Assembly (NCBI GenBank): GCA_905250025.1
Contig: CAJNOJ010000140.1
Location: forward strand, 186,001 to 250,000
Origin: Adineta ricciae
Taxonomy: Eukaryota; Rotifera; Eurotatoria; Adinetida; Adinetidae
DNA length: 64,000 nt
Direction of reading: 5' to 3'
Part shown: piece after piece, positions 1 through 64,000 of the stretch
Position numbering within the stretch: the stretch's first letter is position 1
How the letters are laid out: the number at the start of each line of letters is the position of its first letter
Notes under the pieces: model-generated
The model's database searches: none
What the model saw: only the letters and a program-made list of their open reading frames with translations
What the model was told of the DNA's origin: nothing
Made by a program: the position numbers and the translations under genes

Positions 1-147
1 TGTACAGCTTTTGACAAAAATGTCGAAAACAGAAAAGTATTTTTGTCTACTGTGCTCTTGACATTCAATTGTGGATTACATATCAGTGAGAATTCTGATA
101 GGAAACTGAGTGGAAGAATTCGATATTATTTGCTCTCCAAATGGACT

Positions 148-1146
148 TTAATATTGTCTCAAACGGACATAAACGATTGTACGTTGATAGATTTTGCAGA
201 GTTCTTCGGTGAATGTCGGCGATGGAAGGATGAAAAGAAAAAGAGACGTTGGCAATGGTATCAAGTAGATAAAATATGCAATTAAATAGATTGCGTTTTG
301 CCAGGATTGTGTAATGCAATTAAGACGAAAGTTAACGACAAGATAAGGAATCGTTAAGATGGTGAGAACGTAAGGAATGGCGATGTTGCCTTTGTAAGTG
401 TTTAAAACATCTTTGAGACTAGACCAAAATCTTCGATTTTGTTTCGAATCTAGTTTATCTTTAGTAAGAATCATGATCATGACGATCGGTGAAGTCAAAT
501 TGAGAATGAAAGGTAAGATGAGATGCATGGTATTGATTATCGTAACAAACCTAGTGAGTGAATAATTCTGATGATCCGAACTACACCAAGAACGAGTTGG
601 TTTGTACGGGTCACGAAGTAATTGATATTGAAATGGTATATAAAGATTGACAATCAGATGATAGATAATTAATACGGGAATCACTAAACTGGCTGTATGT
701 CGACTGCTTTCTTTATCGAAATGTAAATGTTTATGTGCGACAACGGTTTGCTCGATAAATACACATGCTGTTAACGAATAATATAGAACTGGAATGACAG
801 ATATGAGATACTCGAGAAGAAAACAATCAAGAATTCCGCTGCTTTGTCTGCTGATGATAAGAAATAATCGAAGAGCAAATACGATTGTTCCACATTGTCC
901 AACAATTGTCACCCATAATCGATAGATCCGGTTTCCTCGTCCTTTCGATGCTTGACAAAATGTAGCGATCGATAAAATGTTACATATCGTTCCAAAAGCA
1001 AGCATAACAGCGATACCGCCAAACGCAATCTCTTTGGATAGAAAAGGCATATCTAAGAAAGTCTCCATCGAAATACCAGAATACAGCGTAGTAAACTGAC
1101 AGATTGATCCATAGAAACACGATGGACACTGTGCTGTTGAATTCAT
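148..1146 (-). CDS. Short 7TM receptor with a half EGF domain
   Basis: This is a single-exon gene for a 332-aa membrane protein with about seven hydrophobic segments, the first at residues 38-62. The N-terminus carries CPSCFYGSICQF, which matches the end of the last EGF domain (CASCFFGQQCQL) of the large receptor at 48.4-53.2 kb. The last helices also match it: RRFWSSLKDV, LTIPYLV and ILPSPTF here correspond to KRIWSHLRWK, LTLPHLI and VTPSPLY there. It is therefore a shortened paralogue that kept only half of the last EGF module and the 7TM part. No signal peptide is visible before the Cys pair; two N-terminal NxS/T-like sites would be outside. The ligand is unknown. The frame is intact, so it may be expressed, but it could also be a young relic whose upstream exons are lost. 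Confidence 0.7.
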   Translation of the reverse strand: MNSTAQCPSCFYGSICQFTTLYSGISMETFLDMPFLSKEIAFGGIAVMLAFGTICNILSIATFCQASKGRGNRIYRLWVTIVGQCGTIVFALRLFLIISRQSSGILDCFLLEYLISVIPVLYYSLTACVFIEQTVVAHKHLHFDKESSRHTASLVIPVLIIYHLIVNLYIPFQYQLLRDPYKPTRSWCSSDHQNYSLTRFVTIINTMHLILPFILNLTSPIVMIMILTKDKLDSKQNRRFWSSLKDVLNTYKGNIAIPYVLTILTIPYLVVNFRLNCITQSWQNAIYLIAYFIYLIPLPTSLFLFILPSPTFTEELCKIYQRTIVYVRLRQY

Positions 1147-1898
1147 TCTGTACTAATTAATTATCTGTTAAATAAGAAAAAAGCATTAGAATTAGTATGG
1201 TTTTAACCGAAAATAGATCTATCCGTTCGGTAGGCTAAGGCGTCAGAGACGTTGCCATATGGAAAAAAAAACATTCTTACAGTATTCAATTTCATCTATT
1301 TACTTTACTCTGATGGAAAGAAGAAAACGAAAACTTTCATGCATCAAATTATATACTTTTTTATGGATGAAAACATCGATGTTTTTCTTTACTTGTTGTT
1401 CTGACTAATGTTTTAAAGCTTTTTCTCTCATTCAAAATGATACTTTCATTGCTCTAGTGCGTATTTGTGACCTGGAGGTAACACGTGCTCATCTCTGCAC
1501 ATCGAAATACATTGAGAAAGGTTATGCACTTTCCTGTGAAAGAGAGTTCGCAAATCGAGATGATTAGTATTATTTAACTTGATGAGTTAATCGCTGGAAT
1601 GTAGAAATTTCGTTTTCTTCAACCAGAAGCTAAATAAAGAAATTTTTTATGATGACCATAAAGGTATCGTTCTGAAAAGAAAAAGAATTCGAACGTGGGT
1701 GCGTGTGTGCATTTTTATAGATGCAATACAGTTACTCATTCTACAAATATTGTATTCAGATAGTCAGGATTTGTATATTGTCTGGCTGATATAGATTGTG
1801 TGGGGAAAAGAGTATTATTTCAATCGGATCATGGTATGCGTTTATTTATCGTGTTAGAGTGTCGTTCTATTTCTTGAAATAGATTTGATAATTATATT
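1147..1898. other. Intergenic, no gene seen
   Basis: AT-rich spacer between two genes on the minus strand. No frame with family similarity, RNA gene or repeat was recognised. It should hold the promoter of the 7TM gene and the 3' end of the amidase gene. Confidence 0.5.
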
Positions 1899-2549
1899 TT
1901 AAGCATTTTTAAAACGAGAAAGAGGAAAGTTCGGTCCAGGACACGTGCGACCAACATTGAATTGATCATGAGTGTAGATATTGATACCTCGATAACGGCG
2001 CTTGATATCAGCGACTAATCGAACGCCTGAAGCTATCTGAGCTTCTGGCATAATGTTGTTATTTTGTGTATTACGAACGAATTCAATTCCGATACACCAC
2101 AAATTAGGATTTGGACGACCATAAAATACTGAATTCGTCGTGACAACACCTGCAAAGTAAGATAGAATTGTTTTCGTTTATATCTGAATGCTCCACATTG
2201 AGAAAAAAATCAAAGAATATTTACCATTGTGCCATGCTGTATCATCTTCGCTGACCATCTGTACGACTGTTCCATCTTGTTCTACGACGTAATGTGCCGA
2301 AACTTTACTAGATGGATTTTGAAACCAGGAAACCGTACCACCACCAGCAGTACCATGAAGGGTCAAACCTTCGAAATCACATATTTAAGAAATACAGACG
2401 GAAAAAAACGATTATTTACATGTAATAGCCTGGCCAGAGCGACCACGATTAAAATGTGGAGATGACACTTGTTTGGCCGGTAGATAATCTATCGTCCATG
2501 AATGGATATAACCAACAGTGATGCATAAAAGTAATGCAATGTATTTCAT
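1899..2549 (-). CDS. Secreted N-acetylmuramoyl-L-alanine amidase (Amidase_2 / PGRP fold)
   Basis: Three exons on the minus strand, 2549-2420, 2368-2225 and 2149-1899, join in frame to 174 aa; the introns are 51 and 75 bp. Residues 1-17 (MKYIALLLCITVGYIHS) form a signal peptide. The rest is one Amidase_2 domain with all three expected zinc ligands: His in LTLHGTAGG, His in YTHDQFN and Cys in RTCPGPNF. Exon 2 also has the SAHYVVEQDGTVVQ strand typical of the fold. The enzyme should cut the amide bond between MurNAc and the stem peptide of peptidoglycan outside the cell, in feeding or defence. The HxxxxxxxxCPGP ending is of the bacterial amidase type rather than the animal PGRP type, which suggests horizontal gain followed by intron gain (inference). 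The basic residue before CP is Arg here rather than the more usual Lys. Confidence 0.85.
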
Positions 2550-3337
2550 GATTGTGTTTTTGCTACAAAAAATTTTCATGAAGAAATAGATGTCGATGAA
2601 TAGAGAATGAAAACATACCGTCTGTGATGAAAATATAACTGATCTACTTCTAATTTATAGTTCGATATTTTCAATCCAAATACTATGTAACTAAATACAT
2701 TGATCTGCATTAATCAGTTAATACCTCGAAGTGATTGCTTCGATCTATATCGTCAAATCGATCATTTATTTTTCAATTTTTCAACTGTGTGATCACTAAA
2801 ATAAAATGACATCTTTCTTTCTTGTTGGTACTAGTTTTTTTTGCATATGCACATCTACGATTACAATTATCTTGCGCATATGTTTGTATTTGAGTGTCAA
2901 TGTTACGAAGTGCAATCATAAGCTCTAAGTTGTCTTTAGTATTTATGCATGTAATGGAAAACTACAGGTCTTTCGCACAAAACGAGCATTATTTGACATC
3001 GTCCAGCACGTTATCCGTATAAATATCAAAAGAAAGAAAATGGAAGAATGAGATTTATATATAAGCACAACGCTACGATTTTATATTGCTTTTATTCTGG
3101 ATACGCAACGGAGAAAAATCAAGAAGTACTGTTTAAATTGCCAACGTATACGCTTCTTTCCGGATGTTTCTTTCGACTCAATCAATAAAGCGCATCACGC
3201 AACCTTTTTCTTTTACAATGTGCTGGTCTTTATAGTGTGTAATATTTCCGATACGATCTCATCATCAATGACGCTTTTATTTCAAAACTGTTTGTTTCAA
3301 TGCTTTGATTTTTCGTGGTATATATAGTTAACCGACG
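2550..3337. other. Intergenic, divergent promoter region
   Basis: AT-rich spacer between divergently transcribed genes. TATA-like words occur near 3057 (tatataagc) and 3319. No coding frame was supported. Confidence 0.4.
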
Positions 3338-3987
3338 ATGAGCTCGCGAAAATTTTACTCGATCTCGTTTGTCATTATTATAAATGCATTGTTAATTACT
3401 TCTGGTTTCATCGCTACTACCAAGTATGTCGCAATACGAAATAGAAATCGTCAATATATGAATAGTACATGCTATGTGATTAATCGTACGTGTATAGAGC
3501 AACAATGCAAATATTGTATGTCGGCAAACGGTTGGAGAAGTAAATCTTGCGAAATTTATCGATGTTGGAATGAATATCTTACAATCTCATATCCGATTCG
3601 GAATGGAAGTGAAATCAAAAGTACTCTTACTCATAATCACGTTCGTGAGTGCAGTTGGAATATGGAAGTACGAGATCTGTCCTATACTGTCAATTTTCTC
3701 TATTGAAATACATTCGTCTACTTTAGATCGGTAGTAGTTACTCATGTTTCTATCAGCAACTACGCGTCAATTTAATTGAATGGCATCTACCAGCTGAACA
3801 AATTTATTTCATTTTACTTTTTATATCTTTCTTCCTCTTTGGTATTATACTCATATCATGTTTATTTTTCAAATGGAGACTCGTACGTAGAAAAACGAAA
3901 TCCAACTTTTCTCATTTTATCCAACACGATTCGGCTGTATTCGAACAAAATGACCAATTGAACTCTGGTCAAAGCTTAATGGATTGA
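3338..3987 (+). CDS. Two-TM protein with eight-Cys extracellular loop
   Basis: Two exons, 3338-3667 and 3727-3987, join in phase across a 59-bp intron (GTACGA..TTTAG) to give 196 aa. Residues 8-32 form a first hydrophobic helix. A loop of about 110 residues follows, with eight cysteines and NxS/T sites (for example NSTC, NRTC). A second helix (FILLFISFFLFGIILISCLF) precedes a short basic cytoplasmic tail. Size, two helices and an even-Cys loop recall the beta subunits of BK potassium channels, but I see no diagnostic motif, so that is only a topological analogy. The donor is not a strong consensus; however, it is the only one tried that keeps the frame into the second helix. A TATA-like word lies only about 12 bp before the ATG, so the true transcription start is unclear. 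Confidence 0.55.
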
Positions 3988-4277
3988 AGTTGTAGAATAT
4001 CTTTACAAACAACGGCGAGTTTTCCCGAACGCTAGCTATGATTCGATCATAAATGGTTTCACAAATCGATAGCTGACCAGTTCGTTATAGTAAATCGTAT
4101 TGATTCCCTGGTATTTGTACTATTTTCAAATAAAAGTCTTCTCACTTCGCGTTTATTGCTACAAATCGACTGATTATTACAAACATCATATTCTGAATAT
4201 GTGATATTTCTAAGAAAGCAAAAACCTCAGATTCGTTTTTCATCTAAAAATTCCACTTCGATGAGAATGTATCCAAA

Positions 4278-5390
4278 TCAACAGAAAACTCTCATTAAAG
4301 TCCATTCTACACACGAATTATCGTTTGGATTGATTTCATGGTGAAGAAATCGATAACCATTTTTCCATAGTTGGTTGAACATCTGTTGATGCAATGTTGC
4401 ATGATAAATATCACGTGACCACCAATGAGATTCGAACGAAATCTGAAATGGTAAGGTAAATTCTCGTGCAGAATTCAACATATCCGCAAACACGGCATAT
4501 TCAGCTCCTTCAATATCCATTTTCAACACATGAACACGTTCGTGATCATTTTCTTTCAAGATTTCACTAAAACGTTTAAATACATAAGTTTGATTTTGAC
4601 GATGTCGATTTGTTCCATTATTTGGATACATGTATTCTTGTAAATTCGTCTTTTCACCCATACATACTTGGTGAAAGTGAACATTTCGAATCGGGTTTTT
4701 CGGAGGTAAGCTTGTACAATCATAAGTGTAAACTTTACATGATGTTCGTTTCGCGATCGATTCTTCGAATTCAAAATGATTATTCGAACCTAAGCTATAT
4801 ACAATACAATCGACCGATGGTGCAAGACTTGAAAGTCCACATAAAACTTTTCCTGTATCAGTGGACTTTCCATAACGTTTCAATCCATATTTGTCCGGAC
4901 ATGGAAGATGTTTTGTGTCAGGATAGATCATAAGTACAATATTTTCTTCGGTTGTATTAGGTGAACGAGCGACTTCCGTTAAAATATCGTATACATTTTG
5001 TAGTTGTTTTTGTGACCACTCGTACCAAATATGTTCCAAATAGAAAACAGTTTTTCGATCGTAAGTGGACAGAAATGGATTAGACGAACACCATTGAAGT
5101 CCTGGGGATAACGGTGAATGTGTGAAATCGCTCATATTTTTTAACATTTTCGAAGCTTGTTGGAAATGAAAGGAATCGTGTCGCGTCCAATGAGTTTCTT
5201 CAATTATCCACGGTGACAAATATCTCATAATAACAAACGTATGTACGATCAGTAATAGAATAACCAATAAGATACGCATTTTTCTAAATAATATTTTTAT
5301 TGGCATTATCATGTGTTTGAAAATGGCTAAGATATAGAAAGTGTAATGTTTTCTGCGAGAAAAAAGTACATAGGTCATACCTTTATTCAT
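4278..5390 (-). CDS. Membrane-anchored FkbM/METTL24-like methyltransferase
   Basis: A single exon encodes 370 aa. A short basic N-terminus is followed by one hydrophobic helix (about residues 39-57, ILLVILLLIVHTFVIM), giving type II topology with the enzyme part in the Golgi lumen or outside. The C-terminal half contains VHVLKMDIEGAEYAVF (about residue 290), the hallmark of the FkbM/Methyltransf_21 group of SAM-dependent methyltransferases, followed by ISFESHWW, as in METTL24-like animal proteins. The substrate is unknown; glycans are likely given the topology. A second ATG at residue 29 (MPIKILF) sits just before the helix and is an alternative start. The gene stands alone, convergent with the upstream two-TM gene. 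Confidence 0.75.
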   Translation of the reverse strand: MNKGMTYVLFSRRKHYTFYILAIFKHMIMPIKILFRKMRILLVILLLIVHTFVIMRYLSPWIIEETHWTRHDSFHFQQASKMLKNMSDFTHSPLSPGLQWCSSNPFLSTYDRKTVFYLEHIWYEWSQKQLQNVYDILTEVARSPNTTEENIVLMIYPDTKHLPCPDKYGLKRYGKSTDTGKVLCGLSSLAPSVDCIVYSLGSNNHFEFEESIAKRTSCKVYTYDCTSLPPKNPIRNVHFHQVCMGEKTNLQEYMYPNNGTNRHRQNQTYVFKRFSEILKENDHERVHVLKMDIEGAEYAVFADMLNSAREFTLPFQISFESHWWSRDIYHATLHQQMFNQLWKNGYRFLHHEINPNDNSCVEWTLMRVFC

Positions 5391-6484
5391 CGATCAAATG
5401 TGAAGTATGTGGTCTTCCACTTTCTTAGTCGATATGTGCAAATTCTTTGAGAAGCCGGTTTTTTAGATAAATTTCTGATTAACTACAATCGGCTGGACCG
5501 ATGAAAGGAACTGTTGCGTTCTCTCGAAAGAATTACTGCTTTCTAATCAGTCTTTACTAGATTTTTTCCTCTTTTCTGTTCGATGTAGAAATATTAAGAG
5601 AGGAAGACGAACTCAGTGTTGTCAAATAGTCAGTACGCTGAAGGCAAGGAAACAGAATTTTTTTCTTTCTTCTGTCATTCGGGAAGATGGCAAGATTCTT
5701 GTCGGTCGTCTTAATTACAAAATCAGAATTATGCTTTCTTCTCTAGCGCATGTAACAACGATGAATAAGAAGTTCAAGATGCGGTTCTAGATGTACTTAC
5801 ATAGATATGGAAAAGCAAATGTAATTTAAAGGAAACAGGTCAAATTTGTAATGTTAATGTCCATTTAGTTTTTTAAAACTACGGGCGACACAACACAATC
5901 GTTGTAATATAGACATGTGCACGGTCACAGTTGATCGAACAGATTGAATATTGCTCGAAAGAAGAAAATTGACTATTTTCGAATATAATGTGTCATTAAA
6001 ATTATTTCATTCACTAATATATCATAAAAACTGCCTTCACGATCATACAGATCGTCGTATGTGTACTTTGATGAGTTCTTGATAAAAATTCCTTTTCAGA
6101 TAGATGCTACTATTTGACATAGATAATGTCCGTCGTTATGTTGAAGCTATCGTCATTTCATGCGTAAAGGTAAATATCTATGCATTTTATATCTTATTTG
6201 AGTGAATGTTTTTTTGTTTGGATTATTTATTTGAAGAAATTAAACTCGTTGTAGCGTGAATGACTCACGACGTTCTAAGATGGTTAAGTAGAAGAACGAG
6301 AAAAAGAAGCAAACAGAAAAGCATCATATATGAGAACAGAAGAATTCGAAAAAAAGAAAGGTAAACGCGTCATACAGTACATCGATTACAAAGTAAGCCG
6401 TTTTGTTCACGCGAACACACATTACTTTTTTACCCTTTAACGTTAAGATCATCTTTTGAGGCGTTTCGTTTTTCGATCTCATAA
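5391..6484. other. Intergenic, no gene seen
   Basis: Spacer between divergent genes. A possible non-coding leader exon of the fatty-acid-binding gene could end near 6170 (aaag|gtaaat), but this is not proven. Nothing else was recognised. Confidence 0.4.
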
Positions 6485-7086
6485 ATGGCTGCTCAAAACA
6501 ACACTGATGCGTTTAAGGGAGCATGGGACTTTGTATGTAGTATATGCGTTAAGACTAAATAACTTTTTCGATATTTTTCTCAAGGTTGATGGTGATGACA
6601 GCGACGAATACTTGAAAGAATTGGGTGTTGGTAAGATGGGACGAATGATGGCTAAAACAGTCAAACCGAGACTGGTGATTAGTGAAAGCGATGGTAAATG
6701 GTCACTTCGAACAGAAACGACTCTCAAAACAATGACGATCGAATTTACACCTAATGTCGAATACGAAGAAGTTACAGGAGATGGTCGTCACCTCACAGTA
6801 AAAGTTTTTTCACGTGAAGATTAGCTTCACAAAGGTATCTTCTATTATTTTCATTTAACAAGGGGACTATTCGATTTGAAAATGGTAAATGGATTCAAAA
6901 CATGGTCGATAAAAATGGAAAGCCATCTTCGACAACACGATGGGTAGATGATAAAGACCAATTACAAACAGTAACACAAACGATTTAAATCGATTTTCTT
7001 TTTCATAAATAACCTTTTGATTTATTTTTCAGATCGCCGAATGTGGACACGCTAAAGTTCATAAATATTACAAGCGAGTGAAATAG
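6485..7086 (+). CDS. Fatty-acid-binding protein (FABP/CRABP family)
   Basis: Four exons, 6485-6532, 6585-6797, 6863-6970 and 7033-7086, join to 140 aa, the usual FABP length. The introns are 52, 65 and 62 bp. The N-terminus FKGAWDF, the exon-2 helix-turn (DEYLKELGVGKMGRMMAK), the strand TMTIEFTP and the C-terminal KVHKYYKRVK are family hallmarks; the last contains the R/K-x-Y-x-R type carboxylate-binding residues. The protein should be a cytosolic ten-stranded beta barrel that binds fatty acids or retinoids. Four exons is the conserved vertebrate/invertebrate FABP number. A polyadenylation-like aataaa lies near 7230. Each intron was chosen by frame and family alignment; the third donor (GTAACA) is weak. 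Confidence 0.85.
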
Positions 7087-7292
7087 ATGAACTCTATGAG
7101 ATTTCTCAACCAACATTCTCGTTAGTTTATTCCAGCGGTTCAGAACAATATAGTATTATTCCTTTCGTTCGATAAAATGTATATTCAGAATGCTATGCTA
7201 TATTTTTGTTGATATTTGAATACAAAAAAATAAACGTTTGGTAGTATGTGAAGAATATTTTGATTAGTAAAGTATACCAGCTACTAGGAAGA

Positions 7293-8681
7293 CTAGTAGA
7301 AGTGACCATGATAATATCGTTGAGGTGCTGCAAATTGTGGAGGTCTTCTCATCGACGGATATGGGTACGCAGGTTGATGTTGAGGAGGAACAACAAGTGC
7401 TGCATTTCCATATCGACCCATTCCTGCCATTTGTCTCATCATTATCATTCTTCGATTATCTTCATCACGAGATAAAAAGTAATTTACAACACCTCGTTGA
7501 ATCGCCTCGATTCGACGTGCTCCGAAATCCAAATCAAATCGACGTTTGTTTGTCAAATAAATCACACCCGACTGCTCATCTCTCGCCAAGTCTTTTATCG
7601 GAGAAAACTCATAGTGTGATAAGATTAACCTATAACAAACACACAAAATAATACTACAGTCTATCAAATACTTCTACAAAGCCGTCCTTTCGTACCATCT
7701 TCCGAAATGACTTCGACTGTTTCGACTTCCAGATCGTCGATGATAAACATTCACATCCACATAACCAACATTGCCACCATATCCAGCTATCGCACCAACT
7801 CGATCACTCCAGCTCTTCGCTAACATAGCATAATCTTGATGTATATTACTTGGATATGTCTCCCTGATTCGACCTAATAAAGCAAAGGCAAAATGCAAAT
7901 CATCTGATCCAACAATACAGAAATCCATGAGACCACCAATTGCACTAAAAGTACTTCGATGCATTGCCCAAGCCAGACCTGGATGAACATGTCCATATGG
8001 ATAATTTGCTTCAATCGCTTTACCATGACGAATGGCATACCCAACTGAATACTTTCTTTTTAACACTTCACGTTTACCACCAGCACCAGTCATGAAAGCA
8101 ACTTTGAACATTTGAACTATAGGATATCGATCAAGAGCAGCCATTGTTAACTGCGGCCAATCTAGACGCTATATACACAATAGAAGAAACAAAACAGTTG
8201 TCATCTGAAACTGTGGTGAGGATGTGTAGAAAAACACATCACGATGTCTCACTTCGAATTCAACATCTGCATCGATCCATGCGATTCGATCAATGTGAGG
8301 TGGTAGTTGTTGCACAACGATATTGATGAGATTTTCTTTCATCCATATGATGGATGGAGCTATGACTTGAAAATGTTGTGGATTATTTGGCTGTGTGACT
8401 TCGAATCGTTGTGGTGGCAAACCGTATCGTGTTGCTGATTCGAAGATACATTCGATAGTAAAGAGATTGACACCTGAACGTGCCATATGATATGCAAATT
8501 GTCGATATCGTTGGTAACGAGTTTGATATCGAACAGGATTGAACATCACTGTAATGATGGCCAAACGTGAAAACTGATTCCGACGCAGATACGTTGCAAT
8601 GTTACGTCGATACATAGCAAGCATTTCGTGTAAAAACAAACGGAGAGTAAAAGCGAATGACCATACTTTGATTATTTTCAT
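7293..8681 (-). CDS. Glycosyltransferase-like protein, copy 1
   Basis: Three exons on the minus strand, 8681-8253, 8168-7678 and 7629-7293, give 418 aa; the introns are 84 and 48 bp. A short hydrophobic N-terminus (VWSFAFTLRLFLHEML) precedes the core. The core has LAIITVMFNP near its start, a DxD-like AWIDADVEF, GLAWAMHRSTF and VGSDDLHFAFAL, which together look like a GT-A type glycosyltransferase found in bacteria and large viruses. The C-tail (from about residue 365) is Met/Pro/Arg/Tyr-rich low complexity. The acceptor is unknown. A second copy lies inverted at 54.8-56.1 kb; the shared part is nearly identical but both protein ends differ. Stop and start codons are clean, so the copy appears functional. 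Foreign origin is likely but not shown. Confidence 0.7.
7677..8595 (-). repeat. Inverted homologous tract, arm 1 (conversion tract)
   Basis: This arm pairs with 54824-55742 in inverted orientation. Read by eye it is identical for about 754 bp from the 5' edge, including the whole 84-bp first intron; then differences appear (two near the NIHQ/NINR codons, three near the end of exon 2, one in intron 2) and increase through exon 3. Upstream of 8595 the two genes are abruptly different. Confidence 0.85.
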
Positions 8682-10616
8682 TACCTTTTAAAGAACATGA
8701 AAAAAATTTTCGTCCTGTTTTCACTTGATGATGAGAATGACACGGTTGAGTAGAGCATGTGAACCTACCAAATGGAAGGCAGATAATAAGAAAATATGTG
8801 TTCTATGTAATTTCATTTGAATTATGTAATCACTCCATACAGGTCTCTAAAAAGAACGGACTGTACTATAAATTCCTACATTTGATTTACTCATCCAAAA
8901 CAAAATGCAAAAAGATTCTTCAATTCTTTTTATTTCATAGAATACAAATATTTTCTTTCTCTGCAATGCTACGTTAAGAACTGAAAAGTATCGAACCAAT
9001 AAATCCAATGGTTTCCCTGTTCTGAAACTGAACCATAATCAAGCGTGTCTATTTGTGAAATCAAGTCAATAACATTGAATGTTGCTAAACTGCCATTATT
9101 CGTAATCGTCTTTCAGAGAGGTTCGGTGCATTCGTGCAAATAATGGTTCCATTATTCGCAGACTAAGATTAACTCATGCCTAGTACTTCAATCTCCAAAA
9201 TTATAAACCACTATACGATCACGCAGATCAACACTGATTGTATCATTATTCTTGATCCACCTGTATAGCTTACAAAAAAGAAACAGATAGACTAGATCAA
9301 AATAGCCATTCTAATATTTTTCAAAAGATGTCATGCAATCACTTGACTATGAAAATCCCCAGAAAATGGAAATTTCCCACGCTGGAATATTCCTTCTTTG
9401 AGATGGTTTTATCCGACTACGCACATGTAACTTATATATACGACACGATTTTTTCTTTCTTTCCTTTGTATGTATTACCTCTTCTCTTTCTCTTGATGGT
9501 ATGCTTTGGAAGAAAACTGTCACTTGTTTATATAGAACCGAAGTATTCTTTTCGCGATTAGTAAATCTATCTCTCAATGGAAGCACGCTGTCGTCACAAC
9601 AATACAACAGAGAAGTGACGTTTCTGTCTTCAAATAGATGCAATTCAAGTGGAGTTGTCTGAAAAAAATGATGAAACATGCCCCCACTTTGGAGACAAAA
9701 CACAATTAAAATGGAAGAACTGAGAGTTCGCTTGTCAGTTGTAATTTATGAAGAGCAAAAAATATGGTGTCCAACGCCATCGAACAAAAAATGTATTGTT
9801 TATGATTATGAATTAACAAAAAAATAAGTTGTCGGAGAGTCTATTGGATTTTTACTATGAAATCATGGAAAAATTGTTGTCGCTTTCGTCGGGTTCGGTA
9901 GAAAGTGCCGAAAAGTAAATCATTAAGTAGACAAACGTCCAAAAAAAAGCAGAAGAAAACTTTTATATAGGGTAATCTTCTTTTTCTTTTTCCGATGTTT
10001 GCCTGTTCGACAATTCTTTTTCGGTATTTTCCGGCAAACGCCTTTCATCATGTGATCTGGTTGACTTTGTTCGATGATTCATTGGGAAAAAACATAAAAA
10101 GAAAACCAAATACGTATGGTGTTCCGTTAGGCACTTCATTATACAAATAGTAGTATGTTGCGCCACGTTGCATCATGTAGATATTAGGATGCGAAGGAAA
10201 AGTTGTCCTCTTTTGAAGTAGGCATGACTACTCTATGTATGTGTACGTGATTCTCTTGTTCTCTTCCTTCTTTTTCTCCATTCTGTAGATTGTAATCACG
10301 TGTCTTTTTTCGTAATTTCATAAGAATTGCTTGGTTTTTACTGTTCGTTTTTTTTAAAGTAACCACATTAAACCATTGAGTGTGAGTGAATAATCCAACG
10401 AGGCCTGATCTCCGAAATTCAGATATTTTCCTTCTTTTAACAGTTGGACTCAATGTTGATTTTGCTTGTGTAAAAACCGAAAAAGTTACGCGAGACTGAA
10501 TAAACCACCATGAAAAAATACTTTTATTTTCATTAAATGCGTTAAACAATACTAGACTATCACTACAATTGAGAATATAGTTTTAGATTTGACACAGCGT
10601 CGTTAAAATTATTTTC
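8682..10616. other. Intergenic, no gene seen
   Basis: About 1.9 kb of AT-rich spacer upstream of two divergent genes. Open frames of 60-120 codons occur on both strands but are low-complexity, overlap each other and show no family motif. Nothing supported. Confidence 0.45.
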
Positions 10617-12390
10617 ATGGTTCAAACGTCAACAGACTCTCATGATGATGAGAAGCCAGTCCAAGCACAAGTGGACCATCCCACCGATAGTATCTCAACT
10701 GATTTCTACGCCTTATGTGATCAAAAAGAAAATCGTCCGCCTGAACCATCGGATTCTGATACGACTGAAATCGATAAGGGGATCTGTTCAACACCTGCAC
10801 CACGATCAAATCCGATAATCGCTTCGGACGAAAGTCGTGATGTGACAGAGGAAAGCTCTCAAAGATTATCAACGCTTCCTGTATCGTCAACTGTCGCTCC
10901 ATCATACGGAAGTCTACAAACCAGTCGTGAATCAGAACAAAGTATATATCGAATCAATCATATTGGAAATAAATTTTCCTTTCATTCAGGATCTGTCGTC
11001 CAAAAGAAGACGAAATGCCGTCGAAGTATGTTTGTTTTGCATATTCCAAGTTTCTCATAAATATAAAAAAATTCGGCAATATCATTCGTGTTTAGCAATT
11101 CCATTAAAATATGGGATACCACCTACTGAATGTGAACCAAAGTGTAACAATTTATCTGACTGCGTGTAAGAATTGAAAATGAAACAAATTTACCGATATT
11201 TTTGATTCTTTTGCGTTTTTAGGGCAAAACTACTAAAGATCTCAATCCAATCTGAAGGATACTATCCGATCATGTTGGAACACATCCACATCATCAGGCA
11301 GTTCGACAAAGTTGACGATAGGGGATACTTTGGTTCAATCATATATTTTGTTTTACATGAATCTGCCAAAACTCGCATTGCCGCCAAAGTACGTATCGAT
11401 TTTGAAACCATTTCAAATTCTAATCAAGAGTATTTCTAGCGTGTTCCTTACAGTGAAAATAAAGACAAACTCTTGTCAATTCATGCGGAGCTGAGTGTAT
11501 TAGAAGCAACTCGAACAGATAAATCCGACTATATCGTTGGTTATTTTTGCACCTTGAGAGACTTCGTATGTATAGTCTTTCGTATATGTTCTTCTTGATC
11601 AACGCATATTTTGCTTCTTTTAAAGAAGTTCAACAGCGTTTATTTCTGCATGGAACAAATGGATACATCGCTGAAGAAGTTCAACGAAACCATGCATTCA
11701 AAGGTTAAGCTTACGTCACAGCAACTCGAACTTTTCGTACGGCGTTGTGCTTACAACGTGAGTCTCTTTACATTGCCTAAAGTATATCGTTATTTTTGTT
11801 TCATAATAGATAATCATGGGACTTGCCTTTTTGGAATCGAAAGGTTTTGTTCATCGAGATATTAAACCAGACAACATTCTGATTAACAGAAACTGTGCGA
11901 TCAAACTGGCAGATTTTGGTGTTAGCGGTCACTTAACCACTAATGAATATGAATTCGACAGCCGTGCCGGTACTAATTTGTATTGGCCGCCTGATGTTCA
12001 GCAATGTTCTACTCAAAGTGACATGTGGGCATTGGGTATAAGCCTACTTGAGATTATTCTCGGAAAACATCCGATCACTACCTGGCCACCTCCTCCGGCA
12101 GCTTCTGATATAAACACGTGGAAGCGTATAGTTCCAGAAACAATCTCAGATGATTTGAAAGAATTTCTCCTACAATTGTAAGTGTAAATCACTTATTGAT
12201 TTCAATCATAAACTAATAATAATTAAGGTTGAACAAGGAGGCTACGTTGCCACCTCCATCCTATGAGCACATCATTAGTACAACATTCATCGGTCGAATG
12301 TCTCCAGATCCGTCCGAGGATGAAATTGCTTTCGTCCGACAAGTAATTGAGACGAGTGAACAACGCTCATCTCCTAAAAACCGAGGGTGA
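10617..12390 (+). CDS. MAP-kinase-kinase-like protein kinase (STE7 group)
   Basis: Seven exons, 10617-11025, 11096-11165, 11223-11388, 11440-11565, 11626-11757, 11810-12177 and 12228-12390, join in frame to 477 aa. Residues 1-150 are Ser/Thr/Asp-rich and probably disordered. The kinase domain follows: a reduced glycine loop (RGYFGSI, 193-199), Lys215 in IAAK, alpha-C Glu232, HRDIKPDN (316-323) and ADFGVSG (335-341), the last being typical of MKKs. The P+1 region reads LYWPPD where APE is usual (PPD at 361-363). A PPSYEHI segment near the end matches the MKK C-lobe. Catalytic residues are all present, so activity is plausible despite the weak glycine loop. It should phosphorylate a MAP kinase in the cytosol. 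Introns are 50-70 bp. Confidence 0.8.
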
Positions 12391-13627
12391 CACAGTTTAA
12401 AAATGAACATTTCATTCTTGGACTATACTTTTGATGACGGTAAACATATAACAGCCATGCCATTATAATTAAATGCTGATACCCGATCGCTCTATCAATC
12501 CAGATGATAAAAAATTAATACAAAAAAAAATCAACACGCGCTCGCACACACATCGTGATGCTACGAAAAAAAAATTCTATTTCTTTTTCCGATTCTCAAA
12601 AAATGTACTATAGTATGTAATTATGTTTGTGCTAATGGATTTTCTGTCCACTTCATGCTCAAGGCATTAACCGCTTAAAAAATAAATATAAAAGCTATAT
12701 TAGATAGTAATTACGTCATTTTTACTACTTGATATACTTCCTCGTCGCCATCTATCGCTTCCTAATAACGATAATAAGTCATTTCGTTTCTATTCATCAC
12801 ATAATTATATATATTTACTTTGAGTAGATTGAATGGCGAATGTGATTTTTTATTGCTGTTCTATTCTTCTTGATTACACAGTGAAATAATGGTAATATAT
12901 TCTGATTGATATGCATAGATCAATCATTCTGAGTGATTTAAATTTCCTGTGAACCTATGACGGCATAGATGATGATGTTCTGAAAAGTATTCTGATTTTC
13001 TGGAGCTTCAAAGTGACAAATCGTATAAATGTGAATATTATATGTCGACGCGAATTTCAGTCATCGGAGAAGATAGATGGACAAGCAGTATGATTTTGAA
13101 AAAGAAATTGTCTAAAAATATCCTTCTGATTGTGGGAGAGAGAAGAAGTATGAACAAAATTCATTTCCTTTTCTCGTCTCTGACGTTAATAATATCTCGG
13201 ATTACGTCTTATAGATAAGATCAAGTGATTTAGTATTTGTTTCAAATCTATTCTTAAACTAGACAACCCGATGAAACTGAAAGATAAGTTCTATCAATAG
13301 AATTTATGAATAGACACGCATTATTCTGATTTAGAACAGTAACTATCGCTCAAAGCATAGACGTCATTTGTTTTTCAAGTGCCATTTATTCTCACATGTC
13401 GTGCAATAGTATTATTAGAGAAATGAAAAAGAAAAAAGAAGAGGGTGTACGCTCTTTATTACCACACAGTGAGAGAAAAGAAAAAATACTATGAAAAGTT
13501 CTATGACAACACTATTACATGAGTTTGATAGTTTGAAGGAAAAAAGAATATTCTATTCTGTTGTTATATGCATCGATAGAAATAGACGCGTCGTTACTTT
13601 TATTTATAAGCAAAGTCAAACTACAAA
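12391..13627. other. Intergenic, no gene seen
   Basis: AT-rich spacer of 1.2 kb. It should contain the kinase 3' UTR and the promoter of the coiled-coil gene. No coding or repeat signal was recognised. Confidence 0.45.
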
Positions 13628-14686
13628 ATGTCACTTGACCAGCAAATCCAACGTGAAAGTGAACGTTTTCAGATACTTTTCAATCGTTTATCGGAAACCA
13701 AATGGAGTGAAACAGCAATACCTGAAGCACAATCTCGTTTAATGGCATGCCAAGAACAAGCTCGTCGTGTTCAAGATAAGATTAATGCATTTAATTCAGC
13801 GGCTGACAAAGAACATAAACGCTTGCTTGATATAAAAGGTCATGGAGTTCGGCACGCTTGGTATAAAGTTCGTGGAACATTAGAGCAACGTGTCGATGAA
13901 CAGGAAAAAGTTTGGTTGAAAGAATTTGAAAAATGCAAAGAAGAAGAAGAACATTTGACGATCTTGAAAGGCGAAATACAATCTGCTCAGACATTTTTGC
14001 ATCAATGCCAAAGTGCTTATGATGAATATGTCAAAAGTAAGCGAGCATTAGATGGGCTTTTAGAACACTTCTTTTCGGGAAAAACACCATCATATCCTGA
14101 TGAAGATCGAATGGAACAGAATTTAAGAAATCAAGAGAAACATTTGGTTAATTTGCAAAATCACCAACGTCTTCTATTACATGTTGTTCAGCTGTTACAA
14201 CGAGCTCATCAGGCAGTTGCCATCTCTCGTCAGGCGTTGAATGAAGCACTGAATATGAATACGTTCGACATGTTTTCAAGTTCGTCGTTTGCAGATATGG
14301 CTGTAAGTTCTTGTCTAGCTAAAGCACGAAATGCTGCTGCACAAGCGCAACAATTACTTAATGAAGCACGACGTTTATATCCCAATATTCCACATATCGG
14401 TGAATTATACATAAAACAGGATAATCTCGTTTTTAATATCATGTTTGACAATATATTTACTGATATACACATGAGACAAACAATTCAAGAAGCAATGCAT
14501 CGAATTACACGCGCAGAGGGTATGCTGACCGGAATTTTAATGGCGATGAAAGAACAATTGGGAAGATGTGAAGCTGAATGTTTTCAAAAGAGTAATGAAG
14601 TAAAACGTCTGGCAATTGAGCATTTTACTACAAGAGTCACGATTGTCAAAAATATTATCGAACCGCCACCTCCATATCAATCGTAA
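13628..14686 (+). CDS. Coiled-coil protein ending in a PPxY motif
   Basis: A single exon encodes 352 aa without signal peptide or membrane helix. Most of the protein is predicted by eye to be long amphipathic helix, rich in Gln, Glu, Lys and Leu with heptad-like spacing (for example residues 30-130, 155-215 and 290-335). It ends in EPPPPYQS (345-352), a PPxY motif that could bind WW-domain proteins such as Nedd4-type ligases; the arrestin at 35.6-36.7 kb carries a PPSY near its end. Intronless helical proteins with a terminal PPxY occur in fungi, as far as I recall, so fungal origin is possible, but I cannot name the family. Function is unknown; a scaffold role is a guess. Confidence 0.65.
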   Translation: MSLDQQIQRESERFQILFNRLSETKWSETAIPEAQSRLMACQEQARRVQDKINAFNSAADKEHKRLLDIKGHGVRHAWYKVRGTLEQRVDEQEKVWLKEFEKCKEEEEHLTILKGEIQSAQTFLHQCQSAYDEYVKSKRALDGLLEHFFSGKTPSYPDEDRMEQNLRNQEKHLVNLQNHQRLLLHVVQLLQRAHQAVAISRQALNEALNMNTFDMFSSSSFADMAVSSCLAKARNAAAQAQQLLNEARRLYPNIPHIGELYIKQDNLVFNIMFDNIFTDIHMRQTIQEAMHRITRAEGMLTGILMAMKEQLGRCEAECFQKSNEVKRLAIEHFTTRVTIVKNIIEPPPPYQS

Positions 14687-15759
14687 CGGCATGAAATCCT
14701 GAAATAAGATGCCCTTAAAGTTCGCTTACGTTTGTTGTGATAGCATTATGAATGTTCACTTATATTTTATTCCTTGTGAAAAAAATGCAAGTTTTCTGAA
14801 TCAATCGCTATTTTCTTATGTTATTGTAACAGAAATTTGTGCTGTAACCCTTCTTTAACATTTCTGAACGTTTTATGGAACGCGATAATTCATCTTTACA
14901 AGATATTTCTACTCAATCAATCAGTATAATGCAATCGAATCTTCGTCAGTACATTACAAAAATGTGCTTATCGCGAGAGTGCCTAGAATGAAACGAACAT
15001 TTGAACAGGTTGTTTGTAGAGAAAATCTCACCTTGAAGATTCGTCTAAAATTAAAGTAGTAGTAATGTCAAGCCGCAAGTCTTCAAAGATTTTTGAGAGT
15101 CCATAACGCTTCTAGAGGGCAGCTTAAGCGTTTTTACACTTTTACTAGCAAATTAGATTACTAAATATTCTGGGGACTTATGACCTCAATAATTCCTGAA
15201 GTATTACGCTCGGAGCCGCCTGTTATCGCTAATAACCAGCCAACGGGTTCATTCTTAAAGAATATTTCGTCATATATATTATGTCAAGTGATGACATGAG
15301 ATGAAGCAAAGATTTTTTTAATCTCATTTCATCTCGTTCCTATCCCACGAGATACACGCTAAATAAGTTTTTTGTCCTATCGTGCATTTTAGCTATCAAT
15401 CGGATAGACATGAAAAAGTCTCTTTCAGCGCCTGATTACGCACAATACAGGTCAAAATTCAATTATTTAGTTTTTGCTCGTTGATGAAAGAATACTGAAT
15501 AAAAAAGGGCTCTGGACGCGATAATTAGGTCTATACAGTATCCATATCTTCGAGATGTTCTTACTCGTTATGTCAAAAATATAGTCAATATCATATAGAT
15601 ATCTCGACTAGAAACAAAATTCTGTTGTTCCAGATAATATATTTATACTATCTGTATTATGGGAAAATATTCTTCGTCACCTCTTTCTCGTTAGTTGATA
15701 TAAGGGCAGCATCACTCGCGTCGCTGTCGTCATTAAAGAAGAGCTTTATAACAAAAGAA
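14687..15759. other. Intergenic, no gene seen
   Basis: Spacer of about 1.1 kb. The frame of the next gene is open from 15625, but the signal peptide argues for the ATG at 15760. Nothing else was recognised. Confidence 0.4.
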
Positions 15760-18740
15760 ATGTCCGTTCGATACTGCAACCATTTACAATTCTTATTTGT
15801 AATTTGTGGCATCGTTTCATCAGTAAGAATGGTCCGTCCTTCATCTTTTCATGAGGACTCGACTATCATATATACTGACCGTTCAAACATGAGTATCGCT
15901 ATTCATCAACATGTACAAATCGAATATGAAATGCGTTATATTCATATTTCGCCATTGGCTTTACTTGATATCGATCAAATACTGGTATTGGACTCAGAAG
16001 TGACTCACCCATCGATCATGATTCCATTGACTCTTTATACTGATGAACAGATCCAATTTGTTCTAGAAGCGAATGAACGTCAATGTAAACATGTTTCAAC
16101 GAGTTGCTTGTTTTATCAAATCTCCATAGATACTATGCGAATTATATACAAAGACACATGGGATCATTCCAATGTTTTACATCCTTATCGTGGACATATT
16201 GATTTCATCCGACTTGAGCCGTTTACATTGTTACAAAAATGTCTAGTATTTGTTAATATTGGTTGTACATCAGAAGAAATTTGTTTAAAACTACGTCAAG
16301 AACTACTCCAATCCCGGAAGTCACTCGGCCTATATCTTGACTATTCTGTAAATAAGACCGAGCTGCAAGAAATCACAATTAATGATAACCATTTAAGATC
16401 AGAAAATATTCATATGTCAAAATTTGTTCTTCTATCGGATGTTGAACAACTGTTACAGAATCTTTTGAACGCTGCCAATGTGCACAGTAACTATACGCAT
16501 GTTTTATCACAGATTGATTTGTCTTCACTGAAAGAAACGTTGCAAAACAGTTTATTTGAAAAAACTGTGATTTTAAACGATGACAATAGCGAACAACAAT
16601 GGGACTCAGTCTATTGGCCCAATAGAACTATACTAAGACCAGATCGTGTTTGGAAATCATTGAAGAAAAAACCTTATTTCTACCTTTTCTGGAACAGAAT
16701 TGTGACGAATGAAACGACTACCGATACTTTGATGGATGACTATGTTCAAGGAGTGTACGATGAAGAAAGCTTTGATCTCTACACTAAATATCGTCATTTA
16801 TTTGAACTATGTCAAAGGATCTATACACACGAGAAGGTAATAATGCGGTCTATGTTGAAGCTGAAACCAGTGTTGGCGTATGAACTAAATCAAATAGCTA
16901 CGTCAAGATTTTGGGTCCATCAATCAGTGCATATGATCAAACGTGAACAAGTATATTCGGTGCCTATTCATATTATTTTACCATCACAAGAAGCACCAGC
17001 TGTAATAAATACAGTTTCTGGTAAGCTATATTATAGAGTTAAATTCTTTCGTTATATTTTATTTGCTTCCAGACGCGATGACGGGAACTACGGAATATTT
17101 AGGTGAAAATATACCTTTGCCAGAATATCAACCAATGGATCTAGAAGACAAAGACAACGATCCCTCTTTCGCTTTCACTCCAATCGAAATATCAACGACT
17201 TCATTGGAAAATACTTACACAACTGTTGTTGATCAAGAAGCATCAACGTCATCTATGATGTCCACGATGTTTGACGGTAGGACAATTTAGATCCCAAATA
17301 CTTTCATAGATCAGTTGTATGTTTCAAAATTGTAAAAAAGCGAAATATGTTGACGTCGGCTAGCTTCGATTTTTCTTTCACATGGACAACTAAGAATGTT
17401 TCACTTGACAGAATGAGACAGATGTTTGGAAGTGTTGATAACGAATTATTCTTCTATCATCTGAACTAAAGTAGGCACAATGCATCCGACGACAATGACA
17501 TCAGATACAACTGAGTCACCGATAACGACTACGGATATCATTGAATCAACGACAGAAACTTTACCACTTGGCAATGCAGGTAAGACTGAATGAAGACATC
17601 GTTTTCTAAGAAACTGACAGACACGATGAGTAATGAATTTCGTCTATGGCTCGAAAATAGTATGATAATTGATTGTTGAGATGAACTTGACGTTGTGTTC
17701 TTTCACAGGATTTGACCGAGATATAATTTGTGGAAACAATTACGAAAATATAACAGGACAATAACAAACCATTGAGGATGAAAAATATGTTCTCAATCAG
17801 ATTCCTATACAATGGAATAAATTTACTCTTATATATACGTTTCTGTTTGGCTAGTATTAAAAACAATCCCTGACAATACACGTATTGCTCTGTACTGTCC
17901 CGGAGAAAAATTTCGTGTTCTCTCCGCAATTTATCAATCCACCTCAAATGCTTCGTTTTGCTCAGAAGACGTTACGAATACTGTCAGACAACTATGTCCA
18001 GACACATGGTACTGCGTAGTGGCTGCTGATAAGACGCTCTCGAATGGAATCAAATGCAGCTACGTTGAAAAACAACTTCATATCGTCTATACATGTGATG
18101 TTGACCGATGTAAGCTTTTCATTCGTTCTTAGAAAACATAGCATAACATACTTTTTATCATTTTAAGATGTGTTCGGGCCGGTGCTAATCGATCAAGACT
18201 CTTCGGGTTACGATATTTACATAAGTGAGTTTTTTAAATAACAAGCAGCTTAGTTTTGCGAAGACGAGCATCTCTCCATTATGAAATCACGAAACTAATA
18301 TCAAATATATAAAGCATAGCGCTTAATTCGAACGTTTACGCTACGATAAAAACTCCGTTGATATACAAACATCTAGAAAATACGAAATGAAAACTGACCT
18401 TTGATCATCAGTCAGTTGAATAGTTTAAATTAAATCAAGAAAGGCAAACTCGGCTATTCACAGAGTCTTTTCTACGAAATCAAAATACTGTAATCTCTGA
18501 GTCATAGACTACTTTCCTTAATGCTGTCCTTTTTTTATTATAGATGACGAGCATCATATAGACGACGTTGAATCAATCGAAGCCTGTGGTATGCGCTGTC
18601 TTGAAACAGATCGATGTGTTGGTGTTGTCTACGCCCCACAGGGAAATCGATGTTGGTTAAAACATACAATAGTATCCCGTATACTAGTGAGAAATAGAAA
18701 TTCCATGTCGGTTTACCATCCTCAACGATATCCTGATTAA
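15760..18740 (+). CDS. Secreted mucin-like protein with SUEL lectin and PAN/apple domains
   Basis: Six exons, 15760-17020, 17073-17276, 17475-17579, 17855-18109, 18168-18224 and 18544-18740, join (all phase 1) to 692 aa. The chosen ATG starts a signal peptide (LQFLFVICGIVSS). Residues 25-420 form a large region I do not recognise. Residues 425-523 are Thr/Ser-rich, mucin-like linker. Residues 527-608 match the SUEL (galactose/rhamnose-binding lectin) pattern: ALYCPGEKFRV, CSEDV, CPDTWYCVVAA and VYTC. Residues 612-685 form a PAN/apple-type domain with GPVLIDQD, ACGMRCLETDRCVGVVY and CWLKH. All-phase-1 introns around the C-terminal modules are typical of shuffled extracellular domains. It should bind glycans outside the cell. 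Introns 2, 3 and 5 are long (about 200-320 bp), so an extra linker exon could be missing. Confidence 0.7.
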
Positions 18741-19080
18741 ATCATCGGCAATGAATATCAATAATGACATTTTAACTGATAATCTTTTTCTCTTCTACAT
18801 TTACAAAATCATGAGTTGAACTATGAAAAGCTTGTAGAGAATAGTTATCGTACAAAAGACATCTGTAAGATGTGTAGCGATCGCTTTTGAATAATTATTA
18901 CACATTTATTTCAGTTTTGTTAAAATATTATTTTGCGCATGCTTTTATCAATTATCATAAAATGAACTGATATCGAATAGAAATCATATATTACCAAAAC
19001 TATTCCACGAAAGCTATGTAGAATTTGCAACGGATTAGATAGAAATTAATTTAGGGGAAATAGTATGTAGTGTCATTGAT
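18741..19080. other. Convergent intergenic spacer
   Basis: Short AT-rich spacer between two convergent genes. It should hold both 3' ends. Nothing else seen. Confidence 0.5.
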
Positions 19081-20973
<1,893 letters not shown>

Positions 20974-21490
20974 CGTCAAACAGCAAACTAGTTCTCGATA
21001 TTTATTTGCGTCTCTTTTATAATATATGATAATAACTAAGGTACTTTATTTATCACAATGCTTCGATAAGCAACCAGCAGTCGCGTATGTTAGAACTTCA
21101 CAACATGTTCCTTTCACTTGTGAAATTTAATGTGTCTTCTGTGTTCTCGTCATTCTAACCCAGTTTTTTGTGGTAAATAAAGCACAACCTTTTCTATTCG
21201 AAAACTTAAGATATGAAGATATAGATATTGAAATATGTTGAGTGTATCAGGGAGACAGCTACCGTTCTACTTACGTATTTATATTTTTTCATCAATATGA
21301 TGAAAAATAAATATGGAACACGTGCCGATGCAGAAAAGAAACAGAACAGCTTCTTTTACACTTACACGGCAACGTTGCGTCAGTGCTGTATATGACGATT
21401 TAGTAGATTTTCTTGCAAAGTCAATATAGTAAATAGAAGGTGAATCTTCTTGTTATTTTAATCGTTTATTCCTGCATTTAGAAGATAGTC
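20974..21490. other. Divergent promoter region
   Basis: About 500 bp between divergent genes for the esterase (-) and the ATP-grasp protein (+). No coding signal was seen. Confidence 0.5.
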
Positions 21491-22667
21491 ATGCTTAATT
21501 CTTGTACCAATTCAGCGACGAATGATGACCAACCTGAGGAAAAGTATGTTTTGCATGTATTTTGCAATGTATCGAGCAGTTGAATGAGAAAGATTAAAAC
21601 TTTTCTCCTAGGAGATCTTTCGATACAGTTCAGCCCACTCTGTCTAATATGGAAACACCTACAATAGTTATTCTAACACCAGCCGCCGATGACCCTATGT
21701 TTGCAGACTTTTGGCAATTTAATTTCAATCAGTTAAGTTGCAAGTTTGCTGAATTTGATATACGTGTCATAGGAGCACCATGGATGACAACACCCTTAGC
21801 ATCTGATCGATCCCGTTCATTTATTTACATCGCTAATCTGGCATGGGGTTACCACTATCAACCCGACCGTTGGAAGGCATGGCTTCGTGATTGGCCCAAA
21901 GATATTAGCCTGATCAATTCACCATCGTTACTTCTATGGAATACGCAAAAAACATATTTGCAACATTTACAAAAAGCTGGAGTTCGAACGATTCCTACAT
22001 TATATGTTGAACATGTGAACGAAGAAGTATTAATCGATGCAGCGAAACACTTCAATGTATCTGATTTAATTGTTAAGCAACAGATATCCGCATGTAGTTT
22101 CAATATTTTACGTATACTAGTTGGTAGTGATGACTTTGCGTCTGCACCAAGTAAAAGATTACATTTCTAAACGCGAGCTAACTACTATCAAATATTCATT
22201 CGGTTTTCTCGATCATAGGATCAATGTGTCCTGCAGAAGCTGTTGCTGAACTCACACGTTTAGACGCTATTCATTCTCCAATGATGATACAACCGTTTAT
22301 GCCCAGCATTGTTCAGGAGGGTGAAATATCTGTATTTATGTTCAATGGAAAAGTTAGTCATGGCATTAGAAGCAACACACAGCCCGACGATTATCGGGTA
22401 CAATTCGAACACGGTGGAGTGACAACTGCACAAAAAGAACTTTCAACTGAAATGCTGGAACTGGCTCATGCTGCCATCAACGCTTGTCCCGAGCTACCTG
22501 TGTATGCACGTATCGATATGATACGTGATGTTTCAACAGGACTTTTCTGTATCATTGAAGTGGAACTCATCGAACCCAATCTCTTTTTAGAACATGCGCC
22601 TGATGGCGGTACATCATTTGCACGCGCTATTTTACATGCTAGTGGTTTATTAAATTACAATGAGTAA
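21491..22667 (+). CDS. ATP-grasp domain protein, bacterial type
   Basis: Three exons, 21491-21543, 21612-22150 and 22219-22667, join to 346 aa; both introns are 68 bp. The product has no signal peptide. The N-terminal part (TIVILTPAADDPMFADF) is a preATP-grasp-like fold. The central part has DLIVKQQISACSFN, where the ATP-binding lysine is expected. The C-terminal half has MIQPFMPSIVQEGEISVF, VQFEHGGV, YARIDM and IIEVELIEPNLF; the last holds the acidic metal-binding residues and an Asn. This matches a group of bacterial RimK/glutathione-synthetase-like ATP-grasp proteins that probably join a carboxylate to an amine. The substrate is unknown. The bacterial-like sequence with rotifer-sized introns suggests an old horizontal transfer (inference). 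Confidence 0.8.
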
Positions 22668-23172
22668 AATAAACAATCCCGAGAATCTGAAGTAAAGGCA
22701 CATCAGTATATGTGTTTGCAACAAAAACAGATGAATGTTACGTCACAAAAATTCTCATTTGAGATAGAAAAGGACATAGTTCCAGTATATGTGACAATCG
22801 ATATGATTAATATATTGACTGTTGGAGTTCAGGCAAAGACAAAGGAAAGATACTATAATCTATATTTATTAACATTGAGATTTCATCTGATTTATTAATC
22901 TTGAGGAAAAAGAAACGAAGCTTAAAGCTCGTGACAGACAGGTATTTTGCTTCCATAAATAAGGATCAAGATAATACAGAAAGAAAACTTATTAGTAAGA
23001 TACACTTATTACAATGGATACAGTAGAGAGATTATATTTTGTTCAGCTATTGTAGCTTCTATCGTTTAACTTCGTTCGAGTGCTCTTATGATGAGTTCAG
23101 TGACATAGGTTTGGATTTAAAGTATGTCTGTTATCCTGTGAATGTAGTATATCGTTTTCATTCTGATATAGT
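22668..23172. other. Intergenic, no gene seen
   Basis: Spacer with a short open frame at 22710-22898 that has no support. It is bounded on the right by the LINE relic. Confidence 0.4.
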
Positions 23173-24060
23173 TCAACAATACTCAAGCGTTGCCGGAATA
23201 TTGTTGTTTCTCCTTTGATATTGACTATCATTATTTAAGAGCTCCGAAAAACATTCATGCTCTTTTATTTCTTCAATGTTTAAAATAGGGTTGATTTCAC
23301 AAATCTTCGAATCCATCGTCGCATCTGTTGAGACCTTGTATTTAGATAAGAATTTATAAGTTAATTCATCTAACTTTCTGACGAGCACAATCAATTGCTG
23401 ATTTTTAATCTTTTTTCTTGATTTTCGTACTTTGGACATTCTTCAAATGCAGAGCTGTGTTGCTCTTGTCAATTAGAACCTTTAGGTGGTTGTTGCCTTT
23501 TATCACAAACATTAAATCGATTGGGTTCAGTACAGTGAGAACAGATGTGAATTTCGTGCTTACAATATTTTACTATGTCGCTAGAACGGTAACACAAATG
23601 ACATTGTTGGTAATTCGCTTTTTTTATTTTACATTTTCTGCAGGAAAATGCATATGATTAATTTGTAGACCAAATTTAGTAAACGTACCGCAATTTCTGG
23701 CATCATTAAAAGTAATTTTAATAGTTGGTACGGTCCTATTTTGTTCCTTTGTTTACTAATCGTTCTACTTGATTGACTTTATGGCCATTTCGAGCTAAAG
23801 CATTTTGAATATCACCAAGGGCGATATTTTTTTCTGTATTTATCTTTTAAATTCGTTGTGTTGAACGTAGAATGAAAACGCTCGCAGTATCGAATTATTT
23901 TCCCCTAGGTAACCCAGTGAATAACACATTAAATGAGAGTATAGTTGAAGAGTATATGGTAAAGTTTTTAACTTCGTGTTCAGTGTTGGAGACTTTCTGT
24001 TTGGATTCAATTGTTGTTTATTGACGGGTGTCGCTGATGATTTAGTAAGAGCCAGTACTT
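23173..24060 (-). mobile_element. Decayed non-LTR retrotransposon ORF1 (gag-like) relic
   Basis: Reading the minus strand across frames gives pieces in the order of a LINE ORF1: a helical part (ALGDIQNALARNGHKVNQVE), an RRM-like strand set (VPTIKITFNDARNCGTFTKF, then LQINHMHFPAE) and a Cys-rich zinc-knuckle module (CRKCK, QCHLC, KYCKHEIHICSHC), ending in a basic helical tail open at 23439-23173. The pieces lie in at least three frames and contain stops, so the copy is dead. No reverse transcriptase was found nearby. The boundaries are approximate. Assignment rests on order and motif spacing, not on a search. Confidence 0.5.
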
Positions 24061-24654
24061 TTTAGCTTGCTACTTTTCATGACTGTAGTAAATCGAATAT
24101 TTGTTATTATCGTTTGATTATTCATATTGATCAGACTAGATTTAATCGAGCGGCTAACGTCAACTGAAAGGACACGCGATTTGTTAATGCGCACGTGAAA
24201 TAAAACGACGTAATTGAAAGATGAAAGAAGAAAGATGAAGAGAACGTACCTAATCAATAGCTATGTAGAACCAATGTGATATTTATTGATTGAAACGTTG
24301 CATACGCATAGTTTGCTTTCATCGATTAGCGAGAAAAGCATAATATCATCAACCCTCAAAGCTTATGATTATCATTCTATAGTTCGTTGATGTCTGAATT
24401 TTATTCTGTTCATTCAAAATTGAGTGGCATACACATGCCTGACTATATCATAAGATTCCATATCCATTTCATCCATATTCTCTTTATTTTAATTATATCT
24501 CTACAAAAAACCATACTAGATATGAACAGTTTTCACTATGATATCACTAAGATCAGTATGAATACTCATGTATATTATCCATTATCGTTATGTAATGGGC
24601 TTTTTTCTGATAAGAAAAAAAAGGAACAGCGGAAGAAGCTCACATGAAACATGA
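24061..24654. other. Intergenic, no gene seen
   Basis: AT-rich spacer. Short open frames at 24042-24257 (-) and 24387-24647 (+) show no motif. Confidence 0.4.
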
Positions 24655-26295
24655 TTATCTTTTTTCTTCTGTCGAAGGTTGACGATTCACGATATTTGCA
24701 ATTTTCTCGATAGTATATACTAGTCCTGATTTCAATGCGTCTATTGCCGTGGATGTCTTGTCATGTTGTCGTTCGAATGCATCGTTAACCATACGCGCAT
24801 CAATAGCCAAACGAAACACCACTATTGTGTCTGATGAGCCACTAAGTACAATAGGCACCGGTTGTCCAATAACGCACCTCATTGGATGAAGATCTGTTGG
24901 ACGTTGCAATTTGATGTACAAATCTTTGCTTGCTTCTTGATCGAGAAAGGTTTTATCTGATCGACGAACACGAAATGGAAAGATGGTCGGATGGCGAAAT
25001 TCCGCGTCATTTTCATCGAAAAATGAACCTCTTCCAACATTTTCAACTGGTTGAAGTAAATCTGGAAACGCAGCAAATGCAGCTCGAATTTCAGCACCAG
25101 CTGCTACAATAAACTGTTCTCGCCATTCAAAAGGTATAATTAAATAACGACGAAGTTCAAAGACAGCTGCAGTCAACCTTAAGAAGTGACCAACGTTTGA
25201 TTGCCATATGACCGATGAATATTTTGCCATGCATTCGCGAACATTTCTCCAAGATCGAGGCCAGTCTGAAATAGCTGAATATGCGGCGAGTTCACTAGAC
25301 ATGTATTTATCAACGGGAGCATTTTGGATTCGAGTACGAAAATGAGCAGGAACCAGAATGGCACCACTGAACGGTGGACCAGTAAGAAATTTTGAACCAG
25401 TGAGAGTAACAAATCGATCACGAGTGATATGTTCACGTACACGCCATGGTGATATACGAAATTGACACGCATCAATAAGAACAGTCAATACATCCTTCGT
25501 GTACTTTTTTTCTATACGATCCATGCAATCATTGCTAGGCACTCTGTTACCCAGTTTCGATGTGTCAATAGCATGTAGAAAAATGTGTATATCTTCATTG
25601 CTATGTACAAGCTCATTGACACATTGCTCGATGAATGCTTCATCGCGACATTTTGCATAGGAAAGATCGACACATTGAATACGAGTGTCACCATTAGATC
25701 CATGTAGACACGCGATGGGCGTACCTTTATTGATATCTTCGCCGCGAATATTTTTCGTATTGAAATGACAACCAGAAGCAGCATTTATAACACGTCCTGC
25801 TGCTTCGTCAGCAGCAAGAACTAGATTCGTTAATATTGTTGTTGATCTGGGCAAACATAATTTGGCAAGAAAAACCGACTGAAGAGTTGCATCAGTACCC
25901 GATGGGACGAAAACAACATCAACATCAGCTGATGCCAATCCGAAATAGTCAAGTAACTCTTGCCGGAGTTCTTCCATTTTCGTATCCATAGTATTAACAT
26001 CGTTGATCTTATTTAGATGGTTCATCATCTCGGTAAGATGAATGAAAGCGCTGGTGGAAATAGGAGTCGCCGTTGATGATGACAAATAAATTGAACTTGC
26101 TGGGTTTGTTGGACCTAACGGACAACCATACATATTCAAACCAGTTGACGAGTCAATTAATAGACGTTCATCGCCTCCTGAACTTAACAATTGATGCAGT
26201 TCATTTGGTGAAATGCTTTCCTTGGTTTTCATCAGTACATCTACTTGTATGTCCTGTGATGGTCTATTACTTATTATGTACTTACAGTCATCCAT
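24655..26295 (-). CDS. PLP-dependent fold-type I enzyme (aminotransferase class V-like)
   Basis: A single 1.64-kb exon encodes 546 aa with no signal peptide. The order of motifs is that of fold-type I PLP enzymes: a phosphate-loop-like VFVPSGTDA (128-136), the pyridine-binding Asp275 in VLIDACQF, and the Schiff-base Lys302 in VTLTGSKFLTGPP. The spacing between Asp and Lys (27 residues) is normal for class V. The protein is longer than most cysteine desulfurases or kynureninases (about 400 aa), with an extra C-terminal part of about 130 residues. The substrate cannot be assigned. It is intronless among intron-rich neighbours, which fits a fairly recent bacterial origin, though that is inference. 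The start was placed at the first ATG of the frame. Confidence 0.75.
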   Translation of the reverse strand: MDDCKYIISNRPSQDIQVDVLMKTKESISPNELHQLLSSGGDERLLIDSSTGLNMYGCPLGPTNPASSIYLSSSTATPISTSAFIHLTEMMNHLNKINDVNTMDTKMEELRQELLDYFGLASADVDVVFVPSGTDATLQSVFLAKLCLPRSTTILTNLVLAADEAAGRVINAASGCHFNTKNIRGEDINKGTPIACLHGSNGDTRIQCVDLSYAKCRDEAFIEQCVNELVHSNEDIHIFLHAIDTSKLGNRVPSNDCMDRIEKKYTKDVLTVLIDACQFRISPWRVREHITRDRFVTLTGSKFLTGPPFSGAILVPAHFRTRIQNAPVDKYMSSELAAYSAISDWPRSWRNVRECMAKYSSVIWQSNVGHFLRLTAAVFELRRYLIIPFEWREQFIVAAGAEIRAAFAAFPDLLQPVENVGRGSFFDENDAEFRHPTIFPFRVRRSDKTFLDQEASKDLYIKLQRPTDLHPMRCVIGQPVPIVLSGSSDTIVVFRLAIDARMVNDAFERQHDKTSTAIDALKSGLVYTIEKIANIVNRQPSTEEKR

Positions 26296-26689
26296 CGCGA
26301 TTCACCACTCAACTGAGAATCAAAATTATAAACGTATATTGAGTACTATATCCTATCAAAATAGGTAAATATATCTGCGTGATTTAATGAATTCACTCGT
26401 GCATGTTATTATACGGCAGAGAATGTCTGTCGTTTAACTTTTCTCGTTCTTTATCGCTTCACGGAGAATGTAGAAAGAAAATATTATTGCTTACGAATAT
26501 ATTCAAGTGCAATCATATCCGTAGCCAAACGTATTTTATATTTGTCCTCAGTTTAACCTGTGATCATACTTTTTATTTACTTGACGTCGATAAAATTTAT
26601 TCGCGCGGTGCATTTGATTTTTTCAACGATTTCAGTACTAACATAGACGAAAAGAAACTTAACGACAAATTAAAAGAATAAAAAAGAAC
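26296..26689. other. Intergenic, no gene seen
   Basis: Spacer between the PLP gene and the GPCR relic. An open frame at 26403-26681 (+) lacks any recognisable motif and overlaps nothing, but its composition does not look coding. Confidence 0.4.
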
Positions 26690-27792
26690 TCATTGGCGAA
26701 CTGAAAGTAAATGTACAAGTTCACGCCAAAATAGTTGACTCGATAATGTGCATAAGTAAAAACCCATACATGGACTGAGTAAATCAACGAATGAGAGAAC
26801 ATTTCCTGTTAGACCTTTCACAGCTAATGACAATGGATCTTTACGTAAACTACTATCAATCACATTATACATGCCACCGATAGCACCGGCAGCTGATGCT
26901 ATACAAAAAAGAATAGATTGAACGAGTGTGATTTGAACTAACTGTCTACCGACATGTTTGATACGTTTTTTGTCGTCGGTTGATCACATCGTGATCGAAT
27001 GTTCGTTGTTCTGACTTTTGAATATTACGGATGGTAAGAAGATCGAAGATAAGCATTGCTAACGATGGGATCAAACTCCAAATAATCAACAGAAATATTC
27101 CATTGAGCTTTTGAAACGAATTTGGCTGATCGAGACATATCATAGGATCTTGATGAGTCGTGTAGAAAATTAAGATTCGAATTTGTGTTATACCAATGAA
27201 TACAGTCACGGAAAAGATCAAGCACGATGAAACAGGTAAAGTATTCCAACAACGAACTGTAACCGATGATGAACTGCACAATATCTAGAACGAAATGAGA
27301 AAGCAAGTAGATCATATCCATTCTTTATTCAAAAGATTTACCGACCGAGAGAAGCTAAAGCAATAAACCGCAACGTAAGATTCTGTTGTAAAACAAACAT
27401 TCTGTATTTATTTGAGTCTATTGAATAAGTCACGTACCTGAGCCAAGAGAAGAGAAAGGTTAATGTTTTACATAAGATTTCCGATGACATAAATAAACTC
27501 CAATTGTATCTGAATTGTAAAAGATGCACAGGAAGAATACCAAAAATGATGAAGTAACCGGTAATAGCCGATGCTGGAAGATATCTAACACATGGGTCGA
27601 GTCGAAGTGAACGTCGAGTAAATACACAAATATTCAATGTATGTCCAATGAAACCAATAGCGAGTGAACAAGATTGATCTCATTTTAACAGTTGCCAGAA
27701 GATAAGTGGTAGTATCCATAGTCGATCATATTCATCGAAGTAGAAGACATCTGAAATCAATAAAGGAGGCACTAAGATGTGTGAAAATTCTA
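26690..27792 (-). pseudogene. Decayed rhodopsin-like chemoreceptor (bdelloid GPCR family)
   Basis: The minus strand contains pieces of a 7TM receptor in the right order but in different frames: TM1 end and first loop (IGFIGHTLNICVFTRRSL, LDPCVRYLPAS), TM2-TM3, FIALASLGR in place of the usual ALASIDR, CSSSSVTVRCWN, TM4-TM5, the loop RTFDHDVINRRQK, and TM6-TM7 (open at 26872-26690). To link the DRY-like region to CSSSS one base is missing, and a one-base excess in the A6 run (plus strand 26965-26970) breaks the frame before TM6. A stop near 27680 interrupts the N-terminus unless an extra intron exists. The intact relative at 43.6-44.7 kb shows the normal layout. Sequencing errors in homopolymers could explain one break but hardly all. 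Confidence 0.6.
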
Positions 27793-28313
27793 TAAATAAG
27801 GTGATATTTGTGCGTGTTTTTTCCTGTATACCAATAAGCTACTGAATGTATCAAAAACTTTTTTTTTTATTACCATAAGAAATGTTACAAGGACAGTGCG
27901 AAACAACTGATTCTCCCTGTAGTTTTTTTAAAAGGACAGATGAATATTAATTGTTGAATTCGACGGAAACTAAAAGAAGAAAAAGACAACATTGAGGTCT
28001 GTTACTTGCAACATTGCCAATTAAATTTTCCTTCCTTCACGTAAGATAGTCTGCGGTTTTTATACAATTAAAGAACACTTGAACACGAAATGGAAAGTGG
28101 CAAAAGAAGGATGTATTGCTGTCCCAAGAGAATATCGTGGTTCCTATGCAAGTCTTGTCAGCATAGCGCTGACGCTCAGCAATGAGAGATCCGAACTGAA
28201 TGAATACATTTGCGAGTTTTGATGTGAATAGGTGATATTTAAAATATTCTTTTTGTATATTTAATCAAGATTTTTTTTTGAAAATCAATAAATGAAACAT
28301 GAGAAGCTTCTGA
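27793..28313. other. Intergenic, no gene seen
   Basis: AT-rich spacer of about 520 bp between the GPCR relic and the reductase gene. Nothing recognised. Confidence 0.45.
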
Positions 28314-29666
28314 TTATGGAATAACTTTCATTTGTTTTAATCGATCGAAACATTGAATATAAGCATCGGCAGTGTCCACTGTCGTCGTCCATCCATACTT
28401 TCTCGCTTTGCTCAAATCACCTTCAATATTGTATGGAACATTAAGAAGAAAGACTGGAAAATAAACGATAAAACTTTACTAGCAAATATTTTGGCTTTTA
28501 AACTTACAAGAGAACATCCATGTCGCATAATCGAACGATGCTTGATCAAGATTATGGCGTTGAACAACTTCATCCCAGACTGCTCTATTTTGGGTCATGT
28601 ATTCAAACAAAACCAGTTGCGGTGCCATCTTATTCTCAGGAAACTTTTGTTCATGATGCGCGAAGCCAAAATATCTAGAAGATAGTCTTCGATGAAGAAT
28701 CATTGATGCATGACTTTTGCTCTGTACTTTTCGAATTTTGGCCACAGTATTCGAAATTGAACCTTATCACCATTATGAATATTGAATATTTCATTTGCCG
28801 TATGACCATTAGTTGCTGCCCATAATTGAAATCGTGCATTATTCAATGAACTCGAATGATCGAGAACAATATTCCAAGCAAGTTCATGTCCGGGAAAAAT
28901 CAATGGTTCACCTTTTTCTTTTTGCACGCTTGCATATATTGCCAAACTCACAGCAAAGTTCATAAAATTTCCTATGAAACACATAGTAGAACAAAGAATT
29001 CTTTGCAAAAAATATATCCTCACCTTTCGACACTCCAATAATTAAATTCGGACGCGTAATACTATAATTCCACTTGTTTTTCTGCGCATACTCTTTAATA
29101 AGATCTTCTTGACTATAGTAAAAATTCACCCCTTCATGACGAGGTGCGTCCTCAACAAACGGTTGTGTAGGCATATGTTGTGGTCCTTTATGTGCGCCAT
29201 AGTACTACGATTAGGAAGAATACCATTGAATTCAACAAAACTAGCCATTCATGTTTTTTCTTACTTTATATCCCGTTTGTAATGATACACATTTCACATT
29301 TTGACCAGCTATTTTTGCGGTTACATCAAGTGCTTTCTGTAAGAGTACCTTATTAACATGATCCTGTTCGGTTTCATCCATTTTCGAAATATATGCATAA
29401 TGAAACATATGGGTAATTGTACGTCCGTCGACTTTAATTAACTCATCGACAATATCGTCAATACTAGCTTCCATAACATCAATTGAAATGAAATGAATGC
29501 GATCATCTGTAAGATTGATTTGCATTGGTCGTCGAGATATGCATATAATTTTACTAAATTCGCTATAGGACTGATCGATAAGCGTATCGATCATGCCTAT
29601 ACCAGATATCCCGTTGGCGCCCCATACACAAGCAACATTGGTTGTTGATGATGCACTCACACTCAT
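28314..29666 (-). CDS. PRISE-type short-chain reductase (progesterone 5-beta-reductase/iridoid synthase-like)
   Basis: Five exons on the minus strand, 29666-29265, 29204-29024, 28971-28728, 28674-28508 and 28453-28314, join to 377 aa, close to the usual 390. The N-terminus has the NAD(P) loop WGANGISG with the PRISE-type spacing, followed by ICISRRP. The catalytic TGYKYYG (Lys and Tyr of the TGxKHY motif) spans the exon 1/2 junction. Later marks are SITRPNLIIG, AVWDEVV and the terminal KARKYGW...VDTADAY. The enzyme should reduce an activated C=C bond of an enone using NADPH. The family is best known from plants, bacteria and fungi and is rare in animals, so foreign origin is likely. An upstream frame at 29720-29830 has a hydrophobic stretch that could be an anchor exon, but no good join was found. 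Confidence 0.8.
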
Positions 29667-30368
29667 TTGTTAACGATGTCTTGTCCTTATGTCGTGCGTC
29701 ATCTTGTCGAAATAGAACAAAAAGAGCGCAAGATAAGATAAAAATAACTATACAAAGTAAAACAGAAATTCCACCTGCTAGAGTTATCTTTGAATAAAGA
29801 AAATGGAGAATGCCTGGAAGATTTATACTTGCCAATGATCAAGTCCTCCCTCGATAAACACTGCCATCTAAGTGTAATGGAGCAACTAGAGAAAAGAAGT
29901 GATAGCACCGAATGTCCATCTACAAAAATCTGCTATGTGTGATAAGCTCATGTTAATGTGAATTGATACAGTCAAAAGAATAAAGGTAGATAAGCACGAA
30001 CTGATCACACATTTGACATACTGAAATTGTCAGTTAATAATACAAGCGTTAAAGATGTGCAGTAAGCAAGAGAAATTAAGAAAAAGATAGATATGATGAA
30101 ATTTAGAACAAAATAAACCGTAATCATCGATATAAAGGCACCTATCGGGTACAATGAACAATTTTACTCTTTTGTCTTGCCTTGTTAAATTTCAAAACTA
30201 AGTTCGATTATTCCACCATTCAACTTTCCCGAATAATTATTTAAATCCACGTTCAATTTTACTTTCAGTGCCCTTCTCATTTATGATACAACTAAGGTAG
30301 GAAATAAGCCCTTTTAACTAATGTATTATGCATAAAAAGATAAATTTTACATAGAGATTATGTCATCA
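29667..30368. other. Intergenic; possible upstream exon
   Basis: Spacer of 700 bp. On the minus strand 29835-29720 encodes a hydrophobic stretch (SVLLCIVIFILSCALFVLF) followed by basic residues. It could be a membrane-anchor exon of the reductase or chance. No other signal was seen. Confidence 0.3.
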
Positions 30369-33300
30369 TCAATCATAAGCTACATTATACACTTCGTCGG
30401 AACTCAGTCGTTGTATAATTGAATCTAACTTCTGACGATCTTGATACGTAATTGTTGTGCATTGTGCATAGATAGTCGATGCTCTCTGGTAATATTCCAG
30501 TGCAATCCTATATTGTTTTAAGTATTCGTAACAAGCTCCAATATTAAATAAACTTTTGCCTAAATCTTGATGATTAAACGGAAGACTTTTTTCACGTATA
30601 AAGAAACATTTTAATTCATAAACTAATGCAAGTTTATACTCATTTCGTGCGCGTTGTACTTCACTCAAATATGAAAGTGTATCGAGTATTGCTGAATGGT
30701 CGGAACTGAAATTAACTTCCCTGATCTGTAACGATTTTTCATAGTACTCGATTGCTTGTTCATAATTCAACTTAATAAAACAAATAAAACCAATCCATTG
30801 TAAATAACGTGCAATTTGATTATGATTATTTGGATAATGTTCTTCATAAATGCTCAATGCTCGTTTATACGAGTCAAACGATTCATCATATTTACCTTGA
30901 CGACTTAAACTACTTCCAATAAAACTAAGTATATTGGCAATGTTTGAATGATGTGATGGATAGTATTTATCGTAAATATCTAACTGTTTACGATAATAAT
31001 CGACAGCTTCGTCATATCTTCCTTGACTGTTACGAATATTCCCCATATAGTGAAAACTATCAGCGATATTCATATAGCCAAGGGGATAATGCTGTTGTCG
31101 AATATCCAACGCGCGTTGTTCATATTCAAATGCTTGATCGTATTTTTCTTGATGGTTCAAGCTCGTACCTATATTACTAAGAATTGTAGCGATGTCGGAG
31201 TATCGAAACGATGAATTTGTTTCATAGATATGCAATGCTTTTTTGTAGAAATCAATTGCTTCATTGTATTTGCCTTCGCTACTACGAATATTCCCCATAT
31301 AGTTCAAACTCAATGCCATATGTGCATTGTCTGAATCGTAATATTTCTTCTGAATCTGCAGAGCTTTCTCGTGATGTTGAAAAGCTTCATCGCATTTGCC
31401 GAGACGATATAATATTTTACCAACATCATTGAGACTCGTCGCGTAACTAATGTGTTCCGACGAATGATAGGTTTCATAGATTTTCATAGCACGTCGATGA
31501 TAATCAAGGGCTTCGCCGTTATTCTTTTGATTACTCAAAATATTGCCAATATTACTTAACGTATGTGCAATATTAACATTATCCGATGAATAATACGTCT
31601 TTTGCATGTCCAGTGCTTGTCGATAGTAAACCAGCGCATCAGGAAACTTCCGCTGTTTATTCAAATTATCGCCAATATAATTGAGATTAATAGCTAAATG
31701 TCCTGAATATGTGGGATAGTACATTTCTAACATTGTCAAAGCTCGTCGATGATGGTCAAGCGCTTCTTCGTATAAACGTTTTCCTCGAGAGAAGATATAA
31801 CCAATATTATTCAAAATACAAACGTTATCTAAATGATCAGCTAACTGGTATTTTTCCTGCATGAACAATACTTGCTGATATAACTCTAAAGCTAAATCAT
31901 AGTTTCCTTGTCCATATGTTATATTTCCAATATTACTCAAACTTGTTGCTATATCGATGTGACCATGTGGATAAAACTTCTTTTGAATTAAAATTGCACG
32001 TTGAACTAATTCGAGTGCATCATGATGCTTTTTCTTCAGATAGAGAATATTTCCCATACTATTGTAAGTTAACGCCAGATAGATATGATCGAATGGATAA
32101 TATTTTTCATAAATCGATTTTGCTTCGTGATGATAAATCAAAGCTTCATCGTATTTACCTTGATCAATCAGAACATACCCAATATTTCTTACATTCGTCG
32201 CAATATCAATATGAAACGAATGGAAATATTTTTGACGAATCGCTAATGCTTGTCGAAGATAATTCAATGCTTCATTGTATTTCAATTGTTGATAACGAAC
32301 AAGACCAAGATTTTCCAAACATGTGGCAATGTGTGGATGATCGAGTGACGGATGAATTTTCTTCCGTATAGCCAATGCATTTTGATGATACTCATAGGCT
32401 TGTTCATATTTGCCTTGTAAATGTAATACTTCACCTATATCTGATAGAACACATGCCGATTCGTACGAAGAATTTGGTTGTCTGTTCAGTACTTGGTCAT
32501 AAAATTTTCTTGCTTGAATCCAATCTCCTTTCCATCGATGAACTTGGCCAAGACAGTGTTGAATTGAAGATGAATCTTCTTGATCAAAGTCATTCAATAA
32601 ATTTTCAAAATATGCTTGCGCTTGATCCCATTGGCACTGATCGCAAATCAATCGTCCGAAAATAACTGGAATTGATAGATTTTCGAATAAGGCACGTGTA
32701 TCATAAAGATACTTTTCGATTAATTCTCGTCCATGCTTGACAACATCCATTTCTATTATCCAAACATTGTCCTCTTGAAAAATCTTTTCCAAATGAAATG
32801 TTGTATTGAAATGAAACAGGATTTGATTTTCTTTCGATAGGCGGATTTCAGCGAAAGTCGCGTAGTCTTTTGTTTCCTGGATATTACATTGAATTCGGAA
32901 AAGAACAGGAATGGAATCATCCAATCTGGAGAACTGCCGGCTTATGAATGGCCGCGAATAGGAGCATATGAGGAATTTTTTCATGGATATTAGTTGGCCT
33001 TGATTGTTGATGAATTTATCGAAATCACTTTTCGCTAAATTCATTCGATGATAAACAACTAGGACATCAGTATTCGATTGTACGTACTGCTGATGTCGAG
33101 TATCGAGACATTGGATTAAATCACCGAGAAAATATCTTATGGTGTAAAGTTCTTTGGTATTTTGTCCTTGCAGAGCGGTATCAATGAGTTTCCGAAGAAA
33201 AAAATTATTTAAATACCAATCTAAAGCGTCATCTGATTGATATTTTCTTTTGAACTCATTTATAAACGCCGATAGACGATACGCATGCAGAAGCTGTTGT

Positions 33301-33800
33301 TTTGCATACTCGTTTCGTGATAATTGTAAAATCACATCATGTAATAGTTGAATCCAAAGAAAATCACTGGGAAATTTTGATAAATCTTTCGTGGAATATT
33401 CGTTGTGATCGAAAAAGGTCCAAACATGAGACAGTCGATGAATAAAACTTAATTGATCGGCAATAGACGCATAGAGTGAATCGGAATCCGTATAAAATCC
33501 AATTATTTTCGTATATTGAAGAAACAAATACTCGGATTGATCTTTTTCGGAAGAAAATATAAATATACAATGAATTTGTTCTAATGTATCAAGATAAGGT
33601 AGAATATGAAAGGCGTGTGACTTGGAAATAATTAGAAAGAGTTTCTCATCTTTATGCGATTGAATAAAACTTAAACATGTGTCTAATTTCGTTTGAAAAA
33701 CAACATGATTCGTCAGATAATACAGACGTCTTTTCCATGCTTCAGTTTGATGATCAGAAGAAAAGGAAATAAGTGTAATCTTTGATAGTAATGTTGACAT
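30369..33800 (-). CDS. ADP-ribosyltransferase-like plus kinesin-light-chain-type TPR protein
   Basis: A single 3.4-kb exon encodes 1,143 aa. Residues 1-190 are a region typical of a bdelloid family, as I recall it (FLIISKS, VWTFFDHNEYSTKDLSKF, FLWIQLLHDVILQL). Residues 195-360 align with eukaryotic Arg-ADP-ribosyltransferase domains (VVYHRM, ILFHFNTTFHL, NVWIIEMDV). The catalytic trio is degraded: the Arg is shifted (YHR instead of YRG), the STS is ICSYS, and ExE reads ENQ at 324-326, so it is probably a pseudoenzyme. Residues 378-1120 hold about 18 TPRs, most with the 42-residue period of kinesin light chain (YxxALxYxxxALxIxxKxYP). The TPR part should be a protein-binding superhelix. It is cytosolic by lack of signal. 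DNA in this part repeats every 126 bp, so copy number may vary between alleles. Confidence 0.75.
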   Translation of the reverse strand: MSTLLSKITLISFSSDHQTEAWKRRLYYLTNHVVFQTKLDTCLSFIQSHKDEKLFLIISKSHAFHILPYLDTLEQIHCIFIFSSEKDQSEYLFLQYTKIIGFYTDSDSLYASIADQLSFIHRLSHVWTFFDHNEYSTKDLSKFPSDFLWIQLLHDVILQLSRNEYAKQQLLHAYRLSAFINEFKRKYQSDDALDWYLNNFFLRKLIDTALQGQNTKELYTIRYFLGDLIQCLDTRHQQYVQSNTDVLVVYHRMNLAKSDFDKFINNQGQLISMKKFLICSYSRPFISRQFSRLDDSIPVLFRIQCNIQETKDYATFAEIRLSKENQILFHFNTTFHLEKIFQEDNVWIIEMDVVKHGRELIEKYLYDTRALFENLSIPVIFGRLICDQCQWDQAQAYFENLLNDFDQEDSSSIQHCLGQVHRWKGDWIQARKFYDQVLNRQPNSSYESACVLSDIGEVLHLQGKYEQAYEYHQNALAIRKKIHPSLDHPHIATCLENLGLVRYQQLKYNEALNYLRQALAIRQKYFHSFHIDIATNVRNIGYVLIDQGKYDEALIYHHEAKSIYEKYYPFDHIYLALTYNSMGNILYLKKKHHDALELVQRAILIQKKFYPHGHIDIATSLSNIGNITYGQGNYDLALELYQQVLFMQEKYQLADHLDNVCILNNIGYIFSRGKRLYEEALDHHRRALTMLEMYYPTYSGHLAINLNYIGDNLNKQRKFPDALVYYRQALDMQKTYYSSDNVNIAHTLSNIGNILSNQKNNGEALDYHRRAMKIYETYHSSEHISYATSLNDVGKILYRLGKCDEAFQHHEKALQIQKKYYDSDNAHMALSLNYMGNIRSSEGKYNEAIDFYKKALHIYETNSSFRYSDIATILSNIGTSLNHQEKYDQAFEYEQRALDIRQQHYPLGYMNIADSFHYMGNIRNSQGRYDEAVDYYRKQLDIYDKYYPSHHSNIANILSFIGSSLSRQGKYDESFDSYKRALSIYEEHYPNNHNQIARYLQWIGFICFIKLNYEQAIEYYEKSLQIREVNFSSDHSAILDTLSYLSEVQRARNEYKLALVYELKCFFIREKSLPFNHQDLGKSLFNIGACYEYLKQYRIALEYYQRASTIYAQCTTITYQDRQKLDSIIQRLSSDEVYNVAYD

Positions 33801-34239
33801 ATTACCAAGAACAATTCATGTTAGAAACTAGAAAAAAAGAAATCAAGGACGGGTTCGTTCTTATATTAATTGGATTGTTGATAATTGTTATTCGAACTAA
33901 TGTTTTGGAAAATACAAGTTAATTTGAGAACGTCTGCTTTTCTAAATGTTGTTGATTTGTTATTTAAATAAATAAAAAATATCGAAGATAAAAAAACAAC
34001 TTACAAGCAAAATATTGAAGTTACAGATGAGAATATGTATATACTCGATCATCATTTACCTATCTCACCTTGATATAATTGAAAATAAACGTGCTCGATT
34101 TTTTTTCTTCATTTCTAATCAACACGTTTAATAACATGCAGAAAGAGAAGCATCACCTTTACATGATAACAACAATATCATACACATAAAAAGAAAATTA
34201 CGGTTTTTTTCTCATCGTTCTGCTTATATTTATCATCGG
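33801..34239. other. Intergenic, no gene seen
   Basis: AT-rich spacer between the TPR gene and the small gene on the same strand. Nothing recognised. Confidence 0.45.
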
Positions 34240-34722
34240 TTACTTTGTCGAGATAGTCTGCTGATGATTGAACAAATCATTTGACAAGAAAGACAAATGA
34301 TTGTGGTTGTAGATCTTACCGCTCGAGCCTAATGGGATCAGTCGTATGTTTGTCTGCGATACGAATTCAAATAAAGCTTTTATCTCGTGTTCTTCATAAT
34401 CTGGGTCGTCTTCCGTCAGCTGGACGACACAGCCGGCGTCAGGATAGAAACGCTATTTTGGTTGAAGAGTTTATTAATTACCTATCTTATATTCCAATAC
34501 ATAACAGTAATATAGTCTTCTTTTCACCACTCGTGATATCAACTGTGCTTTCATCTCTGCGTTGAATTGTTTGGATACATCTTCTGACTCATCGTCACAC
34601 TCAGAAGTAACGAGTCTAGTTATAATGTGTCGTAGCGGATTGAGAGAAAATTGAAATGTGAATTTGTCTTTATAGCAATTCAATTTAAGACTATTTTTGC
34701 ATTTTAATCCTCTTTTCAACAT
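34240..34722 (-). CDS. Hypothetical two-exon protein
   Basis: Two exons on the minus strand, 34722-34528 and 34452-34240, join in phase 0 across a 75-bp intron (GTGAAA..AATAG) to 135 aa. The joined product has a well-formed acidic middle (CDDESEDVSKQFNAEMKAQ) running into RFYPDAGCVVQLTEDDPDY and HEIKALFEFV, and then IRLIPLGSSGKIY. The composition is clearly protein-like in exactly the spliced frame. I do not recognise the family. No signal peptide or membrane helix is seen. An upstream open frame at 34921-34730 might be a further exon but could not be joined. The start is the first ATG of the frame and is uncertain. Confidence 0.45.
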
Positions 34723-35009
34723 CTAAGCTTCAAAGAGCAAGCAAATTGACATCATGCGATTTCCCTCGCAGAATTGTATACTGCATAAAAAATAAGATTT
34801 TTCTCTTCAATGCAATGCGTCGTTCTCTATGAAATCTATCGAATATCGGACGTTTGTTGGTAATCAACGTGTTCAGATACGCAATGATCATGACCGACTC
34901 CATGTTTATGTTGTTTCTCAACTAAAAGTACCCTAGTTTCTTCCTTTTATAAACAAAATCCTGATTTTAATCAAGTTCACGGTTGAAAAACCTTTATCTG
35001 TTTTCAAAA

Positions 35010-35425
35010 ACAATTTTTTCATCAAAGCAAAACTCAATGCATAAAGCGGTTCACAAACACACACCACTTATACACATACACAAAAGCGCACATTCATCAG
35101 TTCATCGTTGCTTTTGTTCAGAATGTCTCCCACGGATACTGCGCTCGTCGCCAAATTCGCTTCACGCTTTATACTTCAGCTGCTTCCAATATGTCGAGCC
35201 AAGGTCTTTCGCATGCAACTGACATTTTTTATCAAAACCGCTGCTTGCGCACAAGCAGATCTCCATCGATGGACAATGAGCATGATCTTCACAACATTCG
35301 TCTCCATTCAAACAATATCAGTCATTGGCCGAACATCAAAAGCGATCTGCAGAAGGGTGTAGTTGCTGTTCGAACGCGACAAGCAATTCGCATGATAATC
35401 ATTCGTAATTACATATTCGAATCAA
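35010..35425 (-). pseudogene. Relic of the LDLa/EGF/7TM receptor lacking the 7TM part
   Basis: The minus strand aligns at roughly 80% by eye with two separate parts of the receptor gene at 48.4-53.2 kb: 35425-35190 matches about 52000-52213 (the last EGF domain), and 35188-35010 matches about 53118-53290 (the last codons, the stop and the 3' UTR). The two parts are joined directly, so about 0.9 kb holding all seven helices is missing. A +2 insertion near the start and in-frame TGA codons (for example DRF-stop and AND-stop) show it is dead. The plus strand has an open frame here, but it is a shadow. Confidence 0.8.
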
Positions 35426-35594
35426 ATGAAATTTATTACTATTTGAAGAATATATAAACCATATATTCTAAATATATGCACAAGTAATTTAACAGTTATA
35501 TTTGAAGAGTCACTGGTGAAAGTCTTGCTTCAATATAGCATCTCCAACAACGGCAGCTTGAACTATATTGAACGTATATGCATAATAGAGTGTA

Positions 35595-36721
35595 CTAATT
35601 AACATCGTCATATTTCGGCAAGACTTCACTAATAATAAAATCCTCATAACTGGGCGGTGAATTTTCTTCTTCATCGATGGATAAATGTTCAAGAATCTCG
35701 GGAAAAGATTTTAATTCATCCATAATTTTCAACGTTCGCTGATGATCAGTCGTACAAATAGTGGGTAATGTTAAAGTGAAATGACTGTTAAAGAAGCCAT
35801 GTATGTGGCATTGAACATGTAGTTCATATCGAACATTCTTGTAAGATGATGTAGGCGCCATTACTTGACATTTGTCAAGCGGAATCGATAATTCATAGAT
35901 ATTGTGATGATACTCGTTACTGAATCCTTTGGGCCGAAATCCTGTTAGTATAGTAGAGAATATCGTGAAGTCACTTTCTTCATCTGTAATCGTTCGATAC
36001 TGTTTGAGTATTGCACGAATTGATTTGATAGTCGTTTTCATTGGATTGCTTATCTCAATCTCTAACATATGACAATGGCCAGGTACAATCAAACCGTTGT
36101 TTGAAAGTACACCATGTAGTTTGACACCCTCGTATTGAACATTGCCCTCGATACTATAGTTTTGTAGCAGTTGTTGACAAGCAAGTAACATTGGAGCGGG
36201 TGTGAAAACAGTAAAAGGAACTTTTCGAGATAAATTCGAACGATATAAATAAACACGAGCATAATAACAGATGTATGAATCATCTCCATCACAATGTGGT
36301 AACGATGAAGGAAGTGAAGAATCCAGGAGACCATCAAATACCCAACGGTAGGTTGAACATTGACTGATTTCCTGAAAAAGAAGTTAGAGAACTATTAGTT
36401 ACGAACTTTTTCGGCTACGAAAATTCTAACTGTTGGTGAATTGTCAGCTGGGATTTTAATCACTTGCGCTCGTTCGCGAAAAAAAATCTGCACATTATTT
36501 AAATTTCTCTGCTGATAAAGGTTTGTTTTAACATCTTTTAATTCTCCAATTAATTCAACATACAATGGGCCGTATCTGAAGTTTAAATCATTGGTTTTAT
36601 CATTAGTAACAATGTCAATTATACCATGTACTCGATCACCACTCAAATAAAAATCATAGGGTGTTTCACGAGTCAATTTAACTTTGAATGATGACAATAC
36701 CGATGGAGCGATATTGCCCAT
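35595..36721 (-). CDS. Alpha-arrestin (arrestin domain-containing protein)
   Basis: Two exons on the minus strand, 36721-36419 and 36371-35595, join across a 47-bp intron to 359 aa. The N-terminal arrestin sandwich starts with FKVKLTRETPYDFYLSGDRV, HGIIDI and YVELIGEL; the C-terminal sandwich has VQYEGVKLHGVLSNNGLIVPG and ISNPMKTTIKSIRAILKQY. The C-tail has PPSYEDF (PPSY at 340-343), a PPxY motif that in ARRDC/TXNIP-type proteins recruits Nedd4-family ubiquitin ligases to membrane cargo. It should act as a trafficking adaptor at the plasma membrane or endosome, and possibly serves receptors such as those coded nearby. The donor (GTAGCC) is weak; it was chosen because the frame continues into the STYRWVF strand. 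Confidence 0.8.
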
Positions 36722-37974
36722 AACTTTGGAAATATTCAGATCTGAATAAAATGTCAAAGTAATATTGCAAACTAGCTATATAAAGGGAAAAAAGACACAA
36801 GGATTGACGAGAAAGAAACAACAACATCAACAAACTATAGTCGGAACACATGATGATGCTACTTTGCCTAGAAACTTCGACAAAAAATAGAAGCGATGTC
36901 CTCACAGAACAGAAGGAAAAGGATAAAAAATGATTCTTCTCTTCATTTAGCGACAGAACGCAAGAAAAACTGGAAAGAACTGAGAAAACGGTCAGAACGC
37001 CACAAGATTCTCAAAATAAGTCATTCTCTTTAAGAGAGTAATTGCGCAGTATGGATGAATATGATTGAGTTTCATCATAATGAAACTAAGGCAATGACAG
37101 TATTGTCTCAATACAGGTGCGACGATTGGGGGCCATAAATGTATAGTCAAACATGATTTTGATGTGCTTTGTCAACTCTAATTATTATAACTGTTTGAAA
37201 TGGAAGCATTCAGCCATTAGAGCGTGAGCACAAGACCAAATAAGATAAATAGACAAACCAGAACGACTAAAATAGATATAAAGAAGATGCATCTATGATC
37301 TCAAAGCACTGCTAGTCAAAATACATATGGTAATCATATCAAATTAAGTGAAAGAGTGAATTATAACAGGAAAGATCAGTATCTCGACTGAAGGCGTTGA
37401 TTTGAAGGATCATTTAAGAGCAAAATGTGAGTACATAGCAGTTGTTTATCAATGACAGTTCTCTTCGATCCAGCAAATACTGATAAGTCGATTGCCAATT
37501 TAGAGTTCCAATATCGGTACAAACTGTTAGTAAAGCTATCGCATCGATTACAATAAAGTCGAATGCGCTAATTCTACTAATCTTTATATAGTTGCGCACT
37601 GCTACTTGAAGAATTTTGCTGATAAACACTGCCTTTTTAAAATAGATCAAAGTATCAAAAACTCTTTTTTTTAGAATTCAAGATAAAATGACTGGCTGAC
37701 TGTCAAAGACTTCCAGTAGCTAACTCTTGCCTGCAGAATTACGTAAATGACTAATACCACTCTTGAAAAATTAAGCACTGAGAAAAGAAATCTTCTAAAT
37801 CCACTATACTATTAAAGACAGATCTAACGTTGAAGTAACGCACGTAATCATAAAAACAAAGATTCTATAAATCCATTTGTGATAAAAATTCTTTTGAAAT
37901 CATCTCTCTATTCATCATTTATAAGAGCAATATTGCATGAAGCTATATTATTTATTGAAATAAAATATAGGTCA
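36722..37974. other. Intergenic; one weak coding-like stretch
   Basis: Spacer of 1.25 kb. On the minus strand 37650-37414 is open and partly protein-like (ISAFDFIVIDAIALLTVC), but no join or family was found. Nothing else recognised. Confidence 0.3.
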
Positions 37975-38551
37975 CTATTCTTTCTTCGTATACGCCGTAC
38001 ATTCGATTTCAACTTTTGCATTGGCTGGCAGCGTTTTCACAGCGAACGTCGTTCTTGCAGGATAATCCTCCATAGAAGAAAAATACGAGGCATAGATAGC
38101 ATTAACTGCTTGAAAATCATTCATATCAGTTAATAGTACAAGACATCGTGCAACTTGTCTTAAATCCGCTCCAGCAGCATTTAAAACAGCTTGAATATTA
38201 CGAAAAACTTGTTGTGTTTGATTTCGAACGTCATCCGACACTAATTGACCTGTAGCAGGATTAATACCAATTTGACCGCTCAGAAAGAGAATGTAGTTGA
38301 TTTGAACTGCTTGATTGTACGGTCCAATTGGTTTAGGAGCATCCTATATAGTTTAAATAAGACACAGCATATGAAAAGTTAAGTCTCCTCTAGATTCACT
38401 TTACCGGTGTTGATATAACTTTTTTCTTAACATCGTAGTCGTCTAGTTTTTCTTTGTGAACGATTCCTGTTGACTTGAGTTTAGCAGCCGCCACTCGATG
38501 TTGAGCCAAAATGCCGAACAGACAAATAAATAAAATACAGATTTTGCTCAT
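37975..38551 (-). CDS. RidA/YjgF-family protein with a signal peptide
   Basis: Two exons on the minus strand, 38551-38405 and 38343-37975, join in phase 0 across a 61-bp intron to 171 aa. The RidA domain covers residues 45-171 and is complete: PIGPYNQAVQINYILFLSGQ at the start, and YPARTTFAVKTLPANAKVEI at the end with the substrate-binding Arg. Canonical RidA is an enamine/imine deaminase of the cytosol or mitochondria. Here exon 1 adds MSKICILFICLFGILAQHRV, which looks like a secretory signal peptide, plus about 25 linker residues. It could instead be a mitochondrial presequence, but it has few basic residues, so export is more likely. The split falls exactly between leader and domain, as if the leader exon had been added. 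Confidence 0.8.
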
Positions 38552-39004
38552 CGTAAACGAGAAAAGATACTGAATGAATCAAGCTACAGTGAAACTATGA
38601 AATAAGAAAGAAAATAAAGGTATTTAAATGGACTGATAGTGGTTATACGTTTGTAAACACAACTGAAGAAGAGTCATGTAGAAGAGTTGATCTACTTGTT
38701 GCTTATCACGCGCTACAATCATATTTTACACAGGTAGCTTTGCAAAATTTTTACATTGTCGATGTTGCGTTAACATTTTCTCCGTCCTACATATCCTTGC
38801 ATTTTACGAACTGAAAATTCGTTAACGTAAGCGTCTCCACACATTCAGTGAGATATACTGGTTGAAAAAGCATCGTCACTCTGAATTCATGGAAACCACA
38901 TTCGATTCCACTTGTTTTTCTTAGCAAAATTTCAGATAGATCGGTCGATATATCCTTTTATTCTGTATTAAAGATGATAACGAACTGCATATTCTGTAGG
39001 TCTA
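38552..39004. other. Intergenic, no gene seen
   Basis: Spacer of 450 bp between two minus-strand genes. Nothing recognised. Confidence 0.5.
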
Positions 39005-39352
39005 TTATGATCGTGGTACTGTCCAAATATTTTCCAATTGTTGTGCTTTCTCCCAAAAATCTATGCATTTACCGTTGCCACGACCGATAAAACCGCCCGA
39101 TGGAGCACATATTTGATGACATTCTCCATCAAAAAGAGGATTAAATCGATCGCAACAGCTACTTGTAGCTAGATAAGTTGTTTTACCACGATATATGTAG
39201 CTATCAATACTGATATATGGACTAAGACGAGGCGTAGAGTTGAATCCATCGATCATTTTACGAACACATTTTGGTATTTCAGTTGTTTTAGCTGTTGATG
39301 TTGAAAACATCACACTGACAATGCAAACAGTAACAAGAATGACAGTTTTCAT
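39005..39352 (-). CDS. Small secreted Cys-rich protein, DUF6970-like
   Basis: A single exon encodes 115 aa. The ATG at 39352 was chosen because it starts a signal peptide (MKTVILVTVCIVSVMFSTSTA); the frame is open further upstream but with Ile-rich sequence and no benefit. The mature part has six Cys, including CCDRFNPLFDGECHQICAP and GGFIGRGNGKC. This pattern (Y.GK..Y...S.CCD.FN.L.D..C..IC.P.GG..G.G.GKC.DF) matches a family of small bacterial lipoprotein-like proteins that I recall as DUF6970, common in Bacteroidota. The bacterial form has a lipobox, which is absent here. Function unknown. Horizontal origin is likely but untested. Confidence 0.65.
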   Translation of the reverse strand: MKTVILVTVCIVSVMFSTSTAKTTEIPKCVRKMIDGFNSTPRLSPYISIDSYIYRGKTTYLATSSCCDRFNPLFDGECHQICAPSGGFIGRGNGKCIDFWEKAQQLENIWTVPRS

Positions 39353-41362
39353 ATTTGTTTTTTTTACAATGATGATGATGATCTGAAAATTTAAATCTTG
39401 AGGACAAAACACTACCTTTTCACATTCGCAATCGATATCAAATTTACGATCAAAAAGAATGCAGTAAAACTGTAGTCGTTATTTTATTTTACGTCGTCGT
39501 TATCTTTTTTTTTCGTTTATAACAGCCGTATGCATTTGACTCTCATGATGAATCAAAACGACACAGTGTGAACAAACTCACAATTGCAATCCGAAAGCTT
39601 ATTTACGTATGCAGATTTCGAAGTAATCGAGTAAAAAAAAAGTACTAATTGATTCTTACAGGTCGCAAATGAAGATATTCTTGTTCTTGGTATACTTTAT
39701 GTTTATTTCGATGAATACAAGCATGAAAATAATCTGCTATAACTACAGGCAAAATGCATGTGAAATGTTACATGTTGCGGCTTTAAGTTGAATCCAATCA
39801 ATTTTGGAATTGGTATAGCATTGACAGATGGTTGTACTGATCGAAATAATCTTTTACGTCCATCATTATTGCAGATCACTTGCAATGCTATTACAATGGC
39901 ATTAAGATATTCAAACAAAGCAACGGATGTTCCGTAACTATTATAAAAAGCCAGAGAACTGTTTTCGAATAAAAACATATCATTGAATCTTCTACAATAA
40001 CAGAAACTGATCATGGAACAAATTTAGGTTTTACTCATTAGAATGGATATAAAATTGTCATTCGATCAAATACATGTGTGAATAACTATACATTTACCGA
40101 TGACCATTCATTGACAACCGAGGTAATGGAACGCCCATGTATAAAGCGAGCAGTGGCCATGTTTATGCAAGAGAAAAAGATCATTGGGACATCGTTTGTA
40201 GTAATTCTGTTTAAGATTGTGCGATCTCAAACAGAAGCATGCAAAGAAATTCATTCTCGAAACGTCAGAGACTCCAAGTTACACAAATGAATGTTTACTA
40301 TTTTATTTGTTGAAAATAAAAGTTAACAGGATTTTATTTCCGTTCTTGTAAGTATCCTACTTGAAAGAATAGTATACATTCCTACAGCATATCTATTTTC
40401 CAAGCATTACTAATTTTGAAAACTATTTTATCATAAAAAAAACTTCATGCAGTTTACCGTCTTCGACTTCACATCTGAAGTGGTTTTGACTAATATACAT
40501 TTAATTCTTGACGAATTACAGATTTTGTGTTGAATATATTAAGCAATGTATAGTATCTTGTAATGTATTGAAAAAGTTGATCATATATTTTGATATGATT
40601 CATGTTAACTGCGTTGAAACACAGCAAGCACAAAAACGTCATTTTTTGAATCATTATACAAATGCACTGAAGTCAAGTGATAGCGGAAGAACTGTCTTAT
40701 ACCCAGTGTGTTGATTTTTTGTAAAATTTTATCCAATTATATGCTTCACCTATGACGAATAAGTGCATTTTTATCCAATAAAACATGTAGAAAAACGAGA
40801 TATGATCAACAACATAAATCTTTCGCTTAAATCAAACTTTCGTGTCTTCACCGAAGTGGTAAAGATAACAACAGTAGTCACATTGTTGTGAAAATAAAAT
40901 AACAATGATATCGGCGAAAGATGTTTGAAAACAGCTTATTGAGTCAAAATCAACGAAGATGATTGAATATTGAATCAATTTGGTGATTTAACACATTTGT
41001 AATGTCAAAAGCCACTTTACGTACGAATATATGTGTATGCGTCACTAACGTATAATACGATACTTTATGACTTTTTCTATAACATGAAATCTTTGTTATC
41101 ACCATAACTCATACTTCCTTTTTTTCCCTTTCAGGACAATTTTCTCTCACAGGATAAATTTCGTTAACCTTATTTCAGTATAATCAAAGCAATCCTGGCG
41201 AAATATGTGATAGTACTGTTTATTTAATAATGACAAACGTGCCCTTTCAGGAAATTTTAGATTATTCTGTGAAAAAAGTCATAATCCACTTTCGTTTGAC
41301 TATAGCTTGGAAAATTCGCAGAAAAGCATACAATGGTATGTTGATATGATGCAAACACGCGC
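39353..41362. other. Intergenic; one weak coding-like stretch
   Basis: Two kilobases of AT-rich spacer. On the minus strand 39990-39703 is open and rather protein-like (SLAFYNSYGTSVALFEYL, PIPKLIGFNLKPQ), with an acceptor-like tattgtag just upstream, so it might be a terminal exon of an unseen gene or a relic. The rest shows nothing. Confidence 0.3.
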
Positions 41363-41374
41363 ATATATATATAC
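41363..41374 (+). promoter_or_regulatory. TATA box of defensin-like gene 1
   Basis: A TATATATATATA run lies about 92 bp before the ATG of the first defensin-like gene, leaving room for a 5' UTR of about 60 bp. The second defensin-like gene also has an upstream TATA. Core promoter use is inferred from position only. Confidence 0.35.
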
Positions 41375-41465
41375 ACTTCTTTTCTCATCGTCACACAACC
41401 CAATTCTACTCTCTCCTGTTATTTACAAGAACTTCTACACATAAACAATACTAAATTCGGTTACA

Positions 41466-41877
41466 ATGCATCTCAAATTCATAATTTTAATTGCCATAAT
41501 GATCCCATTTCTAATATTGGAAACCCAAGCTTGGCAATTGAGTTTTATAACACCGTCAAGTAGTAAGATCTTAGATAATTGTCATTCGTCTAAAATCGGT
41601 AAGTTTCTTCTCGTTGTAGAGATATCAAAGAACAAGAAAAAATGGAATTATTCATATATGTCTTATCGCAATGGTGAAAAGAAAAGGACGAGGCATGCAA
41701 ATATCAAATAACGTGATATAGAAATAGATTTAAACAAAGAATACTCATCGATTTTGGTGTAAAACAAAAAATCGAGAGGCGCAAACGAACTGTGTATTGC
41801 AATGCAGCTTTAGTGGCCATCGCAGCGGACATTGTCAACCGCACAAAGATCATTTTCGGTGTGTTTGTTCTGGCTGA
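41466..41877 (+). CDS. Defensin-like (CS-alpha-beta) secreted peptide 1
   Basis: Two exons, 41466-41598 and 41777-41877, join in phase 1 to 77 aa. Exon 1 encodes a signal peptide (MHLKFIILIAIMIPFLILE) and the first Cys (DNC). Exon 2 supplies CVLQC, GHC and CVCSG. The mature part has six Cys with spacing C-x10-C-x3-C-x9-C-x8-C-x1-C, the pattern of invertebrate CS-alpha-beta defensins, including the Gly-x-Cys before the last pair. It should be an extracellular antimicrobial peptide with three disulfides. The acceptor (aatcgag) lacks a good pyrimidine tract, but it is the only tested site that keeps the frame. The intron is 178 bp, longer than most here. Without splicing the frame ends in an unrelated basic tail, which I reject. 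Confidence 0.65.
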
Positions 41878-43557
41878 TTAGTTTCAAAATCTTATTAATC
41901 TGCATCTTCTCAAAGCAATCTCAGATAATAAATAACCAAGAGTTGACGTTATGAAGCTTAACCCCGTGTGTGTATAGTGTAAATTGTTTGATTTCAATGA
42001 TTGGCATCCAGTAAGTCCTTCGAACAGAGGGAAGCATATGACTGTGATCAAATAAAGTTGTGTGACTTTCCTGTTACATCGTAAGATGTAATAATAAAAG
42101 AAAACTTTTCGTACAAGAATCATGTTTTCTTGTTGTTCCATTCTTATGATTTATTTTGTACCCTTTCTTCTATATGTGGACAGGAATCTGTCTTTATTTT
42201 GTTACTATGAATCAAATAAATCATTACTATACAAATGTCTTACTGATTGTGAAATAAGCTTCGATCGAGATGAAAACTGAAACCGTATCCTTGTTTTCGT
42301 CAAAGTTTCGCTTTGATTAAGTTTACAAGAAACGAAATGAAGCGATTAAATTATTACACCAATGAACACTCTCTGTACTCATATCGATGACTGATGTAAT
42401 TTCTACTGACCGTTGTGGATCTGTCGCATAACGGCAGTGTTCAGTTGCCATAAGAAGCAAACTTCATGAGTTTTAAACAACAAAAGTAATAAATGAAACA
42501 ACGAAAATATTTTCTCAGAAAATTTGCATTATGATATGCTCTTAAAAAGATAACAAATTCAAATCTGATTCGTCAGAACATACTTTTATCTCAAACTAAT
42601 AAAATGATTCAATGTGATTCAACGAAAGATGGTATGAATGAATACGTCTAAAAGATAATATTCATTCTACATATCGATACAAGTGTTCGTTATATCAGCA
42701 TGGATTTTTACTTCGATACTCCTCGGCACCAGATTCAGTTACTGTTGCACGCTTTCATCAGAATTTCTGCAAAGCTCATATGAAGTAGATAAGATGATAT
42801 TTTATATTTGGTTAATACGCTTCATTTGATATTCTGATGAAAGGATTCTAAAATAGATGGTAAGAAGTGTTCATAATGTGTTTTGTCATATAAACACACA
42901 GAACCAAAAAATAAAATAGTTTGATTGTCATGAATTTACTGTTTTACCAAACAGTTACCGTTGTCATAATAATCAATTCATTAGGATGTCCTAGATGTTC
43001 TTACAAGGAAATAATCTTACTTTGAAAAACAAAGCTAATCGATATATTGGGCAGTATACTCATATACGAGAAAGAGCAGAAAATCAAAGTGTTTTTAATA
43101 TTCCTTACTATCGAAACGCTAGATGCAAGTTAATCTTCAACTGTGAAAAAGGTCGTCAAGAATGAGTATTTCTCAGAATTGTCATCATTGAAAAGAAACT
43201 AAATGTGTTTTTGTTGTTGACATTCTACTCGTCAGCCTCGTTTTGTGAAACTGAGTGTATACGAATCGATATGATTGTATCATTATACAGCTTTTGACAT
43301 ACCAGTAATCTGCTCAATGAGAAAAATCGCGTACAAGGGTGGGTTATGCGAGATTCATATTTGTGTCAGTGCAGTTAGACGTGTATTTAAAGTTGGCTAC
43401 TATGACTACAACGAGTTGATCTTCACAAATGAGTCACACACGTCTTGACAATACAGTTCATGAATCATTATTCGATGCTTTTCAAGTATCAGTTCGGTCG
43501 TAACATTTAGGTGCAAATTCTTATAAAACAGATATTTTTGTCCTTGATTAAGATAGA
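41878..43557. other. Intergenic, no gene seen
   Basis: About 1.7 kb of AT-rich spacer before the GPCR gene. No coding, RNA or repeat signal was recognised. Confidence 0.45.
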
Positions 43558-44707
43558 ATGAATCATACAACGACGATTCTTCGTGCCAGTGATAGTACTA
43601 GTGATATTCTGACGACGATGCCTTACATAGTTAACATTTTCATTGGTACATTTTTGGTCGTGATGGGAAACATTGGTTGTATTGGTAATGTGATTGTATA
43701 TCAATCATCAATATTTTACAATCAAGCTTATGCAAAATATCTGTTGGCAGAAACAATCTCCGATTTCTTTGTAATCAACCTTGTACTTCTCACACGAGTG
43801 ATCGAAAAAGGTTACGGAATTCCAGTATATACTACTCGCTACGATTTTTTATGCAGAATTCGACAGACTGGTTCGTATTATTTTGTTCTGACATCATTTT
43901 CATACTATACACTAGCAACACTCGATCGAATTTTATCCGCACAACGTTCCAATTGTAAGTAAATACTACTTTTTATATTCGAAAACAACGGTGAACTGCA
44001 TAATTGAGATATGTGCACACATAATTACTTGGCCACGTTTTCTATAACTATAAATTAAATATCACCCTTAAAACGTGCGACTCACTCTGTTCATTTTAGG
44101 GCTTCGTAAATGGAGCAATCGTATTTCTCTGGCTTATAAGTTAATCGTTGCATGCGCCATCATATGGCTCCTACTCACTGGTCACCGACTTTTCATATAT
44201 GCATTGGTCCATGGCAAATGTAATCCTCAACTTGCAGTTTATGATCAGATCAACAATTATATAGAAGCGATTGTAATGGAACTTGGCCCACTAGTGATCG
44301 TATTTACACTTGCATATCTTTTGAAAAGATCTCTTCGACACATTATTCAGCGGCCAGCTGCTAGCATTACTATTGGAAAACACTCTCGAGTGCGTCAAAT
44401 CGATTCACAAATTACATTAATGTTACTGCTTCAATCCATAGTAGCAATCATATCTTTTCTCCCATATGGAATAGAAACACTTTACGATCATATAACTGAA
44501 ACATGGTATAAAACGTCTTTACAACTTGCCATCGAAAAAATCATCGGTCAAATCACGCATACATTATTATATACATTTTCTGCTTCTGGTTTTCACATAT
44601 CAATTATCTCTAGTCATGGGTTTCGTCGTGAAATTAAACGTATCTTATGCAGGAAAAAGATACATCCTTTGCCAACCATACCGACTTTTACAGCTAGAAT
44701 ACAATAA
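43558..44707 (+). CDS. Rhodopsin-like GPCR (bdelloid chemoreceptor/peptide-receptor type)
   Basis: Two exons, 43558-43954 and 44100-44707, join through a split Trp codon to 334 aa. The exon-1 donor is GTAAGT and the acceptor is TTTTAG; the intron is 145 bp. There are seven hydrophobic segments, starting with IVNIFIGTFLVVMGNIGCIG (TM1, GN motif). The end of TM3 reads ATLDRIL (residues 120-126), a variant of DRY common in bdelloid FMRFamide-receptor-like proteins. TM3 and ECL2 cysteines are present (FLCRIRQ, GKCNP). The N-terminus has an NHT glycosylation site. It should signal through G proteins at the plasma membrane; the ligand is unknown. It lies between the two defensin-like genes; whether that matters is unknown. 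Confidence 0.8.
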
Positions 44708-45520
44708 AAGTTCAGAATATTAATTATTTTGATTCTAAAGAAAATATATCTTCTCATTAGTCTTATTCATTCCGAAAAAAAATAAACAAACTTATGCAGC
44801 TTAGCTTAGGAAATAGTTGATTGTCTCTAGATAAAGTAGTATCTTGCAAATAAGCGCAACTATCTTTATATGCTTTAAGATATTCATCAACTGCATCTGA
44901 TTTAGTCAAGAACAAGCAATCTATGAGAAAATCGGAGCGACGCAATGAAAATGATGAGTATGCGTGCGCCCTACAGTATTTTCTCATTCATATTCACGCT
45001 CAAGAAAGTCCTTCACTACATATCCTTCATAAAATGGAAACAACAGCTAATTATAGACACGATAATTTAATCTTTCATGCATCATTGTTAACCATATTGA
45101 TTTTTCAGAGGTTTTTCCAATGTATATAAATTAGATCATTCACGAGAACAAGGTATGTGCTATTGCACTATTTATGATTTAGACCGCAGGAGAGAACGTA
45201 CATAGCAGCCATAATCTGGAGTTTTATGGGCCATTCGTCGATGAATGAACAAGTTCAATCAAATTAACGACTCGAATTGTTCTACTTCCACATGAAAAGC
45301 ACATACTTTGCACAAATATTTCGTGATAATACTAAATGACAAAAACATTGCCGCTTATCCGATATGACTGATATTTAGACTATGTTGTGTCAATATTACT
45401 TCCCTTCTATGTTGGAAACTTTGATGAGAGGAGCAGCATCTGTTTATTTCTATATCTGCATACGACGACTACAAACATCATTCGTGTAATACGAAAACAG
45501 AAAAAAACGATGTGTGCCTT
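44708..45520. other. Intergenic; one weak coding-like stretch
   Basis: The minus strand 44960-44763 is open and partly protein-like (SDAVDEYLKAYKDSCAYLQD), but nothing upstream could be joined to it. It may be a relic exon. The rest shows no signal. Confidence 0.25.
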
Positions 45521-45836
45521 AGGTAAAGTTAGCAGTACATTTGAGTATTTATTGTCTGGGTTCGCCTGAGAACTTGTGTTGAGTCTAAAAATGATCGCGC
45601 TGAACGCTAAATTGAATTATCTATTAAATGATGTCGTTTTCGGCATGGACTATCGAGAAAAAAATCAGTCGCACCCACACTCAGATCCTCGCCTGCGATG
45701 ATATCCTCGTGACTTACATCATTGGATAGAGAATTCGATTCTGAATATAGCACAGCCAATGTGAGAGGCTCAGGACAGGTTCTTCAGCGAATTCGGACAA
45801 TAAATACTCGAACGCAGTGTTAACTTCACTTAGGTC
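45521..45836. repeat. Foldback of decayed coding sequence
   Basis: Two arms of about 120 bp, 45521-45640 (+) and 45836-45715 (-), are imperfect inverted copies, about 70-75% identical by eye. Both arms read as the same protein piece on opposite strands: FEYLLSGFA on the left, then a stop and LVLSL, and FEYLLSEFAEE on the right, then LSL. After a frame change the right arm continues as an acidic coding-like stretch (NDVSHEDIIAGEDLSVGATD). The arms differ more in the centre. It is either a foldback element or an inverted duplication of a lost exon. Confidence 0.5.
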
Positions 45837-47002
45837 GATATGTGATGTATTTCAATATTTTACGTCTATTCTGAGTCATAGACATTTTCATTTCGACGAA
45901 ATGTGCGATTATTAGGATACCACTATTACGGCTTGTTCCTACGATTATATGATATATCTACAGTAATTGTTGAAAAGACAACGTTGACGAGATCAATGAT
46001 GTCCAGAAACTCAACACAAGTAAATAATAATTACAGTAAACATATGGAGCATCGTGGTTGTTATTGATCTGCTACATGAGAATTATTCAGATATCGTGTG
46101 TTTTCTCTTATTTCTGTCAATTAAGGGCCAGCTGAAATGATTTCGGATTTCTAAAAAAATATTTTCGCATCTAGCTAAACTGATTTGCCGAAAACATCAA
46201 CTACAAAACTTCATAAACCACCCAAGTTAATGATTTCGACCCTCGGACTCATGGGATTCCAGCAGAAACCTGAATGAGAAGACAACGGCTCCTTTCAATT
46301 CTCGGAGAGAACCGGATGAAGTCATGTGCTGGATCCGTTCAGAGAATTCCTACTGTATCAAGTCCGTACTTCTCTACATGTACGTTAGCAACTGACACAA
46401 GTTAAAGTTACGATAAAGACCGCTGAGTTCTTTCGCGCGATTCTCGGTTACATTGATCAGAGCTGGAAATTGAATGGTATAGTATTCAGAATGACAATAG
46501 TTTTACCAATAACTTACTTGCTAATCAATCTTATCATCCGTGAATACGAATGAATGTTGTGACCGCTTGCATGACCTTGCAATATTCATAAATGTGAACA
46601 GAGTTAACTGTATTGCTTCTTGCTGATGTCTGTCTGTCTTACTAAACAGTTCTATAATGCTCACAGGCAATGGTGTTATGTAGAAATATAAAAAATAGAA
46701 TATCTCGAAATGCTTATGCAGTAAAATGAGAGAAACTCACGTATTGAAACCATAACGAACGTTTGTCCTTTCTTATCGAATTAATGAATAAATCTGCTTG
46801 TAGTAGGTAGGTTTTTTCCTTTTTCGAATAGCTGAGAAATAATATCAACAATATGATAAGAAAATCACGTGAATAATCATGACGACAGAATATTTAATTT
46901 AAACTGACTTTGCGTGGATGAAACTTTGAGAGTACGGTAGTTTACTTCCTATCCATCCTCTGTGGGAAAGATCAGAAAATTGGCAAGATGCTTCTCCAAC
47001 AG
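45837..47002. other. Intergenic; G+C-richer island near 46.2-46.4 kb
   Basis: Mostly AT-rich spacer. The stretch 46230-46400 is richer in G+C and repeats ccgga/ggatcc-type words, as do 57.1-57.2 and 60.35-60.55 kb. No coding frame was supported. Confidence 0.3.
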
Positions 47003-47010
47003 TATATAAG
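47003..47010 (+). promoter_or_regulatory. TATA box of defensin-like gene 2
   Basis: TATATAAG, a near-perfect TATA box, lies about 149 bp before the ATG of the second defensin-like gene. A start site about 30 bp downstream (near 47035) would leave a 5' UTR of about 115 bp. Inferred from sequence and position. Confidence 0.45.
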
Positions 47011-47151
47011 AGCCGTAGATGCACTCTGAAAAAAAACATTCTATTTGCTACTCAAAACTACAAGAAACCTTCGATATTATCGAAAACAAGTAAGAAATTA
47101 CTCGAATGACGGATGAAAAAGCTTATTGAAACGAGATTATCTTAAGTGTTT

Positions 47152-47466
47152 ATGAAAAATTCTAAGCAATTTATTTTGGTATGTTTAATTGGTACTCTAT
47201 TTATGGCAGCGCAAGCTATGAACCAACTCAATGCACACGCAGATCACAGTAAGAATGGAGAGTTTTAATAAACGCAAACCAGGATGATGTATGACTGTAT
47301 AGAAATGAACATGGGAAATGACATACAATTGGACCTTCCGATTAAGTACTGTAAAAGTATGAGTCATCTGGAGGATAGCAAATGCAGTCACTGGTGTGTA
47401 TGGCACAAGCATAGGTTCGGCAGATGTGAAGAATATAAAAATAAGATCATATGTGTTTGTGCTTAA
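47152..47466 (+). CDS. Defensin-like (CS-alpha-beta) secreted peptide 2
   Basis: Two exons, 47152-47248 and 47303-47466, join in phase 1 across a 54-bp intron (GTAAGA..TATAG) to 86 aa. Exon 1 encodes a signal peptide (FILVCLIGTLFMAAQA) and the start of a propeptide. The mature part has YCKSMSH, KCSHWC, FGRC and ICVCA with six Cys spaced C-x10-C-x3-C-x9-C-x8-C-x1-C, exactly as in the peptide at 41.5 kb, although the residues between differ almost everywhere. Here all six Cys are in exon 2, whereas in gene 1 the first Cys is in exon 1. It should be an extracellular antimicrobial peptide with three disulfides. A strong TATA box lies upstream, as in inducible genes. Confidence 0.75.
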
Positions 47467-48439
47467 TTAATCGACGATAATCGCTATTGTCCAATTAATC
47501 GAGAAATTGTATAAAAATATTTTTCCATGCCGTTGTTTAACCAACTAATAAAGGTTTTCTCTTACAAATTTCTACGAATATATGCACTGGATTTTCTGGT
47601 ATATGACAGAGAAAATCATATGCTCAAATTTATGGATGATTCCATGTGAACATATAATATATTCTCGCAGACGTCAAAGTCGAACGAGAGCAAGATAATT
47701 ACTAATTATATAATGAAAAAAGAATATACAGAAGTAGAGATTGAAGCGTGTGTAGAATATGATGTGGACTAAAAAAATTACGATTTGCAGGTATTTCTTC
47801 TCTCTTTATTAATATAAAGATACCGGCTTTTCAAACTCATTTCGGTTTGAAGTGTGAGGGTGGATGAAGGTGGAGGGTGAGGGTGAGGACGAGATAATTT
47901 TAATTTTTGGTGTTGAAAAGCTTTTCCCCTAATTTTATAGAGAAAAAGGTTTTTCGAGATTTTTGCTTTCGAAATTTTTGTTTTCGAGATTTTGTCAGCA
48001 ATTCCACCTAACATATGAATCCTAATTTCGACTTAGTGTACTGGCGTAGCCTAGCCTTGACTTGTATGTATGTGCATTCTCTCTCACAACGATGTCAACC
48101 AACGGAATTACGTGATATTCTACCGCATCATCAATGTCCTCGAAACTCTTCAATCAATGCAAACATAAACAGTAGCTCGTGACCATTGTTCCATTTTGAG
48201 CACACACACATTCGATGAGAACGTTTGTCAGTACCTATCAGGCAATCAAATTCATTGTTCTTCTCATTCTCTAACATTTTTTCATCGTTACTCTCACAAA
48301 GACAACATTTTCCTCTTGTTCTCTCTCTCTCTCATCAATTGCAAAAAGTCGTTACTATCATCTTCGGTTTCTCCCACACTTAATCTTTTGCGGTTAACTA
48401 TATGCACACTGCATAACGACGCCTACATTGAAGACAAAG
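47467..48439. other. Intergenic with G-rich and TTTTCGA repeats
   Basis: 47855-47893 is a purine-rich run with several GGG/GG groups that could fold as a G-quadruplex. 47951-47994 repeats a 15-base unit of the form ttttcgagatttttg about three times. The rest is spacer; the receptor frame is open from before its ATG, so an upstream exon is possible. The ORF across the repeats is low complexity and rejected. Confidence 0.4.
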
Positions 48440-51400
48440 ATGATCATCGGAGAAGTTAAAGAAATATTTGAGGTTTATTCGCTGATTTTCTTTCGGTTGG
48501 CATTGACGACATGCCAGCTGAACATGTACAACAACCGAGAAATCGTTGGTGGCAATGCACTGGCATACGATTGTCTGGATTATCATGGTCAACATCGAAC
48601 AAAGCTAGCTAATCAAGATTTATATGATATGACTATTGAGCTAATCTCGTTCTGTATCCGTCCGGTGCGTCCAGATGATGAGCCAATGGACACGTTCGTT
48701 CATCCACTTGCTCGTCGTCTGTCATTTGAACGAGTGAGTGACATGGGTGTCACCGTTGAACAACTGTTGTCATGGTCAATTCCAACGGTGATAGTTGAGC
48801 GTTATCAGCGCTATCTGAGCAGTCACAAGATGGCATCATTGAACGAGCAATTCTACAACTGCACTTCTGCACGGTTCGGTATTCGCTGTCAATATTCGTT
48901 TGGATCTCGTTTCATGCAAGGAATGTCTTTTGATGATTTGATCGATGACACATTTAACAGCAAACAATCGTATGCCACGTCATGGGATGATATGACGACG
49001 TTAGCAGCGCCTATCCCATGCTATGTCCTGATCAAATGTCATCGCAATGGGATCGAGTGGTGTCTTGATTGGCGTGAGATATGTGATGGAGTGATAGATT
49101 GTTTTGACGAAGGCACCGATGAAGAACACTGTTTTGTACTGGAAATTAATAAATGCAAGGCGGACGAATATCGATGCCACAATGGCATGTGCATTGCAGA
49201 AGATCTATGGCAAGATGGCGAAGACGGAAGCGAAGTGGATTGTCTTGATCGGTCTGACGAGGGTCAAGATGAAGCTTCTTTGACGATGTGCTATCGGGAC
49301 GTGTCATTCCGATGTGAACAGCAGGCATGTCGACCAGATGAACTTCGATTCTCATGCGGCGATGGTGAGTGTGTTGGGAGATTTGCGCCTTGTCATAGTG
49401 GTCGACATCAGTTGTTGATTGAATCGTTGATGCAAGAAGGCGACCTGAATAAAGAGTGTTGGATGACAATGGTTTGTTTGACTAAGCTTGTTAAGCAACT
49501 GAATGGAACACCATGTGATGTATGGTTGTTAGACGATTCCATCAGTGCACATCTCGCACAATGTCCTCACCTGTTTCAGTTTCCAACAACTGCAGTCCAC
49601 TCAAATCACGTTCTCTTTTTTTACGCCAATGTTGAGACTCGCAAAAATCTGACGGATGATTTTATGCCTGACTACGTGTGTTACAATGAAGAACTCTGCG
49701 AGTTTCATTCCGTGCATTGGCTTTCTGATGTTAATATGACTTGCTTGAGCAAATGGGATATTTGGATCGAATGGGATAATACGGTTAAAGATCCATGGAG
49801 TCAATTAGTATGGTTGATTGAGCGAGAATTTCGTTCTTGTATGGTGTCCACAAATGATGTTTTTCGCAATCAGATGCTCGATTCAAATGATTCTACCTTG
49901 TATCAGTGTTCGAACTCATCAAAAGTCATTTCTTCGCACCGTATTAAAGATGCCTTGTACGATTGTATTGAGAATGACGACGAAAACCGTGCAAACAGTT
50001 GTTCGTTCAACGATCGACATCGAGCAAGATGCGAGCATGAAAAAGAGTGTTGGTCGCCGTTAATAAAACAATCCGTCTGCAGGATCAGTGATGAGCAAAG
50101 TGAAGATATTCTACCATTCGCAAGCTTTTGTGATGGCATTTCACAGTACTATTATCATAGCACGAACAGAGAAAAGCGAGACGATGAAGATGGTTGTGAT
50201 ATGAATGCACTGTGTGACAATATGTATTCACGTTGTGATGGCTTCTGGGCATGCCCAGATGGTCGCGATGAATGGAACTGTAGTAATCACTCGCTATGTC
50301 CAGTCTCAAGTCATGCTTGCATATCTCCTTATAACTACACAGTGTCGTGTTTGTCTGCTAATCGTGTCAATGATGGAGTCGCTGACTGTCTGGGAGCTAC
50401 TGATGAACAAGAGAAATGTCGCTTTACTTTCCGTTTGCATCACGATCTTCGTCCTTTGGGTTGTCTAGGAAGTGACGAATGCTTACGATCGTCCCAGTTT
50501 TGTGACAACAGAGTTGATTGTTCGCAGCATCCAGATGATGAACAGTTTTGCCAAGATCGACCGTTCACATGCAATCAGACTGTATCACGCGAACGAAATC
50601 AACTCGAGCACATTCTTTGTAGTCTAAACGAAGAGAATGAACGTCGGATCAAATTCTTTTCGGTGATTACATCGACACTTTACCCTGCGTCAACCGAATT
50701 GTCCGATCGTCATGATCACGCGCAGTCCCGGCGAGTCCAAAAGAATAACGAGTCGGAAGATGCAACGAAACTGATGGTGACACGAACGTTCACACGAGAA
50801 GATAAACGTTGGTCACACTATTGCAACCGTGGCATTATGGTCGAAAAACAGTCGAAGAATCTTACTTCCTTCGACTGCTTGTGTTCAGCAAGTTATTACG
50901 GTGATCGATGCCAGTATCAAAGTCAGCGAGTTAGTTTATCATTGCAGCTAACTTCAACAAGCCGATATGAAATCTATGCTGTCATCATCCTGCTAGTTGA
51001 CGACCAACGCAATGAAATCACAGCATTCAGTCAATTCAAGTACATTGCAAAAGATAGTTGTGCAATGAAATGGCATGGAGTCCTTCTGTATCCGACGAGA
51101 CCAATGAATAGTTCCACAAATTACAGTGTTCGAATCGATGTAATTGAGAAGAACTCGATGGATTACGTTGGCCATTGGTATTATTCGATTCCATTTGCGT
51201 TTTTACCTGTAAACCAGCTGAGTGTTGCATTGAACTTATCATCAAGTGCTATTGTCGGAAAAGTCGAGTGTAGCATGACATGTTTAGATGGAAAACAAGA
51301 ATGTATGGTATATGTCAATGTGAGAAACAAGTCATTTTGTCGATGGAAACCATCTGAAACAACTGACGATGAATGTTCGAGTGGGTCTGTGTTTATTGGC

Positions 51401-53212
51401 TGGACACAAAATCGGCGACCGATCTGCGTGTGTCCATTCTTTCGGCATGGACCAACTTGTGCGTTGATGTCACCGCAATGTTCGCCGAATCTTTGTCAAA
51501 ATCAAGGCCAATGTGTTGAACACGATGAGAGCTTGTTTGATAGAAAGTACACATGTGTTTGCACTAGCAAGTATTACGGTCTGAACTGTGAATACGAGAA
51601 ATGGCAACTAGAGGTGTCGTTCGAAGGCATTGATGTGTCGTCGTATGTCATTGGACATTTCTACACTATCTCGAATGATTCGCAACCGCAAAAAACAATC
51701 CTTCTTCGAAAACTGACACTGTTCCAACATGTCGTGGCATTTCATATTTCGATTCCATTTCACTTAGCTTTCATTCAGATCAACGAACGTGACTTTTATC
51801 TCGTTTATCTTCAACATTCACCGTCGATGTATGCATTCTCTCAGCTCAGTGACAAACAGCGATGTCATTCGATGAGTAATTATGTCAATTCCACAGTATT
51901 GAATCTGCATCGATATGAACGAATAGCTCATTTTCATCGCGTCTGTTTGCAAAATTGGCATGTAGTGTGTTTCGTTGATGAAATGTATTTGTGTTTATGT
52001 ACGAATGATCATCATGCGAATTGTTTGCCGTTCGAGCAGCAACTGTACTCTTCTGCAGATCGCTTTCGATGTTCGGCCAATGATCAGTATTGTTCGAACG
52101 GAGGCGAGTGTTATCAAGATCATGCTCATTGTCCATCGACGAAGATCTGCTTATGCGCAAGCTGCTTTTTTGGTCAACAGTGTCAATTGTATGCGAAAGG
52201 GCTTGGCTCGACATTAGACGAAATCTTGGGCTATGAATTCGTTGCAAAGCGAAGTCTAACCTCTCAGTCCGTGTCAATTAAGCTGAGTGCTGGAATAACC
52301 ATGGTGATTTTTGTTGTAGGAATTATCAATGTCATCTTAGCATTGATGACATTTTCGCAGCCGAAAATCCGTGAAGTCGGCTGTGGACTGTATTTATTAG
52401 CATCATCGGTTACTTCATTGTCGACAATGATATTCTTCACACTGAAGTTTTGGCTGCTGCATTTCTCTTATCAGAATGTGTCCAATGCTGGAATCATTCT
52501 GACGATCAATTGTCGATTTGTGGAAGTGATGTTAAAGTTGTCTTTATTCATCGACAACTGGCTGAATGCATGTATTGCCATGGAGAAAACTAATTCAGTC
52601 ATTCAAGGTTTGCAGTTCAACAAGAGAAGTAGTCGACAGCTAGCAAGACGGGTAACTCCATTTGTGTTTGTTGCCAACGTTGCAATGCTCGTTCCACAGA
52701 TGCTCAATCTTCATGTGTTCGAAGATAAGATGGAAGGACGAAGTTGGTGTGTGATTCATTACAAGCCATGGTTGAAAAGATACATCGTTGGTCTGATGTT
52801 CTTCAATTATTTTGGCCCATTCGTTGTTCAGATTGGATCAATAATCCTGATTATTATAGGCACAGCTTATCAGAAACTGTTAATACAATCGAACGAGAAA
52901 CGTATTTGGAGCCATCTTAGATGGAAGATTGTCAAATACAGACGACTTATGATTAGTCAAATGATTATAACATTGTTGACATTGCCTCACTTGATCATTT
53001 CGCTAAAATTAGAATGCAGACGATCGTCTGATTTGCTTTGGTTTTTTCTGGCTGGTTATTTCGTATCATTCCTTCCGGCAGCAAGTATTGTTATCATATT
53101 TGTGACCCCATCTCCATTGTATCGAAAGCAACTGAAGCAAGGTGTGAAGCGAATTTGGCAACGAGCACAGTATCAGTGGGAGACGTTCCGAACAAAAGCA
53201 ATGATGAACTGA
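48440..53212 (+). CDS. Giant LDLa/EGF/7TM receptor
   Basis: One uninterrupted exon encodes about 1,591 aa from the ATG at 48440; an upstream exon may exist because no clear signal peptide is seen, only a hydrophobic YSLIFFRLALT. LDL-receptor class A-like modules lie at about 194-232 (CDGVIDCFDEGTDEEHC), 239-274, 588-616 and 674-704. EGF-like modules lie at about 794-828 (CLCSASYYGDRC), 1014-1053 (CVCTSKYYGLNC) and 1210-1250 (CLCASCFFGQQC). Seven membrane helices follow from about 1281 to 1570, with a short basic tail. There is no visible GPS cleavage motif, so it is not a standard adhesion GPCR. It should be a surface receptor sensing proteins or lipoprotein-like ligands. The region is richer in G+C than its surroundings. 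Two related copies, one short and one dead, lie in the same window. Confidence 0.8.
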   Translation: MIIGEVKEIFEVYSLIFFRLALTTCQLNMYNNREIVGGNALAYDCLDYHGQHRTKLANQDLYDMTIELISFCIRPVRPDDEPMDTFVHPLARRLSFERVSDMGVTVEQLLSWSIPTVIVERYQRYLSSHKMASLNEQFYNCTSARFGIRCQYSFGSRFMQGMSFDDLIDDTFNSKQSYATSWDDMTTLAAPIPCYVLIKCHRNGIEWCLDWREICDGVIDCFDEGTDEEHCFVLEINKCKADEYRCHNGMCIAEDLWQDGEDGSEVDCLDRSDEGQDEASLTMCYRDVSFRCEQQACRPDELRFSCGDGECVGRFAPCHSGRHQLLIESLMQEGDLNKECWMTMVCLTKLVKQLNGTPCDVWLLDDSISAHLAQCPHLFQFPTTAVHSNHVLFFYANVETRKNLTDDFMPDYVCYNEELCEFHSVHWLSDVNMTCLSKWDIWIEWDNTVKDPWSQLVWLIEREFRSCMVSTNDVFRNQMLDSNDSTLYQCSNSSKVISSHRIKDALYDCIENDDENRANSCSFNDRHRARCEHEKECWSPLIKQSVCRISDEQSEDILPFASFCDGISQYYYHSTNREKRDDEDGCDMNALCDNMYSRCDGFWACPDGRDEWNCSNHSLCPVSSHACISPYNYTVSCLSANRVNDGVADCLGATDEQEKCRFTFRLHHDLRPLGCLGSDECLRSSQFCDNRVDCSQHPDDEQFCQDRPFTCNQTVSRERNQLEHILCSLNEENERRIKFFSVITSTLYPASTELSDRHDHAQSRRVQKNNESEDATKLMVTRTFTREDKRWSHYCNRGIMVEKQSKNLTSFDCLCSASYYGDRCQYQSQRVSLSLQLTSTSRYEIYAVIILLVDDQRNEITAFSQFKYIAKDSCAMKWHGVLLYPTRPMNSSTNYSVRIDVIEKNSMDYVGHWYYSIPFAFLPVNQLSVALNLSSSAIVGKVECSMTCLDGKQECMVYVNVRNKSFCRWKPSETTDDECSSGSVFIGWTQNRRPICVCPFFRHGPTCALMSPQCSPNLCQNQGQCVEHDESLFDRKYTCVCTSKYYGLNCEYEKWQLEVSFEGIDVSSYVIGHFYTISNDSQPQKTILLRKLTLFQHVVAFHISIPFHLAFIQINERDFYLVYLQHSPSMYAFSQLSDKQRCHSMSNYVNSTVLNLHRYERIAHFHRVCLQNWHVVCFVDEMYLCLCTNDHHANCLPFEQQLYSSADRFRCSANDQYCSNGGECYQDHAHCPSTKICLCASCFFGQQCQLYAKGLGSTLDEILGYEFVAKRSLTSQSVSIKLSAGITMVIFVVGIINVILALMTFSQPKIREVGCGLYLLASSVTSLSTMIFFTLKFWLLHFSYQNVSNAGIILTINCRFVEVMLKLSLFIDNWLNACIAMEKTNSVIQGLQFNKRSSRQLARRVTPFVFVANVAMLVPQMLNLHVFEDKMEGRSWCVIHYKPWLKRYIVGLMFFNYFGPFVVQIGSIILIIIGTAYQKLLIQSNEKRIWSHLRWKIVKYRRLMISQMIITLLTLPHLIISLKLECRRSSDLLWFFLAGYFVSFLPAASIVIIFVTPSPLYRKQLKQGVKRIWQRAQYQWETFRTKAMMN

Positions 53213-54803
53213 TGAATGTGCGTTTTTGTGTATGTGTGTTTGTGAGCCGCTTTATGCATTGAGTTTTGCGTTAGTGAAAGATAGCTTGTATTAATATTGT
53301 TGAAGCTAACGCTTACCAGATGAAACCTAACAACTTCTGCTAGCAGACAGTCAGAGTGTATTTGACATAAAGAATGAAATAAGGTATGTGGTCGATGTTT
53401 GCATTAATTTTTTCTAATAAACGACATACACTAACGTTTGATTTCTTCGGAAGAACTGTAAGTCTTTGTTCATTATACCATATACACGATAGTGTCTTTC
53501 GAAATTCGTACAAGTTTCACACAGATTCTACTGGAATTTGTTAATTACACTGTGACCACCATCAATTATAGCGTACTATATGGAATGTGTTAATTAATCG
53601 CTAACTAGGAGGGTGTATAGTCGATAAAAATTAACTGAAACAATCCAAATCAGGTAATAAGTGTTTGGAAATTGATTGATCATTTATTAGAATAATACAT
53701 TTAGTTAAGGTCACATAGAATCACAGATCACATGCTATTATGATAAAACTGTTGAAATCAATGAAATTGATATTCCGGGTTAATATCATTTCTTAGTTTA
53801 TTGATTCTTCTATTGCGTCTAATACACGGCAAAATATAATCACCATCTTGCATGGCTAGTGAATGAGATTTAATGAATTCACAAAGCTATCTTGTATAGT
53901 AGATCAGAGACTACACTAGAGCGTCCGACATTCGGTTCTAGGCTTCGAAAAAGTGTACATTTGGTGTACTATATAAACAACGAGCAAATGATTTACCTTG
54001 ATGAACTGCAAAGCTGGAATGGCTGATAGAATGGCATATGCTTTGTTCAGTACTAATATATATATATATATATAGCATAAAGAATGAAAATAATCGATAG
54101 AATATGTTATAGAAGTAACTAGAAATTGATACCTTGGGAAATCTTGCACCATGACTTGTGAAGTGAGACACAATTCTGTATGTGAGCTCACAATTTGTTT
54201 TACATACGTTAATCCGGAAAATGATACTATTTGTGATTGTTGTTTATTTAAACTTACAGACAAAAGAAAAAACAAAGCAAACTGTGACAATATTGTCACA
54301 AATTAAAATTTATACTAACTGCTTGACATGCAGAGATTACTCTAAGAAATAGGTACTCTTAGGCTTATAGTAAAAAGCATTCAGTACTGTTTCATACGGC
54401 AATTGAAAAACAATACATATCACTTCCTCATTGGAAAATAATCATGAAGATGTATAATCATCTTTTGCTTTCTAATTCACATGACTTTGTCGATATCGAC
54501 ACGAGTAATATCGAATGTTAATTGATCATACGCGTGTGCATGTGATGCTCACGCGACTATACATAAAGGTTCGAGTTATATCAGAACGTGCTACAAAGAC
54601 TTAAATCTTTCAATAGTATATTAATCGTAACATGTGAATTATTTCAATGCTGATAATCACATGTTTCAGTCAACCATAAAATCAATATTGCATTAAATAC
54701 ACAAAGAATCACAAAGGTTGTGCATTATTCAGAGGGAAAAGAGAAGGAAACAGCGTGTTTTTTACTTTTTATTGCATTTGCTTTTTTCAAACAAGATAGT
54801 GCA
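53213..54803. other. Intergenic with (TA)9 microsatellite
   Basis: Receptor 3' UTR followed by AT-rich spacer. A (TA)9 run lies at 54057-54074. Just before 54804 the glycosyltransferase frame is open back to about 54720 and encodes a hydrophobic stretch (ACFLLFIAFAFF) without ATG, so a leader exon may be missing or its start codon lost. Confidence 0.45.
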
Positions 54804-56126
54804 ATGTATCGCAATAGAAACGAAACGTATCTGCGTCGGAATCAGTTTTCACGTTTGGCCATCATTACAGTGATGTTCAATCCTGTTCGATATCAAACTC
54901 GTTACCAACGATATCGACAATTTGCATATCATATGGCACGTTCAGGTGTCAATCTCTTTACTATCGAATGTATCTTCGAATCAGCAACACGATACGGTTT
55001 GCCACCACAACGATTCGAAGTCACACAGCCAAATAATCCACAACATTTTCAAGTCATAGCTCCATCCATCATATGGATGAAAGAAAATCTCATCAATATC
55101 GTTGTGCAACAACTACCACCTCACATTGATCGAATCGCATGGATCGATGCAGATGTTGAATTCGAAGTGAGACATCGTGATGTGTTTTTCTACACATCCT
55201 CACCACAGTTTCAGATGACAACTGTTTTGTTTCTTCTATTGTGTATATAGCGTCTAGATTGGCCGCAGTTAACAATGGCTGCTCTTGATCGATATCCTAT
55301 AGTTCAAATGTTCAAAGTTGCTTTCATGACTGGTGCTGGTGGTAAACGTGAAGTGTTAAAAAGAAAGTATTCAGTTGGGTATGCCATTCGTCATGGTAAA
55401 GCGATTGAAGCAAATTATCCATATGGACATGTTCATCCAGGTCTGGCTTGGGCAATGCATCGAAGTACTTTTAGTGCAATTGGTGGTCTCATGGATTTCT
55501 GTATTGTTGGATCAGATGATTTGCATTTTGCCTTTGCTTTATTAGGTCGAATCAGGGAGACATATCCAAGTAATATAAATCGAGATTATGCTATGTTAGC
55601 GAAGAGCTGGAGTGATCGAGTTGGTGCGATAGCTGGATATGGTGGCAATGTTGGTTATGTGGATGTGAATGTTTATCATCGACGGTCTGGAAGTCGAAAC
55701 AGTCGAAGTTATTTCGGAAGATGGTACGAAAGGACTGCTTTGTAGAAGTATTTGATAGACTGTAGTATTATTTTGTGTGTTTGCTATAGGTTAATCTTAT
55801 CACACTATGGGTTTTCTCCAGCAAAAGACTTGGCGAGAGACGAGCAGTCGGGTGTGATTTATTTGACAAACAAACGTCGATTTGATTTGGATTTGGGAGC
55901 ACGTCGAATCGAAGCGATTCAACGAGGTGTTGTAAATTACTTTTTATCCCATGATGAAGATAATCAAAGAATAATGATGATGAGACAAATGGCACGAATG
56001 GGTCGATATGGTCATGGCGCAGTTGCTACTCCTCGTCGACCCCGATCCGCTTCTCCAAATGCGATGATGAGGATGCCTCGACAGTTTGTTGCTCCTCGTC
56101 GCGCCTATCTTCAGGGCTTTTATTAA
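54804..56126 (+). CDS. Glycosyltransferase-like protein, copy 2
   Basis: Three exons, 54804-55166, 55251-55741 and 55790-56126, give 396 aa; the introns (84 and 48 bp) have the same lengths as in copy 1 at 7.3-8.7 kb, and the first is identical. Core motifs are the same: LAIITVMFNP, AWIDADVEF, GLAWAMHRSTF and VGSDDLHFAFAL. The N-terminus before YLRRNQF and the C-tail after VVNYFLS differ from copy 1 (the tail here is Arg/Met/Ala-rich). The first ATG gives no membrane anchor, unlike copy 1, although an in-frame hydrophobic stretch precedes it. The protein could thus be cytosolic, or the true start lies in an unseen exon. Predicted role: transfer of a sugar from a nucleotide-sugar donor. Confidence 0.7.
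54824..55742 (+). repeat. Inverted homologous tract, arm 2 (conversion tract)
   Basis: This arm pairs with 8595-7677. No difference was found by eye from 54824 to 55577, which covers the exon 1 core, intron 1 and most of exon 2. The first difference is at 55578, and they become denser towards and through exon 3. Confidence 0.85.
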
Positions 56127-57811
56127 ACTCTTTTTTTTACACCGAAGCAGAAAGTATGATATAACATTTTGTGGAAATTCTACTGAACGAGAAGGATAAT
56201 TCTTACTCGATTTCAACTTTAAAAAGGACATTAACATGTCCACATACTAAACGCTGGCAGAACTAAAATACCGACAGACGCGGGAAGGTTTGTGAAGAAA
56301 TAAATTTGCAATGAACTCCGCTGTTTTCAGTTTGCAAGTTACTAGACAAGAACAAATGTTGAACAACGTCTTTCCTCGTATAGCTGTGCTAACTCTGGCA
56401 ACTTTTAAGGGATCGAGGGGATCACAAAGTATATTTTCAGACTGTGAGGTTAGCGTAAGAGTGAGTCATGCATTATTTTTTTTGTCTAATAGCTGTGCCT
56501 TTTAAGCATCCTTGAACTTTTTCACTAAGGAAACATTTCTATATACAATTCTGTGTGCTATACTAGCTCAAAACGCATACACAGCATGGTATTATCTTGT
56601 GCTCCTATCAAGATTTCGCTGCACATATGCAGAATGCACTCAAATCACAAAACTGAGCCCTATATGTAAAGACTTTCCGGTCACCACAAAGCAATTACGA
56701 AATCTATTTTCTCACACATCCAAATAAGTCATCGGGTACCATCGATACCATATTTCTAAAATAGGCCGTTGAAGATCTGCGCCTGTTAATCCAGATGAAA
56801 CAAATATTTTCTAACAGCAATATCTTCCTCAATATCCATGCATTGAAACAAACGGATCTGGGGATAGAAATGGTCGTTGGCATGCTCTAAACTAGTAATA
56901 GAAAATGAGTTACCATGTTCAATATGTTCAACAAGCAATGAAACTATTATTTTTGAGACCTAAAAGTATTTATCACCGGCATATTAGTCATCAACATCTG
57001 CGTACAAAGATACTTCATCTTGTTCATGAGACACTTTATGGTAACTAGCCATAAAGTATTATAATGTGCACATTTAACTTTTTCTTTCTAAATAATTTAA
57101 TCCAGGTCAAAGCAGGATTCCAGGCTGGAATCACCCGGCTAAAATCCGTTTGTTTCTACTCGCATCCGAACGGAAGAGCTTGGACTCCGCCGGAAAAACA
57201 CTCCGACAAATTACATCCAGATCCCTATATACGGAAGCCGGTCGGAAACTAACAGATCGGACAGCAACTTTCTTGACAAAAGGAATCCTAGTGTTGCGCC
57301 AAACTCGCATTCTTTTATATCAATTTTCTAAGCCTTCGAAAAACGGCTCAGTACCAAAAAACACTAGACTTAACAGCTCGTCACCTTCCCGCCGTCCGCC
57401 ACTTGCCCAGACACATAACAGTACACTAGAACCATCCCCGAACTGAATTTGCGAGTCGATGAAAATCGAAATTTTAATCCTAACGAAAAGGTGGCGATTG
57501 TCGTGTTAGATCAGTTTTAAGACAATATGGTTTTATTATGAACAAAACGAATCTCACTACTAATGATCTTTTTGCCGAAATATATCGAGTTTACATAGAG
57601 CTACCAGACTTAGAGAATATTAACGATACTTGGAAACAATATGACGTACAAGGAAAAAAAGAGAGCAGACGATGAACATATGTCATGACGCCCTGTAGAA
57701 CATACGAAGATATGTAGGACAATTCCGTATCATGCTGAATTGGTAATTCTTCATAACATCAAGATTTAAAACTTTTTGGTGTGGTCATGTGTAAAGAAAT
57801 AAAACCTGATT
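56127..57811. other. Intergenic; G+C-richer island at 57.1-57.4 kb
   Basis: AT-rich spacer with an island at about 57100-57440 of higher G+C and repeated ggattcca/tccgga-like words. An open frame of 98 codons crosses it (57150-57446) but has no motif and starts inside the island. It may be part of a dispersed repeat. Confidence 0.3.
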
Positions 57812-58230
57812 TCAATCCTCTCGATTTTTCTCTGTTTTTTGCACGTTAGTGATTTGTATAGGTTCTTGCATCATGGTTTTGGTGGACTGATGCGTATAGT
57901 CTAGAGCCATGGATAATATCCGAGTATCACCGGTGATTTCGTTAATGAAGAATGTTATTTGTGATAGAATTTCTGTGGATGCCAGTGAAATGTTTTGAAG
58001 CCGGTAGGAATTGAATAGTATAAGTTGGATATGATAGCTAGGATTCTTCTGTCGAAGTTCGTGACAGGATCCGTGCATAATGCGTTTGAAGAAATCAGAA
58101 TTGGGCGGAATGGGATGGAAAAGTTCGACTGATCGGATTTCGATAGTCCTGTTTATTTTCCAGACAGTTTTTCGTTGGAATAAGATCGGTTGGGTCTCCG
58201 ATGATAAGTTAAATAATTTTTCTCATCGAT
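57812..58230 (-). other. Open coding-like stretch, unknown
   Basis: The minus strand is open for about 138 codons from 58230 to the stop at 57812 and is protein-like throughout (SSETQPILFQRKTVWKINRT, PNSDFFKRIM, NPSYHIQLILFNSYRLQ, TRILSMALDYTHQS). No ATG occurs before MHGSC at 58078. It may be the last exon of a gene, or a fragment of an acquired gene. I do not recognise it. Confidence 0.3.
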
Positions 58231-61200
58231 TGCTGTATGTTATTCTATTAAATACATACTTTTCATTCGAACGTATATGTCGTATCAAATCTAGCTCGCT
58301 TATCAAAGTTATTACCTTTCACAGAGAGTTGAACGATATTACAACTATGACAGACGTGACTTTGACAAGACGGCACGCCATAGCTATAACTCCGACAGTA
58401 TTAAAACATTACAGAAAAATCTTTGACAAAATCAAGCATCAAGGTTATCGGAAAATAGAAAAAATATAGATACGCATAGATAACGAGATTTAGATAATGG
58501 TCTAGCTAGTTTTCACGCTTATATCGATAGCGTCACTGTTGGTCAAAAAGTGCCGAGATGAGACCGTAAACGAGATCGAAAAACCAATCGATGAAAATGT
58601 ACACTAAGTGAAGTATTGTTTGAATTTTGTTATCATCACTCAGCAACTTATCGCAATAAATGATTAGTTACAGTATGCATATCGTTTTTTATTTTCGGAT
58701 AATTTCGGTGGCTGATTTTCTCATAGTTGTAACCTAGTTCAATTCTTTGTAAAAACAAGAAGTCTGACAAGCGAGCTAGGCTTGATACGACATACATATA
58801 CTCATACAGTTAAATTGACGACAATATTCTTTTTTCTTTTCTTTTCTGTCATCCCATATTTACGGCTTGTTCAACGACCCATGACCGCGTGCATAGATAT
58901 TTTCTTTTTACTTCTGTATCGAACATTGAATCTTTTTCATATTCTACTCGTTATGGTTTGGAGAAGAATGAAGCTCACAAAATTAGATCGCATCATCGAT
59001 AATTTGTTTACAAGTAAGAATATATTTTCTACACATGGAAAGTTCTCCTCTCAGGCAACTCCTCACAAAATAAAGCGTTCATATTCATTCAAGATCTGAG
59101 CTTTATACTAACCACTTCAACATACACACGATTGTAAAATATAATTCACATTCGTTTGCTTTTATACGGCAGTATAATAGAATGTGTAATTATTTCAGTG
59201 ATTTTGACAGAACTGCGTGAATATCTATGTTGACATAGCTGGAAGAATGAAAAATTGGTCAAAACGAATAATATGTCAGACGTTTAATATACGACTACAG
59301 AGAAAAATGTTTTCTTTTTGCATCAGAGAAGAGTAGAATGAATACTTTCAGTTCTAAACACGGTGAAAAGAAAGGGCTTTCTTTTTTCCGTGCATTTCTT
59401 CGCTTCATATTCTCCGCTTCGATTATAAGAAAATTCTTAGTGACATTAAGGATTTCTTCGACTTAACGTCTGCACTTTAATATAGAACAGAACAGAGAAG
59501 GATGAACTCTGAAATATCATTTTCTATTACACGAGAATTTCATATAAAAGAAAACTGATTCTAAGTTACGTATTCTATTCGTCACTTCGCCTAGTTTATC
59601 AGTGTGAAAATGAAGTTGGTATTTCTACGATGACCTTAATCATTCGATTCAGTAAAAAATTTATCTCCTTCATATGTCTTTGTCATTGAATATTTTCTCT
59701 TAGTCAATAAGAACTATAGAATTACAATATAACGTGCTAAGATTTGTTGAGAATTTCTGCTTTTTTTATCAGCTGTGATCATAATTTCAAAAAAGTATTG
59801 TATATTTTTTCGACGTTTAGGTTATCCTTTATGGTGTAGATATGTTATTTTCTCTATTGTCGTATAGAGGAAGAAATGTGTTCTGGAAAGATGTTCATAG
59901 ATGTGATCACAATCTAGTTTCTTAATGTTTTTTTTCTTTTCTTTGCTCTTCAGTCAAGTCTTTTTCGATACATTCCAATGTCTCATTCAAGATTTGTTCT
60001 ACATAGGATAGCGTGCTATTTTTAGTATGAAGAGAAAAATGGAACGAGAGTAAATAAATGCAAGAACAATTAGAGAGGGCCTATTTCTTGCGGATTTTGC
60101 CGTTTCTGCGAACGTAAAGAAATGAACAACCGTTGTTTCCATCTGTTGTTCTCTCGATTTCAGATGCATTTTATCTCTGAACTAAAGATGGCACTTCACA
60201 AGGGATAAAAAGCTGAGTTAAATCACTCCTGACTCAACCAAAAATCATCGCAAGTGACTTTTTTTTTATGAGTTAGGATGAGTTTCAATGACTTTCAGTG
60301 TGCATGTGTTATTTAGCATAATTCTATGTTAATCTCTGATCGAAGAATCTGGTCCGGATGCGATCGGTTCCAGAATATTCCGACCATTTCAGGGAAGCAG
60401 TATCCCTGAGAACGGATCCGGTGACTGGATTTAGCGAGTTTCACATGGAGCCGATCAGAACCTACCATAAACGGCAGTTGGATACAGTGTCAGGATTTTT
60501 CTCCTGGATTCTGAATATTTTCCGAGCGTTTCCAACCGGAAAATAATAGATTAACAGCAGGTTTTCGTGGGATATTAGTGGAATACTGCTCCCGAAATCA
60601 TCGTCCTGGGAGCTCTACTTATAGCGGGCGAATTTGTATTTCTTCTAACTGACTTTAACTCACCAAAACTCATAAATCGTTTTTCCTCCCTTGGCACTTT
60701 AACTTCATTTCACTTTCGAAAAGTAAAATAAAGAAAATTAAAATTATCAACGCTATTTTCTTGAGTAAAGTAAGCTTAAAAATAATACTTTATCCAAAAC
60801 AATAAAATAAAAAAGTAAGACAGTTTAGCTTAAATTTGAAGAATACGTAAAATAAAGCTTACCAATCGGCATAGTTCATGTATAAACAAAAAATTGTACT
60901 TCCTCAGCTTTATTAATCTTATCTTACATTAATATTAGGCCCAAATGGCACTCAATAGTCTCTGATAATTTTTGGAATTATTTATACGCGTTACTAACCT
61001 AACAAAATTTTTAAATTTTTAAAATATTTTGCTTCAGTTTTTTTACTTTACTTTATTTTAGTTTAGTTTACTTTTTGGTAAAGCATACTAACTTTAATTT
61101 ACCGGGTAAAGTTTATGCAGTACCACTCCTACTTCAAATCTAGGTTATCGTATACGCCTTCTGATACAAAGAACGTCATTAGAACACAGATAAATATAAC

Positions 61201-61620
61201 ATGTCACTGTCGTTTTCCTTCTATTATACAGGCTACATAGACTGCGTTTTTTTTCTTTGCATGGCGTGACAAATTCTAAGCAAAGTTTCTATGTTACGCT
61301 AGACTTGACTAATATTCTGTAACTCTTCTTTTTTGTATCGTTATGTGGAATAAAATTGTCTTAGCAACATGTCTTGCATTGTGATTTACCATCTTGTACA
61401 GGTTGTAAAAGTAGTTAGGCTTTTCCCTCTGCGACGATCGTTGAGATAAATTGGACATTTGAGTGGCAATTAATTAGAGGTATGGACGTTTGGTACGTAA
61501 ACTGGACAGATTAATGTGGTAATTTTAAGAATAGTCGAACATTGTCTTTTACTCACAAGAAATTTATTAGAATCTTAGTGACACTGTAAATGCATAAATC
61601 TACTTTGTTTTATAGGATTC
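58231..61620. other. Intergenic; possible small transposon at 60.2-60.7 kb
   Basis: Long AT-rich spacer. Between about 60190 and 60720 a G+C-richer core (60350-60550, with tccgga-type words) is flanked by loosely inverted words (gcacttcacaaggga on the left; tcccttggcactttaac on the right). 60717-61090 is a run of aaagtaaaataaag/ttactttatttt-type sequence that is partly self-complementary. No coding frame was supported. An intron acceptor (tttatag) just before 61621 suggests a non-coding leader exon of the next gene in this spacer. Confidence 0.3.
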
Positions 61621-62577
61621 ATGCGGAACAAAGGCTATTATACGTGTCTGCTTTTATTATTCTTACAATCCTTATTGATCATTCATTTACAAAGAAAGTA
61701 TGATGCTCTCTACTCTCTTGCTACTATTCCACATATAGATACATTTTGGCATTCAAATAATGATGCGTCGATTATTGTTCCACGAAAGCGTACTCAGGTG
61801 AAATTCGATCGTAGCTTTATCATTGTTACAGCATGCGCTCGAGATGTGGCTAAATTTTTACCAGAATTTCGACGAAACATCGAAGATATTGTCTCAATCT
61901 TTGAAGACTATCGAGTACTTATTGGTGAGTCTGATTCTAAAGATGCTACGCGAGAGTATCTGACAAAATGGTCAGTGAAAAATCCGAAAATTCAACAGTA
62001 TACTTATGGGAATTTAACGAGAACATTTTCAACGCGACGAACAGATCGTATCGCTTATTGTCGAAATCATCTGCTGACTACTGCTCGCGAAAAGCAATGG
62101 ATTACACGTGCGCAATTTCTACTTGTTGTTGACATTGATGTTAATGGAAATTCTATTCTTTCTTCTGACAAGTTTCTGACGAATTTTCATTATGATTTAA
62201 ATCAGTGGGGGGCAATGACAGCATCCCAAACTCATCTATACTATGATATATGGGCACTGCGATCATCCATCGTCGATTATGATTGCTGGAAGGCAGTAAG
62301 CAAGTATCCACGGAATTCAGATATCGCTCACAAAATATTTATTGACGTTCATCGAAAGCCTATTCCTAAAGATCATCCACTTATACCGGTCCAGTCAGCT
62401 TTTGGCGGCTTTGCGGTATATCAGACACGATACTTACAAGATTGTCGATATGATTCATTTGATGCTGAGTTCAGCTATGGTAAATGCGAACATGTGATAT
62501 TCAATGAATGTGTCAGCCGAAATGGAGGAAAGATATTTGTCAACCCTGCATTTCAAAATTCTGATGGATTGTTGTGA
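61621..62577 (+). CDS. Type II membrane glycosyltransferase (GT-A, Anp1/CAP59-like)
   Basis: A single exon encodes 318 aa. Residues 8-23 form a signal anchor (CLLLLFLQSLLIIHLQ), giving Golgi type II topology. The enzyme part has FIIVTACARDVAKFLPEF, IGESDSKDATREYL, the RIAYCRNHLL element, a DxD motif in LLVVDIDVNG (171-173), and SAFGGFAVYQTRYL followed by CEHVIFN. This order is that of fungal Anp1/Mnn9 and capsule-associated (GT69-like) glycosyltransferases that add mannose or related sugars. The likely metal ion sits on the DxD. The donor and acceptor are unknown. It is intronless in its coding part; an acceptor-like tttatag five bases before the ATG suggests a 5' UTR intron. Fungal or algal origin is possible. 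Confidence 0.7.
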   Translation: MRNKGYYTCLLLLFLQSLLIIHLQRKYDALYSLATIPHIDTFWHSNNDASIIVPRKRTQVKFDRSFIIVTACARDVAKFLPEFRRNIEDIVSIFEDYRVLIGESDSKDATREYLTKWSVKNPKIQQYTYGNLTRTFSTRRTDRIAYCRNHLLTTAREKQWITRAQFLLVVDIDVNGNSILSSDKFLTNFHYDLNQWGAMTASQTHLYYDIWALRSSIVDYDCWKAVSKYPRNSDIAHKIFIDVHRKPIPKDHPLIPVQSAFGGFAVYQTRYLQDCRYDSFDAEFSYGKCEHVIFNECVSRNGGKIFVNPAFQNSDGLL

Positions 62578-62765
62578 ACTTTAAATAAGCAACTACCTAT
62601 GAGCGTATTTACACACAAGCGAATGGTCTCTCACCCTCCTACATTCGCAAATTATTCAAATAATTGTGTCCTGCATTAGCACTAATGATTTCTCCTACAA
62701 TTTGTATCATCTTACAATTTAGTATATTCCGAATGTCTTTAAACATGAAGACTCCTATATTAACG

Positions 62766-64000
62766 TTATTTGATCGCAGAACGATAGTTAAGCAATGTTC
62801 TATATGTGGTAAGGTTGGAATTACCAAAGGGGTTTGCTACGCAGTATGCAGTACGAATATTATATCAAGATCACTACCACATTACCAATCAATGCAACTT
62901 GATTTTTGTATTGGCCTCGACAATGTATCAAATTGCTAGTCAACATATTGCAATTCAGTATAACGAAGACCATCATTGAAAGCTAGACCAGTATCATCAC
63001 CATAAAGAAGATGATCGATGGCTATATTCTAATTCTTTAAATTCAATAAATCTTTCGTGTACGCTAAACTTAAAACATTCCGCTGATTAGAATGCGTGAG
63101 TGCGGTAACTGGATTACACAACGTTAAATACGTACGAGTAATAGGATCATATTGATTAGTAAATTTACTCATGCCATCAGAAAAGGAGATAATAGAACGA
63201 AACGATAGTGTATTGTATTTGAGATTTGATTCTGCGGGACAACAGCAAGATTAGCTCAAAGAACGAAATTGAAGCGTAATCATTTGATACTTGTATCGAT
63301 TGATGATTGGATGACAATGAAAAGCTAGACAAGATGACAGCACTACCCTCCAATAACCTTGGTGCATTTAAATTTGAATACGACGACGGTATCCACGATT
63401 GATTGAACTGTAAGGGTGACGCCATTCGTCAATTTTTCGGAGACATTTCAGGATCATCTTTCGTCGTACTGTTGTATGTCAACAATGTTGAAAGATCATA
63501 GCTAATGATTGTCGCTTGAAATATCCCCCAGGCCAAATGCCTGGTACCGTTCGATGTTCTACAGAACGGTATATGACTTGATTCGTCATGACGATAGGCG
63601 TGGGACATGTTGAGAGTGCGCCATTAAATAGTATACCTCTACTATTACTATTATTATATCTCCATGAAACATCACCCTCGACACTCCGATGTATGGTGAT
63701 ACTACTTTGATGTTCATCATCGATGCCAATTGCATAAACAATATCGTTGTATACAGCTAATGTAGTGGACTAGCTACGGAGAATGTAGGAAAGAAATATC
63801 TATGAATTTCCATTGTCATCATTGCTATGTATTATGGAGCACATTTTTAGATTGTGTTTGGTATTTTTTGTCAAAAAAGTCATGGTTGGCTAATAGACGA
63901 CTGAATGATAGACGAACAAGTGATGGTGAACCAAGAAAAATCCTTGACATCTCATTTTGATAAGCGACTTCATTCAATTCCAATGTGAAGTCATCTATCG
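62766..64000 (-). pseudogene. Decayed sialidase-like (BNR beta-propeller) gene, 5' end off window
   Basis: Pieces on the minus strand, in order from the right edge, read DDFTLELNEVAYQNEM, LAVYNDIVYAIGIDDEHQSS, NQVIYRSVEHRTVPGIWPGG, SFSDGMSKFTNQYDPITRTY, QRNVLSLAYTKDL, DDTGLAFNDGLRYTELQYVD and RTAYCVANPFGNSNLTTYR, then a stop at 62766. This is the blade order of a bacterial/fungal sialidase-like propeller family (usual text KFTIRYDP, RN.L.L, GFQYVDWQFD, RTAY, HDSNRLTFHR). In-frame TAG stops replace codons after TKDLLNLKN and at the Trp of VDW, and several frame changes occur, so it is broken. The upstream part lies beyond the window. Some breaks could be unseen introns, but the stop at VDW lies inside a conserved motif. 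Confidence 0.6.

Follow-up and report, generated by a model that had tools for sequence, protein, structure and literature searches.

The closest described counterparts of the peptides examined here are plectasin and the other ancient invertebrate-type (GXGCP) defensins, which likewise have six cysteines, a ten-residue loop between Cys1 and Cys2, and a GxC motif. The available part of PMC12284004 gives the start motif of this group as G-aromatic-G-C-P, and states that plectasin, actifensin, and some others bind lipid II, with F2 and H18 among the plectasin residues involved. Arthropod defensins (PF01097, the XTCD group) resemble the family in their CxxxC...GxC...CxC array, and are marked by XTCD at Cys1, a long N-loop, and a double Ala in the helix (PMC12284004, same part). 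Plant defensins and the ABF/ASABF peptides of nematodes have the CS-alpha-beta fold as well, but feature eight cysteines (PMC5116183, in the part available) where the family described below has six.

The window, which is the whole 64-kb stretch of DNA analyzed here (bases 186001-250000 of contig C140 of the bdelloid rotifer Adineta ricciae), probably contains two members of a defensin-type family, with peptide 2 a working gene and peptide 1 either drifting or oddly spliced. Over approximately 33.5-52.2 kb, the window is collinear with contig C143 (85-92% identity in the main pieces), and C143 therefore carries homologous copies of both genes. Deposited A. ricciae proteins match on C140 (P0004), C143 (P0002), and C171 (P0003), and the sequence of another, P0001, is that of C349. 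The features of the two genes are the following:

41364..41373, plus strand: TATA-like run of peptide 1
41466..41562, plus strand: peptide 1 signal exon (97 nt) up to a family-type GTAAGA donor, which is present on both C140 and C143
41599..41776, plus strand: peptide 1 intron as proposed in an earlier note on this DNA, with a GT donor on C140 and TT on C143; not accepted as a general model
41758..41877, plus strand: six-Cys part of the peptide 1 mature exon, from Cys1 to the stop, open in the C140 and C143 copies
47003..47010, plus strand: TATA-like box of peptide 2, TATATAAG, also found at C143:138457
47090..47146, plus strand: probable 5′ intron just before the peptide 2 ATG (GTAAGA...TTAAG); the N-termini of P0002 and P0004 fit its removal
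47152..47248, plus strand: peptide 2 signal exon (97 nt), with the same 97-nt exon in the C143 copy
47249..47302, plus strand: peptide 2 phase-1 intron (54 nt; GTAAGA...TATAG), differing from C143 at 10 of 54 sites
47303..47466, plus strand: peptide 2 mature exon, with all six Cys and the stop (dN/dS 0.08 against C143)

Signal-type N-termini are found in both peptides, and the TATA-like boxes begin at 41364 and 47003, in agreement with the earlier note, which had claimed signal peptides and upstream TATA boxes for the two genes. Between the genes lie two weak direct repeats and one inverted pair, none of which overlaps the coding exons. An Rfam search of 41300-42100 gave no RNA match at E ≤ 1.

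The same note had described identical cysteine spacing in peptides with almost no shared sequence, and both observations hold. The spacing C-x10-C-x3-C-x9-C-x8-C-x-C is exact in peptide 1 and peptide 2, and the six-Cys string occurs twice in the six frames of the window but in none of 150 first-order shuffles. Only 6 of 31 non-Cys residues are identical between the peptides, one of these being the Gly of GxC, yet the similarity of their loops exceeds that of shuffled loops (p = 0.0014). Short cysteine strings are prone to selection, and the Cys1 first assigned to peptide 1 depended on the splice sites chosen, both of which would favor reading the agreement as chance and the peptides as something other than genes. 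That reading is extremely improbable given the results with shuffled strings and loops, and is further opposed by the presence of six Cys in one exon frame in both peptides, by the reach of a peptide 2 query to the C143 copy of peptide 1 (E 0.0086) and to C171 (E 1.5e-8), and, as described below, by the existence of 13 family loci and by the selective constraint on peptide 2. Judged by these sequence comparisons, the peptide 1 and peptide 2 genes are distant paralogues and not chance look-alikes.

Similarity searches of the 130-Mb A. ricciae genome at the protein level, made from both peptides and their matches, revealed 13 family loci on nine contigs (two each on C140, C143, C602, and C280, and one each on C171, C349, C170, C705, and C54). 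All 13 have the same Cys spacing inside one exon, as re-checked in 37-residue cores, although this uniformity is partly a product of the search, since similarity searching favors ungapped relatives. Beyond the six Cys, the Gly of GxC is the sole residue invariant among the 13 sequences. The deposited protein P0006, a close relative of C54, has identical spacing. A further match, C113 (E 1.0, four stops), was dropped from the family; the pattern is absent from its stretch. The spacing had been suggested earlier as a handle for finding relatives. Pattern scans of 14 stretches of the genome (137,427 bases), in a strict, a core-only, and a relaxed form, found nine strings, every one of them from a family member. 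In an unrooted tree of the 13 cores, peptide 2 and C171 group together (0.891) and peptide 1 adjoins them with a support of 0.227.

Rates of change vary among the members. For exon 2, dN/dS is 0.43 between C349 and the first C602 copy, 0.55 within the C602 pair, and 0.88 between C349 and the second C602 copy, while the C280 pair differs by seven non-synonymous and no synonymous changes; by Fisher test, none of these four pairs differs from a dN/dS of 1. The earlier suggestion of a fast-evolving family is apt for the comparison of paralogues, but not for peptide 2, which is constrained, or for peptide 1, which is indistinguishable from neutral decay.

Other small Cys-rich genes were encountered when the genome was searched with PF24552. 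This search gave eight places, none of them over the cut-off, and four were family members. C458, C182, and C352 are small Cys-rich genes with other spacing, whereas C84 was rejected as not defensin-like in appearance. The separate C458 gene has the XTCD start, the long N-loop, and the double Ala of an arthropod-type defensin, together with a PF01097 match. Two 8-Cys relatives likewise accompany the 13-locus family in the A. ricciae genome.

The predicted fold of the family, from profile search, AlphaFold2, and Foldseek, is of the CS-alpha-beta (defensin/scorpion-toxin) type. Plectasins occupy the top seven PDB rows of the family profile search (E 2.7e-4 to 2.4e-3), and 12 of the 13 members match PF24552, named "Defensin-like", at E ≤ 1 (best 7.7e-5). 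Both window peptides fall below every curated cut-off of the Pfam defensin families. AlphaFold2 predicts a helix and two strands for peptide 2 (pLDDT about 90 or more from residue 21) and for peptide 1 (mean pLDDT 87), and the mature parts of both are thereby predicted to form the helix and two-stranded sheet of the defensin pattern originally proposed for them. Among the Foldseek matches listed, 48 of 50 are CS-alpha-beta proteins. Compared with the CS-alpha-beta reference array, as taken from the available part of PMC5116183, the CxxxC and CxC pairs of the cysteine-stabilized helix occur in 13 of 13 sequences, as does the third Cys pair, formed by Cys1 and the gamma-core GxC at Cys4. Fixed spacing at 13 loci, profile matches, predicted folds, and purifying selection on peptide 2 together support a diversified family of CS-alpha-beta peptides in a bdelloid.

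The family nevertheless departs from each of the described groups. The aligned plectasins have 10 residues between Cys3 and Cys4 and 6 between Cys4 and Cys5, compared with 9 and 8 in the A. ricciae family. A plectasin-like GCNG start is common to C170 and C705, whereas the GXGC start of the GXGCP defensins is absent from the window peptides. The whole GXGCP motif, as defined in the available part of PMC12284004, occurs in none of the 13 sequences, and the nearest approaches to its start are SFGC in C170 and HGCNGP in C705. Some weak matches of the family, by profile and by fold, are to insect defensins; the window peptides have no match to PF01097 at E ≤ 1, and the XTCD start, long N-loop, and helix double Ala, as that same part of PMC12284004 describes them, are found in 0 of 13 sequences. 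Plant defensins and nematode ABF/ASABF peptides are matched by profile at E 0.004-0.13.

Six loci share one gene model (peptide 2 and its C143 copy, C349, the first copy on C602, and both copies on C280): exon 1 measures exactly 97 nt and stops in phase 1 at a GTAAGA donor, while exon 2 carries the six Cys. At C171, P0003 fits, by eye, an exon 1 of 32 codons and one base; a script proposed another model. Phase-1 models with the intron before Cys1 are also possible for C170 (88 nt), C705 (94 nt), and C54 (94 nt), each of which allows alternative single-intron models, and the signal part of P0006 ends as in the phase-1 model of C54. No exon 1 was found near the second C602 copy. According to the available part of PMC4165938, introns of animal defensin genes are 5′-biased, whereas those of fungal defensins are mostly 3′. 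The A. ricciae family is animal-like on intron position, since its introns lie 5′ of the mature part. Acquisition of the family from fungi by transfer may also be considered. It is suggested by the plectasin match; the 5′ position of the phase-1 intron favors the animal type, and the tree of 13 cores is unrooted. The introns of peptides 1 and 2 had been said to fall at different places relative to Cys1, which is unsupported (see below).

Peptide 2 is convincing as a working gene under purifying selection, to judge from its 97-nt signal exon, its phase-1 intron ahead of Cys1, and its coding changes. Compared with its C143 counterpart, the two exons together give a dN/dS of 0.14 (p 1.4e-5) and the mature exon one of 0.08, beside 10 differences in the 54 intron sites, as would be typical of a functional gene. 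The deposited model of the window's peptide 2, P0004, is mis-spliced and leaves the family sequence after Cys1, so that five Cys are lost, while P0002, the deposited C143 counterpart, is correct. The earlier statement that gene finders may miss these genes is borne out by P0004 and by peptide 1, for which no deposited protein was returned in searches with alignments containing peptide 1, but not by P0002.

Peptide 1 presents a different picture. In the earlier note its signal exon was extended to 41598, and Cys1 was made to depend on a splice from 41599. This splice was rejected as a general model because the donor at 41599 is GT on C140 but TT on C143, and it can therefore describe one copy only; furthermore, Cys1 at x10 is already encoded within the mature exon, at 41758, on both contigs. 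If GT or GC donors and AG acceptors are allowed, 14 single-intron models can be built on C140 and 21 on C143, among which no strong splice joining the signal to the mature part is common to both copies. The shared models that keep six Cys use either a weak GTAGAG donor at 41616 with an AAAG acceptor at 41739 (seven Cys in total) or GC donors. Joining the 97-nt GTAAGA donor to the shared acceptor at 41776 leaves five Cys, and a family-like ATATAG acceptor at 41721 is out of the mature frame. A retained-intron peptide (an 81-aa open frame) was also rejected, since its search found the C140 and C143 copies themselves and, at E 5.9, a single stop-containing match, and hence no family behind such a reading. 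Peptide 1 is real as an exon with a candidate splice only, and may be decaying, oddly spliced, or fast-evolving. Most likely, on the sequence available, it has either lost the splice frame of its ancestor and is now drifting, or undergoes unusual splicing. The loss of the splice frame would have occurred before the parting of the two chromosome copies.

Alternatively, peptide 1 could be an active gene under diversifying selection, retaining its scaffold but varying at other residues from one chromosome copy to the other. Its exons differ between C140 and C143 at 29 of 220 sites and the stretch 41563-41742 at 9 of 180 sites (p 0.006), and this stretch is also slower than the flanks (143 of 1057; p 0.0008). 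Moreover, 24.7 non-synonymous changes stand against 4.3 synonymous ones, the signal exon has a dN/dS of 4.0 (p 0.18), and the six Cys and the frame are intact in both copies, whereas simulated random change kept six Cys without a stop in 8.6% of trials. However, the dN/dS of 1.6 for peptide 1 is not different from 1 (p 0.46), and its exons diverge exactly at the flanking rate. When all ORFs of at least 120 aa in the collinear stretch were masked, 18 of 408 overlapping 180-nt windows were as slow as 41563-41742, with 14 of these in one place at 33.8-34.1 kb and four at 42.8 kb. Together with the lack of a good splice common to both copies, these results make diversifying selection rather unlikely, and loss of the splice frame or unusual splicing remains the preferred reading of peptide 1. 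A broader proposal, for which the analysis leaves still less room, is that a lineage-specific defensin family with a frozen Cys scaffold and turnover at nearly all other residues, and divergence of the peptide 1 copies under positive selection, would replace sexual reshuffling. If this were true, the chromosome copies of one asexual individual would offer different peptides in its place.

By analogy with the described defensins, we infer an antimicrobial function for the family. By sequence, its members are built from a signal-type exon and a small, net basic six-Cys domain, with a phase-1 intron ahead of Cys1 in those that can be resolved. The precursor would be secreted via the signal part, and a short pro-part may be removed in some members; EKR (C170) and DVR (C54) occur shortly before Cys1. 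Oxidation would then give the helix-sheet core with three disulphides, C1-C4, C2-C5, and C3-C6, as in insect defensins, and the mature peptide could bind parts of the envelopes of bacteria or fungi that the animal encounters while feeding or when infected. Lipid II, the cell-wall precursor targeted by plectasin, would be the likeliest specific target for the plectasin-like C170 and C705. C170 keeps SFGC, and C54 keeps a His before Cys3. For the window peptides, whose Cys1 stands in KYC or FWC and whose Cys3 follows a Trp or Gln, lipid II is therefore only a guess.

The defensin fold also serves non-microbial roles in scorpion toxins and some plant relatives, and the A. ricciae peptides could accordingly be ion-channel ligands, signalling peptides, or enzyme inhibitors that are not directed at microbes. 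The fold matches of the family include scorpion toxins and brazzein. Net charge (K+R-D-E) ranges from +2 to +11 over 14 cores, but the window cores and their C143 copies, at +2 to +5, are only moderately basic. Plectasin itself is reported as a potassium channel blocker in the available part of PMC4303811. Such a role is nonetheless unlikely for the family, whose best sequence-profile matches are antimicrobial defensins, and an arthropod-type defensin is also present in the same genome.

Protein database searches returned six distinct proteins, five labelled A. ricciae and the sixth, P0005, a 52-aa ENA product from a 706-base contig that resembles the C349 signal exon. The absence of relatives outside A. 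ricciae is weak evidence, since the search method needs shared 5-residue words. The PMC papers listed include no report of a rotifer CS-alpha-beta peptide, although an earlier description may exist in subscription papers. Rotifera are stated to lack big defensins, a different family (PMC7203481, available part), and the accessible text of PMC10414684 presents a lophotrochozoan peptide library that sought rotifer entries and reports flatworms without CS-alpha-beta peptides. As far as its available text goes, an RNA-seq study of A. ricciae under fungal challenge stresses horizontally acquired genes and does not closely explore metazoan ones (PMC11258130). The peptides described here can be placed as a new family within a known kind, from a phylum that has received little study.

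The family would extend CS-alpha-beta peptides to Rotifera, next to the flatworms reported without them. Bdelloids persist without evident sex despite fungal and bacterial enemies. The finding bears on how they defend themselves, as it provides an animal peptide-effector family and concrete genes for existing RNA-seq data.

The stretch on the intron side of peptide 1 (window 41563-41742) diverges more slowly than the exons and flanks of that gene when C140, the contig holding the window, is compared with C143, which carries a collinear homologous copy of both six-cysteine peptide genes. The two contigs differ there at 9 of 180 sites. An Rfam search over the stretch returned no match, and a similarity search found no paralogue of its open frame.

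Other genes in the window are as follows.
39005-39478, minus strand: gene for a small, secreted-looking, cysteine-containing protein (Pfam match)
43552-44707, plus strand: 7TM receptor gene of two exons (Pfam match of the second part)
3332-3706, plus strand: secreted-looking, cysteine-containing open frame of 122 aa (sequence)
7293-8687, minus strand, and 54657-56126, plus strand: multi-exon gene in inverted near-copies (sequence comparison)

The first protein carries DUF6970 (PF22311, E 4e-29), and its gene lies about 2 kb from peptide 1. The receptor gene sits between peptides 1 and 2, and its second part matches the chemoreceptor family Srw above the cut-off (PF10324, E 1.1e-5). The 122-aa frame has no Pfam match. 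The inverted copies, spaced about 46 kb apart, share 98.4% identity in an ungapped alignment of 1188 bases, and two ORFs of the first copy gave no Pfam match.

Elsewhere in the genome, the following loci were recorded.
C602, inside 28001-38000 (L052): second copy of the six-cysteine family on this contig, about 2.3 kb from the first (mature exon)
C182:126800-127450 (L064): small eight-cysteine gene (CxxxC...GxC...CxC-like array)
C352:83850-84400 (L065): small eight-cysteine gene (same type of array)
C458:52150-52800 (L063), within C458:50150-54150 (L067), minus strand: arthropod-type defensin gene (Pfam, PDB matches, motifs)

At the second C602 copy the mature exon is present and no signal exon is visible; between the C349 and C602 family members, similarity stops within about 1 kb or less on either side of the gene. 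Pfam matches of the two eight-cysteine genes to defensin or toxin folds are weak and under the cut-off, and in the C352 gene RVRR immediately precedes the cysteine-rich part.

The C458 gene encodes an 80-aa precursor in a single open frame, and GC around it (33.6%) is similar to that of the window. By sequence, the precursor clearly carries an arthropod-type defensin domain: it scores 50.2 bits against PF01097 (cut-off 20.4), its top PDB match is an insect-type defensin variant (4e-12), and it bears the VTCD start and double Ala that mark the XTCD group of arthropod defensins.
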